64,000 bases of DNA from assembly GCF_034555375.1 (NCBI RefSeq), contig NZ_CP140706.1, forward strand, positions 3,525,001-3,589,000, given 5' to 3'. Shown in pieces: positions 1 to 64,000 of the stretch. Position 1 is the first letter of the stretch, and each line of letters starts with the position of its first letter. This DNA comes from Pseudomonas sp. B33.4 (GTDB lineage: Bacteria; Pseudomonadota; Gammaproteobacteria; Pseudomonadales; Pseudomonadaceae). Under the pieces are notes generated by a model. It worked only from the letters and a program-made list of their open reading frames with translations. It was not told the origin of the DNA and did no database searches. A program made the position numbers and the translations under genes.

Positions 1-2
1 CT

Positions 3-560
3 ACACATAAAGTCGAAAACATGCAGCAGGACGCCCAGCGCATCACCGAGATTCTCGGGGTGATCGGCGCGATTGCCGGGCAGACCAACCTGCTGGCGCT
101 CAACGCCGCCATCGAAGCAGCACGCGCCGGTGAACAGGGACGGGGCTTTGCCGTGGTTGCCGATGAAGTCCGCGCCCTCGCCGCCCGCACGCAGGCCAGC
201 ACTTCGGAGATCAACGAAATGTTGACGCGTCTGACGCAGGGTGTGAGCTCATCGGTCAGCGCCATGGAAAACACCCAGGCCAGTTGCCAGTCTGCCGCCG
301 ACGCCACCGCCCGGGTCAACTCGGGCCTGGATGAAATGGCCGGTTCCGTCAGCCACATCAACAGCCTCAGCACCCAGATCGCCACCGCTGCCGAACAGCA
401 AAGCGCGGTGACCGAAGAGATCAACCGCAGCATGGTGCAGATCCGCCACATGGTCGATGAACTGGTGCAAAGCGGCAAAGCCAGCGAGCTCAACACCCAC
501 CAGTTGCTCGAGGCCAACAGCCGGGTGAGCGCGATCATGGGACGTTTCAAAGTCCGCTGA
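3..560 (+). CDS. Methyl-accepting chemotaxis protein, C-terminal part (5' end outside window)
   Basis: The reading frame is open from the first bases and ends in TGA at 558-560, so only about the last 185 residues are present. They contain the conserved hairpin tip of the receptor signalling domain ([20 protein letters not shown], then [15 protein letters not shown]), which binds CheA and CheW. A long heptad-rich helix follows and ends in ...[10 protein letters not shown], a tail common in Pseudomonas receptors. The ligand-binding and membrane parts lie upstream, so the stimulus cannot be named. There is no C-terminal CheR/CheB tethering pentapeptide. The first methionine in view (21) is internal. 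Confidence 0.95.
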
Positions 561-591
561 TTCATGCAGGGGTTTCTGCCAGTCAGATAAC

Positions 592-625
592 CCCTGTGGG
601 AGCGAGCCTGCTCGCTCCCACAGGG
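592..625. repeat. Single REP-like palindrome / possible terminator
   Basis: Two perfect 15-bp arms (592-606 and 611-625) flank a 4-nt loop, with the core GGGAGCGAGCCTGCTCGCTCCC. It resembles one unit of the 'GTGGGAGCGAG' REP type found elsewhere in the window, but with a shortened core. It lies 32 bp after the receptor stop codon and could act as a factor-independent-like stop or mRNA 3' end, although no T-run follows. Confidence 0.7.
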
Positions 626-651
626 TTCGATGGCGTTCACACCATTGCCAC

Positions 652-667
652 CTGACAGATTTGTCAT
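652..667 (+). promoter_or_regulatory. Candidate copper-responsive (CopR-type) operator
   Basis: The sequence CTGACA-GATTT-GTCAT lies 145 nt upstream of the DUF411 start codon. It is also a TGACA/TGTCA inverted repeat. It differs at one position from the CTGACA-N5-GTAAT box I recall for Pseudomonas CopR. A second CTGTCAG follows at 683-689. DUF411 genes often sit with copper genes, so the match is plausible, but the consensus is from memory and the site is untested. Confidence 0.35.
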
Positions 668-812
668 CTCGCGCTCAGCAACCTGTCAGCCGTGATCTAC
701 GATCATCCTGCCAATCCGTTTTGCAACAACTGGAAACATTGCGTTGATGACCGGCGGAAAAAACCGGTCAAAATGCGTGCTTTCCGATCGTCACCCGAGC
801 CGAGAATCCGCT

Positions 813-1259
813 ATGCGAACCCACCTGCGTCTGGCCGCCCTGAGCGCCCTGTTCATTTCCTCCCTGGCCCAGGCCGCTGATCTGATCCCGATCGAAGTGC
901 ACCGCGATGCCAATTGCGGTTGCTGTAAAAAATGGATCAGCCACCTCGAAGCCAACGGCTTCAAAGTCGACGATCACGTCGAAAGCGACATGAGCAGCTT
1001 CAAGCAACAACATGGCGTGCCGCCGCGTCTGGCGTCGTGTCACACCGCAATCATCAATGGCAAGTTCGTCGAAGGCCATGTGCCGGCAGAGCAAGTGCTG
1101 GCCCTGAGCAAGCGTGATGATCTGCTCGGTGTGGCCGCACCGGGCATGCCGATGGGTTCGCCGGGCATGGAAATGGACGGAATGAGCGATGCCTATCAAG
1201 TGATCGGCCTGAAAAAGGACGGTGCTGATGTGGTGGTGGCGGACTACCCGGCCCATTGA
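813..1259 (+). CDS. DUF411 family periplasmic metal-binding protein
   Basis: The product has 148 residues. The start at 813 is chosen because it begins a clear signal peptide (MRTHLRLAALSALFISSLAQA); the longer ATG at 744 adds 23 unlikely residues. The mature protein has the DUF411 hallmarks: a Cys-Gly-Cys-Cys-Lys-Lys-Trp motif close to the N-terminus, a later Cys-His pair (ASCHTA) and a DLLGVAAPGMPMGSPGMEM segment rich in Met. The family is found beside copper resistance genes and is thought to bind metal in the periplasm; the exact role is unknown. The stop codon overlaps the next start, so the two genes are probably coupled. Confidence 0.85.
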   Translation: MRTHLRLAALSALFISSLAQAADLIPIEVHRDANCGCCKKWISHLEANGFKVDDHVESDMSSFKQQHGVPPRLASCHTAIINGKFVEGHVPAEQVLALSKRDDLLGVAAPGMPMGSPGMEMDGMSDAYQVIGLKKDGADVVVADYPAH

Positions 1260-1693
1260 TCGGCGCGGCTTACTTCGGGCTGTTCTTTGCCGCGTTCGGT
1301 GCAGCGACATTGTTGCCACTGCAGTCCGAGGCATTGTTGGTCGGTTTGATTGTCAGCGAACGCTACTGGGTGTGGGGCCTGCTCGCCGTGGCGACGCTGG
1401 GCAACGTACTTGGCTCACTGATCAACTGGTGGCTGGGTTGCCGGCTGGAACGATTTCAGGATCGACGCTGGTTTCCGGTCAGCGCCAGACACATGGCCAC
1501 CGCACGCAACCATTACGAGCGCTATGGCCACTGGTCGTTGCTGCTCAGTTGGGTGCCGATCATCGGCGATCCCCTGACGCTGATTGCCGGGGTCATGCGC
1601 GAGCCGCTCGGGCGCTTTCTATTGATCGTCTCCCTGGCCAAAGGTGCACGTTATGGCGTGCTGGCCATGCTCACGCTGGGCTGGCTCGGTTGA
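1256..1693 (+). CDS. YqaA-like small integral membrane protein, TTG start
   Basis: The product has 145 residues with several hydrophobic segments and the pattern LGNVLGSLINWWLG...HYERYGHWSLLLSWVPIIGDPLTLIAGVMR, typical of YqaA/DedA-related proteins (SNARE-associated Golgi family). The only reasonable start is TTG at 1256: an in-frame stop at 1226-1228 closes the frame upstream and no ATG or GTG lies in between. The TTG overlaps the TGA of the DUF411 gene (TTGA), indicating translational coupling. Related proteins are implicated in membrane homeostasis and lipid flipping; a direct function is not established. The pairing with DUF411 is probably co-regulated. Confidence 0.8.
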   Translation: MIGAAYFGLFFAAFGAATLLPLQSEALLVGLIVSERYWVWGLLAVATLGNVLGSLINWWLGCRLERFQDRRWFPVSARHMATARNHYERYGHWSLLLSWVPIIGDPLTLIAGVMREPLGRFLLIVSLAKGARYGVLAMLTLGWLG

Positions 1694-1780
1694 ACGATCA
1701 GGCGCGGGGATTGCCTGTGTTTAACGTCGCCATAATCCAGCCGTTCCAGCATCGGCCGATTTCAAACGGAGTTTGACCTT

Positions 1781-2830
1781 ATGTCTGTCACGTTTTCCCG
1801 TTGGCTCCCCTCCCTGCTTCTCTGCGCCGCCCTGCCCCTGTCTGCGCAGGCTGCCGCGCCAGCCGAAGCAACGCCTGAAGGCCCGGCTTACGGCCCGGAA
1901 CTGCAAGGTTTCGAATACCCTTACACGCTTAAACACTTTGCTTTCCAGTCGCAGGGCAAATCCCTGCAGATGGGTTACATGGACGTCGCCGCTCATGGCA
2001 AAGCCAATGGCCGCACCGTGGTGCTGATGCACGGCAAGAATTTTTGCGCAGCCACCTGGGACAGTTCGATCAAGGCCTTGAGCGAGGCCGGTTACCGGGT
2101 GGTTGCACCGGATCAGATCGGCTTCTGCACGTCGAGCAAACCGGACAACTATCAATACAGCTTCCAGCAACTGGCAACCAACACCCAGCAGTTGCTCAAG
2201 GCGCTGGGCATTCAAAAAGCCACACTGCTCGGTCATTCCACCGGCGGCATGCTCGCCACCCGTTATGCCTTGCTGTTCCCCGAGCAGGTCGAGCAACTGG
2301 CGCTGGTCAACCCGATCGGCCTGGAAGACTGGAAAGCCCTCGGCGTGCCTTACCGCACGGTAGATCAGTGGTATCAGCGCGAACTGAAAGTCAGCGCCCA
2401 AGGCATTCGTGATTACGAACGCACCACCTACTACGATGGCCGCTGGAAACCGGAGTTCGACCGCTGGGTAGACATGCTCGCCGGCCTGAGCAAAGGCCCG
2501 GGCAAGACACAAGTGGCCTGGAACTCGGCGCTGATCTACGACATGATTTTCACCCAGCCGGTGTACTACGAGTTCAAGGACCTGAAGATGCCGACCCTGC
2601 TGCTGATCGGCACCTCCGACACCACCGCCATCGGCAAGGACCTCGCGCCACCTGAGGTAAAAGCCAAAATCGGCCATTACGAAGTGCTCGGCAAACAAGT
2701 GGCCAAGCTGATCCCGCAGTCGACGCTGGTGGAGTTTCCCGGCATGGGCCACGCGCCGCAAATGGAAGAACCGGCGCAGTTCCACAAAGCCCTGCTCGGC
2801 TGGCTGAATAGATCCAATCCCGTTAGTTGA
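1781..2830 (+). CDS. Secreted alpha/beta-fold hydrolase
   Basis: The product has 349 residues with a signal peptide (cleavage near AQAAA). The fold markers are HGKNFCAATW (oxyanion-hole region), the nucleophile elbow GHSTGG with Ser at about residue 153, the acid in GTSDTT (Asp about 280) and the base in GMGHAPQ (His about 324), so the triad looks complete. A GGAG lies upstream of the ATG at 1781. The substrate cannot be told; the family includes esterases, haloalkane dehalogenase-like enzymes and C-C hydrolases. The next gene starts 13 nt after the stop, so they may be cotranscribed. Confidence 0.88.
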   Translation: MSVTFSRWLPSLLLCAALPLSAQAAAPAEATPEGPAYGPELQGFEYPYTLKHFAFQSQGKSLQMGYMDVAAHGKANGRTVVLMHGKNFCAATWDSSIKALSEAGYRVVAPDQIGFCTSSKPDNYQYSFQQLATNTQQLLKALGIQKATLLGHSTGGMLATRYALLFPEQVEQLALVNPIGLEDWKALGVPYRTVDQWYQRELKVSAQGIRDYERTTYYDGRWKPEFDRWVDMLAGLSKGPGKTQVAWNSALIYDMIFTQPVYYEFKDLKMPTLLLIGTSDTTAIGKDLAPPEVKAKIGHYEVLGKQVAKLIPQSTLVEFPGMGHAPQMEEPAQFHKALLGWLNRSNPVS

Positions 2831-2843
2831 TGGGGTAAGGCTG

Positions 2844-3797
2844 ATGGCGGTGCAGATTGCAGTGATCGATGACTGGCAGGACGTGGCCCGCGACGTGGTC
2901 GACTGGTCAGTGCTCGATAGCCTTGGGGAAGTGACGTTCGAGCACGATTACCCGGCCGACAACGCCACACTGGCCGAGCGTCTCGGCCGCTATCAGGTGA
3001 TCTGTGTGATGCGCGAGCGCACGCGGTTCGATGAAGACCTGCTCAAGCGCTTGCCCAATCTTGAATTGCTGGTCACTGGCGGCATGCGCAACGCGGCGCT
3101 GGACATGCAGGCGGCAGCAAAGCTGGGCATCAAGGTCTGCGGCACCGACAGCTACAAGCATGCCGCGCCAGAGTTGACCTGGGCACTGATCATGGCCGCA
3201 ACGCGCAATCTGGTGAATGAAGCCAACTCCCTGCGCGCTGGTCATTGGCAGCAAGGTCTGGGCGGCGATCTGCAGGGCAAGACCCTCGCCATTCTCGGTC
3301 TGGGCAGCATTGGCCAGCGCGTCGCGCAGTTCGGCCAGGTGTTCGGCATGCGAGTGATCGCCTGGAGCGAAAACCTCACCGCCGAACGGGCTGAACAGGT
3401 GGGCGTGACGTACGTGAGCAAGCAGGCACTGTTCGAGCAGGCCGATGTGCTGTCGGTGCATCTGGTGCTCAGCGAGCGCAGCCGCGGCCTGGTCGATGCG
3501 CAGGCGCTGGGCTGGATGAAACCGACGGCCCTGCTGGTCAACACCGCGCGCGGGCCGATTGTCGATGAAGCAGCGCTGATCAAGGCGTTGCAGAAACAGC
3601 AGATCGCGGGGGCCGCACTGGACGTGTTCGAGCAGGAACCGTTGCCGGCCATGCACCCGTTTCGCACACTGGCCAACGTGCTGGCGACGCCGCATGTGGG
3701 CTATGTCAGTCGGCAGAACTATGAACAGTTCTTTGCGCAGATGATTGAGGATATTCAGGCTTGGTCTGCTGGGGAGTCGGTTCGCCTGTTGAATTAA
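2844..3797 (+). CDS. D-2-hydroxyacid dehydrogenase (NAD-binding)
   Basis: The product has 317 residues, the usual length. The Rossmann motif is LGLGSIGQRVAQFGQ near residue 150. The catalytic residues of the family can be placed: Arg about 236 in NTARGP, Glu about 265 in FEQEP and His about 284 in TPHVGYVS. The enzyme should interconvert a 2-oxo acid and a D-2-hydroxy acid in the cytosol. The actual substrate (glycerate, lactate, a branched acid) is not evident. No phosphoglycerate-type ACT domain is present. A REP pair follows the gene. Confidence 0.9.
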   Translation: MAVQIAVIDDWQDVARDVVDWSVLDSLGEVTFEHDYPADNATLAERLGRYQVICVMRERTRFDEDLLKRLPNLELLVTGGMRNAALDMQAAAKLGIKVCGTDSYKHAAPELTWALIMAATRNLVNEANSLRAGHWQQGLGGDLQGKTLAILGLGSIGQRVAQFGQVFGMRVIAWSENLTAERAEQVGVTYVSKQALFEQADVLSVHLVLSERSRGLVDAQALGWMKPTALLVNTARGPIVDEAALIKALQKQQIAGAALDVFEQEPLPAMHPFRTLANVLATPHVGYVSRQNYEQFFAQMIEDIQAWSAGESVRLLN

Positions 3798-3831
3798 ACC
3801 AATGCTTTGATGATAGGGTGAATTCACCATC

Positions 3832-3906
3832 GTCATCGCGAGCAGGCTCACTCCTACAGGGGAACGCATTTCAATTGTAGGAGTGAGCCTGCTCGCGATA
3901 GCGTCA
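3832..3906. repeat. REP pair (GTAGGAGTGAG type)
   Basis: Two inverted copies carry the core GAGCCTGCTCGCGA, with the CTCCTAC ends facing inward around a short spacer. The pair lies between the dehydrogenase and the glgA leader. Such pairs (BIMEs) are mobilised by RAYT transposases; none is encoded here. Confidence 0.92.
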
Positions 3907-4389
3907 TAACAGTCACCCCATCAACAAACTGCCCGCACCACAACAGTGCGACCGCCCTTCCCGCTAGCACAAAATCGTGACCGAGCAGTCACTGTTTTGG
4001 CCCTCTCTTGCCGAAAAACCTGCACTTCGTCGGTGCGTTTTCCTCTCCAGAGCACGGTTTCCGTTAACGGCAAACCGATTGTCGAACAATTTACCCATTT
4101 GCTCTGGCCCGCTCTAGGATCTGGCCTAGACTGGTTTTTTCGGGGTACGACCTGTCGGTCACATTGCGGAAAAAAACTCGAAACTTTTGCCCAAAGCGGC
4201 GGGTCATCTGAAAGGCAGGGCCAAAGCGACTGGTGCAATCCTTGCAAAGGCCTCTACACCCATTCTGCTTGCGCGTGTTGGGTAGCGTTTGCTCACCGAT
4301 GCGTGGCGCGTTTGCGCCCGGCCACAGGATGTGGCCATGGACATCACTTGTTCCAGACAAGAATCAGATCAACAAAACGGGAGTTACAT
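3907..4389 (+). other. Long glgA upstream region (promoter and leader)
   Basis: This stretch of 483 bases carries no convincing gene. The glgA frame stays open back to about 3946, but the encoded sequence is Cys/Arg-rich, low-quality and lacks family similarity, so I treat it as non-coding. It holds a small inverted repeat CTAGG-N6-CCTAG at 4114-4129 and the hairpin at 4320-4336, annotated separately. No sigma-70 promoter stands out. Confidence 0.6.
4320..4336 (+). promoter_or_regulatory. Candidate RsmA/CsrA-binding hairpin in the glgA leader
   Basis: GGCCAC-AGGAT-GTGGCC forms a 6-bp stem with a 5-nt loop that presents AGGA, the geometry preferred by RsmA/CsrA proteins. The core A-GGATGT matches the 3' half of the in vitro selected consensus. 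Two further GGA motifs follow: ATGGA at 4337-4341 and ACGGGAG at 4377-4383, which is the ribosome binding site of glgA. Several GGA sites including the Shine-Dalgarno is the pattern of CsrA-repressed mRNAs. Binding is inferred. Confidence 0.5.
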
Positions 4390-5976
4390 ATGATCAGTGC
4401 GGCATTGGATATTCAGGGAGAGCGTGCTCAGCAGGCGGTTGGTGAATCGAGCACCGTTAGTGTTCCCAGCAGCCGACAGATCAACGTCCCCGGCACCAAA
4501 ACGCTGACTCCGGTAGCGAGCCAGAACCCGAACAAAAAGAAAGTGCTGTTCGTCACCTCGGAAATCGCCGACCTGGTGAAAACCGGTGGTCTGGGTGACG
4601 TCTCCGCTGCCCTGCCCCGCGCCATGGCCCATCTGCACGATGTGCGCGTGCTGATCCCCGGTTACCCGCAAGTGATGCACAGCGAGAACCCGATCCACAT
4701 CATCGGCGAACTCGGTGGCCACGCAGCGCTGCCGCCGTGCAAGATCGGCCGCATGGACATGCCCGACGGTCTGGTCATCTACGTGCTGATCTGCCCGGAA
4801 CTCTACGAGCGCGAAGGCTCGCCCTACGGCGCCAACAACGGTCGCGACTGGCCGGACAACCACATTCGTTTCGCCCGCCTCGGTCTGGCCGCTGCCGACA
4901 TCGCCGCCAACCTCGCACAAATCCACTGGTGCCCGGATCTGGTGCACGCCCATGACTGGCCGGCCGGTCTGGCCCCGGCTTATATGCACTGGCGCGGGCA
5001 GCGTACGCCGACCCTGTTCACCATTCACAACCTCGCTTATCAAGGCGTCACCAGCCTCGGTTCCTGCCCTGAACTGGGGATTCCCAACCATGCCCTGCAA
5101 CAGGAAGGCATGGAGTTCTACGGCAAGATGTCGTTCCTCAAGGCCGGCATGGCCTATTCGAGCCACATCACCACGGTCAGCGCGACCTATGCGCAGGAAA
5201 TCACCACCCCGGATTTCGGCTGCGGCCTCGACGGTTTTCTCGCCGCCAAGACCCAGCAAGGCTTGCTCAGCGGTATCCCGAATGGCATCGATGAGAGCTG
5301 GGACGCTGCCACCGATCCGCACCTGTTCGCGCCATTTGCCATTGGTGACTGGGAAGGCAAAGCGGTCAACGCCGCGCACGTGCGTGAGCTATTTGAATTG
5401 AATGACTCTGAAGGCCCGCTGTTCGCCGTGGTGTCGCGACTGGTCTATCAGAAAGGTCTCGACCTGACGATCGCGGTATCCGAGTACATCGTTGAAAACG
5501 GCGGCCAGATCGCGATCATCGGTCGCGGCGAACCGGAAGAAGAGCAAGCCATGCGTGAACTGGCGCTGCGCTTCCCCGGCCAGATAGGCGTGCGCATCGG
5601 CTTCAATGAAACCGACGCCCGCCGTATGTTCGCCGGCAGCGACTTCCTGCTGATGCCTTCGCGTTACGAGCCTTGCGGTTTGAGCCAGATGTACGCCCAG
5701 CGTTTCGGCTCGCTGCCGGTGGCGCGCAACACCGGCGGGCTGGCCGACACCATTGAAAACGGCGTCACCGGTTTCCTCTTCGATGAATCCACCGCCGAAA
5801 GCTATCAGGAAGCCCTGAGCCGCGCGTTCAAGGTTTTCGCGTTCCCCGAACTGCTCAATGCCATGCGTTGCCGGGCGATGGCGGCGCCGTTCAACTGGTG
5901 CAAAGCGGTTGAACCGTACGCCGAACTCTACGAACGACTGGTGGCCAAGGCACTGGGTAAAACGCACCACAAGTAA
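4390..5976 (+). CDS. glgA: Glycogen synthase (GT5 starch synthase family)
   Basis: The product has 528 residues and transfers glucose from a nucleotide sugar to an alpha-1,4-glucan. The start at 4390 is preceded by GGGAG. The nucleotide-sugar motif KTGGLGDV is at residues 64-71, giving an N-terminal extension of about 49 residues compared with the Escherichia coli enzyme (KVGGL at 15-19). Other family blocks are PDLVHAHDWPAGLAPAY, FTIHNLAYQG and, near the end, PSRYEPCGLSQMYAQRFGSLPVARNTGGLADT, which holds the catalytic Glu and the GGL loop. It is the first gene of glgA-treZ-malQ-treY. No glgC lies in the window, so the donor supply is not visible. Confidence 0.95.
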   Translation: MISAALDIQGERAQQAVGESSTVSVPSSRQINVPGTKTLTPVASQNPNKKKVLFVTSEIADLVKTGGLGDVSAALPRAMAHLHDVRVLIPGYPQVMHSENPIHIIGELGGHAALPPCKIGRMDMPDGLVIYVLICPELYEREGSPYGANNGRDWPDNHIRFARLGLAAADIAANLAQIHWCPDLVHAHDWPAGLAPAYMHWRGQRTPTLFTIHNLAYQGVTSLGSCPELGIPNHALQQEGMEFYGKMSFLKAGMAYSSHITTVSATYAQEITTPDFGCGLDGFLAAKTQQGLLSGIPNGIDESWDAATDPHLFAPFAIGDWEGKAVNAAHVRELFELNDSEGPLFAVVSRLVYQKGLDLTIAVSEYIVENGGQIAIIGRGEPEEEQAMRELALRFPGQIGVRIGFNETDARRMFAGSDFLLMPSRYEPCGLSQMYAQRFGSLPVARNTGGLADTIENGVTGFLFDESTAESYQEALSRAFKVFAFPELLNAMRCRAMAAPFNWCKAVEPYAELYERLVAKALGKTHHK

Positions 5977-5994
5977 CCAGGGAGGTTTGCCACG

Positions 5995-7797
5995 ATGCCG
6001 TTACGGTCTTCTGAAAACTGGCCCCACGGCGCGATCATGCTGGACGCCGAACACACACAGTTCGCGCTGTGGGCGCCGGATGCTTTTTACGTCAGTGTCG
6101 AACTGGAAAACGGCCAGTCGCTGCCAATGCTGTCTCAGGCGGACGGCTGGTTTGTGATCAAGGCCCGTTGCCCGGCGGGCACCCGCTACCGCTACAACAT
6201 CGACGGCGAACTGGAGGTGCCCGACCCGGCCTCCAGGGCGCAGGATGGTGATCTCGACCGCCGCAGCGTGGTGGTCGATCCGCTGGCCTATCAATGGAGG
6301 CACAGCAGCTGGCACGGTCGGCCGTGGAGCGAAGCGGTGATCTACGAGTTGCACGTGGGTGCGCTGGGCGGGTTTGCCGAGGTCGAACAACATCTGGCGC
6401 GCCTCGCGGGCCTGGGTATTACCGCCATCGAGCTGATGCCATTGGCGCAATTTCCCGGCGAACGCAATTGGGGCTACGACGGTGTTTTGCCCTACGCACC
6501 GCAAGCCTCCTACGGCACGCCGGAACAACTAAAGCACCTGATCGACAGTGCCCACGGCCACGGTCTGGCGGTCATTCTTGATGTGGTCTACAACCACTTC
6601 GGCCCCGACGGCAATTACCTGCACCGTTACGCCAAAGGCTTTTTCCGCGAAGACAAACACACGCCATGGGGCGCGGCGATCGATTTTCGCCGCAGCGAAG
6701 TGCGCGAGTTCTTCATCGAAAATGCGCTGATGTGGTTACTCGAATACCGCTTCGACGGTTTGCGCCTGGATGCGGTGCATGCCATCGAAGACCCGGATTT
6801 CCTCACCGAGATGGCTCAGCGTATCCGCGCGCAGATCGACCCGAACCGGCATGTCTGGCTGACCGTGGAGAACGAGCTGAACCAGTCGAGCCTGCTCGAA
6901 TACGATTACGACGCGCAGTGGAACGACGACGGTCATAACGCCCTGCACGTGCTGCTGACCGGTGAAACCGACGCGTACTACGCCGATTACGCTTTGCAAC
7001 CGACCGAGCAACTGGTGCGCTGCCTGAGTCAGGGTTTTGTTTTCCAGGGGCACATCACCCGTCACGGCGAACCTCGCGGCGAGCCCAGCGAACACCTGCC
7101 ATCCACCGCATTCGTGCTGTTCTTGCAGAACCACGATCAGATCGGCAACCGTGCGCTCGGCGAGCGCCTGCATCATCTGGCCGATCCGCGCGCCGTGCAG
7201 GCAGCGACCGTGCTGTTGCTGCTGTCACCGATGATTCCGCTGATGTTCATGGGCGACGAGTTTGCCGCCGAGCAGCCGTTCCTGTTTTTCACCAGTCACC
7301 ACGGCGAACTGGCGGAGTTGGTGCGAGAAGGTCGACGCAATGAATTCGCCGCGTTTAGCGCCTTCACCGATCCGCACAAGCGCGAACAGATTCCCGACCC
7401 GAATGCCGACAAAACCTTCCACGCCTCACAGCCAAGGTTGGTCGGCCATGGCAGCGCAAAACAGCAGGCCACCCTGGAGCTGTACCAGAAGCTGCTGCAA
7501 TTTCGCCATCAATACATCATCCCCCATCTGTCCGGCACGCAAGCGCTCGGTGCCCACATGCTCGGTTATGGCGCGGTCAGCGCACGCTGGCGTCTGGGCA
7601 ATGGCAGCGAGCTGCGAATTGACCTGAACCTCAGCGATACGCCAGTGGTCAACCCTCCACAGACCGAGGCCGTGTGGTTGTTTCAACAGCCACCCACCGT
7701 CGATCTATCGGAATCGGGCGTACTGCCCGCGTATTGCGCGCTTGTCAGCCTCACGGCCGCAACCCCTTTGCAACCTCTGGATGGAGAGCGCCTATGA
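5995..7797 (+). CDS. treZ: Malto-oligosyltrehalose trehalohydrolase
   Basis: The product has 600 residues of GH13, with an N-terminal early-set domain followed by the (beta/alpha)8 barrel. It hydrolyses maltooligosyl-trehalose to trehalose plus a shortened chain, acting after TreY. The catalytic residues are Asp259 (DGLRLDAVHAI), Glu292 (TVENELN) and Asp381 (LQNHDQIGNR). The block YELHVGALGGFAEVEQHL is characteristic of TreZ and distinguishes it from GlgB. A strong GGGAGG precedes the ATG. It starts 18 bp after glgA and its TGA overlaps the malQ ATG (ATGA). Confidence 0.95.
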   Translation: MPLRSSENWPHGAIMLDAEHTQFALWAPDAFYVSVELENGQSLPMLSQADGWFVIKARCPAGTRYRYNIDGELEVPDPASRAQDGDLDRRSVVVDPLAYQWRHSSWHGRPWSEAVIYELHVGALGGFAEVEQHLARLAGLGITAIELMPLAQFPGERNWGYDGVLPYAPQASYGTPEQLKHLIDSAHGHGLAVILDVVYNHFGPDGNYLHRYAKGFFREDKHTPWGAAIDFRRSEVREFFIENALMWLLEYRFDGLRLDAVHAIEDPDFLTEMAQRIRAQIDPNRHVWLTVENELNQSSLLEYDYDAQWNDDGHNALHVLLTGETDAYYADYALQPTEQLVRCLSQGFVFQGHITRHGEPRGEPSEHLPSTAFVLFLQNHDQIGNRALGERLHHLADPRAVQAATVLLLLSPMIPLMFMGDEFAAEQPFLFFTSHHGELAELVREGRRNEFAAFSAFTDPHKREQIPDPNADKTFHASQPRLVGHGSAKQQATLELYQKLLQFRHQYIIPHLSGTQALGAHMLGYGAVSARWRLGNGSELRIDLNLSDTPVVNPPQTEAVWLFQQPPTVDLSESGVLPAYCALVSLTAATPLQPLDGERL

Positions 7798-9872
7798 GCG
7801 ATGCGCAACTGGAAATTCTTGCCAGCCGAGCCGGCCTCGCCGTCGACTGGATCGACGCCAACGGCCGTCCGCAAAAAGTCGCCCCGGCGGTGCTGCGCAA
7901 TGTCCTGATCGGCCTCGGCCACCCCGCCAGCACGGCGCAGGAAATCGACGCCAGCCTGTTGGAACTGCAAGCCGTTCAACAAGACCGTCACTTGCCGCCG
8001 CTGTTGACCGCCGATGTTGGTGTCGGCGTGGATCTGGCGCGCTACTTTGCACCGGAAACGCCTTGTGAAATCCACCTTGAAGACGGCTCACGGCTGAACC
8101 TGAAACTCGATTCCGAAGCGATACTGCCGGGGCTGATCCCGGTCGGCTATCAACAAGTGCATATCGGCGATCAATATTTCACCCTGGCCGTGGCCCCGGA
8201 GCGCTGCTTCAGCGTCGGCGATGCGGTGGATAATCCGATCCCCCGCGCCTGGGGACTGAGTGCGCAACTGTATGCCTTGCGCCGCGCCGGCGACGGCGGT
8301 TTCGGCGATACCCAAGCACTGGAAGATCTGGTCCGCGTGGCCGGTGAGCGCGGCGCCGATGCCCTGGCGATCAGCCCGCTGCACGCCATGTTCAGCGCTG
8401 ATACCGGGCGCTACAGCCCTTATTCGCCCTCGAGCCGGTTGTTCCTCAACTCTCTTTACGCAGCACCTGGCGCGATTCTCGGCGAGCGCGCCTTGCGTGA
8501 TGCGGTCGACGCGGCCGGCCTGGCCGAGCAGTTTGCGCAACTGGAAGATCTAACCCTGATCGACTGGCCGAGCGCCGCCGACGCCAAGCAGAAACTCTTG
8601 CAGGCGTTGTACGAAGGTTTCATCGCCGGTGACCATCCCTTGCACCCGGATTTCGCCAGCTTCCGCCACGCCGGTGGCGAGGCACTGGAAAACCACTGCC
8701 GTTTCGAAGCGATTCAGGAAATGCGCGCCGCCCGTGGTGAAAACCTCGACTGGCGGCAATGGCCGGAACACTGGCACGACCCACGCGGCGCGGCGCTCGA
8801 AGCGTTTGCCGAGGAATACGCCGAACGCATCGGCTATTTCGCTTTCTGCCAATGGCTGATCCACCGTTGCCTGGAGCGCGCGCAAACCGCCGCCCGCAGC
8901 GCAGGGATGGGCATTGGCCTGATCGCCGATCTGGCAGTAGGTGCCGATGGCGCCGGCAGTCAGGCCTGGAGTTTTCAGGATGAACTGCTGGCCTCGCTGA
9001 CCGTCGGCGCACCGCCGGACATTCTCAATCGCTCGGGCCAAGGCTGGGGTATTTCGGCATTCTCCCCGGAGGGCCTGATCCGCAACGGTTTCCGTGCGTT
9101 CATTGACATGCTGCGGGCAAACTTCGCCCACGCTGGCGGCTTGCGAATTGACCATGTGATGGGCCTGCAACGGCTGTGGGTGATTCCCAACGGCTCGGCA
9201 CCTGCCGATGGCGCGTACCTGTATTACCCGGTCGATGACTTGCTGCGCCTGCTGACTCTTGAATCTCATCGCCACCAGGCGATTGTCCTCGGTGAAGACC
9301 TCGGCACCGTGCCCGATGGTCTTCGCGAAAAACTGATCGCCCGCTCCATGCTCGGCATGCGCGTGCTGCTGTTCGAGCAGGACAACACGCATTTCAAACC
9401 GATTCTCGACTGGCCGGACAACGCACTGGCGACCACCAGCACCCATGATCTGCCGACGCTCAACGGCTGGTGGCATGGCCGCGACATCGACTGGAACGCG
9501 CGCTTGGGTTTTGTCGATGCCAACGGTGAAATCGAATGGCGCCATCACCGCCAGCGTGAGCGCGAAGGCTTGCGCAGCGCTCTCAGCCAGGACCCGCAGA
9601 ACTTTCGCGAGGAATCCCACGAGGCCGATCAAGTGGTCGATGCCGCTGTGCGTTTCCTGGGCCACACCCGCGCGCCGCTGGTGCTGTTGCCGCTGGAGGA
9701 TGCGCTGGGCATCAACGAACAAGCGAACCTGCCGGGCACGATCGACACCCATCCGAACTGGTCACGGCGCTTGCCCGGCACCAGTGAAGCGCTGCTCGAT
9801 GGCGCGGATGCGGCGCGACGCCTGGAACTACTCGCCTGCGCGCGTCTTCAGGCTGCCGAGCGTGACCAATGA
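7794..9872 (+). CDS. malQ: 4-alpha-glucanotransferase (amylomaltase)
   Basis: The product has 692 residues of GH77. The start at 7794 overlaps the treZ stop and has GGAGAG upstream; the frame is open for 40 more codons but those lie inside treZ. The N-terminal region (MSDAQLEILASRAGLAVDWIDANG) is the one seen in proteobacterial MalQ. Catalytic residues are Asp453 (LRIDHVMG), Glu501 (LGEDLGTVP) and Asp552 (STHDLPTLNGWW). It shuffles maltodextrin chains, producing chains long enough for TreY or for branching. ATGA overlap with treY. Confidence 0.95.
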   Translation: MSDAQLEILASRAGLAVDWIDANGRPQKVAPAVLRNVLIGLGHPASTAQEIDASLLELQAVQQDRHLPPLLTADVGVGVDLARYFAPETPCEIHLEDGSRLNLKLDSEAILPGLIPVGYQQVHIGDQYFTLAVAPERCFSVGDAVDNPIPRAWGLSAQLYALRRAGDGGFGDTQALEDLVRVAGERGADALAISPLHAMFSADTGRYSPYSPSSRLFLNSLYAAPGAILGERALRDAVDAAGLAEQFAQLEDLTLIDWPSAADAKQKLLQALYEGFIAGDHPLHPDFASFRHAGGEALENHCRFEAIQEMRAARGENLDWRQWPEHWHDPRGAALEAFAEEYAERIGYFAFCQWLIHRCLERAQTAARSAGMGIGLIADLAVGADGAGSQAWSFQDELLASLTVGAPPDILNRSGQGWGISAFSPEGLIRNGFRAFIDMLRANFAHAGGLRIDHVMGLQRLWVIPNGSAPADGAYLYYPVDDLLRLLTLESHRHQAIVLGEDLGTVPDGLREKLIARSMLGMRVLLFEQDNTHFKPILDWPDNALATTSTHDLPTLNGWWHGRDIDWNARLGFVDANGEIEWRHHRQREREGLRSALSQDPQNFREESHEADQVVDAAVRFLGHTRAPLVLLPLEDALGINEQANLPGTIDTHPNWSRRLPGTSEALLDGADAARRLELLACARLQAAERDQ

Positions 9873-12637
9873 ATCAAACGCTCATCCAGCCCTTGCGCGC
9901 GACCTTGCGTCTGCAATTTCATAAAGGTTTCACCCTCGAACAAGCCGTGCCACTGGTGCCGTACTTTGCCCGGCTCGGCATCAGCCACATTTACGCCTCG
10001 CCGCTGCTCGCGGCGCGGGCTGGTTCCATGCACGGTTACGACGTGGTCGACCCGACCCAGGTCAACCCGGAGCTTGGCGGTGAGCCCGCGCTTCGGCGCT
10101 TGGTCAGCACCCTGCGTGAACACAACATGGGGCTGATCCTCGACATCGTCTCCAACCACATGGCGGTCGGTGGCAGCGACAACCCGTGGTGGCTCGACCT
10201 GCTGGAATGGGGGCGACTGAGCCCTTATGGCGAGTTCTTCGATATTCAGTGGCACTCGCCCGATCCGTTGATGGAGGGCCAGTTGTTGCTGCCATTTCTT
10301 GGCAGCGATTATGGAGTTGCGCTGCAGGAAGGCACGCTGAAACTGCGTTTCAACCCAGACACCGGCAGCTTTTACGTCGAGCATTACGATCATCACTTCC
10401 CGATCTGCCCGAACGATTACGGTGAACTGCTCAAATCCGAGAAAGCGCTGAAGCCTCTGGCCGATCGCTTCAGCACCCTCAGCTATCAGACCGATGCCCA
10501 CTCGTTGGCGACTCCGCTCAAGGAAGAGTTGCGGCAATTGGCGACGGATTCTTCAATCGCTGAAGCCATTGAAAACAACCTCAAACACTTCGATTCAACC
10601 AGCGAAGAAGGCTTCCACACACTGCATGCGTTGTTGGAGCGTCAGAGCTATCGCCTCGCCAGTTGGCGCACCGCCGCAGATGACATCAACTGGCGGCGCT
10701 TCTTCGACATCAACGAGCTCGGCGGTTTGCGTGTTGAGCGCCCAGCGGTGTTCGAGGCCACCCACGGCAAGATCTTCCAGTTGATCGCCGAAGGTCTGGT
10801 CGACGGTTTGCGCATCGACCACATCGACGGCCTCGCCGACCCGCGCGGTTACTGCCGCAAACTGCGCCGCCGCGTCGATCTGCTGGCACCGGGCAGGCAT
10901 TTGCCGATCTACGTCGAAAAGATCCTCGGCGCCGGCGAAACCCTGCACCGCGACTGGGCCGTGGAGGGCACCACCGGTTATGAATTCATGAATCAGCTGT
11001 CGCTGCTGCAACACGATCCCGATGGTGAATACGTACTCGGTGATCTCTGGCAACGCCGCACCGAACGCCCGGCCGCCTTTATCGAAGAGGCGCAACTGGC
11101 GCGCCAGCAGATCCTCAACGGCTCTCTCGCCAGTGACTGCGAAAGCGTCGCCCAGGCGCTGCTGCAAGTCGCCCGCGATGACCTGATGACCCGCGACCTG
11201 ACGCTGGGCGCGATCCGCCGGGTGTTGCAGGCGTTGATCGTGCATTTCCCGGTGTATCGCACTTACATCAGCGCGATGGGTCGCTCCGAACAGGACGAAA
11301 GATTTTTCCAGCAGGCCATGGACGGTGCGCGGCAAACCCTCAGCGAAGCCGACTGGCCGGTACTCGATTGCGTCGCCGCCTGGCTCGGTGGCACACCGTG
11401 GCGGCACAAACCGCGCGGGCGCTCACGCAAGATGCTCAAACATGCCTGCGTGCGCTTTCAGCAACTGACGTCACCAGCGGCAGCCAAAGCCGTGGAAGAC
11501 ACGGCGCTGTATCGCTCGGCCGTGCTGCTGTCGCGCAATGACGTCGGCTACAACACCGAACAGTTCAGCGCGCCGGTCAGCGACTTTCATGCGGTCAATC
11601 AGCAACGGTTGAATGAATTTCCCGACAACCTGCTGGCCACCGCAACCCACGACCATAAACGCGGCGAAGACACCCGCGCGCGGCTGGCCGTGCTCAGCGA
11701 GCGCAGCCATTGGTACGCCGAGCAGATCGAACTGTGGCGCGCCCTCGCCCGTCCAGTGCGGGTTGACGATCAAATGCCGTCGAGTGGCGATGAGCTGATT
11801 CTCTACCAAGCGTTGCTCGGCAGTTGGCCGCTGCATCTGCGCGATGACGATCAGGCCGGGTTCGCCGACTACGCCAAACGCATCTGGCAATGGCAACAGA
11901 AAGCCCTGCGCGAGGCCAAGCTGCAAAGCAGTTGGAGTGCGCCCAACGAAGCCTATGAAAACGCCGCACAGGCATTCACCGAAAAACTCCTTACCGGTGA
12001 GGAAGGCGAACTGCTGCGCGCCGCACTGAGCAAGACCGTCAACAGCATCGCCGCTGCCGGCGCCCTCAATGGTTTGGCGCAAACCTTGCTGCGCATGACC
12101 GTGCCGGGGGTGCCGGATCTGTATCAGGGCAACGAGTTCTGGGACTTCAGCCTGGTTGATCCGGACAACCGTCGGCCGGTGGATTACGCCGCTCGCGAAC
12201 ACGCCTTGCAGGAGCCATTGCCACCTGTGGAATTGCTGGCGAACTGGCGTGACGGGCGCATCAAGCAAGCCTTGATCGCCGAGGTGCTGAACCTGCGCGT
12301 CGAGCATGCCGAGCTGTTTCGGCGTGGCACCTACCAAGCCTTGGAAGTACTGGGCAATCAGTCGCACAACGTGCTCGCGTTTGCCCGCGAACACGAGGGG
12401 AAGCAGGCCATCGTGATCGTGCCGATCCGTTGCGCCACGCTGCTGGAAAACAGTGCTGTACCTCAGGTCGATGCGCTGCGCTGGGGCGATACGCGGGTGG
12501 TTTTACCGTTCGCCGCCTCTGACACAAACCTGAAGGGACTTTTTTCAAGCAGCGCAGTCACAAAAAACAGGGAGCTGAATATCAGCGACGCGCTGGGGGA
12601 TGTCCCGGTCAATCTCTTTATCCAACACTTAACGTAA
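9869..12637 (+). CDS. treY: Malto-oligosyltrehalose synthase
   Basis: The product has 922 residues of GH13. It converts the reducing-end alpha-1,4 bond of a glucan into the alpha,alpha-1,1 bond of trehalose. The N-terminus RLQFHKGFTLEQAVPLVPYFARLGI and the block YASPLLAARAGSMHGYDVVDPTQVNPELGG are diagnostic. The catalytic residues are Asp317 (LRIDHIDGLADP) and Glu350 (YVEKILGAGE). Family-specific ATHDHKRGEDTRARL and VPGVPDLYQGNEFWDFSLVDPDNRRPVDY occur further on. The gene is coupled to malQ by ATGA and completes the TreY/TreZ branch of the operon. Confidence 0.96.
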   Translation: MNQTLIQPLRATLRLQFHKGFTLEQAVPLVPYFARLGISHIYASPLLAARAGSMHGYDVVDPTQVNPELGGEPALRRLVSTLREHNMGLILDIVSNHMAVGGSDNPWWLDLLEWGRLSPYGEFFDIQWHSPDPLMEGQLLLPFLGSDYGVALQEGTLKLRFNPDTGSFYVEHYDHHFPICPNDYGELLKSEKALKPLADRFSTLSYQTDAHSLATPLKEELRQLATDSSIAEAIENNLKHFDSTSEEGFHTLHALLERQSYRLASWRTAADDINWRRFFDINELGGLRVERPAVFEATHGKIFQLIAEGLVDGLRIDHIDGLADPRGYCRKLRRRVDLLAPGRHLPIYVEKILGAGETLHRDWAVEGTTGYEFMNQLSLLQHDPDGEYVLGDLWQRRTERPAAFIEEAQLARQQILNGSLASDCESVAQALLQVARDDLMTRDLTLGAIRRVLQALIVHFPVYRTYISAMGRSEQDERFFQQAMDGARQTLSEADWPVLDCVAAWLGGTPWRHKPRGRSRKMLKHACVRFQQLTSPAAAKAVEDTALYRSAVLLSRNDVGYNTEQFSAPVSDFHAVNQQRLNEFPDNLLATATHDHKRGEDTRARLAVLSERSHWYAEQIELWRALARPVRVDDQMPSSGDELILYQALLGSWPLHLRDDDQAGFADYAKRIWQWQQKALREAKLQSSWSAPNEAYENAAQAFTEKLLTGEEGELLRAALSKTVNSIAAAGALNGLAQTLLRMTVPGVPDLYQGNEFWDFSLVDPDNRRPVDYAAREHALQEPLPPVELLANWRDGRIKQALIAEVLNLRVEHAELFRRGTYQALEVLGNQSHNVLAFAREHEGKQAIVIVPIRCATLLENSAVPQVDALRWGDTRVVLPFAASDTNLKGLFSSSAVTKNRELNISDALGDVPVNLFIQHLT

Positions 12638-12664
12638 GCACGAGTTCAGTTCAGGAGCATTGCG

Positions 12665-12979
12665 ATGAGTACCGACGATAAACGCATTCGCGAATTCGCC
12701 TATCAAATCTGGGAATCGGAAGGTCAGCCTGACGGTCAGGAAGCGCGCCACTGGGAGATGGCGCGCAAACTGGCCGAAGCCGAGGCGCTGGCACCGAAGA
12801 AGCCACCGAAAGCGGCTGGCAGCAAAACCGCTGGCAAGACTGCCGAAACCAAGACGCCGGCCGCCAAACCGAAACCTGCGGCCAAAGCCAAGCCCGCCAG
12901 CGCCGCCAAAGTGATTCCCCCGGGCGAAAAAGCCACCGAGAAAAAGCCCCGAGCGCCGAAGAAGCCTTCGGCGATCTGA
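12665..12979 (+). CDS. DUF2934 domain-containing small basic protein
   Basis: The product has 104 residues. Residues 1-45 form the DUF2934 domain (RIREFAYQIWESEGQPDGQEARHWEMARKLAEAE). The rest is a Lys/Ala/Pro-rich low-complexity tail resembling histone-H1-like tails, probably disordered. The start has AGGAG 8 nt upstream and lies 27 bp after treY. The domain is common in small proteins linked with glycogen/trehalose clusters; its role is unknown. It could bind nucleic acid or a polyanion through the tail, which is speculation. Confidence 0.8.
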   Translation: MSTDDKRIREFAYQIWESEGQPDGQEARHWEMARKLAEAEALAPKKPPKAAGSKTAGKTAETKTPAAKPKPAAKAKPASAAKVIPPGEKATEKKPRAPKKPSAI

Positions 12980-13064
12980 CGCTTACCGGACTATTGAAAT
13001 GAATCAATGTGTGGCGGGTTCGCTCGCCACCGAGGGCGCGTTCGTCCTCAAGAAACCCACCAAT

Positions 13065-13163
13065 CCCCTGTAGGAATGAGCCTGCTCGCGATAGCTATCT
13101 GACATTCAACATTGATGTCGCCTGATAGATCGCTATCGCGAGCAGGCTCACTCCTACAGGGGG
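13065..13163. repeat. REP pair (GTAGGAGTGAG type)
   Basis: The two inverted copies have their GTAGG ends facing outward; the left arm carries one change (GTAGGAATGAG). The pair separates the DUF2934 gene from glgX, and so may partly uncouple glgX from the treY transcript. Confidence 0.92.
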
Positions 13164-13203
13164 ATGTGTAAGCCCAGAAATTACCCGTTTTGCAGGAGCA
13201 ATC

Positions 13204-15363
<2,160 letters not shown>

Positions 15364-15364
15364 T

Positions 15365-16363
15365 ATGGATCTGCACAATTATCTCGCCCGGCGTCCAGCG
15401 GATTATCCGCACACCGTAGCCCTCGGAGGTTGCCTACGGGCGCTGGTCGAGGCCGGGCTGGATCGTTTGCCGTTACCGGGCAGTGGCCGCACGCTGGAGC
15501 GTTTTCAGCGCCTGGCGGAGGTCGCTGGGCATGACCTCGGTTTGTGCAAACTGTTCGAAGGCCATACCGACGCGCTGGCGATCATCGAGCAACTGGGCGG
15601 CACACCGACGCCGGGCAGCACGTGGGGCATGTGGGCGGCTGAACCGCCACAGGCACGAGTCAAGGTCAGTCCGGCCGGGCACATGGTCGCGTTGCACGGG
15701 CGCAAGGCGTGGTGCTCCGGTGCTGCGGTGCTCAGCCATGCCTTGCTGACCGCGTGGGACGCCGATGATCAGCAACAACTGGTGGCGGTCGCCCTCGACC
15801 AACCCGGTGTGACCATCACCGTGCAAGGCTGGCAAGCCGTGGGCATGGGCGCCACTGGCAGCGTCGAGGTGCTGTTCGACGGCGCCGAAGCGCAAGCCAT
15901 CGGCAACCCCGCTGATTACCTGCAACGCCCGGGTTTCTGGCAGGGCGGAATCGGCATTGCTGCATGCTGGTACGGCGCCGCGCGGCAAATTGCCGAAGCC
16001 TTGCGCACGCAGTGTGGGCAACGTCCGGAACCGCATGCGCTGGCGCATCTCGGCGCGGTCGACAGCGCTTTGCAGGCCGCCGCCGATGTATTGCGTTTCA
16101 GCGCCTTGCACATCGATGCGCATCCCGACGACAACGCGGAACTGCTCGCCCGGCGTGCTCGCGCGGTGGTCGAACAGTCGGCCGAACAGGTGATGCGTGA
16201 GGTCGGTCGCGCGCTTGGTGCGGGGCCGTTTTGCAAGGATCGCCACTTTGCCCGGCTCAGCGCCGACCTGCCGGTGTTTCTGCGCCAAAGTCATGCCGAG
16301 CGCGATCTGGCCGCGCTCGGGCAATTGGTGGCCGGGCACTCTACGGAGGCATGGGCACTATGA
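15365..16363 (+). CDS. Acyl-CoA dehydrogenase-like flavoprotein
   Basis: The product has 332 residues from the ATG at 15365, which has GAAGAAG upstream; GTG 15347 and ATG 15350 inside glgX are alternatives. The middle part (GSTWGMWAAEPP...LHGRKAWCSGAAVLSHALLTA, then VSPAGHMVALHGRKAWCSGA) resembles the beta-domain of acyl-CoA dehydrogenases, and the C-terminal half is the helical bundle. It is shorter than the usual 380 residues. The family oxidises acyl-CoA thioesters using FAD, but members in sugar clusters can be amine or nitro oxidases. The catalytic Glu is not identifiable by eye. It is coupled to the deacetylase gene by ATGA. Confidence 0.75.
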   Translation: MDLHNYLARRPADYPHTVALGGCLRALVEAGLDRLPLPGSGRTLERFQRLAEVAGHDLGLCKLFEGHTDALAIIEQLGGTPTPGSTWGMWAAEPPQARVKVSPAGHMVALHGRKAWCSGAAVLSHALLTAWDADDQQQLVAVALDQPGVTITVQGWQAVGMGATGSVEVLFDGAEAQAIGNPADYLQRPGFWQGGIGIAACWYGAARQIAEALRTQCGQRPEPHALAHLGAVDSALQAAADVLRFSALHIDAHPDDNAELLARRARAVVEQSAEQVMREVGRALGAGPFCKDRHFARLSADLPVFLRQSHAERDLAALGQLVAGHSTEAWAL

Positions 16364-17118
16364 AAACCAATCCGATTGTCGGTCAGGGCACGAGCCTGCA
16401 TCAGTGGCAGGCTTCGCGGCACCTGGCGGAGCTGGACAGCATCGACATCCTCAGTCTGGTGCCACCGGGCGCACGCGCAGTCATTATCGCGCCGCACCCG
16501 GACGACGAAGTGCTCGGTTGTGGTGGCTTGCTGCAATTGCTCGCCGCCGCTGGCAGGTCTCTGCAATTGATTTCCGTGACCGACGGCAGCGCCAGCCACC
16601 CCGGTTCCAGTCGTTGGCCAGTAGAACGGTTGAGCGTGATTCGCCCACAGGAATCCGCCGAAGCGCTGCGCCGACTCGGTCTGCCGATGCATCGCGTGAA
16701 GTGGCTGCGCGGCGGCTTCACTGACACTCAGGTCGCGGCGCAGGAAGCGCAGTTGGTCGAGTTCATCGAGCGTCATCTGCGCCCTGACGACGTGCTTTTC
16801 GCCACTTGGAGCGAGGACGGCCATTGCGACCACGAAGCCGTTGGCCGCGCCAGTGCCGAAGCGGCGCGTCGGGTTGGCGCAACCTGCCATGAACTGCCGG
16901 TGTGGACGTGGCACTGGGCAACGCCGGAAGACGCCTTTGTACCGTGGCAGCGGGCGCGCAAGATTCTCCTGACGCCAGCGCAAGTGGCGCGCAAACGCCA
17001 CGCGGTGCACGCCTTTGCCAGTCAACTGGAAGGCGATCCGGATGCAGGACTCGGCCCGGTGCTCGCGCCTTATGTGCTTGATCGCCTGCTGCAACCCTTT
17101 GAAGTGGTGTTTCTATGA
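16360..17118 (+). CDS. PIG-L (LmbE) family N-deacetylase
   Basis: The product has 252 residues. ATG 16360 overlaps the previous stop and has GGAGG 10 nt upstream; ATG 16351 is too close to it. The zinc site motif HPDDE occupies residues 46-50 and the second metal motif HCDH residues 155-158, so the metal ligands (His46, Asp49, His158), the general base Asp48 and His155 are all present. PIG-L enzymes remove acetyl groups from N-acetylglucosamine-type sugars in glycolipids and small molecules. The substrate here is unknown, but the neighbours (N-methyltransferase and glycosyltransferase types) point to a sugar conjugate. Confidence 0.88.
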   Translation: MKTNPIVGQGTSLHQWQASRHLAELDSIDILSLVPPGARAVIIAPHPDDEVLGCGGLLQLLAAAGRSLQLISVTDGSASHPGSSRWPVERLSVIRPQESAEALRRLGLPMHRVKWLRGGFTDTQVAAQEAQLVEFIERHLRPDDVLFATWSEDGHCDHEAVGRASAEAARRVGATCHELPVWTWHWATPEDAFVPWQRARKILLTPAQVARKRHAVHAFASQLEGDPDAGLGPVLAPYVLDRLLQPFEVVFL

Positions 17119-17714
17119 GTGTCGAGGATCGCTATTTCGACGGCCTGTTTGCCGGCAACGACGACCCTTGGGCGTTCCGCGAGCGCTGGTACGAACAGCG
17201 CAAACGCGCGATCACCCTCGCCGCCCTGCCACGGCCGCACTATCGGGCAATCTTCGAGCCGGGCTGCGCCAACGGCGAATTGAGCGCCGAACTCGCCGGC
17301 CGTTGTGATCGGTTGTTGTGCTGTGACACGGCCAGCGCAGCGGTGACCTTGGCGCGCACGCGGCTGAGCCTGTTCGATCACGCCGAAGTGCGGCAAAACC
17401 GTCTTCCCGGCGACTGGCCGGAGGAAAAATTCGACCTGATTGTATTTAGCGAGATCGGCTACTACCTCGACGGCGCAGATCTGACAGACGTGATCCGTCG
17501 GGCTAGTGATTGCCTGACTGCCGACGGTCAGTTCCTCGCCTGCCACTGGCGTCCGCCCATCGACGGCTGCCCGCTGAATGCGCGGCAGGTTCACGACCTG
17601 ATCCACGAAAAACTGCATCTGCCGCGTCTGGTTCTGCATCAGGAAGCGGACTTCATCCTTGAGATATGGAGCCGCGAACCGCGCTCGGTGGCGGCGCTGG
17701 AGGGGTTGCGATGA
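17115..17714 (+). CDS. NodS-like SAM-dependent methyltransferase
   Basis: The product has 199 residues, the length of NodS. It opens with DPWAFRERWYEQRKRAITLAALP, typical of NodS-family proteins, followed by the SAM-binding motif I in IFEPGCANGELSAEL and by FDLIVFSEIGYYL. NodS N-methylates the deacetylated glucosamine of Nod factor precursors in rhizobia. Whether this protein is an N-methyltransferase cannot be read from sequence, but lying directly after a deacetylase gene (ATGA overlap) fits methylation of the freed amine. It also overlaps the glycosyltransferase start. Confidence 0.85.
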   Translation: MSVEDRYFDGLFAGNDDPWAFRERWYEQRKRAITLAALPRPHYRAIFEPGCANGELSAELAGRCDRLLCCDTASAAVTLARTRLSLFDHAEVRQNRLPGDWPEEKFDLIVFSEIGYYLDGADLTDVIRRASDCLTADGQFLACHWRPPIDGCPLNARQVHDLIHEKLHLPRLVLHQEADFILEIWSREPRSVAALEGLR

Positions 17715-18397
17715 TCGGCATTCTGATCCCGGCACACAACGAAGAAGACTTGCTCGACGAATGCCTGAGCGCGGCCCTGCGCGCCAGCCGGCATGGCTTG
17801 CTGGCCGGCGAGCGTGTTGAAGTGCTGGTGGTGCTCGACAGTTGCAACGACCGCTCGGCGCAGATTGTCAGCAACTATCCGGTGCTGAGTCTGCACATCG
17901 ACGCCCGCAATGTCGGCCAGGCGCGCGCGGCTGGCGCACAGCTGTTGCTGGAGCGCGGTGCGCGCTGGATCTCCTGTTCGGACGCCGACAGCCGCGTCGC
18001 CGATGACTGGCTGGTGGCACAGCTGGGCTTGGGGGCAGACGCCGTGTGCGGTACCGTCACCGTCGAGCACTGGCACGAGTCGTTCGATGCGGCGGCGCAA
18101 ATCCGCTACCACCGGCATTACCAGGCCTGCGATGGCCATCGGCATATCCACGGTGCCAATCTGGGCATCAGCGCTGACGCCTACCGCTGGGCCGGAGGCT
18201 TTAAACCGCTGGCCTGCGACGAAGATGTGCAGTTGGTGCGGGAACTGGAACTGGACGGTGCCAACATCGCCTGGAGCCATCGTCCGCAAGTGCTGACCAG
18301 CGCTCGCTTCGACAGCCGTGCGCGGGGTGGCTTTGGTGACTATCTGCGAAATCTGGCACAGATAGAGCAAAAAAGAGCGGATCAGATTGATCTGTGA
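17711..18397 (+). CDS. Family 2 glycosyltransferase
   Basis: The product has 228 residues, a single GT-A domain without membrane segments. ATG 17711 overlaps the previous stop. Landmarks are ILIPAHNEEDLLDECL at the N-terminus (nucleotide binding), SCSDADSRVADDW with the Asp-x-Asp metal site, and GGFKPLACDEDVQLVRELELDG with the catalytic ED. It should transfer a sugar from a nucleotide donor to an acceptor made or modified by its neighbours. It is the fourth gene of the overlapping set. Confidence 0.88.
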   Translation: MIGILIPAHNEEDLLDECLSAALRASRHGLLAGERVEVLVVLDSCNDRSAQIVSNYPVLSLHIDARNVGQARAAGAQLLLERGARWISCSDADSRVADDWLVAQLGLGADAVCGTVTVEHWHESFDAAAQIRYHRHYQACDGHRHIHGANLGISADAYRWAGGFKPLACDEDVQLVRELELDGANIAWSHRPQVLTSARFDSRARGGFGDYLRNLAQIEQKRADQIDL

Positions 18398-18553
18398 CGC
18401 GACGAACTTCACTTCATGAGCAATACTCTGCTGCGCGGCAATCCAGGGTTCGGAGCGTCGCAAGGCATTCAACCAGCCTTCACGGGTCCGTAGCGCCTGG
18501 CGATCATCGCCGCGCACATGACTGAGGGCGAAACCACACAAGGACGTCACACC
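18398..18553. other. Gap between glycosyltransferase and second PIG-L gene
   Basis: These 156 bases break the chain of overlapping genes. On the minus strand they read without a stop as a coding-like stretch (for example REGWLNALRRSEPWIAAQQS) beginning at an ATG near 18550, but that frame then runs antisense through the glycosyltransferase gene. It may be a remnant of a lost gene or chance. The 3' part provides AGGAC upstream of the next start. Confidence 0.4.
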
Positions 18554-19312
18554 ATGAAACCGTTATCCCTCAGCGACACCAGCCTGCCGGCGCAAATCTG
18601 GAACAGCGCCCCGCAACTGGACAATATTCCCGTCATCAATACCCGCAGCTTGGTGCCCGACGGTGCCCGTGCCGTGGTCATCGCACCGCATCCGGGCGAT
18701 GAAGTGGTCACCTGCGGCGGCCTGCTGCAATTACTTTCCAGCCTCGGTCATCCGCTGCAACTGCTCTCCATCACCGATGGCAGTGCCAGCCATCCAGGTT
18801 CACGGCAATGGTCGGAAAAACGCCTGAGCGTGTTCCGTCCACAAGAAAGCGTCGAAGCCTTGCGCCGCCTCGGCCTGCCGATGCACAGCCTGAAATGGGT
18901 ACGCGGCGGCTTCACCGATAACGCCCTGTGCGAACAGCAAACGCAAGTGACCGAGTTCATCAGCCGCTACCTGCGCCCCGGCGACGTGGTGTTCAGCACC
19001 TGGCGCGGCGATGGCAACGACGACCATGAAGCGGTGGGCCGGGCCAGTGCGCAAGCAGCGCAACAGGCCGGCGCGACCTTTCATGATGTGCCGGTGTGGG
19101 CCTGGCACTGGCCGGAGCGCGACCAGCAACTGATCCCTTGGGAACGCGCGCGCAAACTGCGCCTCGACACCTGGACCGTCGCGCGCAAGAGTCACGCTAC
19201 CCACGCCTATGCCAGCCAGCTCAACGGCGAACCGGCGATCGGCATTGCGCCGATGCTGCCGCCGGTGATTCTCGAAAGAATGCGTTTGCCCTACGAAATC
19301 GTCTTTGTCTGA
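18554..19312 (+). CDS. PIG-L family paralogue lacking catalytic residues
   Basis: The product has 252 residues, the same length as the PIG-L protein encoded at 16360-17118, and aligns with it without gaps by eye. The start at 18554 follows AGGACG. The first motif reads HPGDE instead of HPDDE (residue 48, the general base, is Gly) and the second reads NDDH instead of HCDH (residue 155 is Asn). The three metal ligands His46, Asp49 and His158 are kept. It may therefore be a metal-binding pseudoenzyme, a lectin-like or regulatory partner, or an enzyme with altered chemistry. A longer start at 18518 is possible but lacks a ribosome site. Confidence 0.85.
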   Translation: MKPLSLSDTSLPAQIWNSAPQLDNIPVINTRSLVPDGARAVVIAPHPGDEVVTCGGLLQLLSSLGHPLQLLSITDGSASHPGSRQWSEKRLSVFRPQESVEALRRLGLPMHSLKWVRGGFTDNALCEQQTQVTEFISRYLRPGDVVFSTWRGDGNDDHEAVGRASAQAAQQAGATFHDVPVWAWHWPERDQQLIPWERARKLRLDTWTVARKSHATHAYASQLNGEPAIGIAPMLPPVILERMRLPYEIVFV

Positions 19313-19323
19313 CGCCGTTTAGG

Positions 19324-19413
19324 GTGGGAGCGAGCCTGCTCGCGAAAGCGGTGGTTCTATCAACTGATGTATTGGATTTGCCGACGCCTTCGCGAGCAGG
19401 CTCGCTCCCACAG
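19324..19413. repeat. REP pair (GTGGGAGCGAG type)
   Basis: Two inverted copies with the core GAGCCTGCTCGCGA and GTGGGAG ends facing outward follow the second PIG-L gene and separate it from the next transcription unit. Both arms belong to the G/C-richer subtype. Confidence 0.92.
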
Positions 19414-19506
19414 GAATCGGGTGGTCATCGAATATTATTTGCAAGGAACTGCCGCCCCTCCCCATCAGTCGCATGAATAAGCGGCCCGCAATCCAGAGGA
19501 GTGAAC

Positions 19507-20289
19507 GTGTCCAGCGATCCCAAGCGTCATGTTGTCGACGCGCCCGTCATCCATCGTTTAAGGGTGCTGACGGTCAACACCCACAAGGGTTTCACCGCGT
19601 TCAATCGGCGCTTCATCCTGCCGGAGCTGCGCGAAGCGGTGCGCAGCACCTCGGCCGACCTGGTGTTTCTGCAGGAAGTGGTAGGTGAACACGAGCGGCA
19701 TTCGAGCCGTTACAACGAATGGCCGCAAACCTCGCAATACGAGTTTCTCGCCGACAGCATGTGGAGCGATTTCGCCTACGGGCGCAACGCCGTCTACCCA
19801 GACGGCCATCATGGCAATGCGCTGCTGTCGAAATACCCGATCCGTGAATACCGCAACCTCGATGTGTCGATCACCGGGCCCGAACGCCGTGGCTTGCTGC
19901 ATTGTGTGCTCGACGTACCAGGGCACGCTGAGGTCCACGCGATCTGCGTGCATTTGAGTCTGCTCGAAAGCCATCGGCAATTGCAGTTGCAACTGCTCTG
20001 CCAGTTGCTCGAATCCCTGCCCGACGACGCCCCGGTGATCATCGCCGGCGACTTCAACGACTGGCAGCTTCAGGGCAATGTCGCCCTCGCCCGTCGCGAC
20101 TATCTGCACGAAGCCTTCGAGCGCCATCACGGGCGCCCGGCCAAGACTTACCCGGCGCGTTTTCCGCTGCTGCGGCTGGACCGGATCTACCTGCGCAATG
20201 CCAGCAGCCATGACCCGCAGATCCTCGGCAACAAGCCGTGGACGCACCTGTCGGATCACTTGCCGCTGGCGGTGGAAGTGCACCTGTAA
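19507..20289 (+). CDS. Endonuclease/exonuclease/phosphatase family protein
   Basis: The product has 260 residues from GTG 19507, chosen because AGAGGA ends at 19500, giving 6 nt of spacing; GTG 19501 would abut it. Family motifs are [19 protein letters not shown] (metal-binding Glu), [24 protein letters not shown] (Asp-x-Asn) and the terminal [10 protein letters not shown] (Asp-His pair), so the active site is complete. Such YbhP-like proteins often sit next to cardiolipin synthase genes; none is present here. It may act on nucleic acid, phospholipid or inositol phosphate; the sequence does not decide. Confidence 0.88.
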
Positions 20290-20405
20290 GCGCGATTCTG
20301 ACAAGACCGTCCGTCAGCCCTGCTTGAACCGTGAGGAAATTCATCTACACCTAAAAAAGCTCAAGGAGTAGCGCATTCAATCCGTTAGGCCATGGATTTG
20401 ATGTA

Positions 20406-20429
20406 GGGCATCAACTCTAGATGATGCCC
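20406..20429 (+). other. Hairpin in the region before the autotransporter gene
   Basis: GGGCATCA (20406-20413) pairs perfectly with TGATGCCC (20422-20429) around an 8-nt loop. No T-run follows, so it is more likely a leader element of the autotransporter mRNA or an operator than a terminator of the preceding gene. Confidence 0.45.
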
Positions 20430-20482
20430 GATTCATGGCACACCCAAGGATGAATTCCCCGAATTTGCCGTAGGGAATGACC

Positions 20483-23020
20483 ATGCCGCGCTACTCCACA
20501 CCTCTGCGGTCACTACCGCACCTCTTGCTCCTGCCTGCTTCTCTGCTGATGTTGACCAGCCACCCCGCTTCTGCGGCATGCAACCTGGTGCCCGGACCCG
20601 GCAATGACAACTTCACCTGTGACAGCGGCACCAGCGGTTCACTGACGGATCTCGCCGGCAACAACAGCCTGACCTTCCCCGCCAACGGCACTGGCCAGAT
20701 CAATGGCAGCGTGACTTTCGGCGCAGGTGCCGACCGGGTCGAGATCAACTCCGGCGTCATCACCGGTGCGGTCAGTCAGGGCAACGGCGTCGATGATTTC
20801 GTCATGAACGGCGGTTCAATCGGTTCACTGGCCCAAGGCGACAGCCGCGATACGTTCCTGATGACCGGTGGCACCATCGTCGGCGCCTTCGAGGACGGCG
20901 ATGTCGCGCGCATGACCGGTGGCACGATCGGCCGGGTCGACATGAAACTCGACAACAACATTTTCGACATGTCCGGCGGGCAGATTCTCGGCAATCTGGT
21001 GACCGGGTTCGGCACCGATACGATCATCGTTTCCGGCGGCCGCATCGGCGGCAACATCAGTGTCAGCGGCGGTAACGACAGCATCACCGTCAGTGGTGGG
21101 GAAATCGTCGGCGAGATTCGCGCCAGCGTCGGCAATGACCGTTTCCTGTGGGATGGCGGCGGCATTATCCGCTCGGCGATCCTGATGGACGTCGGCGATG
21201 ACACGGCTACCCTGCGCAATCTTGGCGACAGCATTCTCACGCTGACGCCCAGCGTGGATGGCGGCGTCGGCACCGATACGTTGACACTGGACAACACGCG
21301 CACCGCCCTGCCCGCGCGCTTGATCAATTGGGAAACAGTCAACCTGAGCAATGCCTCGCAGCTTGATCTGGGTTCGTCCAGCCTGGTGCTGGGTGACGCG
21401 GGAACCGGCACGGGCGCGTTGAACATCGACGCCAGCAGCACACTGGTTTCCACTCAGGGCAGCGTTGCGCCAGCGCTGACGGGACAAAGCGTGACGCTCA
21501 ACAACGCCGGGATCATCGACCTGACACAAGGCAACAGCCGCACCAACGACACACTGACCGTGCAAGGCAACTACGTCGGCAACCGTGGTCAGTTACTGCT
21601 GCAAAGCACCGTTGCTGGTGATGATTCGGCAAGCGACAGACTGGTCGTCAACAACGGCAGCCTGGAGGGTTCGACGGTTATCGGTGTCAGCAATGTCGGC
21701 GGTCTGGGCGCACTGACTCAGGTCAATGGCATTGAACTGGTGCAGGCACAAGGCGGCGCCGTCAGCAGCAATACAGCGTTTACTCTCAGCGGCCCGGTGT
21801 CTGCCGGCGCGTACGATTACTACCTGTTCAAGGGTGGCGTCACCGCCGGCACCGAGAACAACTGGTATCTGCGCTCAGCCGTTGTCGCACCGCAATTGAT
21901 GAGCGTGCCCAATCCCGATCCGGCATTACCGCCGCTTCTGGTTCCGGTCGTGGCCACACCCATTGCAGCGGCCATTACCCCGCTCGACGGCGAATCCGGC
22001 GAAGCGCTGTCCATCGCCTCGCTGCCGGTGTTACCTGCCGCCGTGGCCGGTGCCGCGCCAATTCCTCTGTATCGCCCGGAAGTACCGACCTGGTCGGTGT
22101 TGCCGCCCGCCGCCGCGCAACTGACGCTGAATGCACTGGGCACGTTTCATGATCGTCAGGGCGATCAGCGCCTGCTCAGCGAAACCGGCGCATTTGGCGC
22201 CGGTTGGGGCCGGGTCTACGGCAAGAATCTCGAGCAGACCTGGGCTGGTACGGTGACTCCGCGTCTGGACGGCTCGCTCAATGGCTTTCAGGTCGGCAAT
22301 GATCTGTACAGCTCGCAGACTTCCGGCGGCCAGAACCAGCGCGTGGGGTTCTTTGTCGGCCACAGCCGTTTGCAGGGTGATGTCGACGGTTTCAACGAGG
22401 GCTTCCAGCACAACAGCGCCGGCAAGATCAAACTCGAAGGCGACAGCTATGGCCTGTACTGGACGCTGACCGACCCTTACGGCTGGTACGTCGACACCGT
22501 GGTGATGGGCACCCGTTTTGACGGCGACAACCATTCCGACCGCGGCGTCAAACTGGATAATCGCGGGCACGCGCTGACCTTGTCGGCCGAAGCCGGTTAT
22601 CCATTGCCGATCAGTGATACGTGGGTGATCGAGCCGCAGGCGCAGGTCATCCACCAGAAAATCTCCCTCGACAGCCAGGACGATGGCATTTCGCGCGTCT
22701 CGTTCGATTCCGACGGTGCCTGGACCGGCCGCCTCGGTGCCCGCCTCAAGGGCCGTTATCAAGTCAGCGGGCTGCCGGTAGAACCGTATTTGCGCGCCAA
22801 TCTATGGCATACGTTTTCCGCTACTGACTCGGTGACATTCGGCGCCAGCGATGTCATCAGCACCGAACAGAAATCCTCGACAGCAGATATTGGCCTGGGC
22901 GTAGTGTTGACCCTCGACCGCGCCGTCAGTGTGTACGCCAGTACCGATTACAGCAGCAATATTGACAGTACTGACGTGCGCGGCGTGGTCGGCAATCTGG
23001 GTGTGCGCATTAGCTGGTAG
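20483..23020 (+). CDS. Autotransporter with repeat passenger and outer-membrane beta-barrel
   Basis: The product has 845 residues. ATG 20483 is preferred over ATG 20477 because the TAGGGA ribosome site ends at 20476. A signal peptide ends at HPASAAC. Residues 70-250 hold about eight imperfect repeats of about 20 residues (MTGGTIVGAF, MTGGTIGRVD, MSGGQILGNL, VSGGRIGGNI, VSGGEIVGEI), typical of a right-handed beta-helix passenger. A Pro-rich linker near residue 500-540 leads to a barrel of about 270 residues ending in the aromatic LGVRISW. It is a type V secretion protein; the passenger's function is not evident. Its barrel is closely related to that encoded at 23343. Confidence 0.9.
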   Translation: MPRYSTPLRSLPHLLLLPASLLMLTSHPASAACNLVPGPGNDNFTCDSGTSGSLTDLAGNNSLTFPANGTGQINGSVTFGAGADRVEINSGVITGAVSQGNGVDDFVMNGGSIGSLAQGDSRDTFLMTGGTIVGAFEDGDVARMTGGTIGRVDMKLDNNIFDMSGGQILGNLVTGFGTDTIIVSGGRIGGNISVSGGNDSITVSGGEIVGEIRASVGNDRFLWDGGGIIRSAILMDVGDDTATLRNLGDSILTLTPSVDGGVGTDTLTLDNTRTALPARLINWETVNLSNASQLDLGSSSLVLGDAGTGTGALNIDASSTLVSTQGSVAPALTGQSVTLNNAGIIDLTQGNSRTNDTLTVQGNYVGNRGQLLLQSTVAGDDSASDRLVVNNGSLEGSTVIGVSNVGGLGALTQVNGIELVQAQGGAVSSNTAFTLSGPVSAGAYDYYLFKGGVTAGTENNWYLRSAVVAPQLMSVPNPDPALPPLLVPVVATPIAAAITPLDGESGEALSIASLPVLPAAVAGAAPIPLYRPEVPTWSVLPPAAAQLTLNALGTFHDRQGDQRLLSETGAFGAGWGRVYGKNLEQTWAGTVTPRLDGSLNGFQVGNDLYSSQTSGGQNQRVGFFVGHSRLQGDVDGFNEGFQHNSAGKIKLEGDSYGLYWTLTDPYGWYVDTVVMGTRFDGDNHSDRGVKLDNRGHALTLSAEAGYPLPISDTWVIEPQAQVIHQKISLDSQDDGISRVSFDSDGAWTGRLGARLKGRYQVSGLPVEPYLRANLWHTFSATDSVTFGASDVISTEQKSSTADIGLGVVLTLDRAVSVYASTDYSSNIDSTDVRGVVGNLGVRISW

Positions 23021-23342
23021 ACCTTCCGTCGGCAATCAAACCTCTCTACCTCGGAGCTTTTCCTGCGTTTTTCCATGCAAACAACCACTTAGTTATGTGC
23101 AGAAAAACAAACGCTTGCAAAGCCCGTTTTACCACTACCGCTCATCGTTCAATTTCTTGACGGGCGCGCTCGACTCTTCTTATCTCTACCTTACTACCCC
23201 CGGAATCACTACCCGGGACGAGCCTTCGGACACTCGCAAAATCGAGCGGTCAGGGCTCGCCCCGCTCCATTCGGTCGCCCCTCGTTCGGGGTAGGAGAGA
23301 CGCCACACAGAGAGAATGCATGCGCCTGCAAGGTAGACCTCC
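23021..23342 (+). promoter_or_regulatory. Intergenic region with a candidate promoter before the second barrel gene
   Basis: These 322 bases hold no convincing gene. A possible sigma-70 promoter is TTGACG at 23157-23162 with TATCTC at 23181-23186 (18-bp spacing). Downstream, the Cys/Pro-rich frames are low quality. The segment is less GC-rich at 23080-23160 than its surroundings. The promoter call is weak. Confidence 0.3.
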
Positions 23343-24410
23343 ATGAGAACTTCAATCAGCCCACACGAGATCAAAATCACTTTCTGCACAGTGTCGAGTT
23401 CTATCTTGCTGTGCTCATCCATGGAGGCGCAGGCCGGTCCTGCGGCGGATGAAACCACCCCGTGGTATCGCGCGGACGTGCCGGTCATGACACTGCCCGT
23501 GACCGTCATTACCCCCGGCCCGCAACGCTTGAGCCCACGCCCGGACTTGCAGGGGCCGAACCTGATCACCGAAGACCTCGCCCCGTCAGCCTGGGATGAG
23601 TTGTACGGCAGAAGTGCGCGTCAGGCACAAACCGATGTGCTGTCGTCGGGTTACGCAACACCCGGCAGCGGCGACTTCAAAGGCCCAGCCGTACTGACTC
23701 TGCAAAGTGGCAGCCATACCCAGACCATCGGCCTGATCGGCGGCCTCAACCAGATTCAAGCCAATGCCAATGGCCTGCTCACCAGCCGCGCCCTGGCAGA
23801 CCCGAACAGCGACACCCTCAATCTGCAAGGCCAAAGCCTTGGCGCCTATTACAGCCTGAGCGGAGCCCAGGGCTGGCACGTGGACTTGTCCGCCAGTGGT
23901 GGCCGGGTCAGTGGTTTCAGTCGCAACGAACAGGGCGCACGGCAAGCCACCGAGGGCAGCGCACTGACGCTGTCAGTAGAAGGCGGTTATCCGATTGGCC
24001 TGAGCGAAAACTGGGTGGTCGAACCGCAGGCGCAATTGATCAATCAACGCATCACCCTCGACACGCCCTACGCCGGTTCAGGCAATGCCTCGTCCTCCGA
24101 TCTGACGGCGTGGAGCGGCCGCGTCGGTGCACGTTTGAAAGGCAGTTACGATTTGAATGGCCTGCCGGTCGAACCCTATGTGCGCACCAACCTCTGGCAC
24201 ACCGTCTACACCGGCAACACCGTGACGCTGGATCAGGTCGACAAGATCAGCAGCAGCCGCAAGTCATCCACCGTCGAGTTGGGATTGGGTCTGGTGGCGC
24301 GGGTGACGCCGGCGGTAAGCCTGTATGTCAGTGCCGATTACAGCAGCGATGTCGATGACAATGATTTGAACGGGATCATTGGCAGCCTTGGGGTGCGGAT
24401 GCGTTGGTAG
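23343..24410 (+). CDS. Passenger-less autotransporter barrel protein
   Basis: The product has 355 residues: an N-terminal segment of about 85 residues with a weak signal-like stretch (FCTVSSSILLCSSMEAQA), then an autotransporter beta-barrel ending in LGVRMRW. The barrel shares blocks with the preceding autotransporter: WVVEPQAQLINQRITLD, GRVGARLKGSYDLNGLPVEP and RTNLWHTVYTGNTV. No passenger repeats remain; only a Pro-rich stretch of about 50 residues lies between signal and barrel. It is either a duplicate that lost its passenger or a genuine short barrel protein. AAGGTAGA precedes the ATG. Confidence 0.82.
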   Translation: MRTSISPHEIKITFCTVSSSILLCSSMEAQAGPAADETTPWYRADVPVMTLPVTVITPGPQRLSPRPDLQGPNLITEDLAPSAWDELYGRSARQAQTDVLSSGYATPGSGDFKGPAVLTLQSGSHTQTIGLIGGLNQIQANANGLLTSRALADPNSDTLNLQGQSLGAYYSLSGAQGWHVDLSASGGRVSGFSRNEQGARQATEGSALTLSVEGGYPIGLSENWVVEPQAQLINQRITLDTPYAGSGNASSSDLTAWSGRVGARLKGSYDLNGLPVEPYVRTNLWHTVYTGNTVTLDQVDKISSSRKSSTVELGLGLVARVTPAVSLYVSADYSSDVDDNDLNGIIGSLGVRMRW

Positions 24411-24444
24411 CGTTTGGCTTGGCGGCGATAGTGTTTGTGCTGAC

Positions 24445-24516
24445 GCCATCGCGAGCAGGCTCACTCCTACAAGGGGAACGCATTCCAAGTGTAGGAGTGA
24501 GCCTGCTCGCGATGGC
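24445..24516. repeat. REP pair between convergent genes
   Basis: Two inverted GTAGGAGTGAG-type copies have CTCCTAC ends inward and are flanked by GCCATC/GATGGC. The pair lies between the convergent ends of the barrel gene and glgB, where it can serve as a bidirectional 3'-end structure. Confidence 0.92.
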
Positions 24517-24533
24517 AGCAACTCGGTACTGGA

Positions 24534-26765
24534 TCAGCCCTCCGGTTTGAGGATCAACACCGCCAGCGGCGGCAGATTCAGCTCCAGCGACAACGACTGA
24601 CCATGGCTCGACACTTCCTCGGTAAACGCCCCGCCGCCATTGCCGTAGTTGGAACCGGCATAGGTGTCGGCATCGCTATTGAGCAGTTCAGTCCAGCGCC
24701 CGGCAAACGGCACACCGACGCGATACGCCTGACGCGGCACCGGTGTGAAGTTGGCCACCACCAGCACCGGTTTGCCGTCCTTGCTCCAGCGCAGCCAGGC
24801 ATAAACGCTGTTGATCGCATCGTCACCGATCAACCATTGAAAGCCCTGCGGCGCGTCGTCCTGATCGTGCAGCGCTGGCTCGTCGCGATACAGCCGATTG
24901 AGGTCGCCCACCAGTTTCTGTACGCCTTTGTGCTCGGAGTACTGCAGCAGATACCAATCGAGCTGTTGATCGTGATTCCACTCGCGCCACTGACCAAACT
25001 CGCAGCCCATGAACAACAGTTTCTTGCCCGGATGGGTCCACATGAAACTCAGATAGGCGCGCAAGTTGGCAAATTTCTGCCAGCGGTCGCCGGGCATCTT
25101 GTCGATCAGCGAATGCTTGCCGTGCACCACTTCGTCGTGGGAGATCGGCAGGATGAACCGCTCGGACCAAGCGTAGACCAGGCCAAAACTCAACTCGTTG
25201 TGATGGTGGGCGCGGTACACCGGGTCCTGCTGAATGTAATGCAGCGAATCGTGCATCCAGCCCATGTTCCATTTGTAGGCGAAACCCAGTCCGCCCTGTT
25301 GCGTACTTTGGCTGACACCCGGCCACGCCGTGGATTCTTCGGCGATCACCAGCGCGCCCGGCGCTTCCAGTTCAACCACATCGTTCAAATGCCGGAGGAA
25401 GTCGATCGCTTCCAGATTTTCCCGACCACCATGACGGTTGGGCACCCATTCACCGGCCTTGCGCGAATAGTCGCGATAAAGCATCGAGGCCACCGCATCG
25501 ACGCGCAAACCGTCGACATGGAAATGTTTCAACCAGTGCAGCCCCGACGCCAGCATGTAGCCGTGCACTTCGGTGCGACCCAGGTTGTAGATCAGCGTGT
25601 CCCAATCCTGATGGAAACCTTCCAGCGGATTGCCGTACTCGTACAGCGCGGTGCCGTCGAACTGCGCCAGACCATGGGTATCGGTGGGGAAATGCGCTGG
25701 CACCCAGTCGAGGATCACACCGATTTCCGCCCGGTGGCAGGCGTCGACGAATTCGGCGAACTGCGCCGGAGAGCCATACCGCGCGCTCGGCGCGAACTGC
25801 GAAAGCAACTGATAACCCCAGGAGCCACCGAACGGGTGCTCCATGATCGGCATCAGTTCGATGTGGGTGAAACCCAGTTCCTTGACGTACGGAATCAACC
25901 GCTCGGCGAGCTCCGGCCAGGTGTACTGGCGCGCCACTTCGCCCAGATCGTCCAGCTCGCACTGCCAGGAACCAGCGTGCAGTTCATAGATCGACAGCGG
26001 CGCCGAGTGCGTCTGCCGGTCACGGCGGCTGCTCATCCAGTCCTGATCCTGCCAGTCGATTTGCAGCGGTTCAGCGACTTTCGACGCGGTGTCTGGCGGC
26101 AGGCTGGTGGCCAGTGCCATCGGGTCGGCCTTGAGCGGGAGAATGCCGTGGGCACCAAGAATCTCGTATTTGTACAACTCGCCCGCTTGCAGGCGCGGAA
26201 TGAACAACTCCCAGACCCCGGACGGATGACGCAAGCGCATTGGATGGCGGCGACCGTCCCAGACGTTGAAATCCCCCACCACCGAGACCCGTCGGGCATT
26301 CGGCGCCCACACGGCAAAACGCACGCCGTCGACGCCATCGACGGTCATCAACTGCGCGCCAAGGCAGGCACTTAGGTCGCGATGATTGCCTTCAGCGAAC
26401 AGGTACAAATCCATTTCACCGAGCAACTGGCCGAAGCTATACGGATCCTCGGCAACCTGCTCGCCGCCGGCCCAGCGCGTGCGTAGCTGATACGGCCGCG
26501 CTTGGTCGAAATGGCCGACAAACAGGCCCGGTGTTTCGGTTTGCTCAAGTGGACCGCGTTCTTCACCGCTGTCCTTGTCCAGCACCACGACACTCAACGC
26601 ACCGGGTAGATAAGCGCGAATGAACTGCCCGCCAGCGCCATCGCCGTGCGGGCCAAGAATGGAAAAAGGGTCGTGATGTTCAGCGCGGACCAAGGCATCG
26701 ATATCTTTTGCCGAGGGCAGCAACGCTTCTTTGACCGCACCCTGTTCCTTGTTCGAGAAACTCAT
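24534..26765 (-). CDS. glgB: 1,4-alpha-glucan branching enzyme
   Basis: The product has 743 residues of GH13: an N-terminal GlgB-specific domain ([11 protein letters not shown]), a CBM48 domain ([25 protein letters not shown]), the catalytic barrel and a C-terminal beta domain. Catalytic residues are Asp423 ([18 protein letters not shown]), Glu476 ([12 protein letters not shown]) and Asp544 ([11 protein letters not shown]). It makes alpha-1,6 branches on the glucan. Its ATG lies 2 bp after the treS stop, with GGAGAG inside the end of treS, so the two are translationally coupled. Confidence 0.96.
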
Positions 26766-26767
26766 GA

Positions 26768-29700
26768 CTACTCTCCACCAAGATCGGAAAAGGGTTTAAG
26801 CCCCGTCAATAACCCATACAAACCGTGCAACGGCACGGGCAGCCACGTGGGGCGATTTTCGGCTTCATAGGCCACTTCATAGGCCGCCTTCTCCAGGCCG
26901 AACAACGCCAGCGCGGCGTCGGCACCTTCAGGATCTTGCCAGGCATGCTCAAGACTAGCTGCCGCCCGGCGATATGCCTGCACAAATGCCTCGCGGGCCT
27001 CACGCAAATAGCGCTCGGCGACCAGACGCCGCGCGGTTTCAGACTCGGCGCTGTGGTCAACGTTATGCACGTTGATGGTCATCGCCGCCGCGTAATCGAA
27101 CGAGCGCAGCACGCCGCTGACATCCTTGTACGGGCTGTGTTTGCCACGGCGCTCGCTCAATGGCCGCGCCGGTTCGCCCTCGAAGTCGATCAGATAGGCA
27201 TCGCCCTTGATCACCAGCACCTGGCCCAGATGCAGGTCGCCGTGGACGCGGATACGCAAGCCACCCGTGGCTTTTTTCGCCAGATCCTGCACGTGGGCGA
27301 GGATGGTTTTCTTCTCGTCGACCAGCCGTTTCACCAGTTTCTGATCCGCTGCGCTGAGTTCGCCCTGATGCTGCTTGAGCAGTTTCAAGGCGTGCTCGAC
27401 CTGAGCGACGACATCCTTGCCCGTGGCCTGCATGTCTTTGGCCGTCGACACCTGCGGCGCGAAGTCGGCATTGTCGGTTGGCGCAGCAAGCACCTGATGC
27501 ATTTCGCCCAGACGCTGGCCGAGCATGCCGGCAAAATCCTTCAATTCACCCAGCGCGTTGTAATGCTGCTCCTGTTCGGACATGGCATCGGCGAGTTCAT
27601 CACGCAGCGCCCGTTCGAGGTTATTCTGCGTCCATTCCCACGCATCGCCCTGATTGCTCAAGTAACCCTGAGCGATCATCAGCAGATTGTCTTCGCCCTT
27701 GGCATCGCGGCGAATCACCGAGCCGAGCAGCGGAGAGATATTGGCAAATCCGGCCTCGGTCAGGTAAGCGCTCATCTCCAGTTCCGGGTGTACGCCAGAA
27801 GCGACTTTACGTATCAGCTTGAGCACCAGACTGTTGCCGATCACCACCGAACTGTTCGATTGCTCGGCGGACAGATAACGCACTTCCGACTCTGCACCCA
27901 GGCCGAGTTTTTCCAGATGCAGCGTCGGCGCAAAGCGGATTTCGCCCTCAGCCGACTCCAGCACGGTGTTGTTCTGCATGCCTTGCAGCACTGCGCGAAC
28001 AAACGCTTCAAGGCTGAACGCGTCGGTGATCAGACCGACTTGTCGTACACGGCGTACACGGGACAGAGCCAATTGCTGCGGCAACGCCGGGCCGACCTGA
28101 TCTTCGGCAATAAAACCAAACGGCAATTGATAGCGACTGGTCTGCCCGCCGCTGGTGACTTCGATTTCGCTGAGCAGCACCGGATGCTGGGCATCGCCGA
28201 AGCGCACGCCGTAGGCCAGATGCACTTTGTCGATGGCCGCATCCTTGCCGGCGAACCAGCGACGGTTCTGCAACCAGCTCGGCAGAATGTTTTGCTCCAG
28301 CGTCGTGCGCGACGGCGCTTCGAGCAATTCTTCCATGCGTTTTTTCAGCACCAGCGTGGTGAAGTCCGGCAGGCTCTGCGCCGGTTCAACGTGCCAGCTT
28401 GGCATCTGGTTTTCTGCCGCGAGGGCGAACCAATAGAAACCGTACGGCGCCAACGTCAGGAGAAAATTCAACTGACCAATCGGCGGGAAAGCGTTACCGC
28501 CAAGCATCTCCACCGGCACCATACCGACGTAGGCCGACAGGTCCAGCTCCACCGCTTGCGCACTGCGCGAGACGTTGGCCACGCAGAGGATAATTTCGTG
28601 CTTGCCGTCGGCGTCGGTAAATTCGCGGGTGTAGGCCAGCACCCGGCGGTTGTTCGGTGACAGCATCTTCAAGGTGCCACGGCCAAAGGCCTTGGACTGC
28701 TTGCGCACCGCCAGCAGACGCCGGGTCCAGTTCAGCAGCGAATGCGGGTCGCCGGATTGGGTTTCGACGTTGACCGACAAGTAGCCATATTGCGGATCCA
28801 TGATCGGCGGCAGCACCAGGCTGGCCGGGTCAGCGCGGGAGAAGCCGCCATTGCGGTCGATCGACCATTGCATCGGTGTGCGTACACCATCGCGGTCGCC
28901 GAGGTAGATATTGTCGCCCATGCCGATCTCGTCGCCGTAATACAAGGTCGGCGTGCCGGGCATCGACAGCAGCAGGCTGTTGAGCAATTCGATGCGGCGG
29001 CGGTCGCGCTCCATCAATGGCGCCAGACGCCGACGAATACCGAGGTTGATCCGCGCACGGCGGTCAGCGGCGTAGTAATTCCACAGGTAGTCGCGTTCCT
29101 TGTCGGTGACCATCTCCAGCGTCAGTTCATCGTGGTTGCGCAGGAAAATCGCCCATTGGCAGTTGGCGGGAATTTCCGGGGTCTGGCGAAGAATGTCGGT
29201 GATCGGGAAGCGATCTTCCTGGGCCAGCGCCATGTACATGCGCGGCATCAGCGGGAAGTGGAAGGCCATGTGGCATTCGTCGCCATTGAGGCCCGCGGCA
29301 TCGGTGTCGCCGAAATACAGCTGCGTGTCTTCCGGCCATTGGTTGGCCTCGGCAAGCAGCATGCGGTCGGGATAATTGGCGTCGATCTCGGCGCGGATCT
29401 GCTTGAGGACGTCGTGAGTCTCAGGCAGGTTTTCGTTGTTGGTGCCGTCGCGCTCGATCAGGTACGGAATCGCGTCGAGGCGCAAGCCGTCGATGCCCAT
29501 GTCCAGCCAGTAGCGCATCACCGACAGCACGGCTTTCATCACTTGCGGGTTGTCGAAGTTCAGATCCGGTTGGTGCGAATAAAAACGGTGCCAGAAGTAT
29601 TGGCCGGCGACCGGATCCCAGGTCCAGTTGGATTTTTCCGTGTCGAGGAAAATGATCCGCGTGCCATCGTATTTCTGATCGTCATCCGACCACACATAGA

Positions 29701-30109
29701 AGTCCCGCGCCGCCGAACCCGGTTTGGCCTTGCGTGCACGCTGGAACCACGGGTGCTGGTCCGAGGTGTGATTGATGACCAGCTCGGTGATCACCCGCAA
29801 GCCGCATTTGTGCGCCTCGGCGATAAAACGCTTGGCGTCAGCCATGGTCCCGTAATCGCTGTGCACGCCACGGTATTCGGCGATGTCGTAGCCGTCATCG
29901 CGGCGTGGCGAGGGGTAGAACGGCAATAGCCAGATAGTGTTGACGCCGAGGTCGGCGATGTAATCGAGTTTGGCGATCAGGCCGGGAAAGTCGCCGATCC
30001 CGTCATTGTTGGAGTCGAAAAATGATTTGACGTGAACTTGATAGATCACCGCGTCCTTGTACCAGAGCGGGTCTTTGATGAAGGTGGCTGCCTTGGGTTT
30101 CTTCGCCAT
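26768..30109 (-). CDS. treS: Trehalose synthase fused to maltokinase
   Basis: The product has 1113 residues. The N-terminal GH13 part (about 1-550) is trehalose synthase: [19 protein letters not shown] at the start, with Asp212 ([16 protein letters not shown]), Glu254 ([10 protein letters not shown]) and Asp327 ([11 protein letters not shown]). The C-terminal part (about 580-1113) is the maltokinase (Pep2) domain with the kinase motifs [11 protein letters not shown] and [12 protein letters not shown]. The fusion interconverts trehalose and maltose and phosphorylates maltose to maltose 1-phosphate, the GlgE substrate. AGGAG lies 7 nt before the ATG. A REP pair separates it from glgE. Confidence 0.96.
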
Positions 30110-30176
30110 GTGAAACTCCTGTTCAATTCTAGAAAAGCCGCGAGCCGATCACCTGACTCGAAAACGCTGAGCAACC

Positions 30177-30267
30177 TGTAGGAGTGAGCCTGCTCGCGAT
30201 CGCGGTTTCATATTCGGCAGAGTTGTCGCCTGCAAGATTGCTATCGCGAGCAGGCTCACTCCTACAA
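30177..30267. repeat. REP pair inside the glgE-treS operon
   Basis: Two inverted GTAGGAGTGAG-type copies with GTAGG ends outward lie in the gap between the glgE stop and the treS start. It can stabilise the upstream glgE message or lower treS-glgB expression. Confidence 0.92.
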
Positions 30268-30278
30268 TGGATCTGTGT

Positions 30279-32273
30279 TCAGGCAGTGATTCGCCAGATG
30301 CCGAACGGCTGATACGCCGGGTCCAGGCGCATGAACTGGTATTTGCCATGCCAGTCCCAGCGATGCCCGTTCATCAAATCCTCGCCGTGGGTCGTCGCAT
30401 CGTCAGGCAAGCCCATTTCCCACAGCGGCAGTTCGAAATTCGCTTCCTGCACGTTGTGCGGATCGAGGCTGACCGCCACCAAAATGAAGTTGCTGCCGTC
30501 AAAGCTGCGCTTGCCGAAGTACAGAATGTTGTCGTTCCACGCGTTGTAGATCTTCAGACCCAAGTGCGTGTGTAGCGCCGGGTTCTGCCGACGAATGCGG
30601 TTGAGCTGGGCGATCTCGGCAATGATGTTGCCGGGCGCGGTGAAGTCGCGGACGCGGATTTCGTATTTCTCCGAGTCGAGGTATTCCTCCTTGCCCGGCA
30701 CCGGCGCCGACTCACACAGTTCGAAACCCGAGTACATGCCCCACAGGCCTGAACCCATGGTTGCCAGCGCGGCGCGGATCAAAAAGCCCGGACGCCCGGA
30801 TTCGTGCAGGAACGCCGGGTTGATGTCCGGCGTATTGACGAAGAAATTCGGCCGGTAGCATTCGCGCCACGGCGATTCATTCAGCTCGGTGAAATACGTC
30901 GCCAGTTCTGCTTTGCTGTTACGCCAGGTGAAATAGGTATAGCTCTGGGTGTAACCGACCTTGCCCAGGCGCGCCATCATGGCCGGCGTGGTAAATGCCT
31001 CGGCGAGGAAGATCACTTCCGGGTACAGCGCCCGCACATCAGCGATCAGCCATTGCCAGAACGGCAGCGGTTTGGTGTGCGGATTGTCAACGCGGAAGAT
31101 CTTCACGCCCTCTTCGACCCAGCCAATGACGATGTCGCGCAATTCGACCCACAGGCTCGGAATCGCATCTGGCGCATAGAAATCGACGTTGACGATGTCC
31201 TGATATTTCTTCGGCGGGTTCTCGGCATATTTGATCGTGCCGTCGGGCCGCCAGTTGAACCAGCCCGGATGCTGCTTGAGCCACGGGTGGTCCTGAGAAC
31301 ACTGGATAGCAAAATCGAGAGCGATTTCCAGGCCGTGATCGGCAGCAGCGGCCACCAGTCGGCGGAAGTCCTCGCGGGTACCGAGTTGCGAATGAATCGC
31401 CTCGTGACCGCCCTCCTCGCTGCCGATCGCATAAGGACTGCCCGGATCCTCCGGTCCCGCTGTCAGGGAGTTATTGCGACCTTTGCGGTGGGCGCGGCCG
31501 ATCGGGTGGATCGGCGTGAAGTACAGCACGTCGAAGCCCATGTCCTGAATCATCGGCAGGCGCGAGTGCACGTCGTTAAAAGTGCCATGGCGGCGGGGAT
31601 CGTCGGTCATCGAGCGCGGAAACAGTTCGTACCAACTGGCGAATTCAGCCAGTTCGCGTTCGACGTCCATCGGGAACTCAGGACTGACGCTCAAGTAGGC
31701 GCGGTGATCGGCTTCCGCCATCAACAGCGCACTGCGCGAGTGCAGAAACAGTGCGACTTGCTCGGTTTCGAGCAGGCCGGACAACTCATGGTGCAAGGCA
31801 GCCAGTTGCTCACTGAGCTGACCTTCGCTGCGTTCGGCGGCCTGTTGCACCATCGTCCGGCCTTCCTGCAGCTCCAGTGAGACAGGGACGGCGGCGTTGT
31901 GCTTCTTCTCCAGTTCATACTGAAAACTGGCGAAGTGATCGATCCACGCTTCGATGCAATACAGGTAGCGACCCTGATGCTCAGGGCGGAACTGGCCTTG
32001 CCAGCCGTTATTGCCCTGATCGGCCATGACTTCGCTTTGCCAAGTCTCCTCGCCTTCCTCGCGCCAGCGGATGCGCACGGCGAGTTTGTCGTGGCCGTCG
32101 GCAAACACCTTGCTGGTGACCACCACTTCGCGGCCGGCAATCGACTTCACGGCGAACTGCCCGCCATCAAGCGTCGGCATGGTGTTTTCGATGACAATGC
32201 GCGGCAGCAGCAACGCCTGCGACAGCGGCATGTGCGGGTTGTAGCTCAGCTCTGAGGGTTTTTCAGCAGTCAT
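30279..32273 (-). CDS. glgE: Alpha-1,4-glucan:maltose-1-phosphate maltosyltransferase
   Basis: The product has 664 residues. The start at 32273 has AAGGAGAG 7 nt upstream; the frame is open for 18 more codons to 32327 without such a site. Family blocks are LPRIVIENTMPTLDGGQFAVK near the N-terminus, YFTPIHPIGRAHRKGRNN, and the nucleophile Asp396 in KIFRVDNPHTKPLPFW with Glu425 in FLAEAFTTP. Further on, VNTPDINPAFL carries the third acidic residue. The enzyme extends alpha-glucan by maltose units from maltose 1-phosphate, which TreS/maltokinase provides. It is the promoter-proximal gene of the minus-strand operon. Confidence 0.96.
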   Translation of the reverse strand: MTAEKPSELSYNPHMPLSQALLLPRIVIENTMPTLDGGQFAVKSIAGREVVVTSKVFADGHDKLAVRIRWREEGEETWQSEVMADQGNNGWQGQFRPEHQGRYLYCIEAWIDHFASFQYELEKKHNAAVPVSLELQEGRTMVQQAAERSEGQLSEQLAALHHELSGLLETEQVALFLHSRSALLMAEADHRAYLSVSPEFPMDVERELAEFASWYELFPRSMTDDPRRHGTFNDVHSRLPMIQDMGFDVLYFTPIHPIGRAHRKGRNNSLTAGPEDPGSPYAIGSEEGGHEAIHSQLGTREDFRRLVAAAADHGLEIALDFAIQCSQDHPWLKQHPGWFNWRPDGTIKYAENPPKKYQDIVNVDFYAPDAIPSLWVELRDIVIGWVEEGVKIFRVDNPHTKPLPFWQWLIADVRALYPEVIFLAEAFTTPAMMARLGKVGYTQSYTYFTWRNSKAELATYFTELNESPWRECYRPNFFVNTPDINPAFLHESGRPGFLIRAALATMGSGLWGMYSGFELCESAPVPGKEEYLDSEKYEIRVRDFTAPGNIIAEIAQLNRIRRQNPALHTHLGLKIYNAWNDNILYFGKRSFDGSNFILVAVSLDPHNVQEANFELPLWEMGLPDDATTHGEDLMNGHRWDWHGKYQFMRLDPAYQPFGIWRITA

Positions 32274-32363
32274 TGAGCATCTCTCCTTAACGCCCCAAGG
32301 ACGCTCTTGTGCCGGATCAGTGTTCACAACGTTGCACCTGCCCCGTCATGAACTCACTTAGGT

Positions 32364-32391
32364 TCCGAGCGACCGCCGCCGGGAAAAGTTC
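32364..32391 (-). promoter_or_regulatory. Candidate AlgU (sigma-22/RpoE-type) promoter of glgE-treS-glgB
   Basis: On the minus strand GAACTT (32386-32391) is followed by exactly 17 nt and TCGGA (32364-32368). This fits the AlgU consensus GAACTT-N16/17-TCtgA. The predicted start site is near 32357, leaving a leader of about 80 nt before glgE. AlgU governs envelope and osmotic stress responses, which suits trehalose and glucan metabolism. Confidence 0.6.
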
Positions 32392-32490
32392 AGATGAAAT
32401 TGCCGTGTCAGAAAAGCGGATCGAATTGTGCGCAGGGTGGTCAATCCACTTAAGCACTTCTCACGCCATGTGCCACACGGAGGTCAACAG

Positions 32491-32649
32491 ATGAACATCC
32501 CGATCCCGGCCGAAACGCCTGATCCGAACATCGACAAACCCACTCTTCCCGAGACCGAGCCGCAACCGATTCCCGAACAGGAACCGCCCGGCACCACGCC
32601 ACCGCCTAAGGAAGAACCGCCGAGCACGATGCCACCCGTGATCGTCTGA
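32491..32649 (+). CDS. Small Pro/Glu-rich protein
   Basis: The product has 52 residues: MNIPIPAETPDPN followed by Pro-Glu-rich sequence (EPQPIPEQEPPGTTPPPKEE) ending in PPVIV. A strong GGAGG at 32479-32483, 7 nt before the ATG, supports translation. It is acidic, with no Cys or aromatic residues, and is probably disordered. I do not recognise a function. It is divergent from glgE, sharing the intergenic region that carries the AlgU-like promoter, so it may share stress control. Confidence 0.6.
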   Translation: MNIPIPAETPDPNIDKPTLPETEPQPIPEQEPPGTTPPPKEEPPSTMPPVIV

Positions 32650-32664
32650 ATCCGCTACCGCTCA

Positions 32665-32750
32665 TGTAGGAGCTGCCGAAGGCTGCGATCTGTTGATTTT
32701 GTCTTTTAAAAGCCAGATCAACAGATCGCAGCCTTCGGCAGTTCCTACAG
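32665..32750. repeat. Inverted repeat of the 'GCTGCCGAAGGCTGCGATC' family
   Basis: Two arms of about 35 bp begin GTAGGAGCTGCC and include GCTGCGATC; the loop is short and AT-rich. This is a second pseudomonad palindrome family, unrelated in core to the REP type. It lies between the convergent small gene and the MgtC gene. Confidence 0.88.
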
Positions 32751-32766
32751 GGATAGTTCGGCGTGG

Positions 32767-33279
32767 TTACAGGTGATCGTTCTTCTGCTCATCTTTTTCG
32801 AACAGGCGTACGATGCGCGGCATCACGCTAAAAATTGCCAGCGCCAGAAAGGTACTGAGCAGCGCCGTCGCCTCCCTGCCCAGCCCGGCCGCGACGCCAA
32901 TGGCCGCCGTCATCCACAGCCCGGCAGCCGTGGTCAGGCCTTTGACATGACCTTCATCGCCTTCCTTGTTTTTCAGGATAGTCCCGGCACCGAGAAAGCC
33001 GATCCCGGCAATCACCCCCTGCACCACCCGGCTCATCGCATCGGACTCGGCCCCGGACGTCTGCGGCACCAGTACAAACAACGCCGCCCCCAGCGCCACC
33101 AACATATGCGTGCGCACCCCGGCAGCCTTGCCCTTGTGCTCGCGCTCGAAGCCAAGAATTCCGCCCAGCACCGCCGCCATCAGCAGGCGCACGGTAATGC
33201 GCGTCAATTGCGAAGCATCGCCAACGTCGGCGAACTCCGCTTGCAGGGTTTCCCACACTTCATGCCACCACGCGTTCAT
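32767..33279 (-). CDS. MgtC/SapB family membrane protein
   Basis: The product has 170 residues with four to five hydrophobic segments. Family motifs are LLMAAVLGGILGFEREHKGKAAGVRTHMLVALGAALF, VVQGVIAGIGFLGAGTILK and VKGLTTAAGLWMTAAIGVAAGLG. It is the short form without the C-terminal cytosolic domain of virulence MgtC. MgtC proteins modulate membrane ATPase/potential and help growth at low magnesium; a transport role is not proven. AAGGAC precedes the ATG. Confidence 0.9.
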   Translation of the reverse strand: MNAWWHEVWETLQAEFADVGDASQLTRITVRLLMAAVLGGILGFEREHKGKAAGVRTHMLVALGAALFVLVPQTSGAESDAMSRVVQGVIAGIGFLGAGTILKNKEGDEGHVKGLTTAAGLWMTAAIGVAAGLGREATALLSTFLALAIFSVMPRIVRLFEKDEQKNDHL

Positions 33280-33401
33280 CGTGCAGTCCTTGTTATTGGG
33301 TCTATAGAGGATGGACAGCGGCGACCATTAATCAGTTGCGCAGAACGATCGGCGCAGCGTGCGCCCTAACCTTTCAGACACCCCTGAAAAAGGACAGCCC
33401 C

Positions 33402-33650
33402 ATGCCGCTTCGAGTCGATGAATCCAATCCCGAACAAAAAGTGTGTTTTTTCACTGTCGAGAATGGCGAGGAAATTCGCATTTGCGACACCTTGGAAGTG
33501 CGCACGGATAGCGACATAGCCATGTCTTTCGTGGAAATCGAAGGTCGCCGCGTCTATGTGACCGAATCAGAAGCCGACGCCCTCACCGTCGCAGGCGCCA
33601 AGGACGGACGCAAACACCTGAAAGCCGACGAGAGTGATTCGGTGATTTGA
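33402..33650 (+). CDS. Small acidic protein, possibly DUF3203-like
   Basis: The product has 82 residues from ATG 33402, which follows AAAAGGACAG; the frame is open from 33336 but without a ribosome site there. The sequence has VEIEGRRVYVTESEADALTVAGAKDGRKH, a pattern I associate with short Pseudomonas DUF3203 proteins, but the match is from memory. It has no membrane segment. Function unknown. A strong hairpin follows the stop codon. Confidence 0.6.
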   Translation: MPLRVDESNPEQKVCFFTVENGEEIRICDTLEVRTDSDIAMSFVEIEGRRVYVTESEADALTVAGAKDGRKHLKADESDSVI

Positions 33651-33670
33651 CTGACCTTGATCAACACCGC

Positions 33671-33699
33671 GCGCAAACGTCTGCGATAGGCGTTTGCGC
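33671..33699 (+). terminator. Stem-loop after the 82-residue protein gene
   Basis: GCGCAAACG (33671-33679) pairs perfectly with CGTTTGCGC (33691-33699) around an 11-nt loop, 21 bp after the stop codon. No T-run follows, so it would be a weak or factor-assisted terminator, or an mRNA 3'-end stabiliser. Confidence 0.45.
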
Positions 33700-33845
33700 C
33701 CACGTCTGCGGGCTGCTTCAAGTTGTCGCAGGCGCTGCGCAGAATCTCATCTGATCTGCTTTTTATTGAAATACCTGAGTCTGTTATGCAAACAGATCGA
33801 CGCTCATAGTGCTCTGGCCTGATGGAGGCTGATGAGCGAATAACC

Positions 33846-35276
33846 ATGAGCGAACAAATCCCCGTCCGAACCGTAGAAGCATCTCCCACTATAAAAAGCA
33901 TACCCGCACGCCCAATGAAGGCGACGGCCAAATCCAGCGACAACCAGATTCACACCCGCAGCTTCACCGGCCTGTTCCGCACCCTGCGCATGAGCGGCGC
34001 GGGTTTTCTGTTTGTGCTGTTTTTCGGCACCGTGTGGCTGAACTGGGGCGGACGTCAGGCAGTGCTCTGGGATCTTTCCGAAAGCAAATTCCACATCTTC
34101 GGCGCGACGTTCTGGCCGCAGGATTTCATCCTGCTCTCGGCGCTGCTGATCATCGCCGCGTTCGGCCTGTTCGCCATTACCGTGTTTGCCGGTCGGGTCT
34201 GGTGCGGCTACACCTGCCCACAAAGTTCATGGACGTGGATCTTCATGTGGTGCGAGAAGATCACCGAAGGCGAGCGCAACCAGCGCATCAAACTGCAAGC
34301 CGCACCCTGGAGCCTGAACAAACTGGCGCGCCGCGCGGCCAAGCACACTTTGTGGCTGGCGATCAGCGTAATGACCGGCCTGACCTTCGTCGGTTATTTC
34401 ACCCCGATCCGGCCATTGGCTGAAGAATTGCTAACCCTGCAAATCGGCGGTGTCAGCTTGTTCTGGGTGCTGTTCTTCGCTGCGGCGACGTACATCAACG
34501 CCGGCTGGTTGCGTGAAGCGGTGTGCATGCACATGTGCCCGTATGCGCGGTTCCAGAGCGTGATGTTCGACAAGGACACCCTGGCGATTTCCTACGACGT
34601 GGCCCGTGGCGAGAACCGTGGACCGCGTAAACGCGACGTGAAACCAGTTGAAGCCGGTCTGGGTGATTGCATTGACTGCCAGTTGTGCGTGCAGGTCTGC
34701 CCGACCGGCATCGACATCCGCGACGGCTTGCAGATGGAGTGCATCGGTTGCGCCGCATGCATCGACGCCTGCGACTCGATCATGGACAAAATGAATTATC
34801 CGCGCGGCTTGATCCGCTACAGTTCAGAGCGCGAATTGCAGGGTGGCAAGACCCATCTGCTGCGTCCGCGCCTGATCGGCTACACCGTGGTGCTGGTGGC
34901 GATGATCGGCGCGCTGGCTCTGGCGTTGATCGAGCGACCGATGGTGTCGCTGGACGTGACCAAGGATCGCGGGCTGTTCCGCGAGAACGGTCAGGGCCAG
35001 ATCGAAAACATCTATAGCCTCAAAGTCATCAACAAGACCCAGCAGCGTCAGGATTACCACCTGAGCCTGGTCGACGGCGATGGCTTCCAGTTGCAAGGCA
35101 AGACCGAGTTGAGCCTGGCACCGGGGGAAATTGTCGATGTGCCGGTGTCGGTGGCGATGACCACAGAACGCCCGGCCAGCAGCTCGCAGACCTTGAGTTT
35201 CAAGATTGCCGACAGTGATGAGCCTGAGGTTTACAGCGTGGCGAAGAGCAGGTTTGTGGCGCCGATGAATCGTTGA
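33846..35276 (+). CDS. ccoG: CcoG-family iron-sulfur membrane protein
   Basis: The product has 476 residues. The start at 33846 begins MSEQIPVR; the codons before it lack a ribosome site. It has several transmembrane segments, the motifs WCGYTCPQSSWTWIF and CMHMCPYARFQSVM, and two 4Fe-4S ferredoxin motifs starting at Cys275 (CIDCQLCVQVCP) and Cys299 (CIGCAACIDACD), then a C-terminal Ig-like periplasmic domain. CcoG (RdxA/FixG) is thought to reduce Cu(II) for assembly of the CuB site of cbb3 oxidase. It stands alone here, without ccoNOP or ccoHIS. Confidence 0.9.
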   Translation: MSEQIPVRTVEASPTIKSIPARPMKATAKSSDNQIHTRSFTGLFRTLRMSGAGFLFVLFFGTVWLNWGGRQAVLWDLSESKFHIFGATFWPQDFILLSALLIIAAFGLFAITVFAGRVWCGYTCPQSSWTWIFMWCEKITEGERNQRIKLQAAPWSLNKLARRAAKHTLWLAISVMTGLTFVGYFTPIRPLAEELLTLQIGGVSLFWVLFFAAATYINAGWLREAVCMHMCPYARFQSVMFDKDTLAISYDVARGENRGPRKRDVKPVEAGLGDCIDCQLCVQVCPTGIDIRDGLQMECIGCAACIDACDSIMDKMNYPRGLIRYSSERELQGGKTHLLRPRLIGYTVVLVAMIGALALALIERPMVSLDVTKDRGLFRENGQGQIENIYSLKVINKTQQRQDYHLSLVDGDGFQLQGKTELSLAPGEIVDVPVSVAMTTERPASSSQTLSFKIADSDEPEVYSVAKSRFVAPMNR

Positions 35277-35292
35277 TCCCTTAGAATCCGCT

Positions 35293-35540
35293 CCCTCACC
35301 CCAGCCCTCTCCCAGGGGTAGAGGGAGCCGACCGAGGTGTCTGTCGCTAGACATCGACCTGACAGACCGAGTCGATTGTGGATTCAGCAAAACATTTTCA
35401 GGCCGAGTCGATTGTGGATTCAGCAAAGCACTTTCAGGTCGAGTCGATTGTGGATTCAGCAAAGCACTTTCAGGTCGGTGTATTTAGCAAGCATCCCCCA
35501 ATCAGTCCCCTCTCCCTCTGGGAGAGGGCTAGGGTGAGGG
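35293..35540. repeat. Composite inverted-repeat element with a 36-bp tandem repeat inside
   Basis: The outer arms are near-inverted copies: CCCTCACCCCAGCCCTCTCC from 35293 on the left and GGAGAGGGCTAGGGTGAGGG at 35521-35540 on the right. The interior holds three consecutive 36-bp units at 35368-35403, 35404-35439 and 35440-35475, each starting CGAGTCGATTGTGGATTCAG. Units 2 and 3 are identical; unit 1 has a few changes. It has the look of a non-autonomous MITE-like repeat with an internal expansion. It fills the gap of 312 bases between ccoG and the regulator gene. Confidence 0.85.
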
Positions 35541-35588
35541 GCAGTTCCCCTGACACACCTCATCATCAACCAGCACCAAGGCTCCTCG

Positions 35589-36998
35589 ATGAAACGCTAC
35601 GAAAAATTCGCCGACGACATCGCTGAACTGATCCGCTCCGGCGTCCTCGGCCCCGGCCAGCGCGTGCCTTCGGTGCGTTACGCCAGCCAGACCTACGGCG
35701 TCAGCCCGTCCACGGTATTCCAGGCCTATTACCTGCTCGAACGCCGTGGCCTGATCCGTGCCCGGCCGCGTTCCGGCTACTTCGTCAACACCCACGCACC
35801 GAGCCCGTTTTCCGAGCCGGTGATCAGCAGCCACGTCAACGATTCCACCGAAGTCGACGTCAGCGAACTGGTGTTCTCGGTCCTGGATTCGATCAAGGAC
35901 CCCAGCACCGTACCCTTCGGCTCGGCATTTCCCAGTCCGACCCTGTTCCCGTTGCAACGCCTGTCGCGCTCGCTGGCCAGCGCCGCCCGCGAGATGGACC
36001 CGCGCATGGTCGTCACCGACATGTCGCCGGGCAACCCGCAGTTGCGCCGGCAGATCGCCCTGCGCTACATGGTCGGCGGCCTGATGTTGCCCATGGAGGA
36101 ACTGCTGATCACCAACGGCGCCCTCGAAGCGCTGAACCTGTGCCTGCAAGCCGTGACCGAGCCCGGTGATCTGGTGGCCATCGAAGCCCCGGCGTTTTAC
36201 GCCAGCCTGCAAGTGCTGGAACGGCTGAAACTCAAAGCCGTGGAAATCCCCGTGCACCCGCGCGATGGCATCGACCTCGGTGTACTCGCACAAACCCTGG
36301 AACGCCATCCGATCAAGGCTTGCTGGTGCATGACCAGTTTCCAGAACCCGATGGGCGCCACCATGCCCGAGGCGAAGAAACAGGAACTGGTCGAACTGCT
36401 GCGCCGCCATCAAGTGCCGCTGATCGAAGACGACGTCTACGCCGAACTGTATTACGGCCAGCAGGCCCCGAAACCGGCCAAGGCCTTCGACACTGAAGGC
36501 CTGGTGATGCATTGCGGCTCCTTCGCCAAGAGCCTCGCGCCCGGCTATCGCATCGGCTGGGTCGCCGCCGGCCGCTACGCACAGAAAATCGAACGACTGA
36601 AACTGATGACTTCGCTGTGTGCCTCAATGCCGGCGCAAGCAGCGATTGCCGACTATCTGCAACACGGCGGCTACGACCGGCATCTGCGCAAATTGCGTTA
36701 CGCCCTGGAAGAGCAGCAGAGCGCGATGCTCGCGGCGATTGCCCGTTATTTCCCGGCACAGACGCGGGTCAGCCAGCCGGCCGGCGGCTATTTCTTATGG
36801 CTGGAATTACCGCCCCAGATGGATTCATTGAAGCTGTTTCAGATGGCACTGGCGCAAGGCATCAGCATCGCGCCGGGGCCGATTTTCTCGCCGACACAGC
36901 GGTTCAGGAATTGTATTCGCCTGAACTATGGCAGCCCTTGGACCGAGGATTCGGAGAAGGCCATGGAGACGTTGGGGCGGATTGTGCGGTCGTTCTGA
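35589..36998 (+). CDS. MocR-type regulator (GntR helix-turn-helix plus aminotransferase domain)
   Basis: The product has 469 residues. Residues 1-70 form a winged helix-turn-helix (KFADDIAELIRSGVLGPGQRVPSVR, then GVSPSTVFQAYYLLERRGLI). The rest is a fold-type I aminotransferase domain, with the PLP lysine at about 314 in GSFAKSLAPGYRIGW and the IEDDVYAELYY and NPMGA motifs. MocR proteins use PLP as an effector sensor, or rarely keep catalysis. The target genes are not visible; a MocR often regulates a divergent neighbour, but here the upstream neighbour is the repeat element. Confidence 0.9.
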   Translation: MKRYEKFADDIAELIRSGVLGPGQRVPSVRYASQTYGVSPSTVFQAYYLLERRGLIRARPRSGYFVNTHAPSPFSEPVISSHVNDSTEVDVSELVFSVLDSIKDPSTVPFGSAFPSPTLFPLQRLSRSLASAAREMDPRMVVTDMSPGNPQLRRQIALRYMVGGLMLPMEELLITNGALEALNLCLQAVTEPGDLVAIEAPAFYASLQVLERLKLKAVEIPVHPRDGIDLGVLAQTLERHPIKACWCMTSFQNPMGATMPEAKKQELVELLRRHQVPLIEDDVYAELYYGQQAPKPAKAFDTEGLVMHCGSFAKSLAPGYRIGWVAAGRYAQKIERLKLMTSLCASMPAQAAIADYLQHGGYDRHLRKLRYALEEQQSAMLAAIARYFPAQTRVSQPAGGYFLWLELPPQMDSLKLFQMALAQGISIAPGPIFSPTQRFRNCIRLNYGSPWTEDSEKAMETLGRIVRSF

Positions 36999-37023
36999 CA
37001 GTCCTCTGTTGTTTGGGCTATTG

Positions 37024-37100
37024 CCTTCGCGAGCAGGCTCGCTCCCACTCTGGATTTGTGCCGGACACAGAACCAATGTGGGAGCGAGCCTGCTCGCGAA
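37024..37100. repeat. REP pair (GTGGGAGCGAG type) between convergent genes
   Basis: Two inverted copies flanked by CTTCGCG/CGCGAAG, with CTCCCAC ends inward, separate the convergent regulator and SDR genes. Confidence 0.92.
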
Positions 37101-37132
37101 GAGGGCCGACTTGGCAGCGAAACTCTCTGGAC

Positions 37133-37879
37133 TTAACGCCCACCCCCCAAATCAACAAACGTCCCGGTCGCATACGAAGCCTTGTCCGACAACAACCAGA
37201 CAATCGCCTCCGCCACCTCATCCGGCCGCCCGCCACGGGCCATCGGAATCGCCGATTCAAGCTTGCTGACTCGATCCGGGTCGCCGCTCAAGGCGTGGAA
37301 ATCGGTATAGATGTAACCCGGGCGCACCGCGTTGACCCGAATCCCCTCGCCCGCCACTTCCTTGGACAGACCGATGGTGAAGGTATCGAGTGCGCCTTTG
37401 GACGCGGCGTAATCGACGTATTCGTTCGGCGAGCCGAGACGCGAGGCCACCGACGACACGTTGACGATGCTGCCGCCCTGCCCGCCGTGCTTGGGCGACA
37501 TGCGCAGGATCGCGTGCTTGGCGCAGAGGATCGGCGCCAGGACATTGGTTTTCATGATTTTCAGAATACGGAATTCGGACATTTCGTCGACCCGCGACTT
37601 TTGTCCGACGGTGCCAGCATTGTTCACCAGAGCGGTGACGCGGCCCAGTTCGCTGTCGACGCGCTGGAACAGCGCAATCACTTCGTCTTCGATGCTGACA
37701 TCGGCGCGCACCGCAATGGCCTGTGCGCCCAGTGCACGAACTTGCTCCAGCACGCTTTGCGCGGCCTGTTCATCCGACTGATAGTTGATGCAGATCCGAT
37801 AGCCTTGCGCGGCAGCCAACAGCGCCGTCGCGGCGCCAATTCCGCGCCCGCCACCGGTGATCACAATGACTTTATCCAT
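37133..37879 (-). CDS. Short-chain dehydrogenase/reductase
   Basis: The product has 248 residues from the ATG at 37879 (MDKVIVITGG), with AAAGGTC upstream; the frame is open further to 38017 but that part runs into a REP sequence. Motifs are TGGGRGIG (NAD(P) binding), NNAG, the catalytic Ser in NVSSVASRLG and YxxxK in YVDYAASKG, then RPGYIYTDF. The enzyme is a classical SDR with the full Ser-Tyr-Lys set. The substrate is unknown; many related pseudomonad SDRs are annotated as sugar or 3-oxoacyl reductases on weak grounds. Confidence 0.9.
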   Translation of the reverse strand: MDKVIVITGGGRGIGAATALLAAAQGYRICINYQSDEQAAQSVLEQVRALGAQAIAVRADVSIEDEVIALFQRVDSELGRVTALVNNAGTVGQKSRVDEMSEFRILKIMKTNVLAPILCAKHAILRMSPKHGGQGGSIVNVSSVASRLGSPNEYVDYAASKGALDTFTIGLSKEVAGEGIRVNAVRPGYIYTDFHALSGDPDRVSKLESAIPMARGGRPDEVAEAIVWLLSDKASYATGTFVDLGGGR

Positions 37880-37974
37880 GCTGACCTTTCCCCCAAATGC
37901 ACACGTAACAGTCGGGGGGAAGAATAACCGCCATTGGCGGCTTTTGCATGGAGTCTGTGGTGTCTGGGCAGACG

Positions 37975-38051
37975 CCTTCGCGAGCAGGCTCGCTCCCACA
38001 CTGTATTTGTGCTCCACGCCGCCCCCTGTGGGAGCGAGCCTGCTCGCGAAG
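37975..38051. repeat. REP pair (GTGGGAGCGAG type)
   Basis: Two inverted copies of the G/C-richer type have CTCCCAC ends inward and lie between the SDR start and the end of the MHYT-GGDEF-EAL gene. Confidence 0.92.
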
Positions 38052-38068
38052 AACGATAACGCGGTCGA

Positions 38069-40150
38069 TCAGACCACCGCTAACTGCTCACCCCGTGCAA
38101 TATCCTGCATGAATTTTTCCGCCGGCATCGGATGCCCGAGCAGATAACCCTGCAGCGAATCACAACCCAATTGCGTCAAGAACTCCTGCTGCACCCCGGT
38201 TTCCACGCCTTCGGCAACAATGCGCAAACCGAGCGCCTGCCCCAACGCGACAATCGCCGAGACAATCGCCGCATCGTCACTGTCATGCTCCAGATCGCGG
38301 ACAAATCCACGGTCGATCTTCAGCTCATTGGCCGGCAACCGCTTGAGGTACATCAGGCTGGAATAACCGGTGCCGAAGTCATCGATCGACAGGTCGACGC
38401 CCATGTCCGACAACTCCTGCAACACCGTCATGCTCGCATCGGCATCACTCATCGCCGTGGTCTCGGTGATTTCCAGGGTCAGGCTGTTGGCCGGGAGGTG
38501 GTGGGTGGCCAGCGCCTTGGCCACGCTGCGCACCAGTCCCGTGTGGCAGAACTGCAGCGCCGACAGGTTCACCGCGATACGCCAATCGGTGTAACCGAGC
38601 ACGTACCACTCACGCATCTGCCGGCAGGCTTCGTTGAGTACCCATTCACCGATCGGAATGATCAGACCGCTCTTCTCGGCCAGTTCGATGAACTTGTCCG
38701 GCATCAGCATGCCGTGGACCGGATGCTGCCAGCGCAGCAACGCTTCAGCGCCGACCGGACGGCCATTGGCGGCGTCGAACTTCGGTTGGTAATGCAAACT
38801 GAACTGACTGTGCTCCAACGCTGCACGCAGGTCCTGCAACAACTGCAACTGCTTGCGGGCGTTATTGTTCATCGAGGCGTCGAAAAAGCTGTAACCGTTT
38901 TTGCCGCCGCCCTTGGCGTGGTACATCGCGGCGTCGGCGTTCATCAACAGTTCCTGAGCGTTCTGGCCATTGCCCGGATACAGGGCGATGCCGACACTGG
39001 CGGAGATCTGCAAGTCATGCTCGGCGACGCGGAACGATTGCGCGATCAAGCCGACCTGACGGGCCGCCAACCCCAAAGCGTCATTGGGTTCGGTGAGGCG
39101 CACCAACAACACGAATTCATCGCCACCGATCCGCGCCAGCGTGTCCGGGCCGCGCAAGTCTTCACGCAGACGCAACCCCACTTCACGCAGCAACTGATCG
39201 CCCATGTGATGACCAAACGCATCGTTGACCGGTTTGAAGCCGTCCAGATCGATGAACATCAAGGCAAAACAGCCGCCCTGCTCATGGACCTTTTTCATTG
39301 CCTGATTAATGCGGTCGTCCAGCAGCATGCGGTTCGGCAGCCCGGTCAGGGTGTCGTGCAGGGCCAGCTGGGTGAGTTCGCGGTTGGCCACGGTCAACGA
39401 GTGCGCGAGATCGGCGGTGCGTGCTTCGAGGCGCGCGTCGAGAATCGAGGTCAGCAAGGCAATCGACAGCACCGCCAACGTGGTAATCAACACCAGGCTG
39501 TCGAGGCCATTGCCTTTCAAGCCATTGACGGTGGCGCCACAGAAACTGCCATCAGGGAATTGCGCGGCAGCCATGCCCGTGTAATGCATGCCGACAATCG
39601 CGATGCCCATGATGATCGCTGCGCCGCCGCGAATCAGCCGCACATAGGGAGAGTGCTGACGCAAGCGGAAGGCGATCCACAGCGCCGCCGCCGACGCACC
39701 GACCGCAATCAGCAATGAGGCACCAAACAGCGTCGGGTCGTAGTCGATCCCCGGGGTCATGCGCATCGCCGCCATGCCGGTGTAATGCATGGCACTGATC
39801 CCGGCGCCCATGATCAGCGCGCCGAACGCCAGTTGCAGAATCGGCAGTTTCGGCTGACTGACCAGCCACAAGGCGAACCCGCAGGACAGCACAGCAATCA
39901 GCAGCGACAGCGCGGTCAGGCTGATGTCATAGCCGAGATCGATCGGCAGTTTGAAGGCGAGCATGCCAATGAAGTGCATCGACCAGACGCCGATGCCCAT
40001 GGCGAACGCCCCACCCGCCGTCCAGAAATGCACCGCGCGGCCCTTGGCCGTGGCGATGCGACCGGTGAGGTCGAGCGCGGTATACGAAGCGAGAATCGCC
40101 ACACACAAAGAAATGAAAACCAGCGTGGAGGAATAACTACCGATGAGCAT
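38069..40150 (-). CDS. MHYT-GGDEF-EAL membrane protein (cyclic-di-GMP turnover)
   Basis: The product has 693 residues from ATG 40150 (MLIGSYSSTLVF); GTG 40168 is an alternative. The N-terminal seven-helix MHYT sensor shows MHFIGM, MHYTGM and MHYTGM, proposed to bind copper or sense O2/CO/NO. The GGDEF domain keeps the exact GGDEF signature and the RxxD inhibitory site (RGPD) five residues before it, so a feedback-inhibited cyclase is possible. The EAL domain has EALLRW, EITETTAM, DDFGTGYSS, KIDRGFV and VAEGVET, all intact, so it should be a phosphodiesterase. Which activity dominates is not predictable. Confidence 0.93.
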   Translation of the reverse strand: MLIGSYSSTLVFISLCVAILASYTALDLTGRIATAKGRAVHFWTAGGAFAMGIGVWSMHFIGMLAFKLPIDLGYDISLTALSLLIAVLSCGFALWLVSQPKLPILQLAFGALIMGAGISAMHYTGMAAMRMTPGIDYDPTLFGASLLIAVGASAAALWIAFRLRQHSPYVRLIRGGAAIIMGIAIVGMHYTGMAAAQFPDGSFCGATVNGLKGNGLDSLVLITTLAVLSIALLTSILDARLEARTADLAHSLTVANRELTQLALHDTLTGLPNRMLLDDRINQAMKKVHEQGGCFALMFIDLDGFKPVNDAFGHHMGDQLLREVGLRLREDLRGPDTLARIGGDEFVLLVRLTEPNDALGLAARQVGLIAQSFRVAEHDLQISASVGIALYPGNGQNAQELLMNADAAMYHAKGGGKNGYSFFDASMNNNARKQLQLLQDLRAALEHSQFSLHYQPKFDAANGRPVGAEALLRWQHPVHGMLMPDKFIELAEKSGLIIPIGEWVLNEACRQMREWYVLGYTDWRIAVNLSALQFCHTGLVRSVAKALATHHLPANSLTLEITETTAMSDADASMTVLQELSDMGVDLSIDDFGTGYSSLMYLKRLPANELKIDRGFVRDLEHDSDDAAIVSAIVALGQALGLRIVAEGVETGVQQEFLTQLGCDSLQGYLLGHPMPAEKFMQDIARGEQLAVV

Positions 40151-40344
40151 GAGAATTCTCGTGGCCACCCAACACGGATTGCGTCCGTTCCCGGTCGGGC
40201 AAATGCGGCGATTGTACTGATTGCACAGAAGAACGCACTGACAAAGTAATCAAATGGCCATCAAGCCGATGAAACGCTTGTTCGATCGTCCGACAAGGCT
40301 CTGGCCCGGCGCTCACGGCTTTGCTCAAAACTGAAACACATACC

Positions 40345-40429
40345 TGTAGGAGCTGCCGGAGGCTGCGATCTTTTGATCTTGTCCTAAATAGCAAAATCAA
40401 AAGATCGCAGCCTCCGGCAGCTCCTACAA
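40345..40429. repeat. Inverted repeat of the 'GCTGCCGGAGGCTGCGATC' family
   Basis: Two arms of about 37 bp (GTAGGAGCTGCCGG.. and its complement) have an AT-rich loop. The arms differ from the copies at 32665 and 51888 by matched changes (GAGG/CCTC instead of AAGG/CCTT), so pairing is conserved. It lies after the opmB stop and can act as the 3' end of the mux operon. Confidence 0.88.
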
Positions 40430-40440
40430 GGGCCATGGAG

Positions 40441-41910
40441 TCAGTTGGAGTTGCTCACTTCCAGTTGCCCGTCCCAGCCACCGCCCAGCGCCGCAATCAA
40501 TTGCACGCTGGCAATCAAGCGGCTTTGCAGAATGTTCAGCACATTGCGCTCGTTGCTCAACGCTGTCGCTTGCACCACCACCACATCGATGTAGGCAATC
40601 AATCCGGCCTTGTACTGGTTTTCCGTCAGGCGCAGGGAGTCGCGGGCAGCATCGAGGGCTTCCTGGCGCACCGCCGCTTCGTCCTCGTATACCTTGAGCT
40701 GCACCAGATAATTTTCCACCTCGCGGAAACCGTCGAGCACCGTCTGGCGATACTTGGCCACGGTCTGGTCATACACCGCTTCGGTGCGGTCGACTTCCGC
40801 CGAACGAATACCGCCGTCGAACAGCGGCAGCGCCAGTTTCGGCCCCACCGACCAGAAGCGGTTCGGCAGGCTGATCAGATTCTGCGAGGTACTGCTGCTG
40901 TAGCCACCGCTCAGACTCAAGCTCAGATCCGGGTAATACGCCGCTTTGGCCACGCCGATGTTGGCGTTGGCGGCAATCACCGAACGCTCCGCCGAGGCGA
41001 TGTCCGGACGCCGTTCCAGCAACTGTGAAGGCAGACTCAACGGCACCTGCGGCAGCTTCGGAATGGTCTGCACTTCGGCAATGTTGAAATCCGCCGGCGC
41101 TTGCCCGGTCAGTACGGCAATCGCATTTTCGAACTGCGCACGTTGCCAGATCAGATCGACCAGATCGGCCTGGGTACTTTTCAGTTGCGTCTGCGCTTGC
41201 GCTACCGCATCGCGCCCGGAAACACCCGCGCGGTATTGATTCTGCGTCATTTTCAGCGACCGCTCATACGCCGCCACCGTCGCTTCGAGCAGACGTTTTT
41301 GCTGATCGATCACGCGCAGTTGCAGATAGTTTTGTACCAACTCCGACTGCTGGCTCAGGCGCATGGCCGCCAAGTCGGCAAAACTGGCCTGGGCGCTGGC
41401 CTCATCGGCTTCCAGTCCACGGCGCAGCTTGCCCCACACATCCGCTTCCCAACTGACGCCCAACTCGGCGTTGTAGGTGTCGCGGATGCCACTGGAGGAA
41501 CTGCTCAGACTCGAACTGCTGCTGCCGGTGCCTTGGCTTGAGCGGGTTTTACCCAGGCTCAGATCGACACTCGGGTAAAACGCCCCGCGCGCACTGCGTA
41601 CCAAAGCCTGAGCCTGGCGATACTGGGCTTCCGATTGCGCGACCGTCTGGTTGGAACTGTTGAGTTTGTCGATCAGCCCGTTGAGCTGCTGATCGCCGTA
41701 CAACTCCCACCAGGCACCACGGGCCAGCGAATCGCTCGGGTTGGCCTGGGTCCAGCCTTCGGCTTCCTTGTACTGGGCAATTTCAGCAGTCTGCGGACGC
41801 TGGTAGTCCGGGCCGACGGCGCAGGCACTGAGCATCGCCACGCACAGCGACAGGCTCAGCAGACGCGAGCCGCGAGCAGTGGCCAGATTGAAAAGCGAAC
41901 GGTCAGTCAT
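40441..41910 (-). CDS. opmB: Outer-membrane channel of the MuxABC pump
   Basis: The product has 489 residues of the NodT/OprM type. A lipoprotein signal peptide ends in LSAC, so the mature protein is lipidated. Two outer-membrane efflux repeats follow, with the Ser-rich insert SSSSSLSSSSSG near residue 135 and the family block LLERRPDIASAERSVIAANANIGVAKAAYYPDL. It forms the trimeric exit duct of the pump. Its ATG overlaps the muxC stop (ATGA), and gene order muxA-muxB-muxC-opmB matches Pseudomonas aeruginosa. Confidence 0.93.
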   Translation of the reverse strand: MTDRSLFNLATARGSRLLSLSLCVAMLSACAVGPDYQRPQTAEIAQYKEAEGWTQANPSDSLARGAWWELYGDQQLNGLIDKLNSSNQTVAQSEAQYRQAQALVRSARGAFYPSVDLSLGKTRSSQGTGSSSSSLSSSSSGIRDTYNAELGVSWEADVWGKLRRGLEADEASAQASFADLAAMRLSQQSELVQNYLQLRVIDQQKRLLEATVAAYERSLKMTQNQYRAGVSGRDAVAQAQTQLKSTQADLVDLIWQRAQFENAIAVLTGQAPADFNIAEVQTIPKLPQVPLSLPSQLLERRPDIASAERSVIAANANIGVAKAAYYPDLSLSLSGGYSSSTSQNLISLPNRFWSVGPKLALPLFDGGIRSAEVDRTEAVYDQTVAKYRQTVLDGFREVENYLVQLKVYEDEAAVRQEALDAARDSLRLTENQYKAGLIAYIDVVVVQATALSNERNVLNILQSRLIASVQLIAALGGGWDGQLEVSNSN

Positions 41911-44900
41911 AGCGGAGTTTCCAGAGCGGCGTCAGTACGCACGCCACGCCATTTGTTGAAACGATGGCGCAGCTTGTCGAGATAGAGGTAAACCACAGGC
42001 GTGGTGTAGAGCGTCAGCACCTGGCTGAAAATCAGCCCGCCGATGATCGTCAAACCGAGCGGCTGGCGCATTTCCGCGCCTTCGGCCCGGCTGAGCAGCA
42101 ACGGCAAGGCGCCGAGAATCGCCGCCAGGGTGGTCATCAGAATCGGCCGCAGGCGCTGCAGGCAGGCACTGCGAATCGACTCCAGCGGCGACAGGCCCTG
42201 ATGACGTTCCAGTTGCAGCGCGAGGTCGATCATCAGAATGGCGTTTTTCTTCACCACACCAATCAGCAGGAACAGCCCGAGCAACGAGATCAGACTGAAC
42301 TCGCCGCCCAGCGCATAGATCGACAGCAACGCGCCGACCCCGGCCGACGGCAGGGTCGACAGGATCGTCAGCGGATGGATGTAGCTTTCATACAGCACGC
42401 CCAACACCAGATACACCGCCAGCAGCGCGCCGAGAATCATGAACGGCTGGCTCTTCTGCGTCGCGGCGAAGGCGTCGGCGGTGCCGGCCATTTTCGCGAT
42501 GACGTCTTCCGGCAGGCCGAGCTTGGCAATCGCCCGCTCGATGGCAGCGCTGCCCTGCTCCACCGTCACGCCTTCGGCCATGTCGAAGGAAATGTCTTCG
42601 GAGGCGAACTGGCCTTCGTGACTGACGCGGTCGTCTTCCAGACTGTTTTCGTAATGGGCAAAGGTCGACAACGGAACCCGCGCGCCGTCAGCGGTGATCA
42701 CCTGCACTTGCTTTAGCGTCACCGGGTCCTGGGCGTATTTCGGATTGACCTCCATCACCACCTGATACTGGTTGAGGCTGTCGTAGATCGTCGAGATCTG
42801 CCGCTGGCTGTAGGCGTTGTTCAGCACCGAGGTGACCATGTCCATGTCGACACCGAGGCGTTTCGCCTGATCGCGGTCGACAATCAGTGTCACTTGCTGT
42901 GCGCCGGCTCCCTCACGGGCGTCAATGGCGGTCAGCTCAGGCAACGCGCGCAGGGCGGCAACCACTTTTGGATACCACTTGCGCAACTCGCCCAGATCAC
43001 CGCTTTGCAGGATGTAGCTGTACTGCGACGTAGTCTGCTCACGACCACCGCCAAATTGCAGATCCTGATCCGCCATCAGCATCAGTTGCGCACCGGGCAC
43101 CTTGGGCATTTCCTTGCGCAGGCGCTCGATGACTTTCTGCGCGTTGAGCTGGCGTTCCTTGATCGGCTTCAAACGCACCAGCATAAAGGCGTTATTGGTG
43201 CCGTTGGTGCCACCGATGAACCCGGCGACGCTTTCCACCGCCTCGTCTTTGAGCACGGCACGGCGGAAGATTTCCATTTTCGGCTGCATCACGCTGAACG
43301 ACAGGCCGTCGTCACCGCGCACGAAACCGATCAACTGGCCGGTGTCCTGCTGCGGCATGAAGGTTTTCGGCACCACTACATACAGCGCGACGTTCACGCC
43401 AACGGTGATCAGCAGACTGAGCAATGTCAGCCGGCGGTGGCGCAGCACCCAATCGAGGCTGGTCGCGTACTTGCTGACCATCCAGTCGTTGGTGCGCCGG
43501 CTCCAGCGTTGCAGGCGGTTCTCCTGCCCCGGCGTGTGCGGTTTCAGCCAACGGGCACAGAGCATCGGCGTCAGCGTCAGGGAAACCACCAGCGAGACGA
43601 CAATGGCTGCCGCCAGGGTGATGGAAAACTCGCGAAACAGGCTTTCGACAATCCCGCCCATGAACAGGATCGACAGGAATACCGCCACCAGCGAGACGTT
43701 CATCGACAGCAAGGTGAAACCGACTTCCTTGGCTCCGAGGTAGGCGGCCTGCATCGGTTTGACGCCTTCATCGATGTGCCGGGAGATGTTCTCCAGCACC
43801 ACAATGGCATCGTCCACCACCAGGCCGGTCGCCAGAATCAGCGCCATCAGCGACAGGTTGTTCAGCGAGAAACCGTAGAGGTACATCACCGCAAAAGTGC
43901 CCACCAGCGACACTGGTACGGCCAATGTCGGAATCAGCGAAGCGCGGAAGTTACCGAGGAACAGGAACACCACCAGAATCACCAGCGCCACGGCAATCAG
44001 CAGGGTCATCTCGGCTTCATGCAGGGTTGCCTTGATCACCGGCGAGCGGTCCATGGCCAGGTTCAGCTTCACGCTGGCCGGAAGCACCGCTTGCAACGCC
44101 GGCAATTGCGCCTTGATCTCGTTGACCGTCTCGATGATGTTGGCGCCGGCCTGACGGTTGATCACCAGCAGCACCGCCGCGTCATCATTGAAGAAACCAC
44201 TGTTGTAGCGGTCTTCGACGCCGTCGCTGACCTTGGCCACGTCCTTGAGGCGCAGCGCGGCGCCGTCGGCGTAGTGGATGATCAGTGATTCGTAGTCCTT
44301 GGCTTTCTCCAACTGGTCGTTGGCCTGGATCTGCCACAACCGTTGGCCGTCTTCGACCGAACCCTTGGGCCGGCGCACGTTGGCATCGGCGATGGTCTTG
44401 CGCACATCGTCGAGCGCTACGCCGTACTGGTTCAGCGCCTGCGGTTCAAGCTCGATGCGCACCGCCGGCAGCGAACTGCCGCCGATCTGCACTTCACCGA
44501 CGCCCTGCACTTGCGACAGGCTCTGCGAAAGAATGGTCGAGGCCAAATCGTAGAGTTGGCCTTTTTCCAGCACATCGGAGGTCAGTGACAGCACCATGAT
44601 CGGCGCTTGCGACGGGTTGACCTTCTTGTAGGTCGGCATGCTGCGCATGCCACTCGGCAACAGGTTTCGCGAAGCGTTGATCGCCGCCTGCACTTCCCGC
44701 GCCGCGCCGTTGATGTCGCGGTCGAGGTCAAATTGCAGAATGACCCGGGTCGACCCCTGACTGGAACGGCTGCTCATGGTGTTGACGCCGGCGATTGCGC
44801 CGAACGAGCGTTCCAGCGGCGTCGCCACGGTCGACGCCATGACCTCCGGGCTGGCACCGGGCAGGCTCGCCTGCACGACGATCACCGGGAAATCCATTTG

Positions 44901-45014
44901 CGGCAGCGGCGCTACGGGCAGCAGGCCGAAGCTGACGCCGCCGAGCAGCATGATCGCCAGGCTCAGCAGCATCGTCGCGACCGGGCGTTTGATGAAAGGA
45001 CCGGAGAGGTTCAT
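41907..45014 (-). CDS. muxC: RND multidrug transporter, second inner-membrane subunit
   Basis: The product has 1035 residues with the RND layout: twelve transmembrane segments and two large periplasmic loops. It begins MNLSGPFIKRPVATMLLSLAIMLLGGVSFGLLPVAPLPQMDFPVI and has the TM4 proton-relay pair in LATGLVVDDAIVVLENI. Like MdtBC, MuxB and MuxC form a heteromultimer in which one subunit may not relay protons. Gene pairs muxA-muxB and muxC-opmB overlap, but muxC lies 142 bp after muxB with a REP pair between. Confidence 0.93.
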   Translation of the reverse strand: MNLSGPFIKRPVATMLLSLAIMLLGGVSFGLLPVAPLPQMDFPVIVVQASLPGASPEVMASTVATPLERSFGAIAGVNTMSSRSSQGSTRVILQFDLDRDINGAAREVQAAINASRNLLPSGMRSMPTYKKVNPSQAPIMVLSLTSDVLEKGQLYDLASTILSQSLSQVQGVGEVQIGGSSLPAVRIELEPQALNQYGVALDDVRKTIADANVRRPKGSVEDGQRLWQIQANDQLEKAKDYESLIIHYADGAALRLKDVAKVSDGVEDRYNSGFFNDDAAVLLVINRQAGANIIETVNEIKAQLPALQAVLPASVKLNLAMDRSPVIKATLHEAEMTLLIAVALVILVVFLFLGNFRASLIPTLAVPVSLVGTFAVMYLYGFSLNNLSLMALILATGLVVDDAIVVLENISRHIDEGVKPMQAAYLGAKEVGFTLLSMNVSLVAVFLSILFMGGIVESLFREFSITLAAAIVVSLVVSLTLTPMLCARWLKPHTPGQENRLQRWSRRTNDWMVSKYATSLDWVLRHRRLTLLSLLITVGVNVALYVVVPKTFMPQQDTGQLIGFVRGDDGLSFSVMQPKMEIFRRAVLKDEAVESVAGFIGGTNGTNNAFMLVRLKPIKERQLNAQKVIERLRKEMPKVPGAQLMLMADQDLQFGGGREQTTSQYSYILQSGDLGELRKWYPKVVAALRALPELTAIDAREGAGAQQVTLIVDRDQAKRLGVDMDMVTSVLNNAYSQRQISTIYDSLNQYQVVMEVNPKYAQDPVTLKQVQVITADGARVPLSTFAHYENSLEDDRVSHEGQFASEDISFDMAEGVTVEQGSAAIERAIAKLGLPEDVIAKMAGTADAFAATQKSQPFMILGALLAVYLVLGVLYESYIHPLTILSTLPSAGVGALLSIYALGGEFSLISLLGLFLLIGVVKKNAILMIDLALQLERHQGLSPLESIRSACLQRLRPILMTTLAAILGALPLLLSRAEGAEMRQPLGLTIIGGLIFSQVLTLYTTPVVYLYLDKLRHRFNKWRGVRTDAALETPL

Positions 45015-45042
45015 CGAACGCGATCCCCAACGTCACACCAAT

Positions 45043-45140
45043 CCCCTGTAGGAGTGAGCCTGCTCGCGATAGCGGTGTGTCTGTTTACATTGATGCTGCA
45101 GGTGCCGGCCTCATCGCGAGCAGGCTCACTCCTACAGGGG
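45043..45140. repeat. REP pair inside the mux operon
   Basis: Two inverted GTAGGAGTGAG-type copies with CCCCTGTAGG ends outward fill most of the 142-bp gap between muxB and muxC, the only gap in an otherwise overlapping operon. Confidence 0.92.
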
Positions 45141-45156
45141 TTATGTGTTCGGACAG

Positions 45157-48100
45157 TCATACCGACACCTCTTCGCTATCGGTATTGGTCTTGCCAAAGC
45201 GCCGACCGAGGCGGTCGAAATACAGGTAGATCACTGGCGTTGTGAACAGTGTCAGCACTTGGCTCACCAACAAACCGCCGACCATCACCAGACCCAGCGG
45301 CTGACGCAACTCTGCGCCGGAACCGGTGGCGAGCATCAATGGCACCGCACCAAACAGCGCCGCCAGCGTGGTCATCAGGATCGGCCGGAAGCGCAGCAGC
45401 GCCGCTTGATAGATCGCCTCCTGCGGGGCCATGCCTTGATTGCGTTCGGCATCGAGGGCGAAGTCGATCATCATGATCGCGTTCTTTTTCACGATACCGA
45501 TCAGCAGGATGATGCCGATAATGGCGATCATGCCCAGATCATTGCCACTGAGCAGCAATGCCAGCAAGGCGCCAACTGCCGCCGACGGCAAGGTCGAGAG
45601 AATGGTGATCGGGTGAATGTAGCTCTCGTACAGCACGCCCAGCACGATGTACATGGTCACCACCGCCGCCAGAATCAGCAGCAAGGTGCTCGACAGCGAA
45701 GCCTGGAACGCTTCCGCCGCCCCCTGGAACTGGGTCTGCACGCCCACCGGCATGCCGATGTCCTGCTGCACCTGTTCGATAATGTCGACCGCATGCCCCA
45801 GCGCCACACCAGGCGCCAGGTTGAACGACATCATCACTGCCGGGAACTGGCCGATATGGGTGATCGCCAGTTGCGCCTGACGTTCTTCGACGTGGGCCAG
45901 ACTCGACAGACGAACCTGCGCGCCATCAGTGGTCTTGACGTGAATCTGGTCCAGCGCCTGCGGGCCGATCTTCTCTCCGGCCTGGGCTTGCAGCACCACG
46001 CGGTACTGGCTGGCTTGGGTGTAGATGGTCGAAATCTGCCGCTGGCCGAAGGCGTCGTACAGCGCGTCGGTAATATTCGCCACCGAGACGCCCAGACGTG
46101 AGGCGGCATCGCGATCGATTACCAGATAGACCTGCAAACCCTTGTCCTGCAAATCACTGGCAACGTCGGTCAGTTCCGGACGCTGGGCCAGCGCTTCGAC
46201 CAGACGGCCGCTCCACTGACTGAGCAGCTCGGAATCCGGCGAGGACATGCTGAACTGATACTGAGTGCGGCTGACGCGGTCTTCGATGGTCAGGTCCTGC
46301 ACCGGCTGCATGAACAGGCGGATGCCGACCAGTTTGTCCAGTTGCGGTTGCAGGCGTGCAATCACTTCAGTGGCGCTCAGATCGCGATCGCCATGGGGCT
46401 TGAGGTTGATCAGCAAGCGACCGCTGTTGAGCGTGGCGTTATCGCCGTCGACACCGATGTAGGACGACAGGCTCTGCACTGCCGGATCTTCCAGAATGAT
46501 CTTCGCCAGTTCCTGCTGACGCTCACCCATCGCGGCAAAGGAAATCGACTGCGGCGCCTCGGAAATACCCTGAATCACCCCGGTGTCCTGCACCGGGAAG
46601 AAGCCTTTCGGCACGACCATATAGAGGAACACGGTCAACGCCAGTGTGCCGATGGCGACCAGCAAGGTCAGCGGCTGGTGTTTGAGCACCCAGCGCAGCA
46701 TCCGACCGTATTCGGCAATCATCCAGTCGATGACAGCACCGCTGGCACGGTAGAAACGGCCCTGTTCATGTGCTTCCGGCTCACGCTTGAGCAGACGCGC
46801 GCACATCATCGGCGTCAGGGTCAGTGAAACCACCAGGGAAATCAGGATCGCCACGGCCAGGGTGATGGCAAATTCGCGGAACAGGCGCCCGACCACGTCC
46901 GCCATGAACAGCAGCGGAATCAGTACCGCGATCAGCGACAGCGTCAGCGAGATCAAGGTGAAGCCGATCTGCTTGGCGCCTTTGAGCGCCGCTTGCATAG
47001 GGCTATCGCCTTCTTCGATGAAGCGCGAAATGTTTTCCAGCATGACGATCGCATCGTCGACCACGAAACCGGTGGCAATGGTCAGAGCCATCAGGGTCAG
47101 GTTGTTGACCGAGAAGCCGGCCAGGTACATAACGCCAAAGGTGCCGATCAGCGACAGCGGCACCGCCACCGACGGAATGATCGTGGCACTGGCGCGGCGC
47201 AGGAACAGGAAGGTCACCATCACCACCAGGGCGATGGCGATGAGCAATTCGTGTTGTACGTCGGTGACCGATGCACGGATGGTTTGTGTGCGGTCGGTCA
47301 GCACGGTGACATCAAGACCGGCCGGCAGGTTATCGGTGATGCTCGGCAGCAATGCCTTGATGCGGTCGACCACCTCGATCACGTTGGCGCCCGGCTGACG
47401 CTGGATGTTGAGCAATACCGCCTGATTCTGGTTGGCCCACGCGGCGAGACGCTCGTTCTCGGCGCCATCGACGATTTCCGCGACATCCTTGAGCCGCAGC
47501 GGTGCGCCGTTCTTGTAGGCGAGGATCAGGTTGGCGTAATCCTTGGGCGAGGTCAGCTGATCGTTGGCGTCGAGCATCGACACCCGCGTCGGGCCGTCAA
47601 AGTTGCCTTTCGGCTGGTTGACGTTGGAGGCGCCGATCAAGGTGCGCACGTCCGACAGGTTCAGGCTGTTCGCGGCCAGCGCTTCCGGGTTGACCTTGAT
47701 CCGCACGGCCTGACGTTGACCGCCGGCAATACTGACCATGCCGACACCGCTGATCTGGGCGATTTTCTGCGCCATGCGCGTATCGACCAGGTCATTGAGC
47801 TTGGGCAGCAACATGGTTTTCGAGGTGATCGCCAGGGTCAGTACCGGGGTGTCCGCCGGGTTGACCTTGTTGTACACCGGCGGCGCTGGCAAATCGGTCG
47901 GCAGCAGATTGGTCGCGGCGTTGATGGCGGCTTGCACCTGCTGCTCGGCGACGTCCATGTTGATGTCGAGGCTGAAACGAAGGGTCAGCACCGACGCACC
48001 GCCGGAACTGGTCGAGGCCATTTGCGTGAGGCCCGGCATTTGCCCGAACTGGCGCTCAAGTGGCGCGGTCACGGCACTGGTCATCACATCCGGGCTGGCG

Positions 48101-48258
48101 CCGGGATACAGGGTCATGACGCGGATCGTCGGGTAATCGACCTGTGGCAACGCCGATACCGGCAGCAAGCGATAAGCGATCAGACCGGCCAGGACAATGG
48201 CCAGCATGCTCAGGGTAGTGGCTACCGGTCGGAGGATGAACAGCCGCGAAATGTTCAT
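45157..48258 (-). CDS. muxB: RND multidrug transporter, first inner-membrane subunit
   Basis: The product has 1033 residues, beginning [45 protein letters not shown], the RND N-terminus. TM4 has [27 protein letters not shown] with the two conserved Asp. The C-terminal half carries [25 protein letters not shown]. It pairs with MuxC in the MdtBC-like tripartite pump that exports aminocoumarins, macrolides and other drugs in Pseudomonas aeruginosa. The ATG overlaps the muxA stop. Confidence 0.93.
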
Positions 48259-49562
48259 GCGCCCTTCTTGGCCTTATCGGTGACAGCAGCGTCAGTCGGG
48301 GTGGCAGCAGATTTGCCTTGCAGGTGTTCAGTTGGAGTGGTCGGCACTTGATTGCTGTCGTTGACCACTTCCACCTCACTGCCTTCCTTCAGGCGGTCGG
48401 TACCTTCCAGTACCACGCGGTCGCCAGCGGCCAGACCTTCGGTAATGACGGTGTTTTCGCCATCACTGGCACCGATCTTCAGTTGGCGAATGGTGACTTT
48501 CTTGTCGCCGTCCAGTGCATAGACGAAGGTGCCGTTGGTGCCGAACTGGATGGCCGCCGACGGTGCCAGCACCACGCCTTTCAACGTGTCAGCGAGCAAA
48601 TGAACGTTGACGAACTGATTGGGGAACAAAGCCTGATCGCGGTTTTCGTAACGGGCCTTGAATTTCAGGGTGCCGGTGGCGACGTCGATCTGGTTGTCGA
48701 GGCTTTGCAGCACACCGGTGGCTTGCAGTTTGGTGTCGCCGCGATCCCACGCTTCGGCCGGCAGCTTGGCGCCGCTGCGATAGCGGGCGAGCACGGTTTC
48801 AAGGCTGTTTTCCGGCAAAGTGAAAGCGACGCTGATCGGTTGTGTCTGGGTGATCACCGCGAGGAAAGTGGTGTCGTTGGCGGTGACCAGGTTGCCGACA
48901 TCGACCTGACGCAGGCCGACGCGACCGCCGATCGGCGCGCGGATTTTGGTGAATTCGAGATTGAGCTTGGCGTCGTTGACCGCGGCCTGATTGGTCTTGA
49001 CCGTGCCCAGGTACTGGCCAACCAGCGCTTCGGCGGTGTCCAGCGTCTGTTTGGCGATGCTGTCCTCTTTGTACAAACCGCGATAACGCTCGACGTCGAC
49101 CTGAGCATTCTTCAGTTGCGCCTGATTCTGCAGCAACGTGCCTTCGGCCTGCAGCAAGGCGTTCTGGTATGGACGTGGATCGATCTCTGCCAGCAGGTCG
49201 CCAGCCTTGACCATCTGCCCTTCTTCGAAATTGATTTTCACCAATTCGCCGCCCACCCGGCTGCGCACATTGATGGTGTTGAGCGCGGTCACCGTGCCCA
49301 GCGCCTTGTAATACAGCGGGAAGTCGCCGGTGACCGCCGGCGCCACGCGCACCGGAATCGGCCCGGCGCCGCCACCGAAGCCCGGCCGCATCATCCCCGA
49401 ACGCCCGGTGTGCCCGGCCGCCGCCTTGTCAGCGCCCTCTTTGTGGGCCGAACCGGCGGGCCAGAATTTCCAGCACAGAACGGCGATCACCAACAAGACA
49501 AGCAGGCTGATCAGCCAGCGACGGGAGTTACGAGGGGACGATTGCATGGAGTCATTAACCAT
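48255..49562 (-). CDS. muxA: Periplasmic adaptor (membrane fusion protein) of the MuxABC pump
   Basis: The product has 435 residues: a short cytosolic start, one membrane anchor ([21 protein letters not shown]), then beta-barrel, lipoyl ([37 protein letters not shown]) and helical-hairpin domains. The C-terminal tail is hydrophilic ([16 protein letters not shown]). The start at 49562 or at the internal Met six codons later (49547) cannot be decided; neither has a strong ribosome site. First gene of the operon. Confidence 0.92.
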
Positions 49563-49605
49563 TGGGCGCGTGGGCTTCTTTTACGGGAGGCTGAACGATA
49601 AGCAC

Positions 49606-49655
49606 TGGTGGGGAAATAGCAAAGCAGCTTTACCGGCAATTTACCTTCAACTTAC
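49606..49655 (-). promoter_or_regulatory. muxA promoter region with CpxR-like box
   Basis: On the minus strand three half-sites repeat every 11 bp: GTAAG (49651-49655), GTAAA (49640-49644) and GTAAA (49629-49633). Two GTAAA separated by 6 nt fit the CpxR box GTAAA-N4-8-GTAAA. A possible extended -10 is TGCTATTTC, with TATTTC at 49613-49618, and TTGCCG at 49634-49639 could be a -35 at 15-bp spacing. The boxes lie 67-93 nt before the muxA ATG. I recall CpxR activating muxABC-opmB in Pseudomonas aeruginosa. Confidence 0.5.
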
Positions 49656-49694
49656 GTTTCAAGGTGTGAGGCAAAACACTGATACACAAATGAA

Positions 49695-49720
49695 AACGGC
49701 CTGGACAGGGCCAGGCCGTT
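49695..49720 (-). terminator. Terminator of tpx
   Basis: Perfect 10-bp arms AACGGCCTGG (49695-49704) and CCAGGCCGTT (49711-49720) surround a 6-nt loop. Reading on the minus strand, the stem is followed by TTTTCATTTG. It lies 18 bp after the tpx stop and isolates tpx from muxA. Confidence 0.8.
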
Positions 49721-49737
49721 AACAATTGTAAAAGCGC

Positions 49738-50238
49738 TTACTTGAGAACGGACAGTGCCGCTTCGTAGTTAGGCTCTTCAGCGATTTCCTTGACCAGTTC
49801 GCTGTGCAGGACGTTGTCGTTTTCGTCCAGAACCACGACCGCACGGGCGGTCAGGCCTTTCAGCGGGCCGTCAGCGATGGCCACGCCGTAGTTCTCGATG
49901 AACTCGGCACCGCGCAGGGTCGACAGGTTCTGTACGTTTTCCAGACCTTCAGCGCCGCAGAAACGCGCCTGGGCGAACGGCAGGTCAGCGGAGATGCACA
50001 GCACCACGGTGTTGCTGATGTCGTTCGCCTGAGCGTTGAACTTGCGCACGGAGGTCGCGCAGGTCGGGGTGTCGACGCTTGGGAAGATGTTCAGGACTTT
50101 GCGCTTGCCGGCGAAGTCTTGCAGGGTGACGTCGGACAGATTGCCGGCAACCAGAGAAAAGGCTGGCGCCTTGGAACCGGCTTGTGGCAACTGGCCGTTG
50201 ACTTGAACCGGATTGCCTTTAAGGGTGACTTGAGCCAT
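49738..50238 (-). CDS. tpx: Thiol peroxidase
   Basis: The product has 166 residues, the standard Tpx length, from the ATG at 50238 (AAGGACT upstream). The longer open frame to 50439 passes through a REP sequence. The peroxidatic cysteine is Cys60 in [17 protein letters not shown], and the resolving cysteine is Cys94 in [15 protein letters not shown], giving an atypical 2-Cys peroxiredoxin. It reduces hydroperoxides using thioredoxin. It forms its own unit, with a terminator behind. Confidence 0.96.
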
Positions 50239-50353
50239 GACTTGAGTCCTTCTGATGTTTTGATTGGAAAGCATGCAAGAGGCGGAAGTTAACCACGAAA
50301 TTGTCCGACGACCTATGCCCTGTTTGGAAATTGTTGGGGGCCTGCCTGAAAAA

Positions 50354-50363
50354 TTGTATACAA
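50354..50363. promoter_or_regulatory. Perfect palindrome TTGTATACAA
   Basis: A 10-bp palindrome within an AT-rich patch, 116 bp upstream of tpx on the minus strand and 211 bp upstream of the YciI-like gene. It resembles operators of FCD-type GntR regulators. No such regulator gene is in the window. The rest of the 335-bp gap holds a REP pair and nothing else I can support. Confidence 0.3.
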
Positions 50364-50379
50364 AACCATCGCCGTTCCC

Positions 50380-50471
50380 TTGTAGGAGTGAGCCTGCTCG
50401 CGATGGCGTTGTGTCAGTCAACATCTGCGTACATGACACACCGCCATCGCGAGCAGGCTCACTCCTACAAT
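50380..50471. repeat. REP pair between divergent tpx and YciI-like gene
   Basis: Two inverted GTAGGAGTGAG-type copies with TTGTAGG ends outward. Unusually, it lies in a divergent rather than a convergent or intra-operon gap. Confidence 0.92.
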
Positions 50472-50573
50472 TGGATTTGAGGCGTTACTGGTCTTTTATT
50501 CAGAGACCCTGTCGATTCACCGCTGGCTCGTTCGACTAAACAACGAATCCTCACAATCCACGGAGTAACCGCC

Positions 50574-50999
50574 ATGCGATTCATGATCCTTGTCAAAGCC
50601 AGCGCCGATTCCGAAGCCGGCATCATGCCCAGCGAAGAGCTGATCACCGAAATGGGCAATTTCAATGAAGAACTGGTCAAGGCCGGCATCCTGATCGATT
50701 GCGATGGCCTGCATCCGAGCAGCAAAGGCGCCCGCGTACGCTTCTCCGGCGATAAACGCACGGTCATCGACGGCCCCTTTATCGAAACCAAGGAGTTGGT
50801 CGCCGGTTACTGGATCTGGGAAGTGAAGTCAAAAGAAGAAGCCATCGAATGGGTCAAGCGCTGCCCGAACCCAATGCCGGGCGATTCTGAAATTGAAATC
50901 CGCCAGATATTTTCTGCCGAAGACTTCGGCGCAGAATTCACCCCGGAAGCGCGCGCTCAGGAAGAACGCATCCGCGAACAAGCCAAGAAAAACAGCTGA
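50574..50999 (+). CDS. YciI-like (DGPF domain) protein
   Basis: The product has 141 residues. It begins MRFMILVKASADSEAG and carries DGPFIETKELVAGYWIWEVKSKEEAIEWVKRCP, the YCII/DGPF signature of a ferredoxin-like dimeric fold. CGGAG lies before the ATG. Family members often accompany ECF sigma factors, but none is adjacent. The function is unknown; some relatives act as small hydrolases or dehalogenases. Confidence 0.85.
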   Translation: MRFMILVKASADSEAGIMPSEELITEMGNFNEELVKAGILIDCDGLHPSSKGARVRFSGDKRTVIDGPFIETKELVAGYWIWEVKSKEEAIEWVKRCPNPMPGDSEIEIRQIFSAEDFGAEFTPEARAQEERIREQAKKNS

Positions 51000-51014
51000 A
51001 CCGGATATCCCGCG

Positions 51015-51160
51015 TAGGACCTGCCGAAGGCTGCGATCTTTTGATATTGATCGTTCCCACGCTCTACGTGGGAATGCCTCAAGGGACGCTCTGCGTTCCA
51101 GCTCGCGAATTGACGCAGAGCGTCAAGGGCTGCATTCCTTTGCTGCGCGTGGGGACGATC
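51015..51160. repeat. Half copy of the GCTGCGATC repeat joined to a long GTTCCCACGC palindrome
   Basis: 51015-51048 is one arm only of the family seen at 32665, 40345 and 51888 (GTAGGACCTGCCGAAGGCTG...). It runs directly into an imperfect palindrome at 51049-51160 with ends ATCGTTCCCACGCTC and GCGTGGGGACGAT and inner arms GACGCTCTGCGT / GACGCAGAGCGTC. Two repeat families have thus met, and the first lost its second arm. Confidence 0.75.
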
Positions 51161-51172
51161 ATTCAACAGAGA

Positions 51173-51541
51173 TCAGTCATTGAGCTCGACGTGATCCAAG
51201 GCTTGATTCACCGCAAGCTCACCCAGCATGACGACCTGTGCGATGCCCAGTGCGGTCTTGCGCTGCGACGTTTCCAGCGAGGCGGCGAAGTTGATGAGCA
51301 TCTCGCTGGCCGAGCCGAGGGTTTCGCTGGCGTTGGCGAGCAGGGATTCGGTGTTGTACCTGGGATTGGCGAGGTACATGGGTTCTGGCTCGTTGGCGCT
51401 GGACATGATGCGGGCGGCGGGATTGAGGTAGTAGTCGAGGGCGCGGTCGGCGGCTTCGTGGAGTTTTTTACTGTCGACCGAGGCGTAGGGGGATGTGGTG
51501 TCGGCGTCTGATTCTGGGGGATTGGGTGTCGGTTTTTTCAT
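51173..51541 (-). CDS. DUF6124 family protein (formerly DUF3077-type)
   Basis: The product has 122 residues from the ATG at 51541, with GGAG at 51549-51552. The N-terminus MKKPTPNPPESD and the block SKKLHEAADRALDYYLNP are typical of this Pseudomonas-restricted family. The C-terminal half is a helical segment (ESLLANASETLGSASEMLINFAASL). No signal peptide or membrane segment is seen. Function unknown; members occur in several copies per genome. The longer frame to 51685 lies in the leader and is not expected to be translated. Confidence 0.85.
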   Translation of the reverse strand: MKKPTPNPPESDADTTSPYASVDSKKLHEAADRALDYYLNPAARIMSSANEPEPMYLANPRYNTESLLANASETLGSASEMLINFAASLETSQRKTALGIAQVVMLGELAVNQALDHVELND

Positions 51542-51800
51542 GGTGGAACTCCACTGGAAAGTTGGAGCTGCCCCATTCGGTTTCCGGACGAAGAGGTGGC
51601 AGCTGTACGCAGGTTGGAAACCCGGGCAGCGGCGACCCGGTCGACCCGAAGGTCTCCCGCGCACAGCCGCCATAACGGAGTGCACACATTCGAAGTGCGC
51701 AAGGATACGTTATGAAAGGCGTGTACGCGCCACTAATACCCGTCGGGGTTTCCAGTCCCGGTCGCTGATTTGGCAGCGACGAACACAGGCTAGAGACCCG
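51542..51800 (-). ncRNA. Structured 5' leader of the DUF6124 gene (candidate cis-regulatory RNA)
   Basis: On the minus strand this untranslated stretch contains four short hairpins: GTCGCTG/CAGCGAC at 51761-51780 (7 bp), TGCGCAC/GTGTGCA at 51681-51701 (7 bp with one G-U), GACC-TTCG-GGTC at 51643-51654 (a UUCG tetraloop), and GTGG-AGTT-CCAC at 51543-51554. The last overlaps the GGAG ribosome site and ends next to the ATG. I recall similar leaders before other copies of this gene family, which would argue for a conserved element. Start and 5' limit are estimates; the promoter was not found. Confidence 0.45.
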
Positions 51801-51887
51801 ACGTCCGACGGACAACCTGAAAACCTTGTGGGAACGTTCCGCAAAATCGAAACAACCTTTAAACATCCCGAATTGAAATACGCATAG

Positions 51888-51969
51888 GTAGGAGCTGCCG
51901 AAGGCTGCGATCTTTTGATCTTGAACTTACAAACAAGATCAAAAGATCGCAGCCTTCGGCAGCTCCTAC
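51888..51969. repeat. Inverted repeat of the 'GCTGCCGAAGGCTGCGATC' family
   Basis: Two near-perfect arms (GTAGGAGCTGCCGAAGG.. and complement) with an AT-rich loop lie upstream of both the DUF6124 leader and the outer-membrane protein gene, that is, in a divergent region. The remaining 195 bases to 52164 are AT-richer and presumably hold the promoter of the next gene; no clear box was found. Confidence 0.88.
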
Positions 51970-52164
51970 ACGGGCACCAGCCTTTTAGTACACAAAATCA
52001 CCGTGATCCTGCTCACAAAACCAAAGAATTAATCCCTTCGGCTGGCTAACTCCCGATTAGCTGCTAGCGTCTTTCATACGTGTCCTACGGGCTTGATAAG
52101 AAAGGGATTACGCAGTAACGGCCGCGAAGTGCCAAGTTATCCAAAAGCCACCAGGGAATCGGGG

Positions 52165-52956
52165 ATGATGTTCAATCGAGTGGGGAAGACTCTTTTTCTG
52201 GCGGGTTCGCTGGCGGCTGCGTGCTGCGCGCAAGCGGATAACGCCGAGGACTCAAACAAAAGCAACAACCCGCTGAACGTCGCGCCCGGCGCCAATCTGC
52301 AGGACTACTACACCCCGAAACTCTACGACAGCAACGCGCACAGCAATGACGTGTTGCTGCGCGGCACCCTGCCGATCGCGCCGAACGATTTCATCGGTGT
52401 GCCGCAACTGGTTCGCGCGACGCTGCCGATCAGCACCCGCCCCGATCCGCACAACGGTTACAGCACCGGCATTGGCGATCTGAACCTGTTCGACATCTTC
52501 ATTCTGAAAACCGAAGGCGTGCAGTTGGGCGTGGGTCCGCTGATCACCGCGCCGACGGCCGAACAGGACGAACTCGGCACCGGCAAGTGGCAAGGCGGAC
52601 TGGCTGCGGTGGCCATCGACGCCTCACCACGCGGTCTGCTCGGCGCCCTGGTGCAATACCAAAGCTCGTTTGCCGGTGACAACGATCGGCCCCACGTCGA
52701 GAGCGCCACGATGCAGCCGTTCATCATCCACAACCTGGAAAAAGGCTGGTATCTGCGCTCCACCGGCACCTGGACCTTCGACCTGAAAAACGACACCCAC
52801 TACATCCCGCTCGGCCTGGGTGTGGGCAAGGCCTGGAAGTCTGGCAGCAACATTCTCAACGCCTTCGTCGAGCCGCAGTGGACGGTCGATCGCAAGGGCG
52901 ATGGCCTGCCGCAATTCACCCTCTATGCCGGCCTCAACGTGACGTTTGGCAAGTAA
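52165..52956 (+). CDS. Outer-membrane channel-like protein ('neuromedin U'/transporter annotation group)
   Basis: The product has 263 residues from ATG 52165, chosen for GGGA 8 nt upstream and the signal peptide that follows (GKTLFLAGSLAAACCAQA). Alternating beta-strand patterns with TGIGDLNLFDIF, GTGKWQGGLAAVAI and LGLGVGKAW, and a C-terminal LNVTFGK, resemble the beta-barrel proteins often mislabelled neuromedin U. The family has no established role but looks like a small outer-membrane pore. It is the first gene of a five-gene run with gaps of 10-23 bp. Confidence 0.75.
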   Translation: MMFNRVGKTLFLAGSLAAACCAQADNAEDSNKSNNPLNVAPGANLQDYYTPKLYDSNAHSNDVLLRGTLPIAPNDFIGVPQLVRATLPISTRPDPHNGYSTGIGDLNLFDIFILKTEGVQLGVGPLITAPTAEQDELGTGKWQGGLAAVAIDASPRGLLGALVQYQSSFAGDNDRPHVESATMQPFIIHNLEKGWYLRSTGTWTFDLKNDTHYIPLGLGVGKAWKSGSNILNAFVEPQWTVDRKGDGLPQFTLYAGLNVTFGK

Positions 52957-52966
52957 GGAAATCGCT

Positions 52967-54418
52967 ATGCACGCAGCCCTCAAAGCCGCCGGTTTCAGTT
53001 TGATGACGATGTTTGTCAGTTGTGGCGTCGGCGCCCAGGACCTCGATACCCCTATCGGCAAGATCGCTATGGAGGGCGAGCTGCCGAGCCATGAATCGAT
53101 TGCCAAACTGTACGCCGAACTGGATTTCCAGCAGGCGACCCAGAGTTATCTGTGGGCCTTGCCGCTGGTGTCTTATGCCCAGTGGCAGGAAGAGTTTCGC
53201 GAAAAGCTCGGCGCGCGCAGCGGCGATCTGATGGTACTCAACAGCTACGAAGACAAGCTCGGGGTGATCACCGCCAACGCCACTACCCCCTACATTCTCG
53301 GCTTCGTCGATCTGAGTGAAACCGGGCCACTGGTCATCGAATTGCCACCGGGGCCGACCGCTGGCGGCATCGGTGATTTCTGGCAGCGGGCGATCATCGA
53401 CATGGGGCAGACCGGCCCGGATAAGGGTCAGGGCGGCAAATACCTGGTGCTGCCACCCGGAGCCGAACCACCGGCAGATGCCGGCCGGTACTACCTGGCC
53501 AAATCGGAAACCATGAACGTGCTGGTGGGTTTCCGTGTGCTCGATCCGGACCCGGCCAAGGGCAAGGCACTGGTCGAAAAGTTCAAGATGTACCCGTACG
53601 CCCAACGCAATAAGCCGGGTGACACTCGCCTGCTCTCGCCGCAAGGCAAACCTTGGTCCGGTACACAGCCCCAAGGCATCGCCTACTGGGAACGCCTGTA
53701 CCAGATCATCCAGAAAGAACCGGTCAACGAGCGTGACCGGTTCTACATGGCGATGCTTGCCAGCCTCGGTATCGAAAAGGACAAACCCTTCAACCCCAAT
53801 ACCCATCAACGTCAGGCCCTTGAGCAAGGTGCGCAGGTCGGCGAACTGATTGCCAAGGCCAACACCTTCGCCAAGCGTTTCCCTGACGCTCAGTATTGGC
53901 CCGACCGGCACTGGGACACGGTGCTGAACATCGCCGAGCCATCCCAACGTGTGGCCTATTACGATCAGTTGTGGGAACGCAGTGCCTGGTTCTACGAGGC
54001 GGTCACCAACACCAAAGGCATGGTTTCCAAAACGCCGGGGCTGGGCCAGACCTACCTCGGCGCCTACACCGATGCCAAGGGTGACTGGCTCGACGGTGGC
54101 AAGAGCTATCGCCTGCACGTTGGCGCCAACCCGCCGGCCAGACAATTCTGGTCGATGACCGTTTACGACATCACCAGCCGCGGCCTGATCGACAATCCGC
54201 AGCGCAAGGCCGACCTTTCTTCGCGTCAGGATTTGCAGAAGAACCCCGACGGCTCGGTGGACCTGTACTTCGGTCCGACCGCGCCCAAGGGCCTGGAAAG
54301 CAACTGGGTGCAAACCCTGCCCGGCAAACACTGGTTCAGTTATTTCCGTCTGTACGCGCCGACTGAAGCGTATTTCGACAAGAGCTGGAAACTCGACGAC
54401 ATCACGCTCGCGCAATAA
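52967..54418 (+). CDS. Secreted DUF1254/DUF1214 protein A
   Basis: The product has 483 residues from ATG 52967 (AAGGAA upstream). A signal peptide (SLMTMFVSCGVGAQ) precedes DUF1254 (about 60-200: YLWALPLVSYAQWQEEF, TPYILGFVDLSETGPLVIELPPG) and DUF1214 (about 370-470: RLHVGANPPARQFWSMTVYD, FRLYAPTEAYFDKSWK). Such proteins are beta-rich and periplasmic or exported; no enzyme activity is established. It lies 10 bp after the outer-membrane protein gene and 13 bp before its paralogue. Confidence 0.88.
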   Translation: MHAALKAAGFSLMTMFVSCGVGAQDLDTPIGKIAMEGELPSHESIAKLYAELDFQQATQSYLWALPLVSYAQWQEEFREKLGARSGDLMVLNSYEDKLGVITANATTPYILGFVDLSETGPLVIELPPGPTAGGIGDFWQRAIIDMGQTGPDKGQGGKYLVLPPGAEPPADAGRYYLAKSETMNVLVGFRVLDPDPAKGKALVEKFKMYPYAQRNKPGDTRLLSPQGKPWSGTQPQGIAYWERLYQIIQKEPVNERDRFYMAMLASLGIEKDKPFNPNTHQRQALEQGAQVGELIAKANTFAKRFPDAQYWPDRHWDTVLNIAEPSQRVAYYDQLWERSAWFYEAVTNTKGMVSKTPGLGQTYLGAYTDAKGDWLDGGKSYRLHVGANPPARQFWSMTVYDITSRGLIDNPQRKADLSSRQDLQKNPDGSVDLYFGPTAPKGLESNWVQTLPGKHWFSYFRLYAPTEAYFDKSWKLDDITLAQ

Positions 54419-54431
54419 ACAAGGACGCACC

Positions 54432-55835
54432 ATGCACACACGCAATATGTTGCTGACCAGCCTGACGCTTACGCTGAGCACCAGCGTCCTGGCCGATTTC
54501 ACCGCCAGCCCGGAAGAGGCCCGAGGGATTGCCAAAGAGGCCTACCTCTACGGCTTCCCCGTGGTGGAGATGTACAAAACCCTCTACACCCAAGCCATCG
54601 ACAGCAAAAGCCCGAACTACAAGGCGCCGCTGAACCAGATCGGCAACACGGCGAAAGCCTTCACCGCCAAGGACACCGCGTTTGTCACGCCCAACGCCGA
54701 CACGCCCTACTCCTTCGTCTGGATGGACTTGCGCACCGAGCCGCTGATCCTGACCCTGCCGCCGATCGAAGAACACCGTTATTACTCGGTGCAACTGATC
54801 GACGCCTACACGCAGAACTTCGCCTATCTGGGCACGCGCAGCACCGGCAACAACGGTGGGCATTTCATGATTGCCGGGCCGGACTGGCAAGGTCAGCAAC
54901 CGGTCAACATCGACCGCTTGCTGCGCAGCGAAAGCAACATCACCTACGCGCTGTACCGCACGCAATTGTTCGACGAGAAAGACCTGGCCAAGGTCAAGCA
55001 GATCCAGAAAGGTTACAAGGTCGAAACCCTCAGCCATTACGTCAAACAGAAAGCCCCGGCCCCGGCACCCAAGGTCAGTTGGCCAAAACCGACGCCGACC
55101 ATGAGCGAAACCCCGGAGCTGTTTCGTTACCTGAACTTCATGCTGGCGTTCACGCCGCCGCAGGATGTCGAAAAGGATCTGCTCGCACGCTTTAGCAAAA
55201 TCGGCATCGGCGCCGGCCAGCCGTTCGACCTGAAGAAACTCTCCGCCGAGCAGCGCAAGGCGCTAGAAGACGGTATCAGCGATGCCAAAGCCGAATTTGC
55301 CGCGTTCAAAAAGGACAAGGTCGACACCCATCAAGTGACCAGCGGGGATTTCTTCGGCACCCGCGATCACCTCAAGGGCAATTACTTGTACCGCTACGCC
55401 GGCGCCAACATGGGCATATTCGGCAACTCCGCCGAGGAAGCGAATTACATCGGCTATTTCGTCGATAAGGACGGCCAGCCAGCCGACGCCTCGAAACACG
55501 ATTACACCCTGCATTTCGACAAGGGCGCCCTGCCCCCGGCCGACGCGTTCTGGTCGCTGACAATGTATGACGGCAAGAACAAATTACTGGTGGCCAACCC
55601 GCTTAATCGCTACCTGATCAACTCGCGAATGCTGCCGGATCTTGCGCTGGATGCCGACGGCGGCCTGACCCTGTATGTGCAGCACAAGAACCCGGGCAAG
55701 GACAAACAGGCCAACTGGCTGCCAGCGCCCAACGGGCCGTTCTACGGGATCCTGCGTCTTTATCTGCCAAAACCGGAAGTGGCCAGCGGCGAATGGAAAA
55801 TGCCGCCACTGATCCCGGTCAACTCAAAACAATAA
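54432..55835 (+). CDS. Secreted DUF1254/DUF1214 protein B
   Basis: The product has 467 residues with a signal peptide (MLLTSLTLTLSTSVLA). DUF1254 covers about 35-165 (AKEAYLYGFPVVEMYKTLY, TPNADTPYSFVWMDLRTEPLILTLPP) and DUF1214 about 340-450 (DAFWSLTMYDGKNKLL, ILRLYLPKPEV). It shares domain order but little close identity with the preceding protein, so the pair is old rather than a recent duplication. AAGGACG precedes the ATG. Confidence 0.9.
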   Translation: MHTRNMLLTSLTLTLSTSVLADFTASPEEARGIAKEAYLYGFPVVEMYKTLYTQAIDSKSPNYKAPLNQIGNTAKAFTAKDTAFVTPNADTPYSFVWMDLRTEPLILTLPPIEEHRYYSVQLIDAYTQNFAYLGTRSTGNNGGHFMIAGPDWQGQQPVNIDRLLRSESNITYALYRTQLFDEKDLAKVKQIQKGYKVETLSHYVKQKAPAPAPKVSWPKPTPTMSETPELFRYLNFMLAFTPPQDVEKDLLARFSKIGIGAGQPFDLKKLSAEQRKALEDGISDAKAEFAAFKKDKVDTHQVTSGDFFGTRDHLKGNYLYRYAGANMGIFGNSAEEANYIGYFVDKDGQPADASKHDYTLHFDKGALPPADAFWSLTMYDGKNKLLVANPLNRYLINSRMLPDLALDADGGLTLYVQHKNPGKDKQANWLPAPNGPFYGILRLYLPKPEVASGEWKMPPLIPVNSKQ

Positions 55836-55851
55836 GCGGAGTCATTGATTG

Positions 55852-56802
55852 ATGATCAAGCCCAACGTTGTGCGCCCGCTGTTGGCGCTGTGCATGATCG
55901 GCAGTCCTCTGCTTTACGCAGCGGAGGGTGGTGTCGGTCGACCGATCACCGGTCAGCAGGTGTTCTCCAACGCCGGGATCGTCCCGCCCGAGCCGGGTTG
56001 GGTCATGTCGCTCACCAGCATCTGGTACGACGGCTCGCTCAAGGGCAGTAACGGTGCACCGATTTCCGGCGCAGTCAGCGGCGGGATCGACATGAAAGTC
56101 TCCTACACCATGGGCAACTTCACCCACGTCTGGGACACCGGCAAAGGGTCATGGAATTACGCTTCGGCGATCGGCGTGCCGGTGCAGTACACCGACATCA
56201 AGGCGAGCATCACCGGACCGCGCGGCCGCACTTTGGGTGACAGCGACTCCGGCACGCAATTCGCCGACGCCTTGATCACGCCGATTGCCGCCGGTTACCA
56301 CTTCGATGAACTGAATCACATCTCGTTTTCGCTGCCGATCTACGTGCCAACCGGCGCCTACAACAAGGATCGCCTGGCCAACCCGGGACAGAACAACTAC
56401 ACCTTCATGCCAACGGTGGCGTTCACGCATCTGGATGGCAAGGGTGGCGAGTTCAGCCTGATGAGCGCCTTCGAGCGCTACACCGAAAACGACGCGACTG
56501 ATTACCGCAACGGCAACATCTTCCGCCTCGATGCCCTGTGGACCCACGGCTTTGGCAATGGCTGGAACGCCGGCGTCGCCGCCGGCTACATCCAGCAGTT
56601 GACCGATGACAAGGGCCAGACCGCCGACACCTTCAACGGTTATCGCGGTCGCTCTGTCGGTGCCGGCCCGGTGGTCGGCTGGACCGGCAAATTCGCCGAT
56701 GCCCAAGCCAACATCAGTGCGCGCTGGGTGCCGGAGTTCGACACCAAGAATCGCCCTGAAGGCAACGGTTTCAGCGTCAACCTGACCCTGGCCTTTTTCT
56801 AG
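55852..56802 (+). CDS. SphA/MetA-like outer-membrane protein
   Basis: The product has 316 residues from ATG 55852; TTG 55849 is a less likely start. A signal peptide ends at LLYAAEGG. The mature protein shows repeated amphipathic strands (TGPRGRTLGDSDSGTQFADALITPIAAGYHFDELNHISFSLPIYVPTGAY is split over several strands) and ends in the aromatic VNLTLAFF, as outer-membrane beta-barrels do. It belongs to the 'phenol MetA degradation' group, thought to take up hydrophobic compounds. With the DUF1254 proteins it may form an export or uptake set. Confidence 0.83.
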   Translation: MIKPNVVRPLLALCMIGSPLLYAAEGGVGRPITGQQVFSNAGIVPPEPGWVMSLTSIWYDGSLKGSNGAPISGAVSGGIDMKVSYTMGNFTHVWDTGKGSWNYASAIGVPVQYTDIKASITGPRGRTLGDSDSGTQFADALITPIAAGYHFDELNHISFSLPIYVPTGAYNKDRLANPGQNNYTFMPTVAFTHLDGKGGEFSLMSAFERYTENDATDYRNGNIFRLDALWTHGFGNGWNAGVAAGYIQQLTDDKGQTADTFNGYRGRSVGAGPVVGWTGKFADAQANISARWVPEFDTKNRPEGNGFSVNLTLAFF

Positions 56803-56825
56803 ACCGGCCACAAAGGACTGCCCCC

Positions 56826-57806
56826 ATGACTGCGCTTACCGACCTCAACGCCCTGCAAGCCAGCATCGCCGAAGCGGTGCTCGGCCAGGATCAGGTGATC
56901 CGCCAGATCCTCCTCGGCCTGTTGGCCAACGGTCACTTGCTGCTGGAAAGCCTGCCGGGGCTGGCCAAGACCCGCACGGTCAAGGCGCTGGCCAAACACC
57001 TCGACGCGAAAATGAGCCGTATCCAGTTCACTCCGGATCTGCTGCCCTCGGACATCACCGGTGCCGAGGTGCTGCATCAGGTCGAAGGCAAAAACGAAAT
57101 CCGTTTTCAGCCGGGGCCGCTGTTCGGCAATCTGATTCTCGCCGACGAGATCAACCGCGCACCGGCGAAAGTCCAGGCAGCGTTGCTTGAAGCCATGGAA
57201 GAACGGCAGATCACCGTGGCCGGCAACAGCCATGCATTGCCCGAACTATTCATCGTGGTGGCGACGCAAAACCCGATCGAACAGGAAGGCACCTATCCGC
57301 TGCCGGAAGCGCAGATGGACCGTTTCCTGATGAAAGTCCTGCTCGATTATCCAAGCGCCGAAAACGAAAGCCAGGTGCTGCGCCTGCTGCGCAACGAAGA
57401 GTTCGCCCAAGGCGCGAGCACCACGCCGGCCAAAGGTTTCAGCCTGGCACAGGACGTGATCTTCGCCGCCCGCAAGGAAGTCAGCGCGGTACACGTGTCT
57501 CCGGCCATCGACAGCTATCTGATCGACCTGATCAACGCCACCCGCCACCCCGCCGATTACGACGAAGACCTTGCGCGCTGGATTGCCATCGGCGCCAGCC
57601 CGCGTGGCGGCATCGGCCTCGATCGTTGTGCGCGTGCCGATGCGTGGTTGCAGGGTCAGGACTTTGTCTCGCCAGACAACGTGCGCGCGGTGGTGCATCC
57701 GGTGCTGCGCCATCGCCTGCAGTTGAGCTATGACGCGGTGGCCGATGGTGTGAGTGCCGATCAGGTACTTGACCGGATTCTCGACAAAGTGGCGATTCCG
57801 GCATGA
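56826..57806 (+). CDS. MoxR-type AAA+ ATPase
   Basis: The product has 326 residues. Motifs are the Walker A region ESLPGLAKTRTV, Walker B LILADEINRAPAKVQAALLEAMEERQITV and sensor 1 VVATQNPIEQEGTYPLPEAQMDRFLMKV, the standard MoxR set. MoxR ATPases act as chaperones for vWA-domain proteins, which the genes downstream encode. The stop overlaps the DUF58 start (ATGA). It lies 23 bp after the outer-membrane protein gene, so cotranscription with the DUF1254 cassette is possible. Confidence 0.95.
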   Translation: MTALTDLNALQASIAEAVLGQDQVIRQILLGLLANGHLLLESLPGLAKTRTVKALAKHLDAKMSRIQFTPDLLPSDITGAEVLHQVEGKNEIRFQPGPLFGNLILADEINRAPAKVQAALLEAMEERQITVAGNSHALPELFIVVATQNPIEQEGTYPLPEAQMDRFLMKVLLDYPSAENESQVLRLLRNEEFAQGASTTPAKGFSLAQDVIFAARKEVSAVHVSPAIDSYLIDLINATRHPADYDEDLARWIAIGASPRGGIGLDRCARADAWLQGQDFVSPDNVRAVVHPVLRHRLQLSYDAVADGVSADQVLDRILDKVAIPA

Positions 57807-58738
57807 ACGATGAAGGTCTGGTCTACGTTTCTCTCGCGCAATTGATGGCGCTGGAGTTCAAGGCCCGTGACCTGAGTTTTCTCGCCCGTCAGCCCCGCGG
57901 CAGCATCCTTGCCGGCAACCATGCTTCACGTCTGCGCGGGCGTGGCTTGAATTTCGATGAGTTGCGCCGCTATCAGCCAGGCGACGATTTGCGTCACCTC
58001 GACTGGCGCGCCTCGTTGCGCACCGGCAAACCGGTGGTGCGCACCTTCACCGAAGAGCGCGACCGCCCGGCGTTGATCGTCGTCGATCAACGCATGTCGA
58101 TGTTCTTCGGCTCGCAACGCAGCTTCAAATCGGCCCTCGGCGCCGAACTCGCGGCATTGGCGGCGTGGATGGTATTCAACGCCGGCGATCGGGTCGGCGG
58201 GCTGGTGTTCAACGATCAGCGTATCGACAGCATCGCGCCGTTGCGCAGCCGCAAACGGGTCGAAGCCTTGCTGAGCCGCATCGCCGAACAGAATCAGGCA
58301 CTGAGCGCGGCCAACCCCGACGCTGAAGACGAAGATCAACTGGACAAGGTCCTGCAGCGCTGCCTCGCGCTGGCCGGTCACGATCATTTGATCTGCATCG
58401 TCAGCGACTTTGCCGGGGCTGGCGAACGTACCCTGCAACTGATGCGGCAACTGTCGGCGCACAACGATGTGATTGCGCTGCAGGTTTACGACCCGCTGGC
58501 CATGAAGCTGCCAACCAATGGTCGCCTGCTGGTTACCCAAGGCGAATTGCAAGTGGAACTGGCGGTGGAAAAACGCAACGTGCACCAACCGCTGGGGGAC
58601 TTTCTCAGTGGTCGGCTGCAGGACGTTGCGACCCTGCTGCGCCGCAGTCAGGTGCCGCTGATGATGTTCAGCACCGCCGAAGAGGCCCATGCGCAACTGC
58701 GTGCCGAGCTGGGTAAAACCGCCGGGGCAAAACGGTGA
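57803..58738 (+). CDS. DUF58 domain protein
   Basis: The product has 311 residues. The family motif is RGRGLNFDELRRYQPGDDLRHLDWRASLR near residue 45, followed by a vWA-like domain (PALIVVDQRMSMFFGSQRSFKSALGAELAALAAW). The MIDAS is degenerate, as usual for DUF58. It is the constant partner of MoxR in bacteria and is thought to be a substrate of or adaptor for it. ATG overlaps the moxR stop and its own stop overlaps the GTG of the next gene. Confidence 0.93.
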   Translation: MNDEGLVYVSLAQLMALEFKARDLSFLARQPRGSILAGNHASRLRGRGLNFDELRRYQPGDDLRHLDWRASLRTGKPVVRTFTEERDRPALIVVDQRMSMFFGSQRSFKSALGAELAALAAWMVFNAGDRVGGLVFNDQRIDSIAPLRSRKRVEALLSRIAEQNQALSAANPDAEDEDQLDKVLQRCLALAGHDHLICIVSDFAGAGERTLQLMRQLSAHNDVIALQVYDPLAMKLPTNGRLLVTQGELQVELAVEKRNVHQPLGDFLSGRLQDVATLLRRSQVPLMMFSTAEEAHAQLRAELGKTAGAKR

Positions 58739-59334
58739 ATCCGCAGATCCCCAGTATCGAACAGCTTAAGGAGCTGAGCCTGCCCGCGCCGGTCAGTTAT
58801 GCGCCGCAGACGTGGGGATGGTGGGTGTTGCTAGGGCTTTTGATCGTGCTGGCGATCGTGGTGGGCGTGCGCCGCTATGTGCAATGGCGAAGGGATGCTT
58901 ATCGGCGTGAAGGCCTGGCCCGTCTGGCGCAATTGCGTGGTCGCAGTGATGACTTGAATGCCTTGCGCGAACTGCCGGAACTGCTCAAACGCGTGGCACT
59001 TTCGATGCCCACACAATCCCGGCATTGGAATACAACCCCTGTAGGAGTGAGCCTGCTCGCGATAGCGTCATCGCATTCAACACATTCGTCGACTGATCGG
59101 ACGCCATCGCGAGCAGGCTCACTCCTACAGGGTCCTGCGGCGCTTGGGCGGGAGGATTGGCAAGTCTTTTTGCAGCAACACAGCAAAAAACCGCTGCCGG
59201 CAGACTTCAGCGCACAACTCGCACAACTCGCCTACGCCCCCGACGCCACCCTGCGCGCCCTCCCCGCGCAGCAACGCCTGGCCCTGTTCGACGCCTGCCA
59301 ATACTGGATGGAGCATCACCATGTGGCAGCTTGA
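58735..59334 (+). CDS. DUF4381 membrane protein with an in-frame REP insertion
   Basis: The product has 199 residues and starts at GTG 58735, overlapping the DUF58 stop (GTGA). One membrane segment (WWVLLGLLIVLAIVVGV) precedes a cytosolic region. Between the two conserved parts, ELPELLKRVALSMP and LGREDWQVFLQQHSKKPLP, about 35 residues are encoded by a REP pair (59036-59132), reading GVSLLAIASS and SRAGSLLQ. The frame is maintained and no stop arises, so the protein may still be made. It overlaps the next gene by 14 bp. Confidence 0.88.
   Translation: MNPQIPSIEQLKELSLPAPVSYAPQTWGWWVLLGLLIVLAIVVGVRRYVQWRRDAYRREGLARLAQLRGRSDDLNALRELPELLKRVALSMPTQSRHWNTTPVGVSLLAIASSHSTHSSTDRTPSRAGSLLQGPAALGREDWQVFLQQHSKKPLPADFSAQLAQLAYAPDATLRALPAQQRLALFDACQYWMEHHHVAA
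59036..59132. repeat. REP pair inside the DUF4381 coding sequence
   Basis: Two inverted GTAGGAGTGAG-type copies with CCCCTGTAGG outward are embedded in an open reading frame that continues unbroken on both sides. Confidence 0.92.
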
Positions 59335-60313
59335 TTACCCCTGGCTGTTGCTCCTGCTGCCGCTGCCTTGGCTGGCTTACCGCTATCTGCCCGCCTACAA
59401 CGAGGCCCGCAGCGCCGTGCGCGTACCGTTTTTCTCAGCGATGAGCAGGGCCGTCGGTGAGGCACCCGGCATCGTCGGCAGCCGGCGCAATCATTGGCAA
59501 CTGCTGTTGAACTTCCTTGTGTGGGCCCTGATTCTGTTGGCCGCCGCACGCCCGGTATTCATTGAAAAACCTATCGAACGACAACAACCGGTGCGCGACC
59601 TGATGCTCGCCATCGACCTTTCGCAGTCGATGGAAACCGAAGATTTCAGCAACGCCAACGGCGAAAAAATCAATCGTCTCGCCGCCGTCAAACAAGTCGT
59701 GCAAGGCTTCATCGACAAGCGCAAGGACGACCGTCTCGGCCTGATCGTGTTCGGCAGCGGCGCCTATCCGCAGGCACCGCTGACCCTCGATCATGCCAGT
59801 CTGTCGCTGTTGCTGGCCGACACCGGCATCGGCATGGCCGGCCCGAACACCGCGATCGGCGATGCCATCGGCCTGAGCCTGAAGCTGCTGGATCAGGCCC
59901 ATGAGCAGGAAAAAGTGCTGATCCTGCTCACCGACGGCAACGACACCAGCAGCGCGATCACTCCCGATCACGCCGCTGAAATGGCCGCCAACAAAGGCGT
60001 GATCATTCACACCATCGGCATCGGCGACCCGAGCGCGTCCGGTGAAGCCAAGGTCAACCTGTCAGCGCTGGAGCAGATCGCCAAAACCACCGGCGGCCAA
60101 TTCTTCCGCGCCGAAGACCGCAACGCGCTGGATCAGGTCTACAGCACCCTCGATCGGCTGACCCCGCATCAAGTGAAAACCCTCAGCCATCAACCGCAAC
60201 GCGAGTTGTTCTACTGGCCACTGGGCGCGGCGATTGCCCTGTTGGTCCTGTATCACCTCGGCGCGCTGCTGCGTGTGCGCCTGGCGTTTGCCCGTCAGCG
60301 GCAGGAGGCCTGA
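59321..60313 (+). CDS. vWA-domain membrane protein (BatA-like)
   Basis: The product has 330 residues from ATG 59321, which overlaps the preceding gene by 14 bp. It has two N-terminal membrane segments (YPWLLLLLPLPWLAYRYL, LLLNFLVWALILLAA), a vWA domain with the complete MIDAS start AIDLSQSME (Asp-x-Ser-x-Ser) and LTDGND, and a C-terminal membrane segment (GAAIALLVLYHLGALL). In Bacteroides the Bat operon supports aerotolerance; in proteobacteria the role is probably envelope stress. Partner of the MoxR ATPase. Confidence 0.92.
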   Translation: MWQLDYPWLLLLLPLPWLAYRYLPAYNEARSAVRVPFFSAMSRAVGEAPGIVGSRRNHWQLLLNFLVWALILLAAARPVFIEKPIERQQPVRDLMLAIDLSQSMETEDFSNANGEKINRLAAVKQVVQGFIDKRKDDRLGLIVFGSGAYPQAPLTLDHASLSLLLADTGIGMAGPNTAIGDAIGLSLKLLDQAHEQEKVLILLTDGNDTSSAITPDHAAEMAANKGVIIHTIGIGDPSASGEAKVNLSALEQIAKTTGGQFFRAEDRNALDQVYSTLDRLTPHQVKTLSHQPQRELFYWPLGAAIALLVLYHLGALLRVRLAFARQRQEA

Positions 60314-60314
60314 G

Positions 60315-61895
60315 ATGGAGATCAACCTCAGTGACTTCCATTTCCTCCGTCCCCTCTGGCTGCTGCTGGCGCTGTTCGGCGCCGTGCTGCCGCTACTCTG
60401 GCGGCGCGGTCGCGACCTGCAACGACGGCTGCGCGGCAACATCGCCGAACACCTGTTGCCGCATTTGCTGATCACCCCACAGGACCATCAACGCCTGCGC
60501 CCGGTGCACCTGCTGTGCGCGCTGATGATCGTCGCTGCGGTTGCGGCGGCCGGGCCGACCTGGGAACAGGATCGACCGGACTTTCTCGAAAACCGTGCGC
60601 CGTTGATTATCGCCGTGGACCTGTCGCCGTCGATGGACGCCAGCGATGTGCAGCCGACTCGCCTGGAAGCGGCGAAACACAAACTGCACGACCTGATCCA
60701 GCGCCGCGCCGGCGCCCGCACCGCACTGATCGCCTACGCCGGCAGCGCACATCTGGTGTTGCCGCCCACCGACGATCCGGCGCTGCTCGACACCTTCATT
60801 CAAGCGTTGGGCAGCGGACTGATCGACAAGCCGGGCAAAGATGTCGGCGCGGTGATCGATCAGGCGAAGCGCTTGCTCAGCGCCGAAAAAACGCCCGGCA
60901 GCCTGCTGTTGATCACCGATGGCGCCGACACTGCACAGCTCGACGGCCTCGACAAACGGGTGGGCGACAGTCCGTTGCAAGTGCTGGTTTTGGCGGTCGG
61001 CAGTGAGGACGGCGGCGTCATTCACGACGCCAGCGGCCAGCCGCGCACCGACGCCAACGGGCGTCCGGCGCTGGGCAGTTTCGATCAGGCTGCAATCAAA
61101 CAACTGGCCTCTGCCCTCGATGCGCCGCTGGGCAGCCTGACCCTGAATAACGACGACCTGGACTGGATCGAACTGCACGCGCAGCAACACTTCCAGAGTG
61201 CCAGCGCCGAGCAGCGTGAATTGCACTGGAAAGACGCCGGTTACTGGTTGTGCTGGCCGCTGCTGCTGTTGGCGCTGATCAATGTGCGCAAGGGCTGGAG
61301 CGTCAACTGGATGCCCGCGCTGGCATTGGCGATTGGCCTCGGCTGGCCAGCGGCGCCAGCGCAGGCCAACGCCCTGACCGATGCCTTCTTCACCCGCGAT
61401 CAGCAAGGCCGCTGGGCCTTCGAGCATGAGCACCTGCCGCAAGCGGCGGCGTTGTTTGTCGACCCGTACTGGAAAGGTGTCGCGGCGTATCACGCGGCCG
61501 ATTACGACCTGGCGCTGGCGACATTCGCGCGGCTCGACACGCCGCAGGCCTATTTCTATCTGGGCAATATTTATGTGCGTCGTTTCAAGTTCGATGAAGC
61601 CATCGCTGCGTATACCCAGGCCTTGAAGCTGCAACCGCAATTCCCCGAAGCGACGGCCAATCTAGCCTTGGCCCAGGCGTTGCTCAAGGACACCGAAAGC
61701 GCCGAGAAAAACGCCCCGGAGACGAAACCTGATGAGGTGAAATTCGACAAGGCACCGGGCAAGGGCCAGAGCAAAGCCGTGCAGACTGAGCAGGCCGCGT
61801 CAGATGCTTTGTGGTTGCAGAACCTGACCACTTCGCCGGCGAAGTTTCTCAAGCAGAAATTCAGCTTGCAGGATCAGCAAGGAGCCAGGCCATGA
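60315..61895 (+). CDS. vWA-domain protein with TPR repeats (BatB/BatC fusion type)
   Basis: The product has 526 residues from ATG 60315, after GGAGG. The N-terminal half repeats the layout of the previous gene: membrane segments and a vWA domain with [12 protein letters not shown] and LITDGAD. The C-terminal half, after another membrane segment, has TPR units ([55 protein letters not shown]) and a charged tail. The layout equals BatB fused to BatC. Stop overlaps the next ATG. Confidence 0.92.
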
Positions 61896-63316
61896 ACCCT
61901 ATGAACCGAGTTGTGGCCATCGCGAGCAGGCTCACTCCTACATTGGTTTTGTGTGCGCCAACAATCCCCTGTAGGAGTGAGCCTGCTCGCGATAAGGCCA
62001 GCACAGGCACCCGGATACTCGGCACCTTACTCATCAGTGGCCTGTTCACACTCCAGGCCCTCGCCGCCGACCCGCAACTCAAAGTCCAGGCCCATCTGCA
62101 GCCCGCCGAAGGCGCCATGGTCGGCGGCCTCGTCGAGCTGCAAATCGACGTCCTCACCGACACCTGGTTCACCAGCGCCGCCACCCTGCCCGACCTTAAA
62201 CTCGACGGCGCACTGGTCATGCCGCCGGACGGTCAGGCGCAGCACCTGAATCAAACCATCGACGGCCAGGCCTTCAGCGGTTTGCGCTACAGCTACCTGA
62301 TCACCCCGAACGTTGCGCGCACGTTTGATATCCCTTCTCTGACCGTGCGCGCGACACCCGGCCAAGCCACGACAGAAATCACTGCGCAAAGCCAAGCGGT
62401 GCAGTTCAGCGCCGCACAACCGCCCGGTTTCAAACCCGGGGAAACCCCGCTGGTGGCCAGCGGTTTGCGTTTCACTCAAAGCATCACAAATTCGACGACG
62501 CCGTTGAAAGTCGGCGACAGCATCACCCGCCAACTGACCCTGCAAGCGGACGGCGCATTGGCGATGGCGCTGCCGATTCCCGCGTTCGGTGATATCCCCG
62601 GTTTGAGCCGCTATACCAAAACCCCGCAAGTCACTTCTCTGGATGATGGTCGCGGTGACATCCTTGGTGGCCAGCGCATCGACAGCGTCACCTACCGCAT
62701 CGACAAGGCCGGTTCGCACACGCTGCCGGCCGTTGAGGTGAAATGGTGGGACGCCAGCACTCGCCAATCGCGCACCGCGAAAGTGCCGGCGGTGACCTTC
62801 GAAGCAGCGGCCGGCACGGCCTACAAACCGGTGTTTTCGATCAGCCAAGACCTTAAGCAACTGGGCCAGAATCATCTGCGTTTCTCCACCCGCTGGCTGT
62901 TGTGGCTAACGCTGATCGCCGCTGTCGTTGCCGCCGCTTATCTGTTGCGTCCGGCACTCATCCGCGCCAGAAAAAACTGGCAAGCACGCCGGCAAGCTAA
63001 ACAATGGGCGTGGCAGCAATCCCCCGACTTCGCCTGGCAACAAATCGATGCACAACTGCAAGCCCGACCGGCGCAGTTGAGCGCGCTGTACCTGTGGCTG
63101 CGGCGCAGTCGCCTGGGCCTGAAACTGGTCGATGCCGGCCCACGCCTGCAAGGCCTGTTACGCGGGCTTTACGGTCGCCAGCCGAGTACCGAGCAAACAC
63201 TCGTTCAACTGCGCGAATCATTGACTACGCTTCACAGTCAGGCCGAACAGCAACACGCAAAACCGGCCTCGGCCCTGCGCCCGCTCAACCCCGTTCACGA
63301 GAAGGATTTCCCATGA
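61892..63316 (+). CDS. batD: BatD family protein with a REP-derived N-terminal extension
   Basis: The product has 474 residues. ATG 61892 overlaps the preceding stop (ATGA). After MNPMNRVV come about 28 residues encoded by a REP pair, and only then the expected signal sequence ([21 protein letters not shown]). No ATG or GTG follows the REP before the signal region, only two TTG codons inside it. The rest is typical BatD: beta-sandwich domains, a membrane segment ([18 protein letters not shown]) and a cytosolic tail. The signal sequence therefore begins about 40 residues late, which could hamper or alter export. Confidence 0.88.
61916..61999. repeat. REP pair inside the 5' end of batD
   Basis: Two inverted GTAGGAGTGAG-type copies have CTCCTAC ends inward and GGCCAT / ATAAGGCC flanks, located 8 codons after the batD start. 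The orientation of the two arms is opposite to that of the pair in the DUF4381 gene. Confidence 0.92.
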
Positions 63317-64000
63317 CGACTGCGCTACGGCAACGCCAACGTTTCGGACTCGCCCTGTTGTTTGGCCTCGCCCTGCCACTGCTGGCTCAAGCCAACGAGC
63401 CGCTGCCGTCGTGGAGTGACGGCCCGGCGAAGAAGAACATTATCGAGTTCGTGCAGGCGGTGACCGACCAGACCAGCAAGGACTTCGTCAAACCGGGCGA
63501 CCGCATCGCCGTGTTCGACAACGACGGTACGTTGTGGAGTGAACAACCGGCCTATTTCGAATTGCTGTTCGCCTTCGATGAGGTCAAGCGCACCGCCGCG
63601 CAGCATCCGGAGTGGAAAACCACCCAGCCGTTCAAAGCCGTACTGGAAAACGATCACAAGGCTCTGGCGGCTTCCGGCATGGAGGGGCTGCTGAAAATCG
63701 TTGGGGCGACCCACACCGGCATGACCACCGAGGCTTTCGATGACTACGCCAAGACCTGGCTCAGTCAGGCACGGCATCCGAAAACCGGCAAGCCGTACAC
63801 CGAGATGATCTTCCAGCCGATGCTGGAAATGCTCGACTATCTGCGCAGCCAGGACTTCAAGACCTACATCGTCTCCGGCGGCGATACCGCGTTCATGCGC
63901 GCCTTCGCCGAGAAGGTCTACGGCATCCCGCCAGAACAAGTGATCGGCACCACCTTCATCACTTCATTTCAATACAAGGACGGCAAGGCCTCGATCGTGC
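63313..64000 (+). CDS. Secreted HAD-family phosphatase (3' end outside window)
   Basis: The frame starts with ATG 63313, overlapping the batD stop, and is open to the window end (229 complete codons). A signal peptide ([17 protein letters not shown]) precedes HAD motif [10 protein letters not shown] (Asp69 nucleophile, Asp71) and motif II IVSGGD. The block [38 protein letters not shown] resembles phosphoserine-phosphatase-like HADs. A periplasmic phosphohydrolase is likely; the substrate is unknown. Its place at the end of the MoxR/Bat operon suggests an envelope role. Confidence 0.88.

Follow-up and report, generated by a model that had tools for sequence, protein, structure and literature searches.

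The window, that is, the whole stretch of 64,000 nucleotides of Pseudomonas sp. B33.4 DNA that was analysed, carries on its forward (+) strand a run of genes in which trehalose and alpha-glucan enzymes lead into a cassette of four overlapping genes. Upstream lie glgA (3946-5976) and malQ (7674-9872), assigned by Pfam matches, together with treZ (5995-7797) and treY (9869-12637), for which the Pfam matches are joined by scores of 670.8 bits against NCBIfam TreZ (cut-off 538.8) and 935.5 bits against NCBIfam TreY (cut-off 498.65). A DUF2934 protein (12665-12979; PF11154, 49.2 bits) is encoded between treY and glgX, the gene for a glycogen debranching enzyme (13204-15363; TIGR02100, 1093.6 bits with a cut-off of 640.9). 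The order glgA-treZ-malQ-treY-glgX is that of the published Pseudomonas treYZ operon, which, in the passages of those papers that describe it, terminates with glgX, the cassette going unmentioned there (PMC8982409, PMC8084333, PMC3591346).

Behind glgX, the four overlapping genes stand in the order that had been predicted: an ACAD-superfamily flavoenzyme (gene 1, 15350-16363, with alternative starts at GTG 15347 and ATG 15365), a PIG-L deacetylase, here PIG-L1 (gene 2, 16360-17118; PF02585), a NodS-like SAM methyltransferase (gene 3, 17115-17714; Pfam NodS) and a small GT2 glycosyltransferase (gene 4, 17711-18397; Pfam). The original prediction ran to position 19312, but the cassette ends at 18397; the remainder holds a fifth gene left unnamed, which encodes a second PIG-L protein (PIG-L2; 18554-19312) that is 58% identical to PIG-L1. 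The predicted ATGA coupling is exact at the flavoenzyme/PIG-L1 (16360-16363), PIG-L1/methyltransferase (17115-17118) and methyltransferase/GT2 (17711-17714) junctions. Counted over the window and, of 80 named Pseudomonas loci, those where both partners of a junction were located, the overlap is kept in 77 of 81 sequences at the first junction, 73 of 81 at the second and 65 of 69 at the third; since the overlaps recur across Pseudomonas loci, they are not chance. The junction between glgX and the flavoenzyme gene is tight, yet an ATGA overlap is present there in 0 of 79 sequences.

The flavoenzyme of the cassette

The product of gene 1 had been described as acyl-CoA dehydrogenase-like, which stands as far as membership of the ACAD superfamily is concerned. 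However, the Pfam ACAD match covers the middle domain only and falls below the gathering cut-off (27 versus 33.3 bits), and the catalytic Glu was found at neither the C-terminal motif nor the isovaleryl-type site in any of 26 cassette-family proteins. When dehydrogenase-type proteins from the same genome were aligned, the Glu was present in 7 of 7, three times at the C-terminal motif and four times in the helix that supplies the Glu of isovaleryl-CoA dehydrogenase. If the flavoenzyme were a true acyl-CoA/ACP dehydrogenase, the product could be an amino-sugar lipid; with Glu at neither usual catalytic site in the family, no acyltransferase matched by Pfam in the cassette proteins and no membrane-like stretch in any cassette protein of the window, we consider this unlikely.

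A 35-row profile of the flavoenzyme gave its best matches to MsuC (3e-21) and DszC (2.7e-20), with values of 7e-16 to 2.6e-14 against sugar nitrososynthases; a 12-row profile did not favour MsuC and DszC, and the fold Z scores were tied between monooxygenases/nitrososynthases and dehydrogenases. The flavoenzyme has the ACAD fold in common with the sugar nitrososynthases KijD3 and DnmZ and the flavin monooxygenases MsuC and DszC (group D), and its K-A-W-C-S-G-A stretch resembles the K-S-F-C-S-G-A of MsuC. It differs from these four proteins in forming its own clade in the tree, at about 20% identity, and in being shorter (337 aa), and its C-terminal motif has RQ where MsuC has LHD. The flavoenzyme is perhaps monooxygenase-like, and annotations that call gene 1 an 'acyl-CoA dehydrogenase' probably misname it.

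Neighbouring genes and inheritance of the cassette

All four cassette profiles were matched at 48 of 55 loci from 34 genera other than Pseudomonas. Genes for the synthesis of trehalose (otsA, treYZ), alpha-glucan or sucrose lie near the cassette at 18 of the 55 loci (12 of the 34 genera), versus 1 of 40 control regions drawn from 28 of the same genera (Fisher p 1.3e-4 by loci, and 0.002 by genera on both sides). In genus g28, otsB-otsA lie immediately ahead of the cassette and in the same orientation at 5 of 5 loci, and this arrangement recurs in G249. A long-catalase cluster was found near the cassette in 7 genera and a Mn-catalase cluster in 4, each in 0 of 40 controls, with Pfam confirming three members of the former and two of the latter. 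The original prediction had linked the cassette to glycogen debranching and proposed an amino-sugar conjugate or a capped glucan. A cap or modification of alpha-glucan or glycogen, tied to GlgX, would agree with the 16 of 22 Pseudomonas genomes in which glgX adjoins the cassette and with genera g60 and g471, where glgA lies directly upstream on the same strand. However, glgX is not adjacent in the other 6 of 22, and beyond Pseudomonas the neighbours, where of such kind, are otsA, treYZ/glg genes or sucrose-phosphate synthase, the first and last of which have no need of a glucan. Thus, glgX is a local neighbour and no conserved part of the cassette, and a glucan cap is quite unlikely; the amino-sugar half of the proposal stands better, in that the deacetylase, methyltransferase and glycosyltransferase families fit amino-sugar chemistry.

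PIG-L1 has PF02585 as its sole Pfam match (89.9 bits versus a cut-off of 28.2), and its motifs HPDDE and DGHCDH are intact, HPDDE/DGHxDH being present in 80 of 80 named loci. Among NCBIfam models the closest is BshB1 (TIGR04001), at 55.3 bits and short of its cut-off of 182.5. In the synthesis of mycothiol and bacillithiol (MshA-MshB, BshA-BshB), a PIG-L deacetylase and a glycosyltransferase act on a GlcNAc conjugate, and the same pairing in the cassette, the proximity to BshB1 and the catalase neighbours would be consistent with a low-molecular-weight protective glycoside of this type, directed against oxidants. The cassette departs from such systems in using a GT2, in that its Pfam matches include neither a cysteine ligase nor a thiol acetyltransferase, and in adding a methyltransferase and a flavoenzyme, which are not known to have a step in those pathways. 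With the BshB1 cut-off unreached as well, a glycoside of this type has, in our estimation, little chance of being the product.

The flavoenzyme, methyltransferase and GT2 occur in an identical set of 22 of 36 Pseudomonas genomes and are gained or lost jointly six times on a 33-tip glgX tree, and in a 249-genome scan of the phylum the methyltransferase lies no more than 1.5 kb from the flavoenzyme in 17 of 17 matches at E<1e-18. Scattering of the genes in relatives, which had been named beforehand as evidence against a common function, was seen for single members only: the GT2 lies 3.6 kb off in G020 and at another site altogether in G023 and G031, the PIG-L is sited elsewhere in G003, and these genomes retain the full set. 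The sharing of one island by catalases and disaccharide genes, together with the 22 of 34 genera that have no disaccharide gene nearby, could be read as co-regulated stress genes packed side by side, the four enzymes having no common pathway. The conserved translational coupling and the joint gain and loss, even in genomes with a GT2 or PIG-L elsewhere, make this distinctly improbable. On this comparative sequence evidence, the four genes form a single conserved module, as had been proposed. Open-literature searches found no paper on the cassette, and the conserved four-enzyme set is, in keeping with the original prediction, apparently undescribed.

Methyltransferase, glycosyltransferase and the second PIG-L protein

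The methyltransferase scores 45 bits against Pfam NodS, above the gathering score of 24, and matches the NodS structure PDB 3ofj at E 1.7e-8, but reaches only 51.7 bits against the NodS equivalog NF041650, for which the cut-off is 300. It is of the same family as PDB 4isc (E 1.3e-68, residues 24-187), a structure-only entry named 'Methyltransferase'. The GT2 (228 aa) has no QxxRW and no membrane-like stretch, its highest 19-residue hydropathy being 1.35, and its predicted structure model is of low confidence. NodB belongs to the polysaccharide deacetylase family, which is distinct from PIG-L, and NodC is a GT2 with membrane segments and QxxRW. The predicted Nod-factor enzyme set shares with nodS/nodB/nodC the combination of a NodS-superfamily methyltransferase, an N-deacetylase and a GT2, but the equivalog score, the other deacetylase family, the features of the small GT2, the lack of an acyltransferase among the cassette's Pfam matches and the trehalose or sucrose neighbourhood in 12 of 34 genera make a Nod-factor-like lipochitooligosaccharide or chitin-oligomer pathway very improbable.

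In PIG-L2, with residue roles (base, His, zinc ligands) assigned as in MshB, the catalytic Asp is replaced by Gly (HPGDE) in 80 of 80 named loci, and the second catalytic His is Asn in the window and kept as His in only 4 of 80, while the zinc ligands are retained in 80, 80 and 79 of 80 loci. The protein is under purifying selection. PIG-L2 is a probable pseudoenzyme, probably misnamed where annotated as a deacetylase; it seems to be a duplicate that has lost its catalytic activity and has a role of its own, linked to glgX.

Proposed pathway and product

We lean towards a reading, somewhat more probable than its contrary, in which the cassette is a module of cytosolic enzymes that makes an N-methylated, flavin-oxidised hexosaminyl conjugate along with stress disaccharides. 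The GT2 would transfer one N-acetylhexosamine onto a soluble acceptor, PIG-L1 would take off the acetyl group, and the NodS-like methyltransferase would methylate the freed amine. The ACAD-like flavoenzyme would oxidise the same amino sugar by oxygenating it at N or C, not by dehydrogenating an acyl-CoA. Synthesis of the product would accompany that of trehalose or sucrose during osmotic or stationary-phase stress, with the disaccharide as the most attractive acceptor. In a more speculative form, which we think fairly unlikely to hold, the product would be a stress protectant of a so far unknown class: trehalose, or sucrose in some lineages, bearing an N-methylated, N-oxygenated glucosamine-type sugar (hydroxylamine or nitrone-like). 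A widespread four-enzyme cassette would then plug into the disaccharide pathway of its host, and the dead PIG-L duplicate would have a regulatory or carrier function in the Pseudomonas fluorescens group.

The tightly coupled four-enzyme cassette was found in 34 further genera of Proteobacteria, apparently without a described product, and its repeated siting by genes for trehalose, sucrose and catalases suggests a metabolite made in response to osmotic stress or desiccation.

Conservation of the cassette as a gene set

In the single-contig, 6.6-Mb genome of the window, the gene row runs from left to right as glgA, treZ, malQ, treY, DUF2934, glgX, the cassette (flavoenzyme of the ACAD superfamily, PIG-L1 deacetylase, NodS-like methyltransferase and GT2), a second PIG-L gene (PIG-L2), an exo/endonuclease-phosphatase protein and two long proteins. 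We compared this region with 80 named relatives among the methyltransferase matches listed, all of which (80/80) are Pseudomonas. As originally predicted, the four cassette genes overlap by an exact ATGA in the window, and these overlaps recur at the three junctions in 77/81, 73/81 and 65/69 sequences, i.e., the window plus each named locus where both junction genes were found. The predicted span, 15365-19312, also takes in a fifth gene that had been left undescribed, PIG-L2 (18554-19312). An antisense reading frame in the GT2/PIG-L2 gap (18398-18553, minus strand) has protein-level matches in 33 loci and runs on antisense through GT2; it may be nothing real.

A gene-by-gene search covered 57 related genomes, 36 of them from the same genus as the window. 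The methyltransferase, flavoenzyme and GT2 (for GT2, counting strong matches only) were found in the same 22 of the 36 Pseudomonas genomes, and all three were missing from the remaining 14. A glgX tree built from the 33 genomes having that gene shows six changes of presence, always of the three genes together. GT2 is far from the cassette or on a separate contig in genomes G023 and G031 and 3.6 kb away in G020, and PIG-L lies elsewhere in the genome in G003, the set being kept in each case. An active-type PIG-L occurs without the other cassette genes in G007 and G027, and GT2 is absent between the methyltransferase and PIG-L2 in 13/80 named loci.

A scan for the flavoenzyme in 249 genomes from the phylum gave 17 matches with E<1e-18, and the methyltransferase lay ≤1.5 kb away in 17/17. 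At E≤1e-15 the flavoenzyme was found in 35/349 genomes of the family of compared genome G249, 18/390 of the order and 7/369 of the class, these scans overlapping such that some genomes are counted more than once. Outside the window's genus, 55 loci representing 34 genera were compared, and 48 of them matched all four cassette profiles; the seven loci without a full match were L171, L173, L175, L263, L285 (cut by a contig end), L288 and L292. The conserved overlaps and joint occurrence uphold the predicted grouping, which is real and conserved.

PIG-L2 and its downstream flank

In alignment with PIG-L1, the catalytic base position of PIG-L2 is Gly in 80/80 loci, and the second catalytic His is replaced in 76/80 (Asn 52, Thr 12, Ser 4, Ile 4, Pro 2, Val 1, Ala 1) and retained in L065, L072, L077 and L089; the zinc ligands are retained in 80/80, 80/80 and 79/80. 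We take the roles of these positions to be those of MshB. The PIG-L2 copy at L065:9307-10131 reverses the usual pattern, with a zinc ligand His changed to Gln and the second catalytic His retained. Judged from its residues, PIG-L2 is probably a dead PIG-L duplicate. Its median dN/dS, 0.10 over 68 loci, is close to the 0.086 of PIG-L1 (each relative to the window copy), and therefore PIG-L2 is not decaying.

PIG-L2 forms a single clade (100/99) inside Pseudomonas PIG-L, shows a single change of presence on the glgX tree, and is kept beside glgX in seven cassette-less genomes (G002, G006, G010, G021, G030, G032 and G035; loci L189, L190, L192, L193 and L195-L197). For these reasons PIG-L2 is most readily understood as a protein distinct from the cassette and linked to glgX.

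The stretch separating PIG-L2 from the gene that follows holds an inverted repeat with GCGAGCAGGCTCGCTCCCAC arms (about 19327-19411), which we take to resemble Pseudomonas REP elements. The neighbouring long proteins (20477-23020 and 23343-24410) have similar C-terminal parts that, by eye, resemble autotransporter beta domains.

Trehalose, sucrose and catalase neighbours

In excerpts of three papers, glgX is the last gene of the treYZ operon (PMC8982409; PMC8084333; PMC3591346). It abuts the cassette in 16 of the 22 Pseudomonas genomes having the cassette, the exceptions being G003, G009, G015, G020, G024 and G025; outside the genus, glgA directly precedes the cassette in genera g60 and g471. 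Within the stretches fetched from other genera, the neighbours include otsA (L166, L169, L281-L284, L256, L273), treYZ/malQ/glg genes (L168, L289, L290, L260, L257, L276), glgX alone (L285) and sucrose-phosphate synthase (L171, L177, L287). The glycogen link proposed originally is thus not the essence of the cassette, given the six genomes without abutting glgX and the otsA or sucrose-phosphate synthase neighbours outside the genus.

Disaccharide/glucan-type neighbours were found at 18/55 loci and in 12/34 genera versus 1/40 control stretches of about 18 kb. These controls came from 40 of the genomes that carry the loci and cover 28 genera; Fisher tests gave p 1.3e-4 by loci and 0.002 by genera, or 6e-4 and 0.006 without self-matching loci. 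No such gene lay within the stretch fetched in 22/34 genera. In genus g28, all five loci carry otsB, otsA, flavoenzyme, PIG-L, methyltransferase and GT2 on one strand, with gaps of less than about 100 bases ahead of the flavoenzyme. The arrangement is the same in G249, where the gap is about 110 bases. Sucrose-phosphate synthase opens the gene row at L171, and the partner genes are divergent from the cassette or set apart at L257, L276, L285, L287, L256, L273 and L177. The GT20 proteins tested in the otsB-otsA rows, putative OtsA proteins adjoined by trehalose-phosphatase genes, scored below the OtsA equivalog cut-off of 565 bits (548 at L166; 434 at L282:9466-11115, beside otsB in g28), and the L282 protein may be a variant synthase.

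Two BLAST clusters also recurred near the cassette, a long-catalase cluster in seven genera and a manganese-catalase cluster in four, each versus 0/40 controls (Pfam assignment checked for three members of the first and two of the second). Because of these recurrent disaccharide and catalase neighbours, we conclude that the cassette tends to lie in stress islands and that its association with trehalose or sucrose is more general than that with glgX.

Cassette enzymes and likely product

PIG-L1 has its zinc ligands and both catalytic residues intact in 80/80 named loci, and resembles TT1542 and diacetylchitobiose deacetylases. Elsewhere in the window's genome, a 511-aa reading frame (G000:C1:537740-538246, L003) carries a further PIG-L domain, the third. 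The methyltransferase belongs to the same family as PDB 4isc and is more distantly related to NodS. The Nod-factor analogy first drawn does not capture the essence of the cassette. At L183-L187, in the same phylum, proteins of 968 to 1131 aa carry a NodS-like domain, with GT2-like parts too in 4/5. As a single sequence GT2 had no match in the PDB; its profile matches undecaprenyl-phosphate formamido-arabinose transferase (4e-6), and its structure model is too weak to draw conclusions. A membrane-like stretch was found in 0/5 of the window's proteins (cassette and PIG-L2).

The titles and abstract starts listed in searches of the open literature, among them one by locus tag that gave no paper, contain no description of the cassette, which is, as far as searched, undescribed. 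Its product is most likely a methylated, oxidised hexosaminyl conjugate, made with stress disaccharides.
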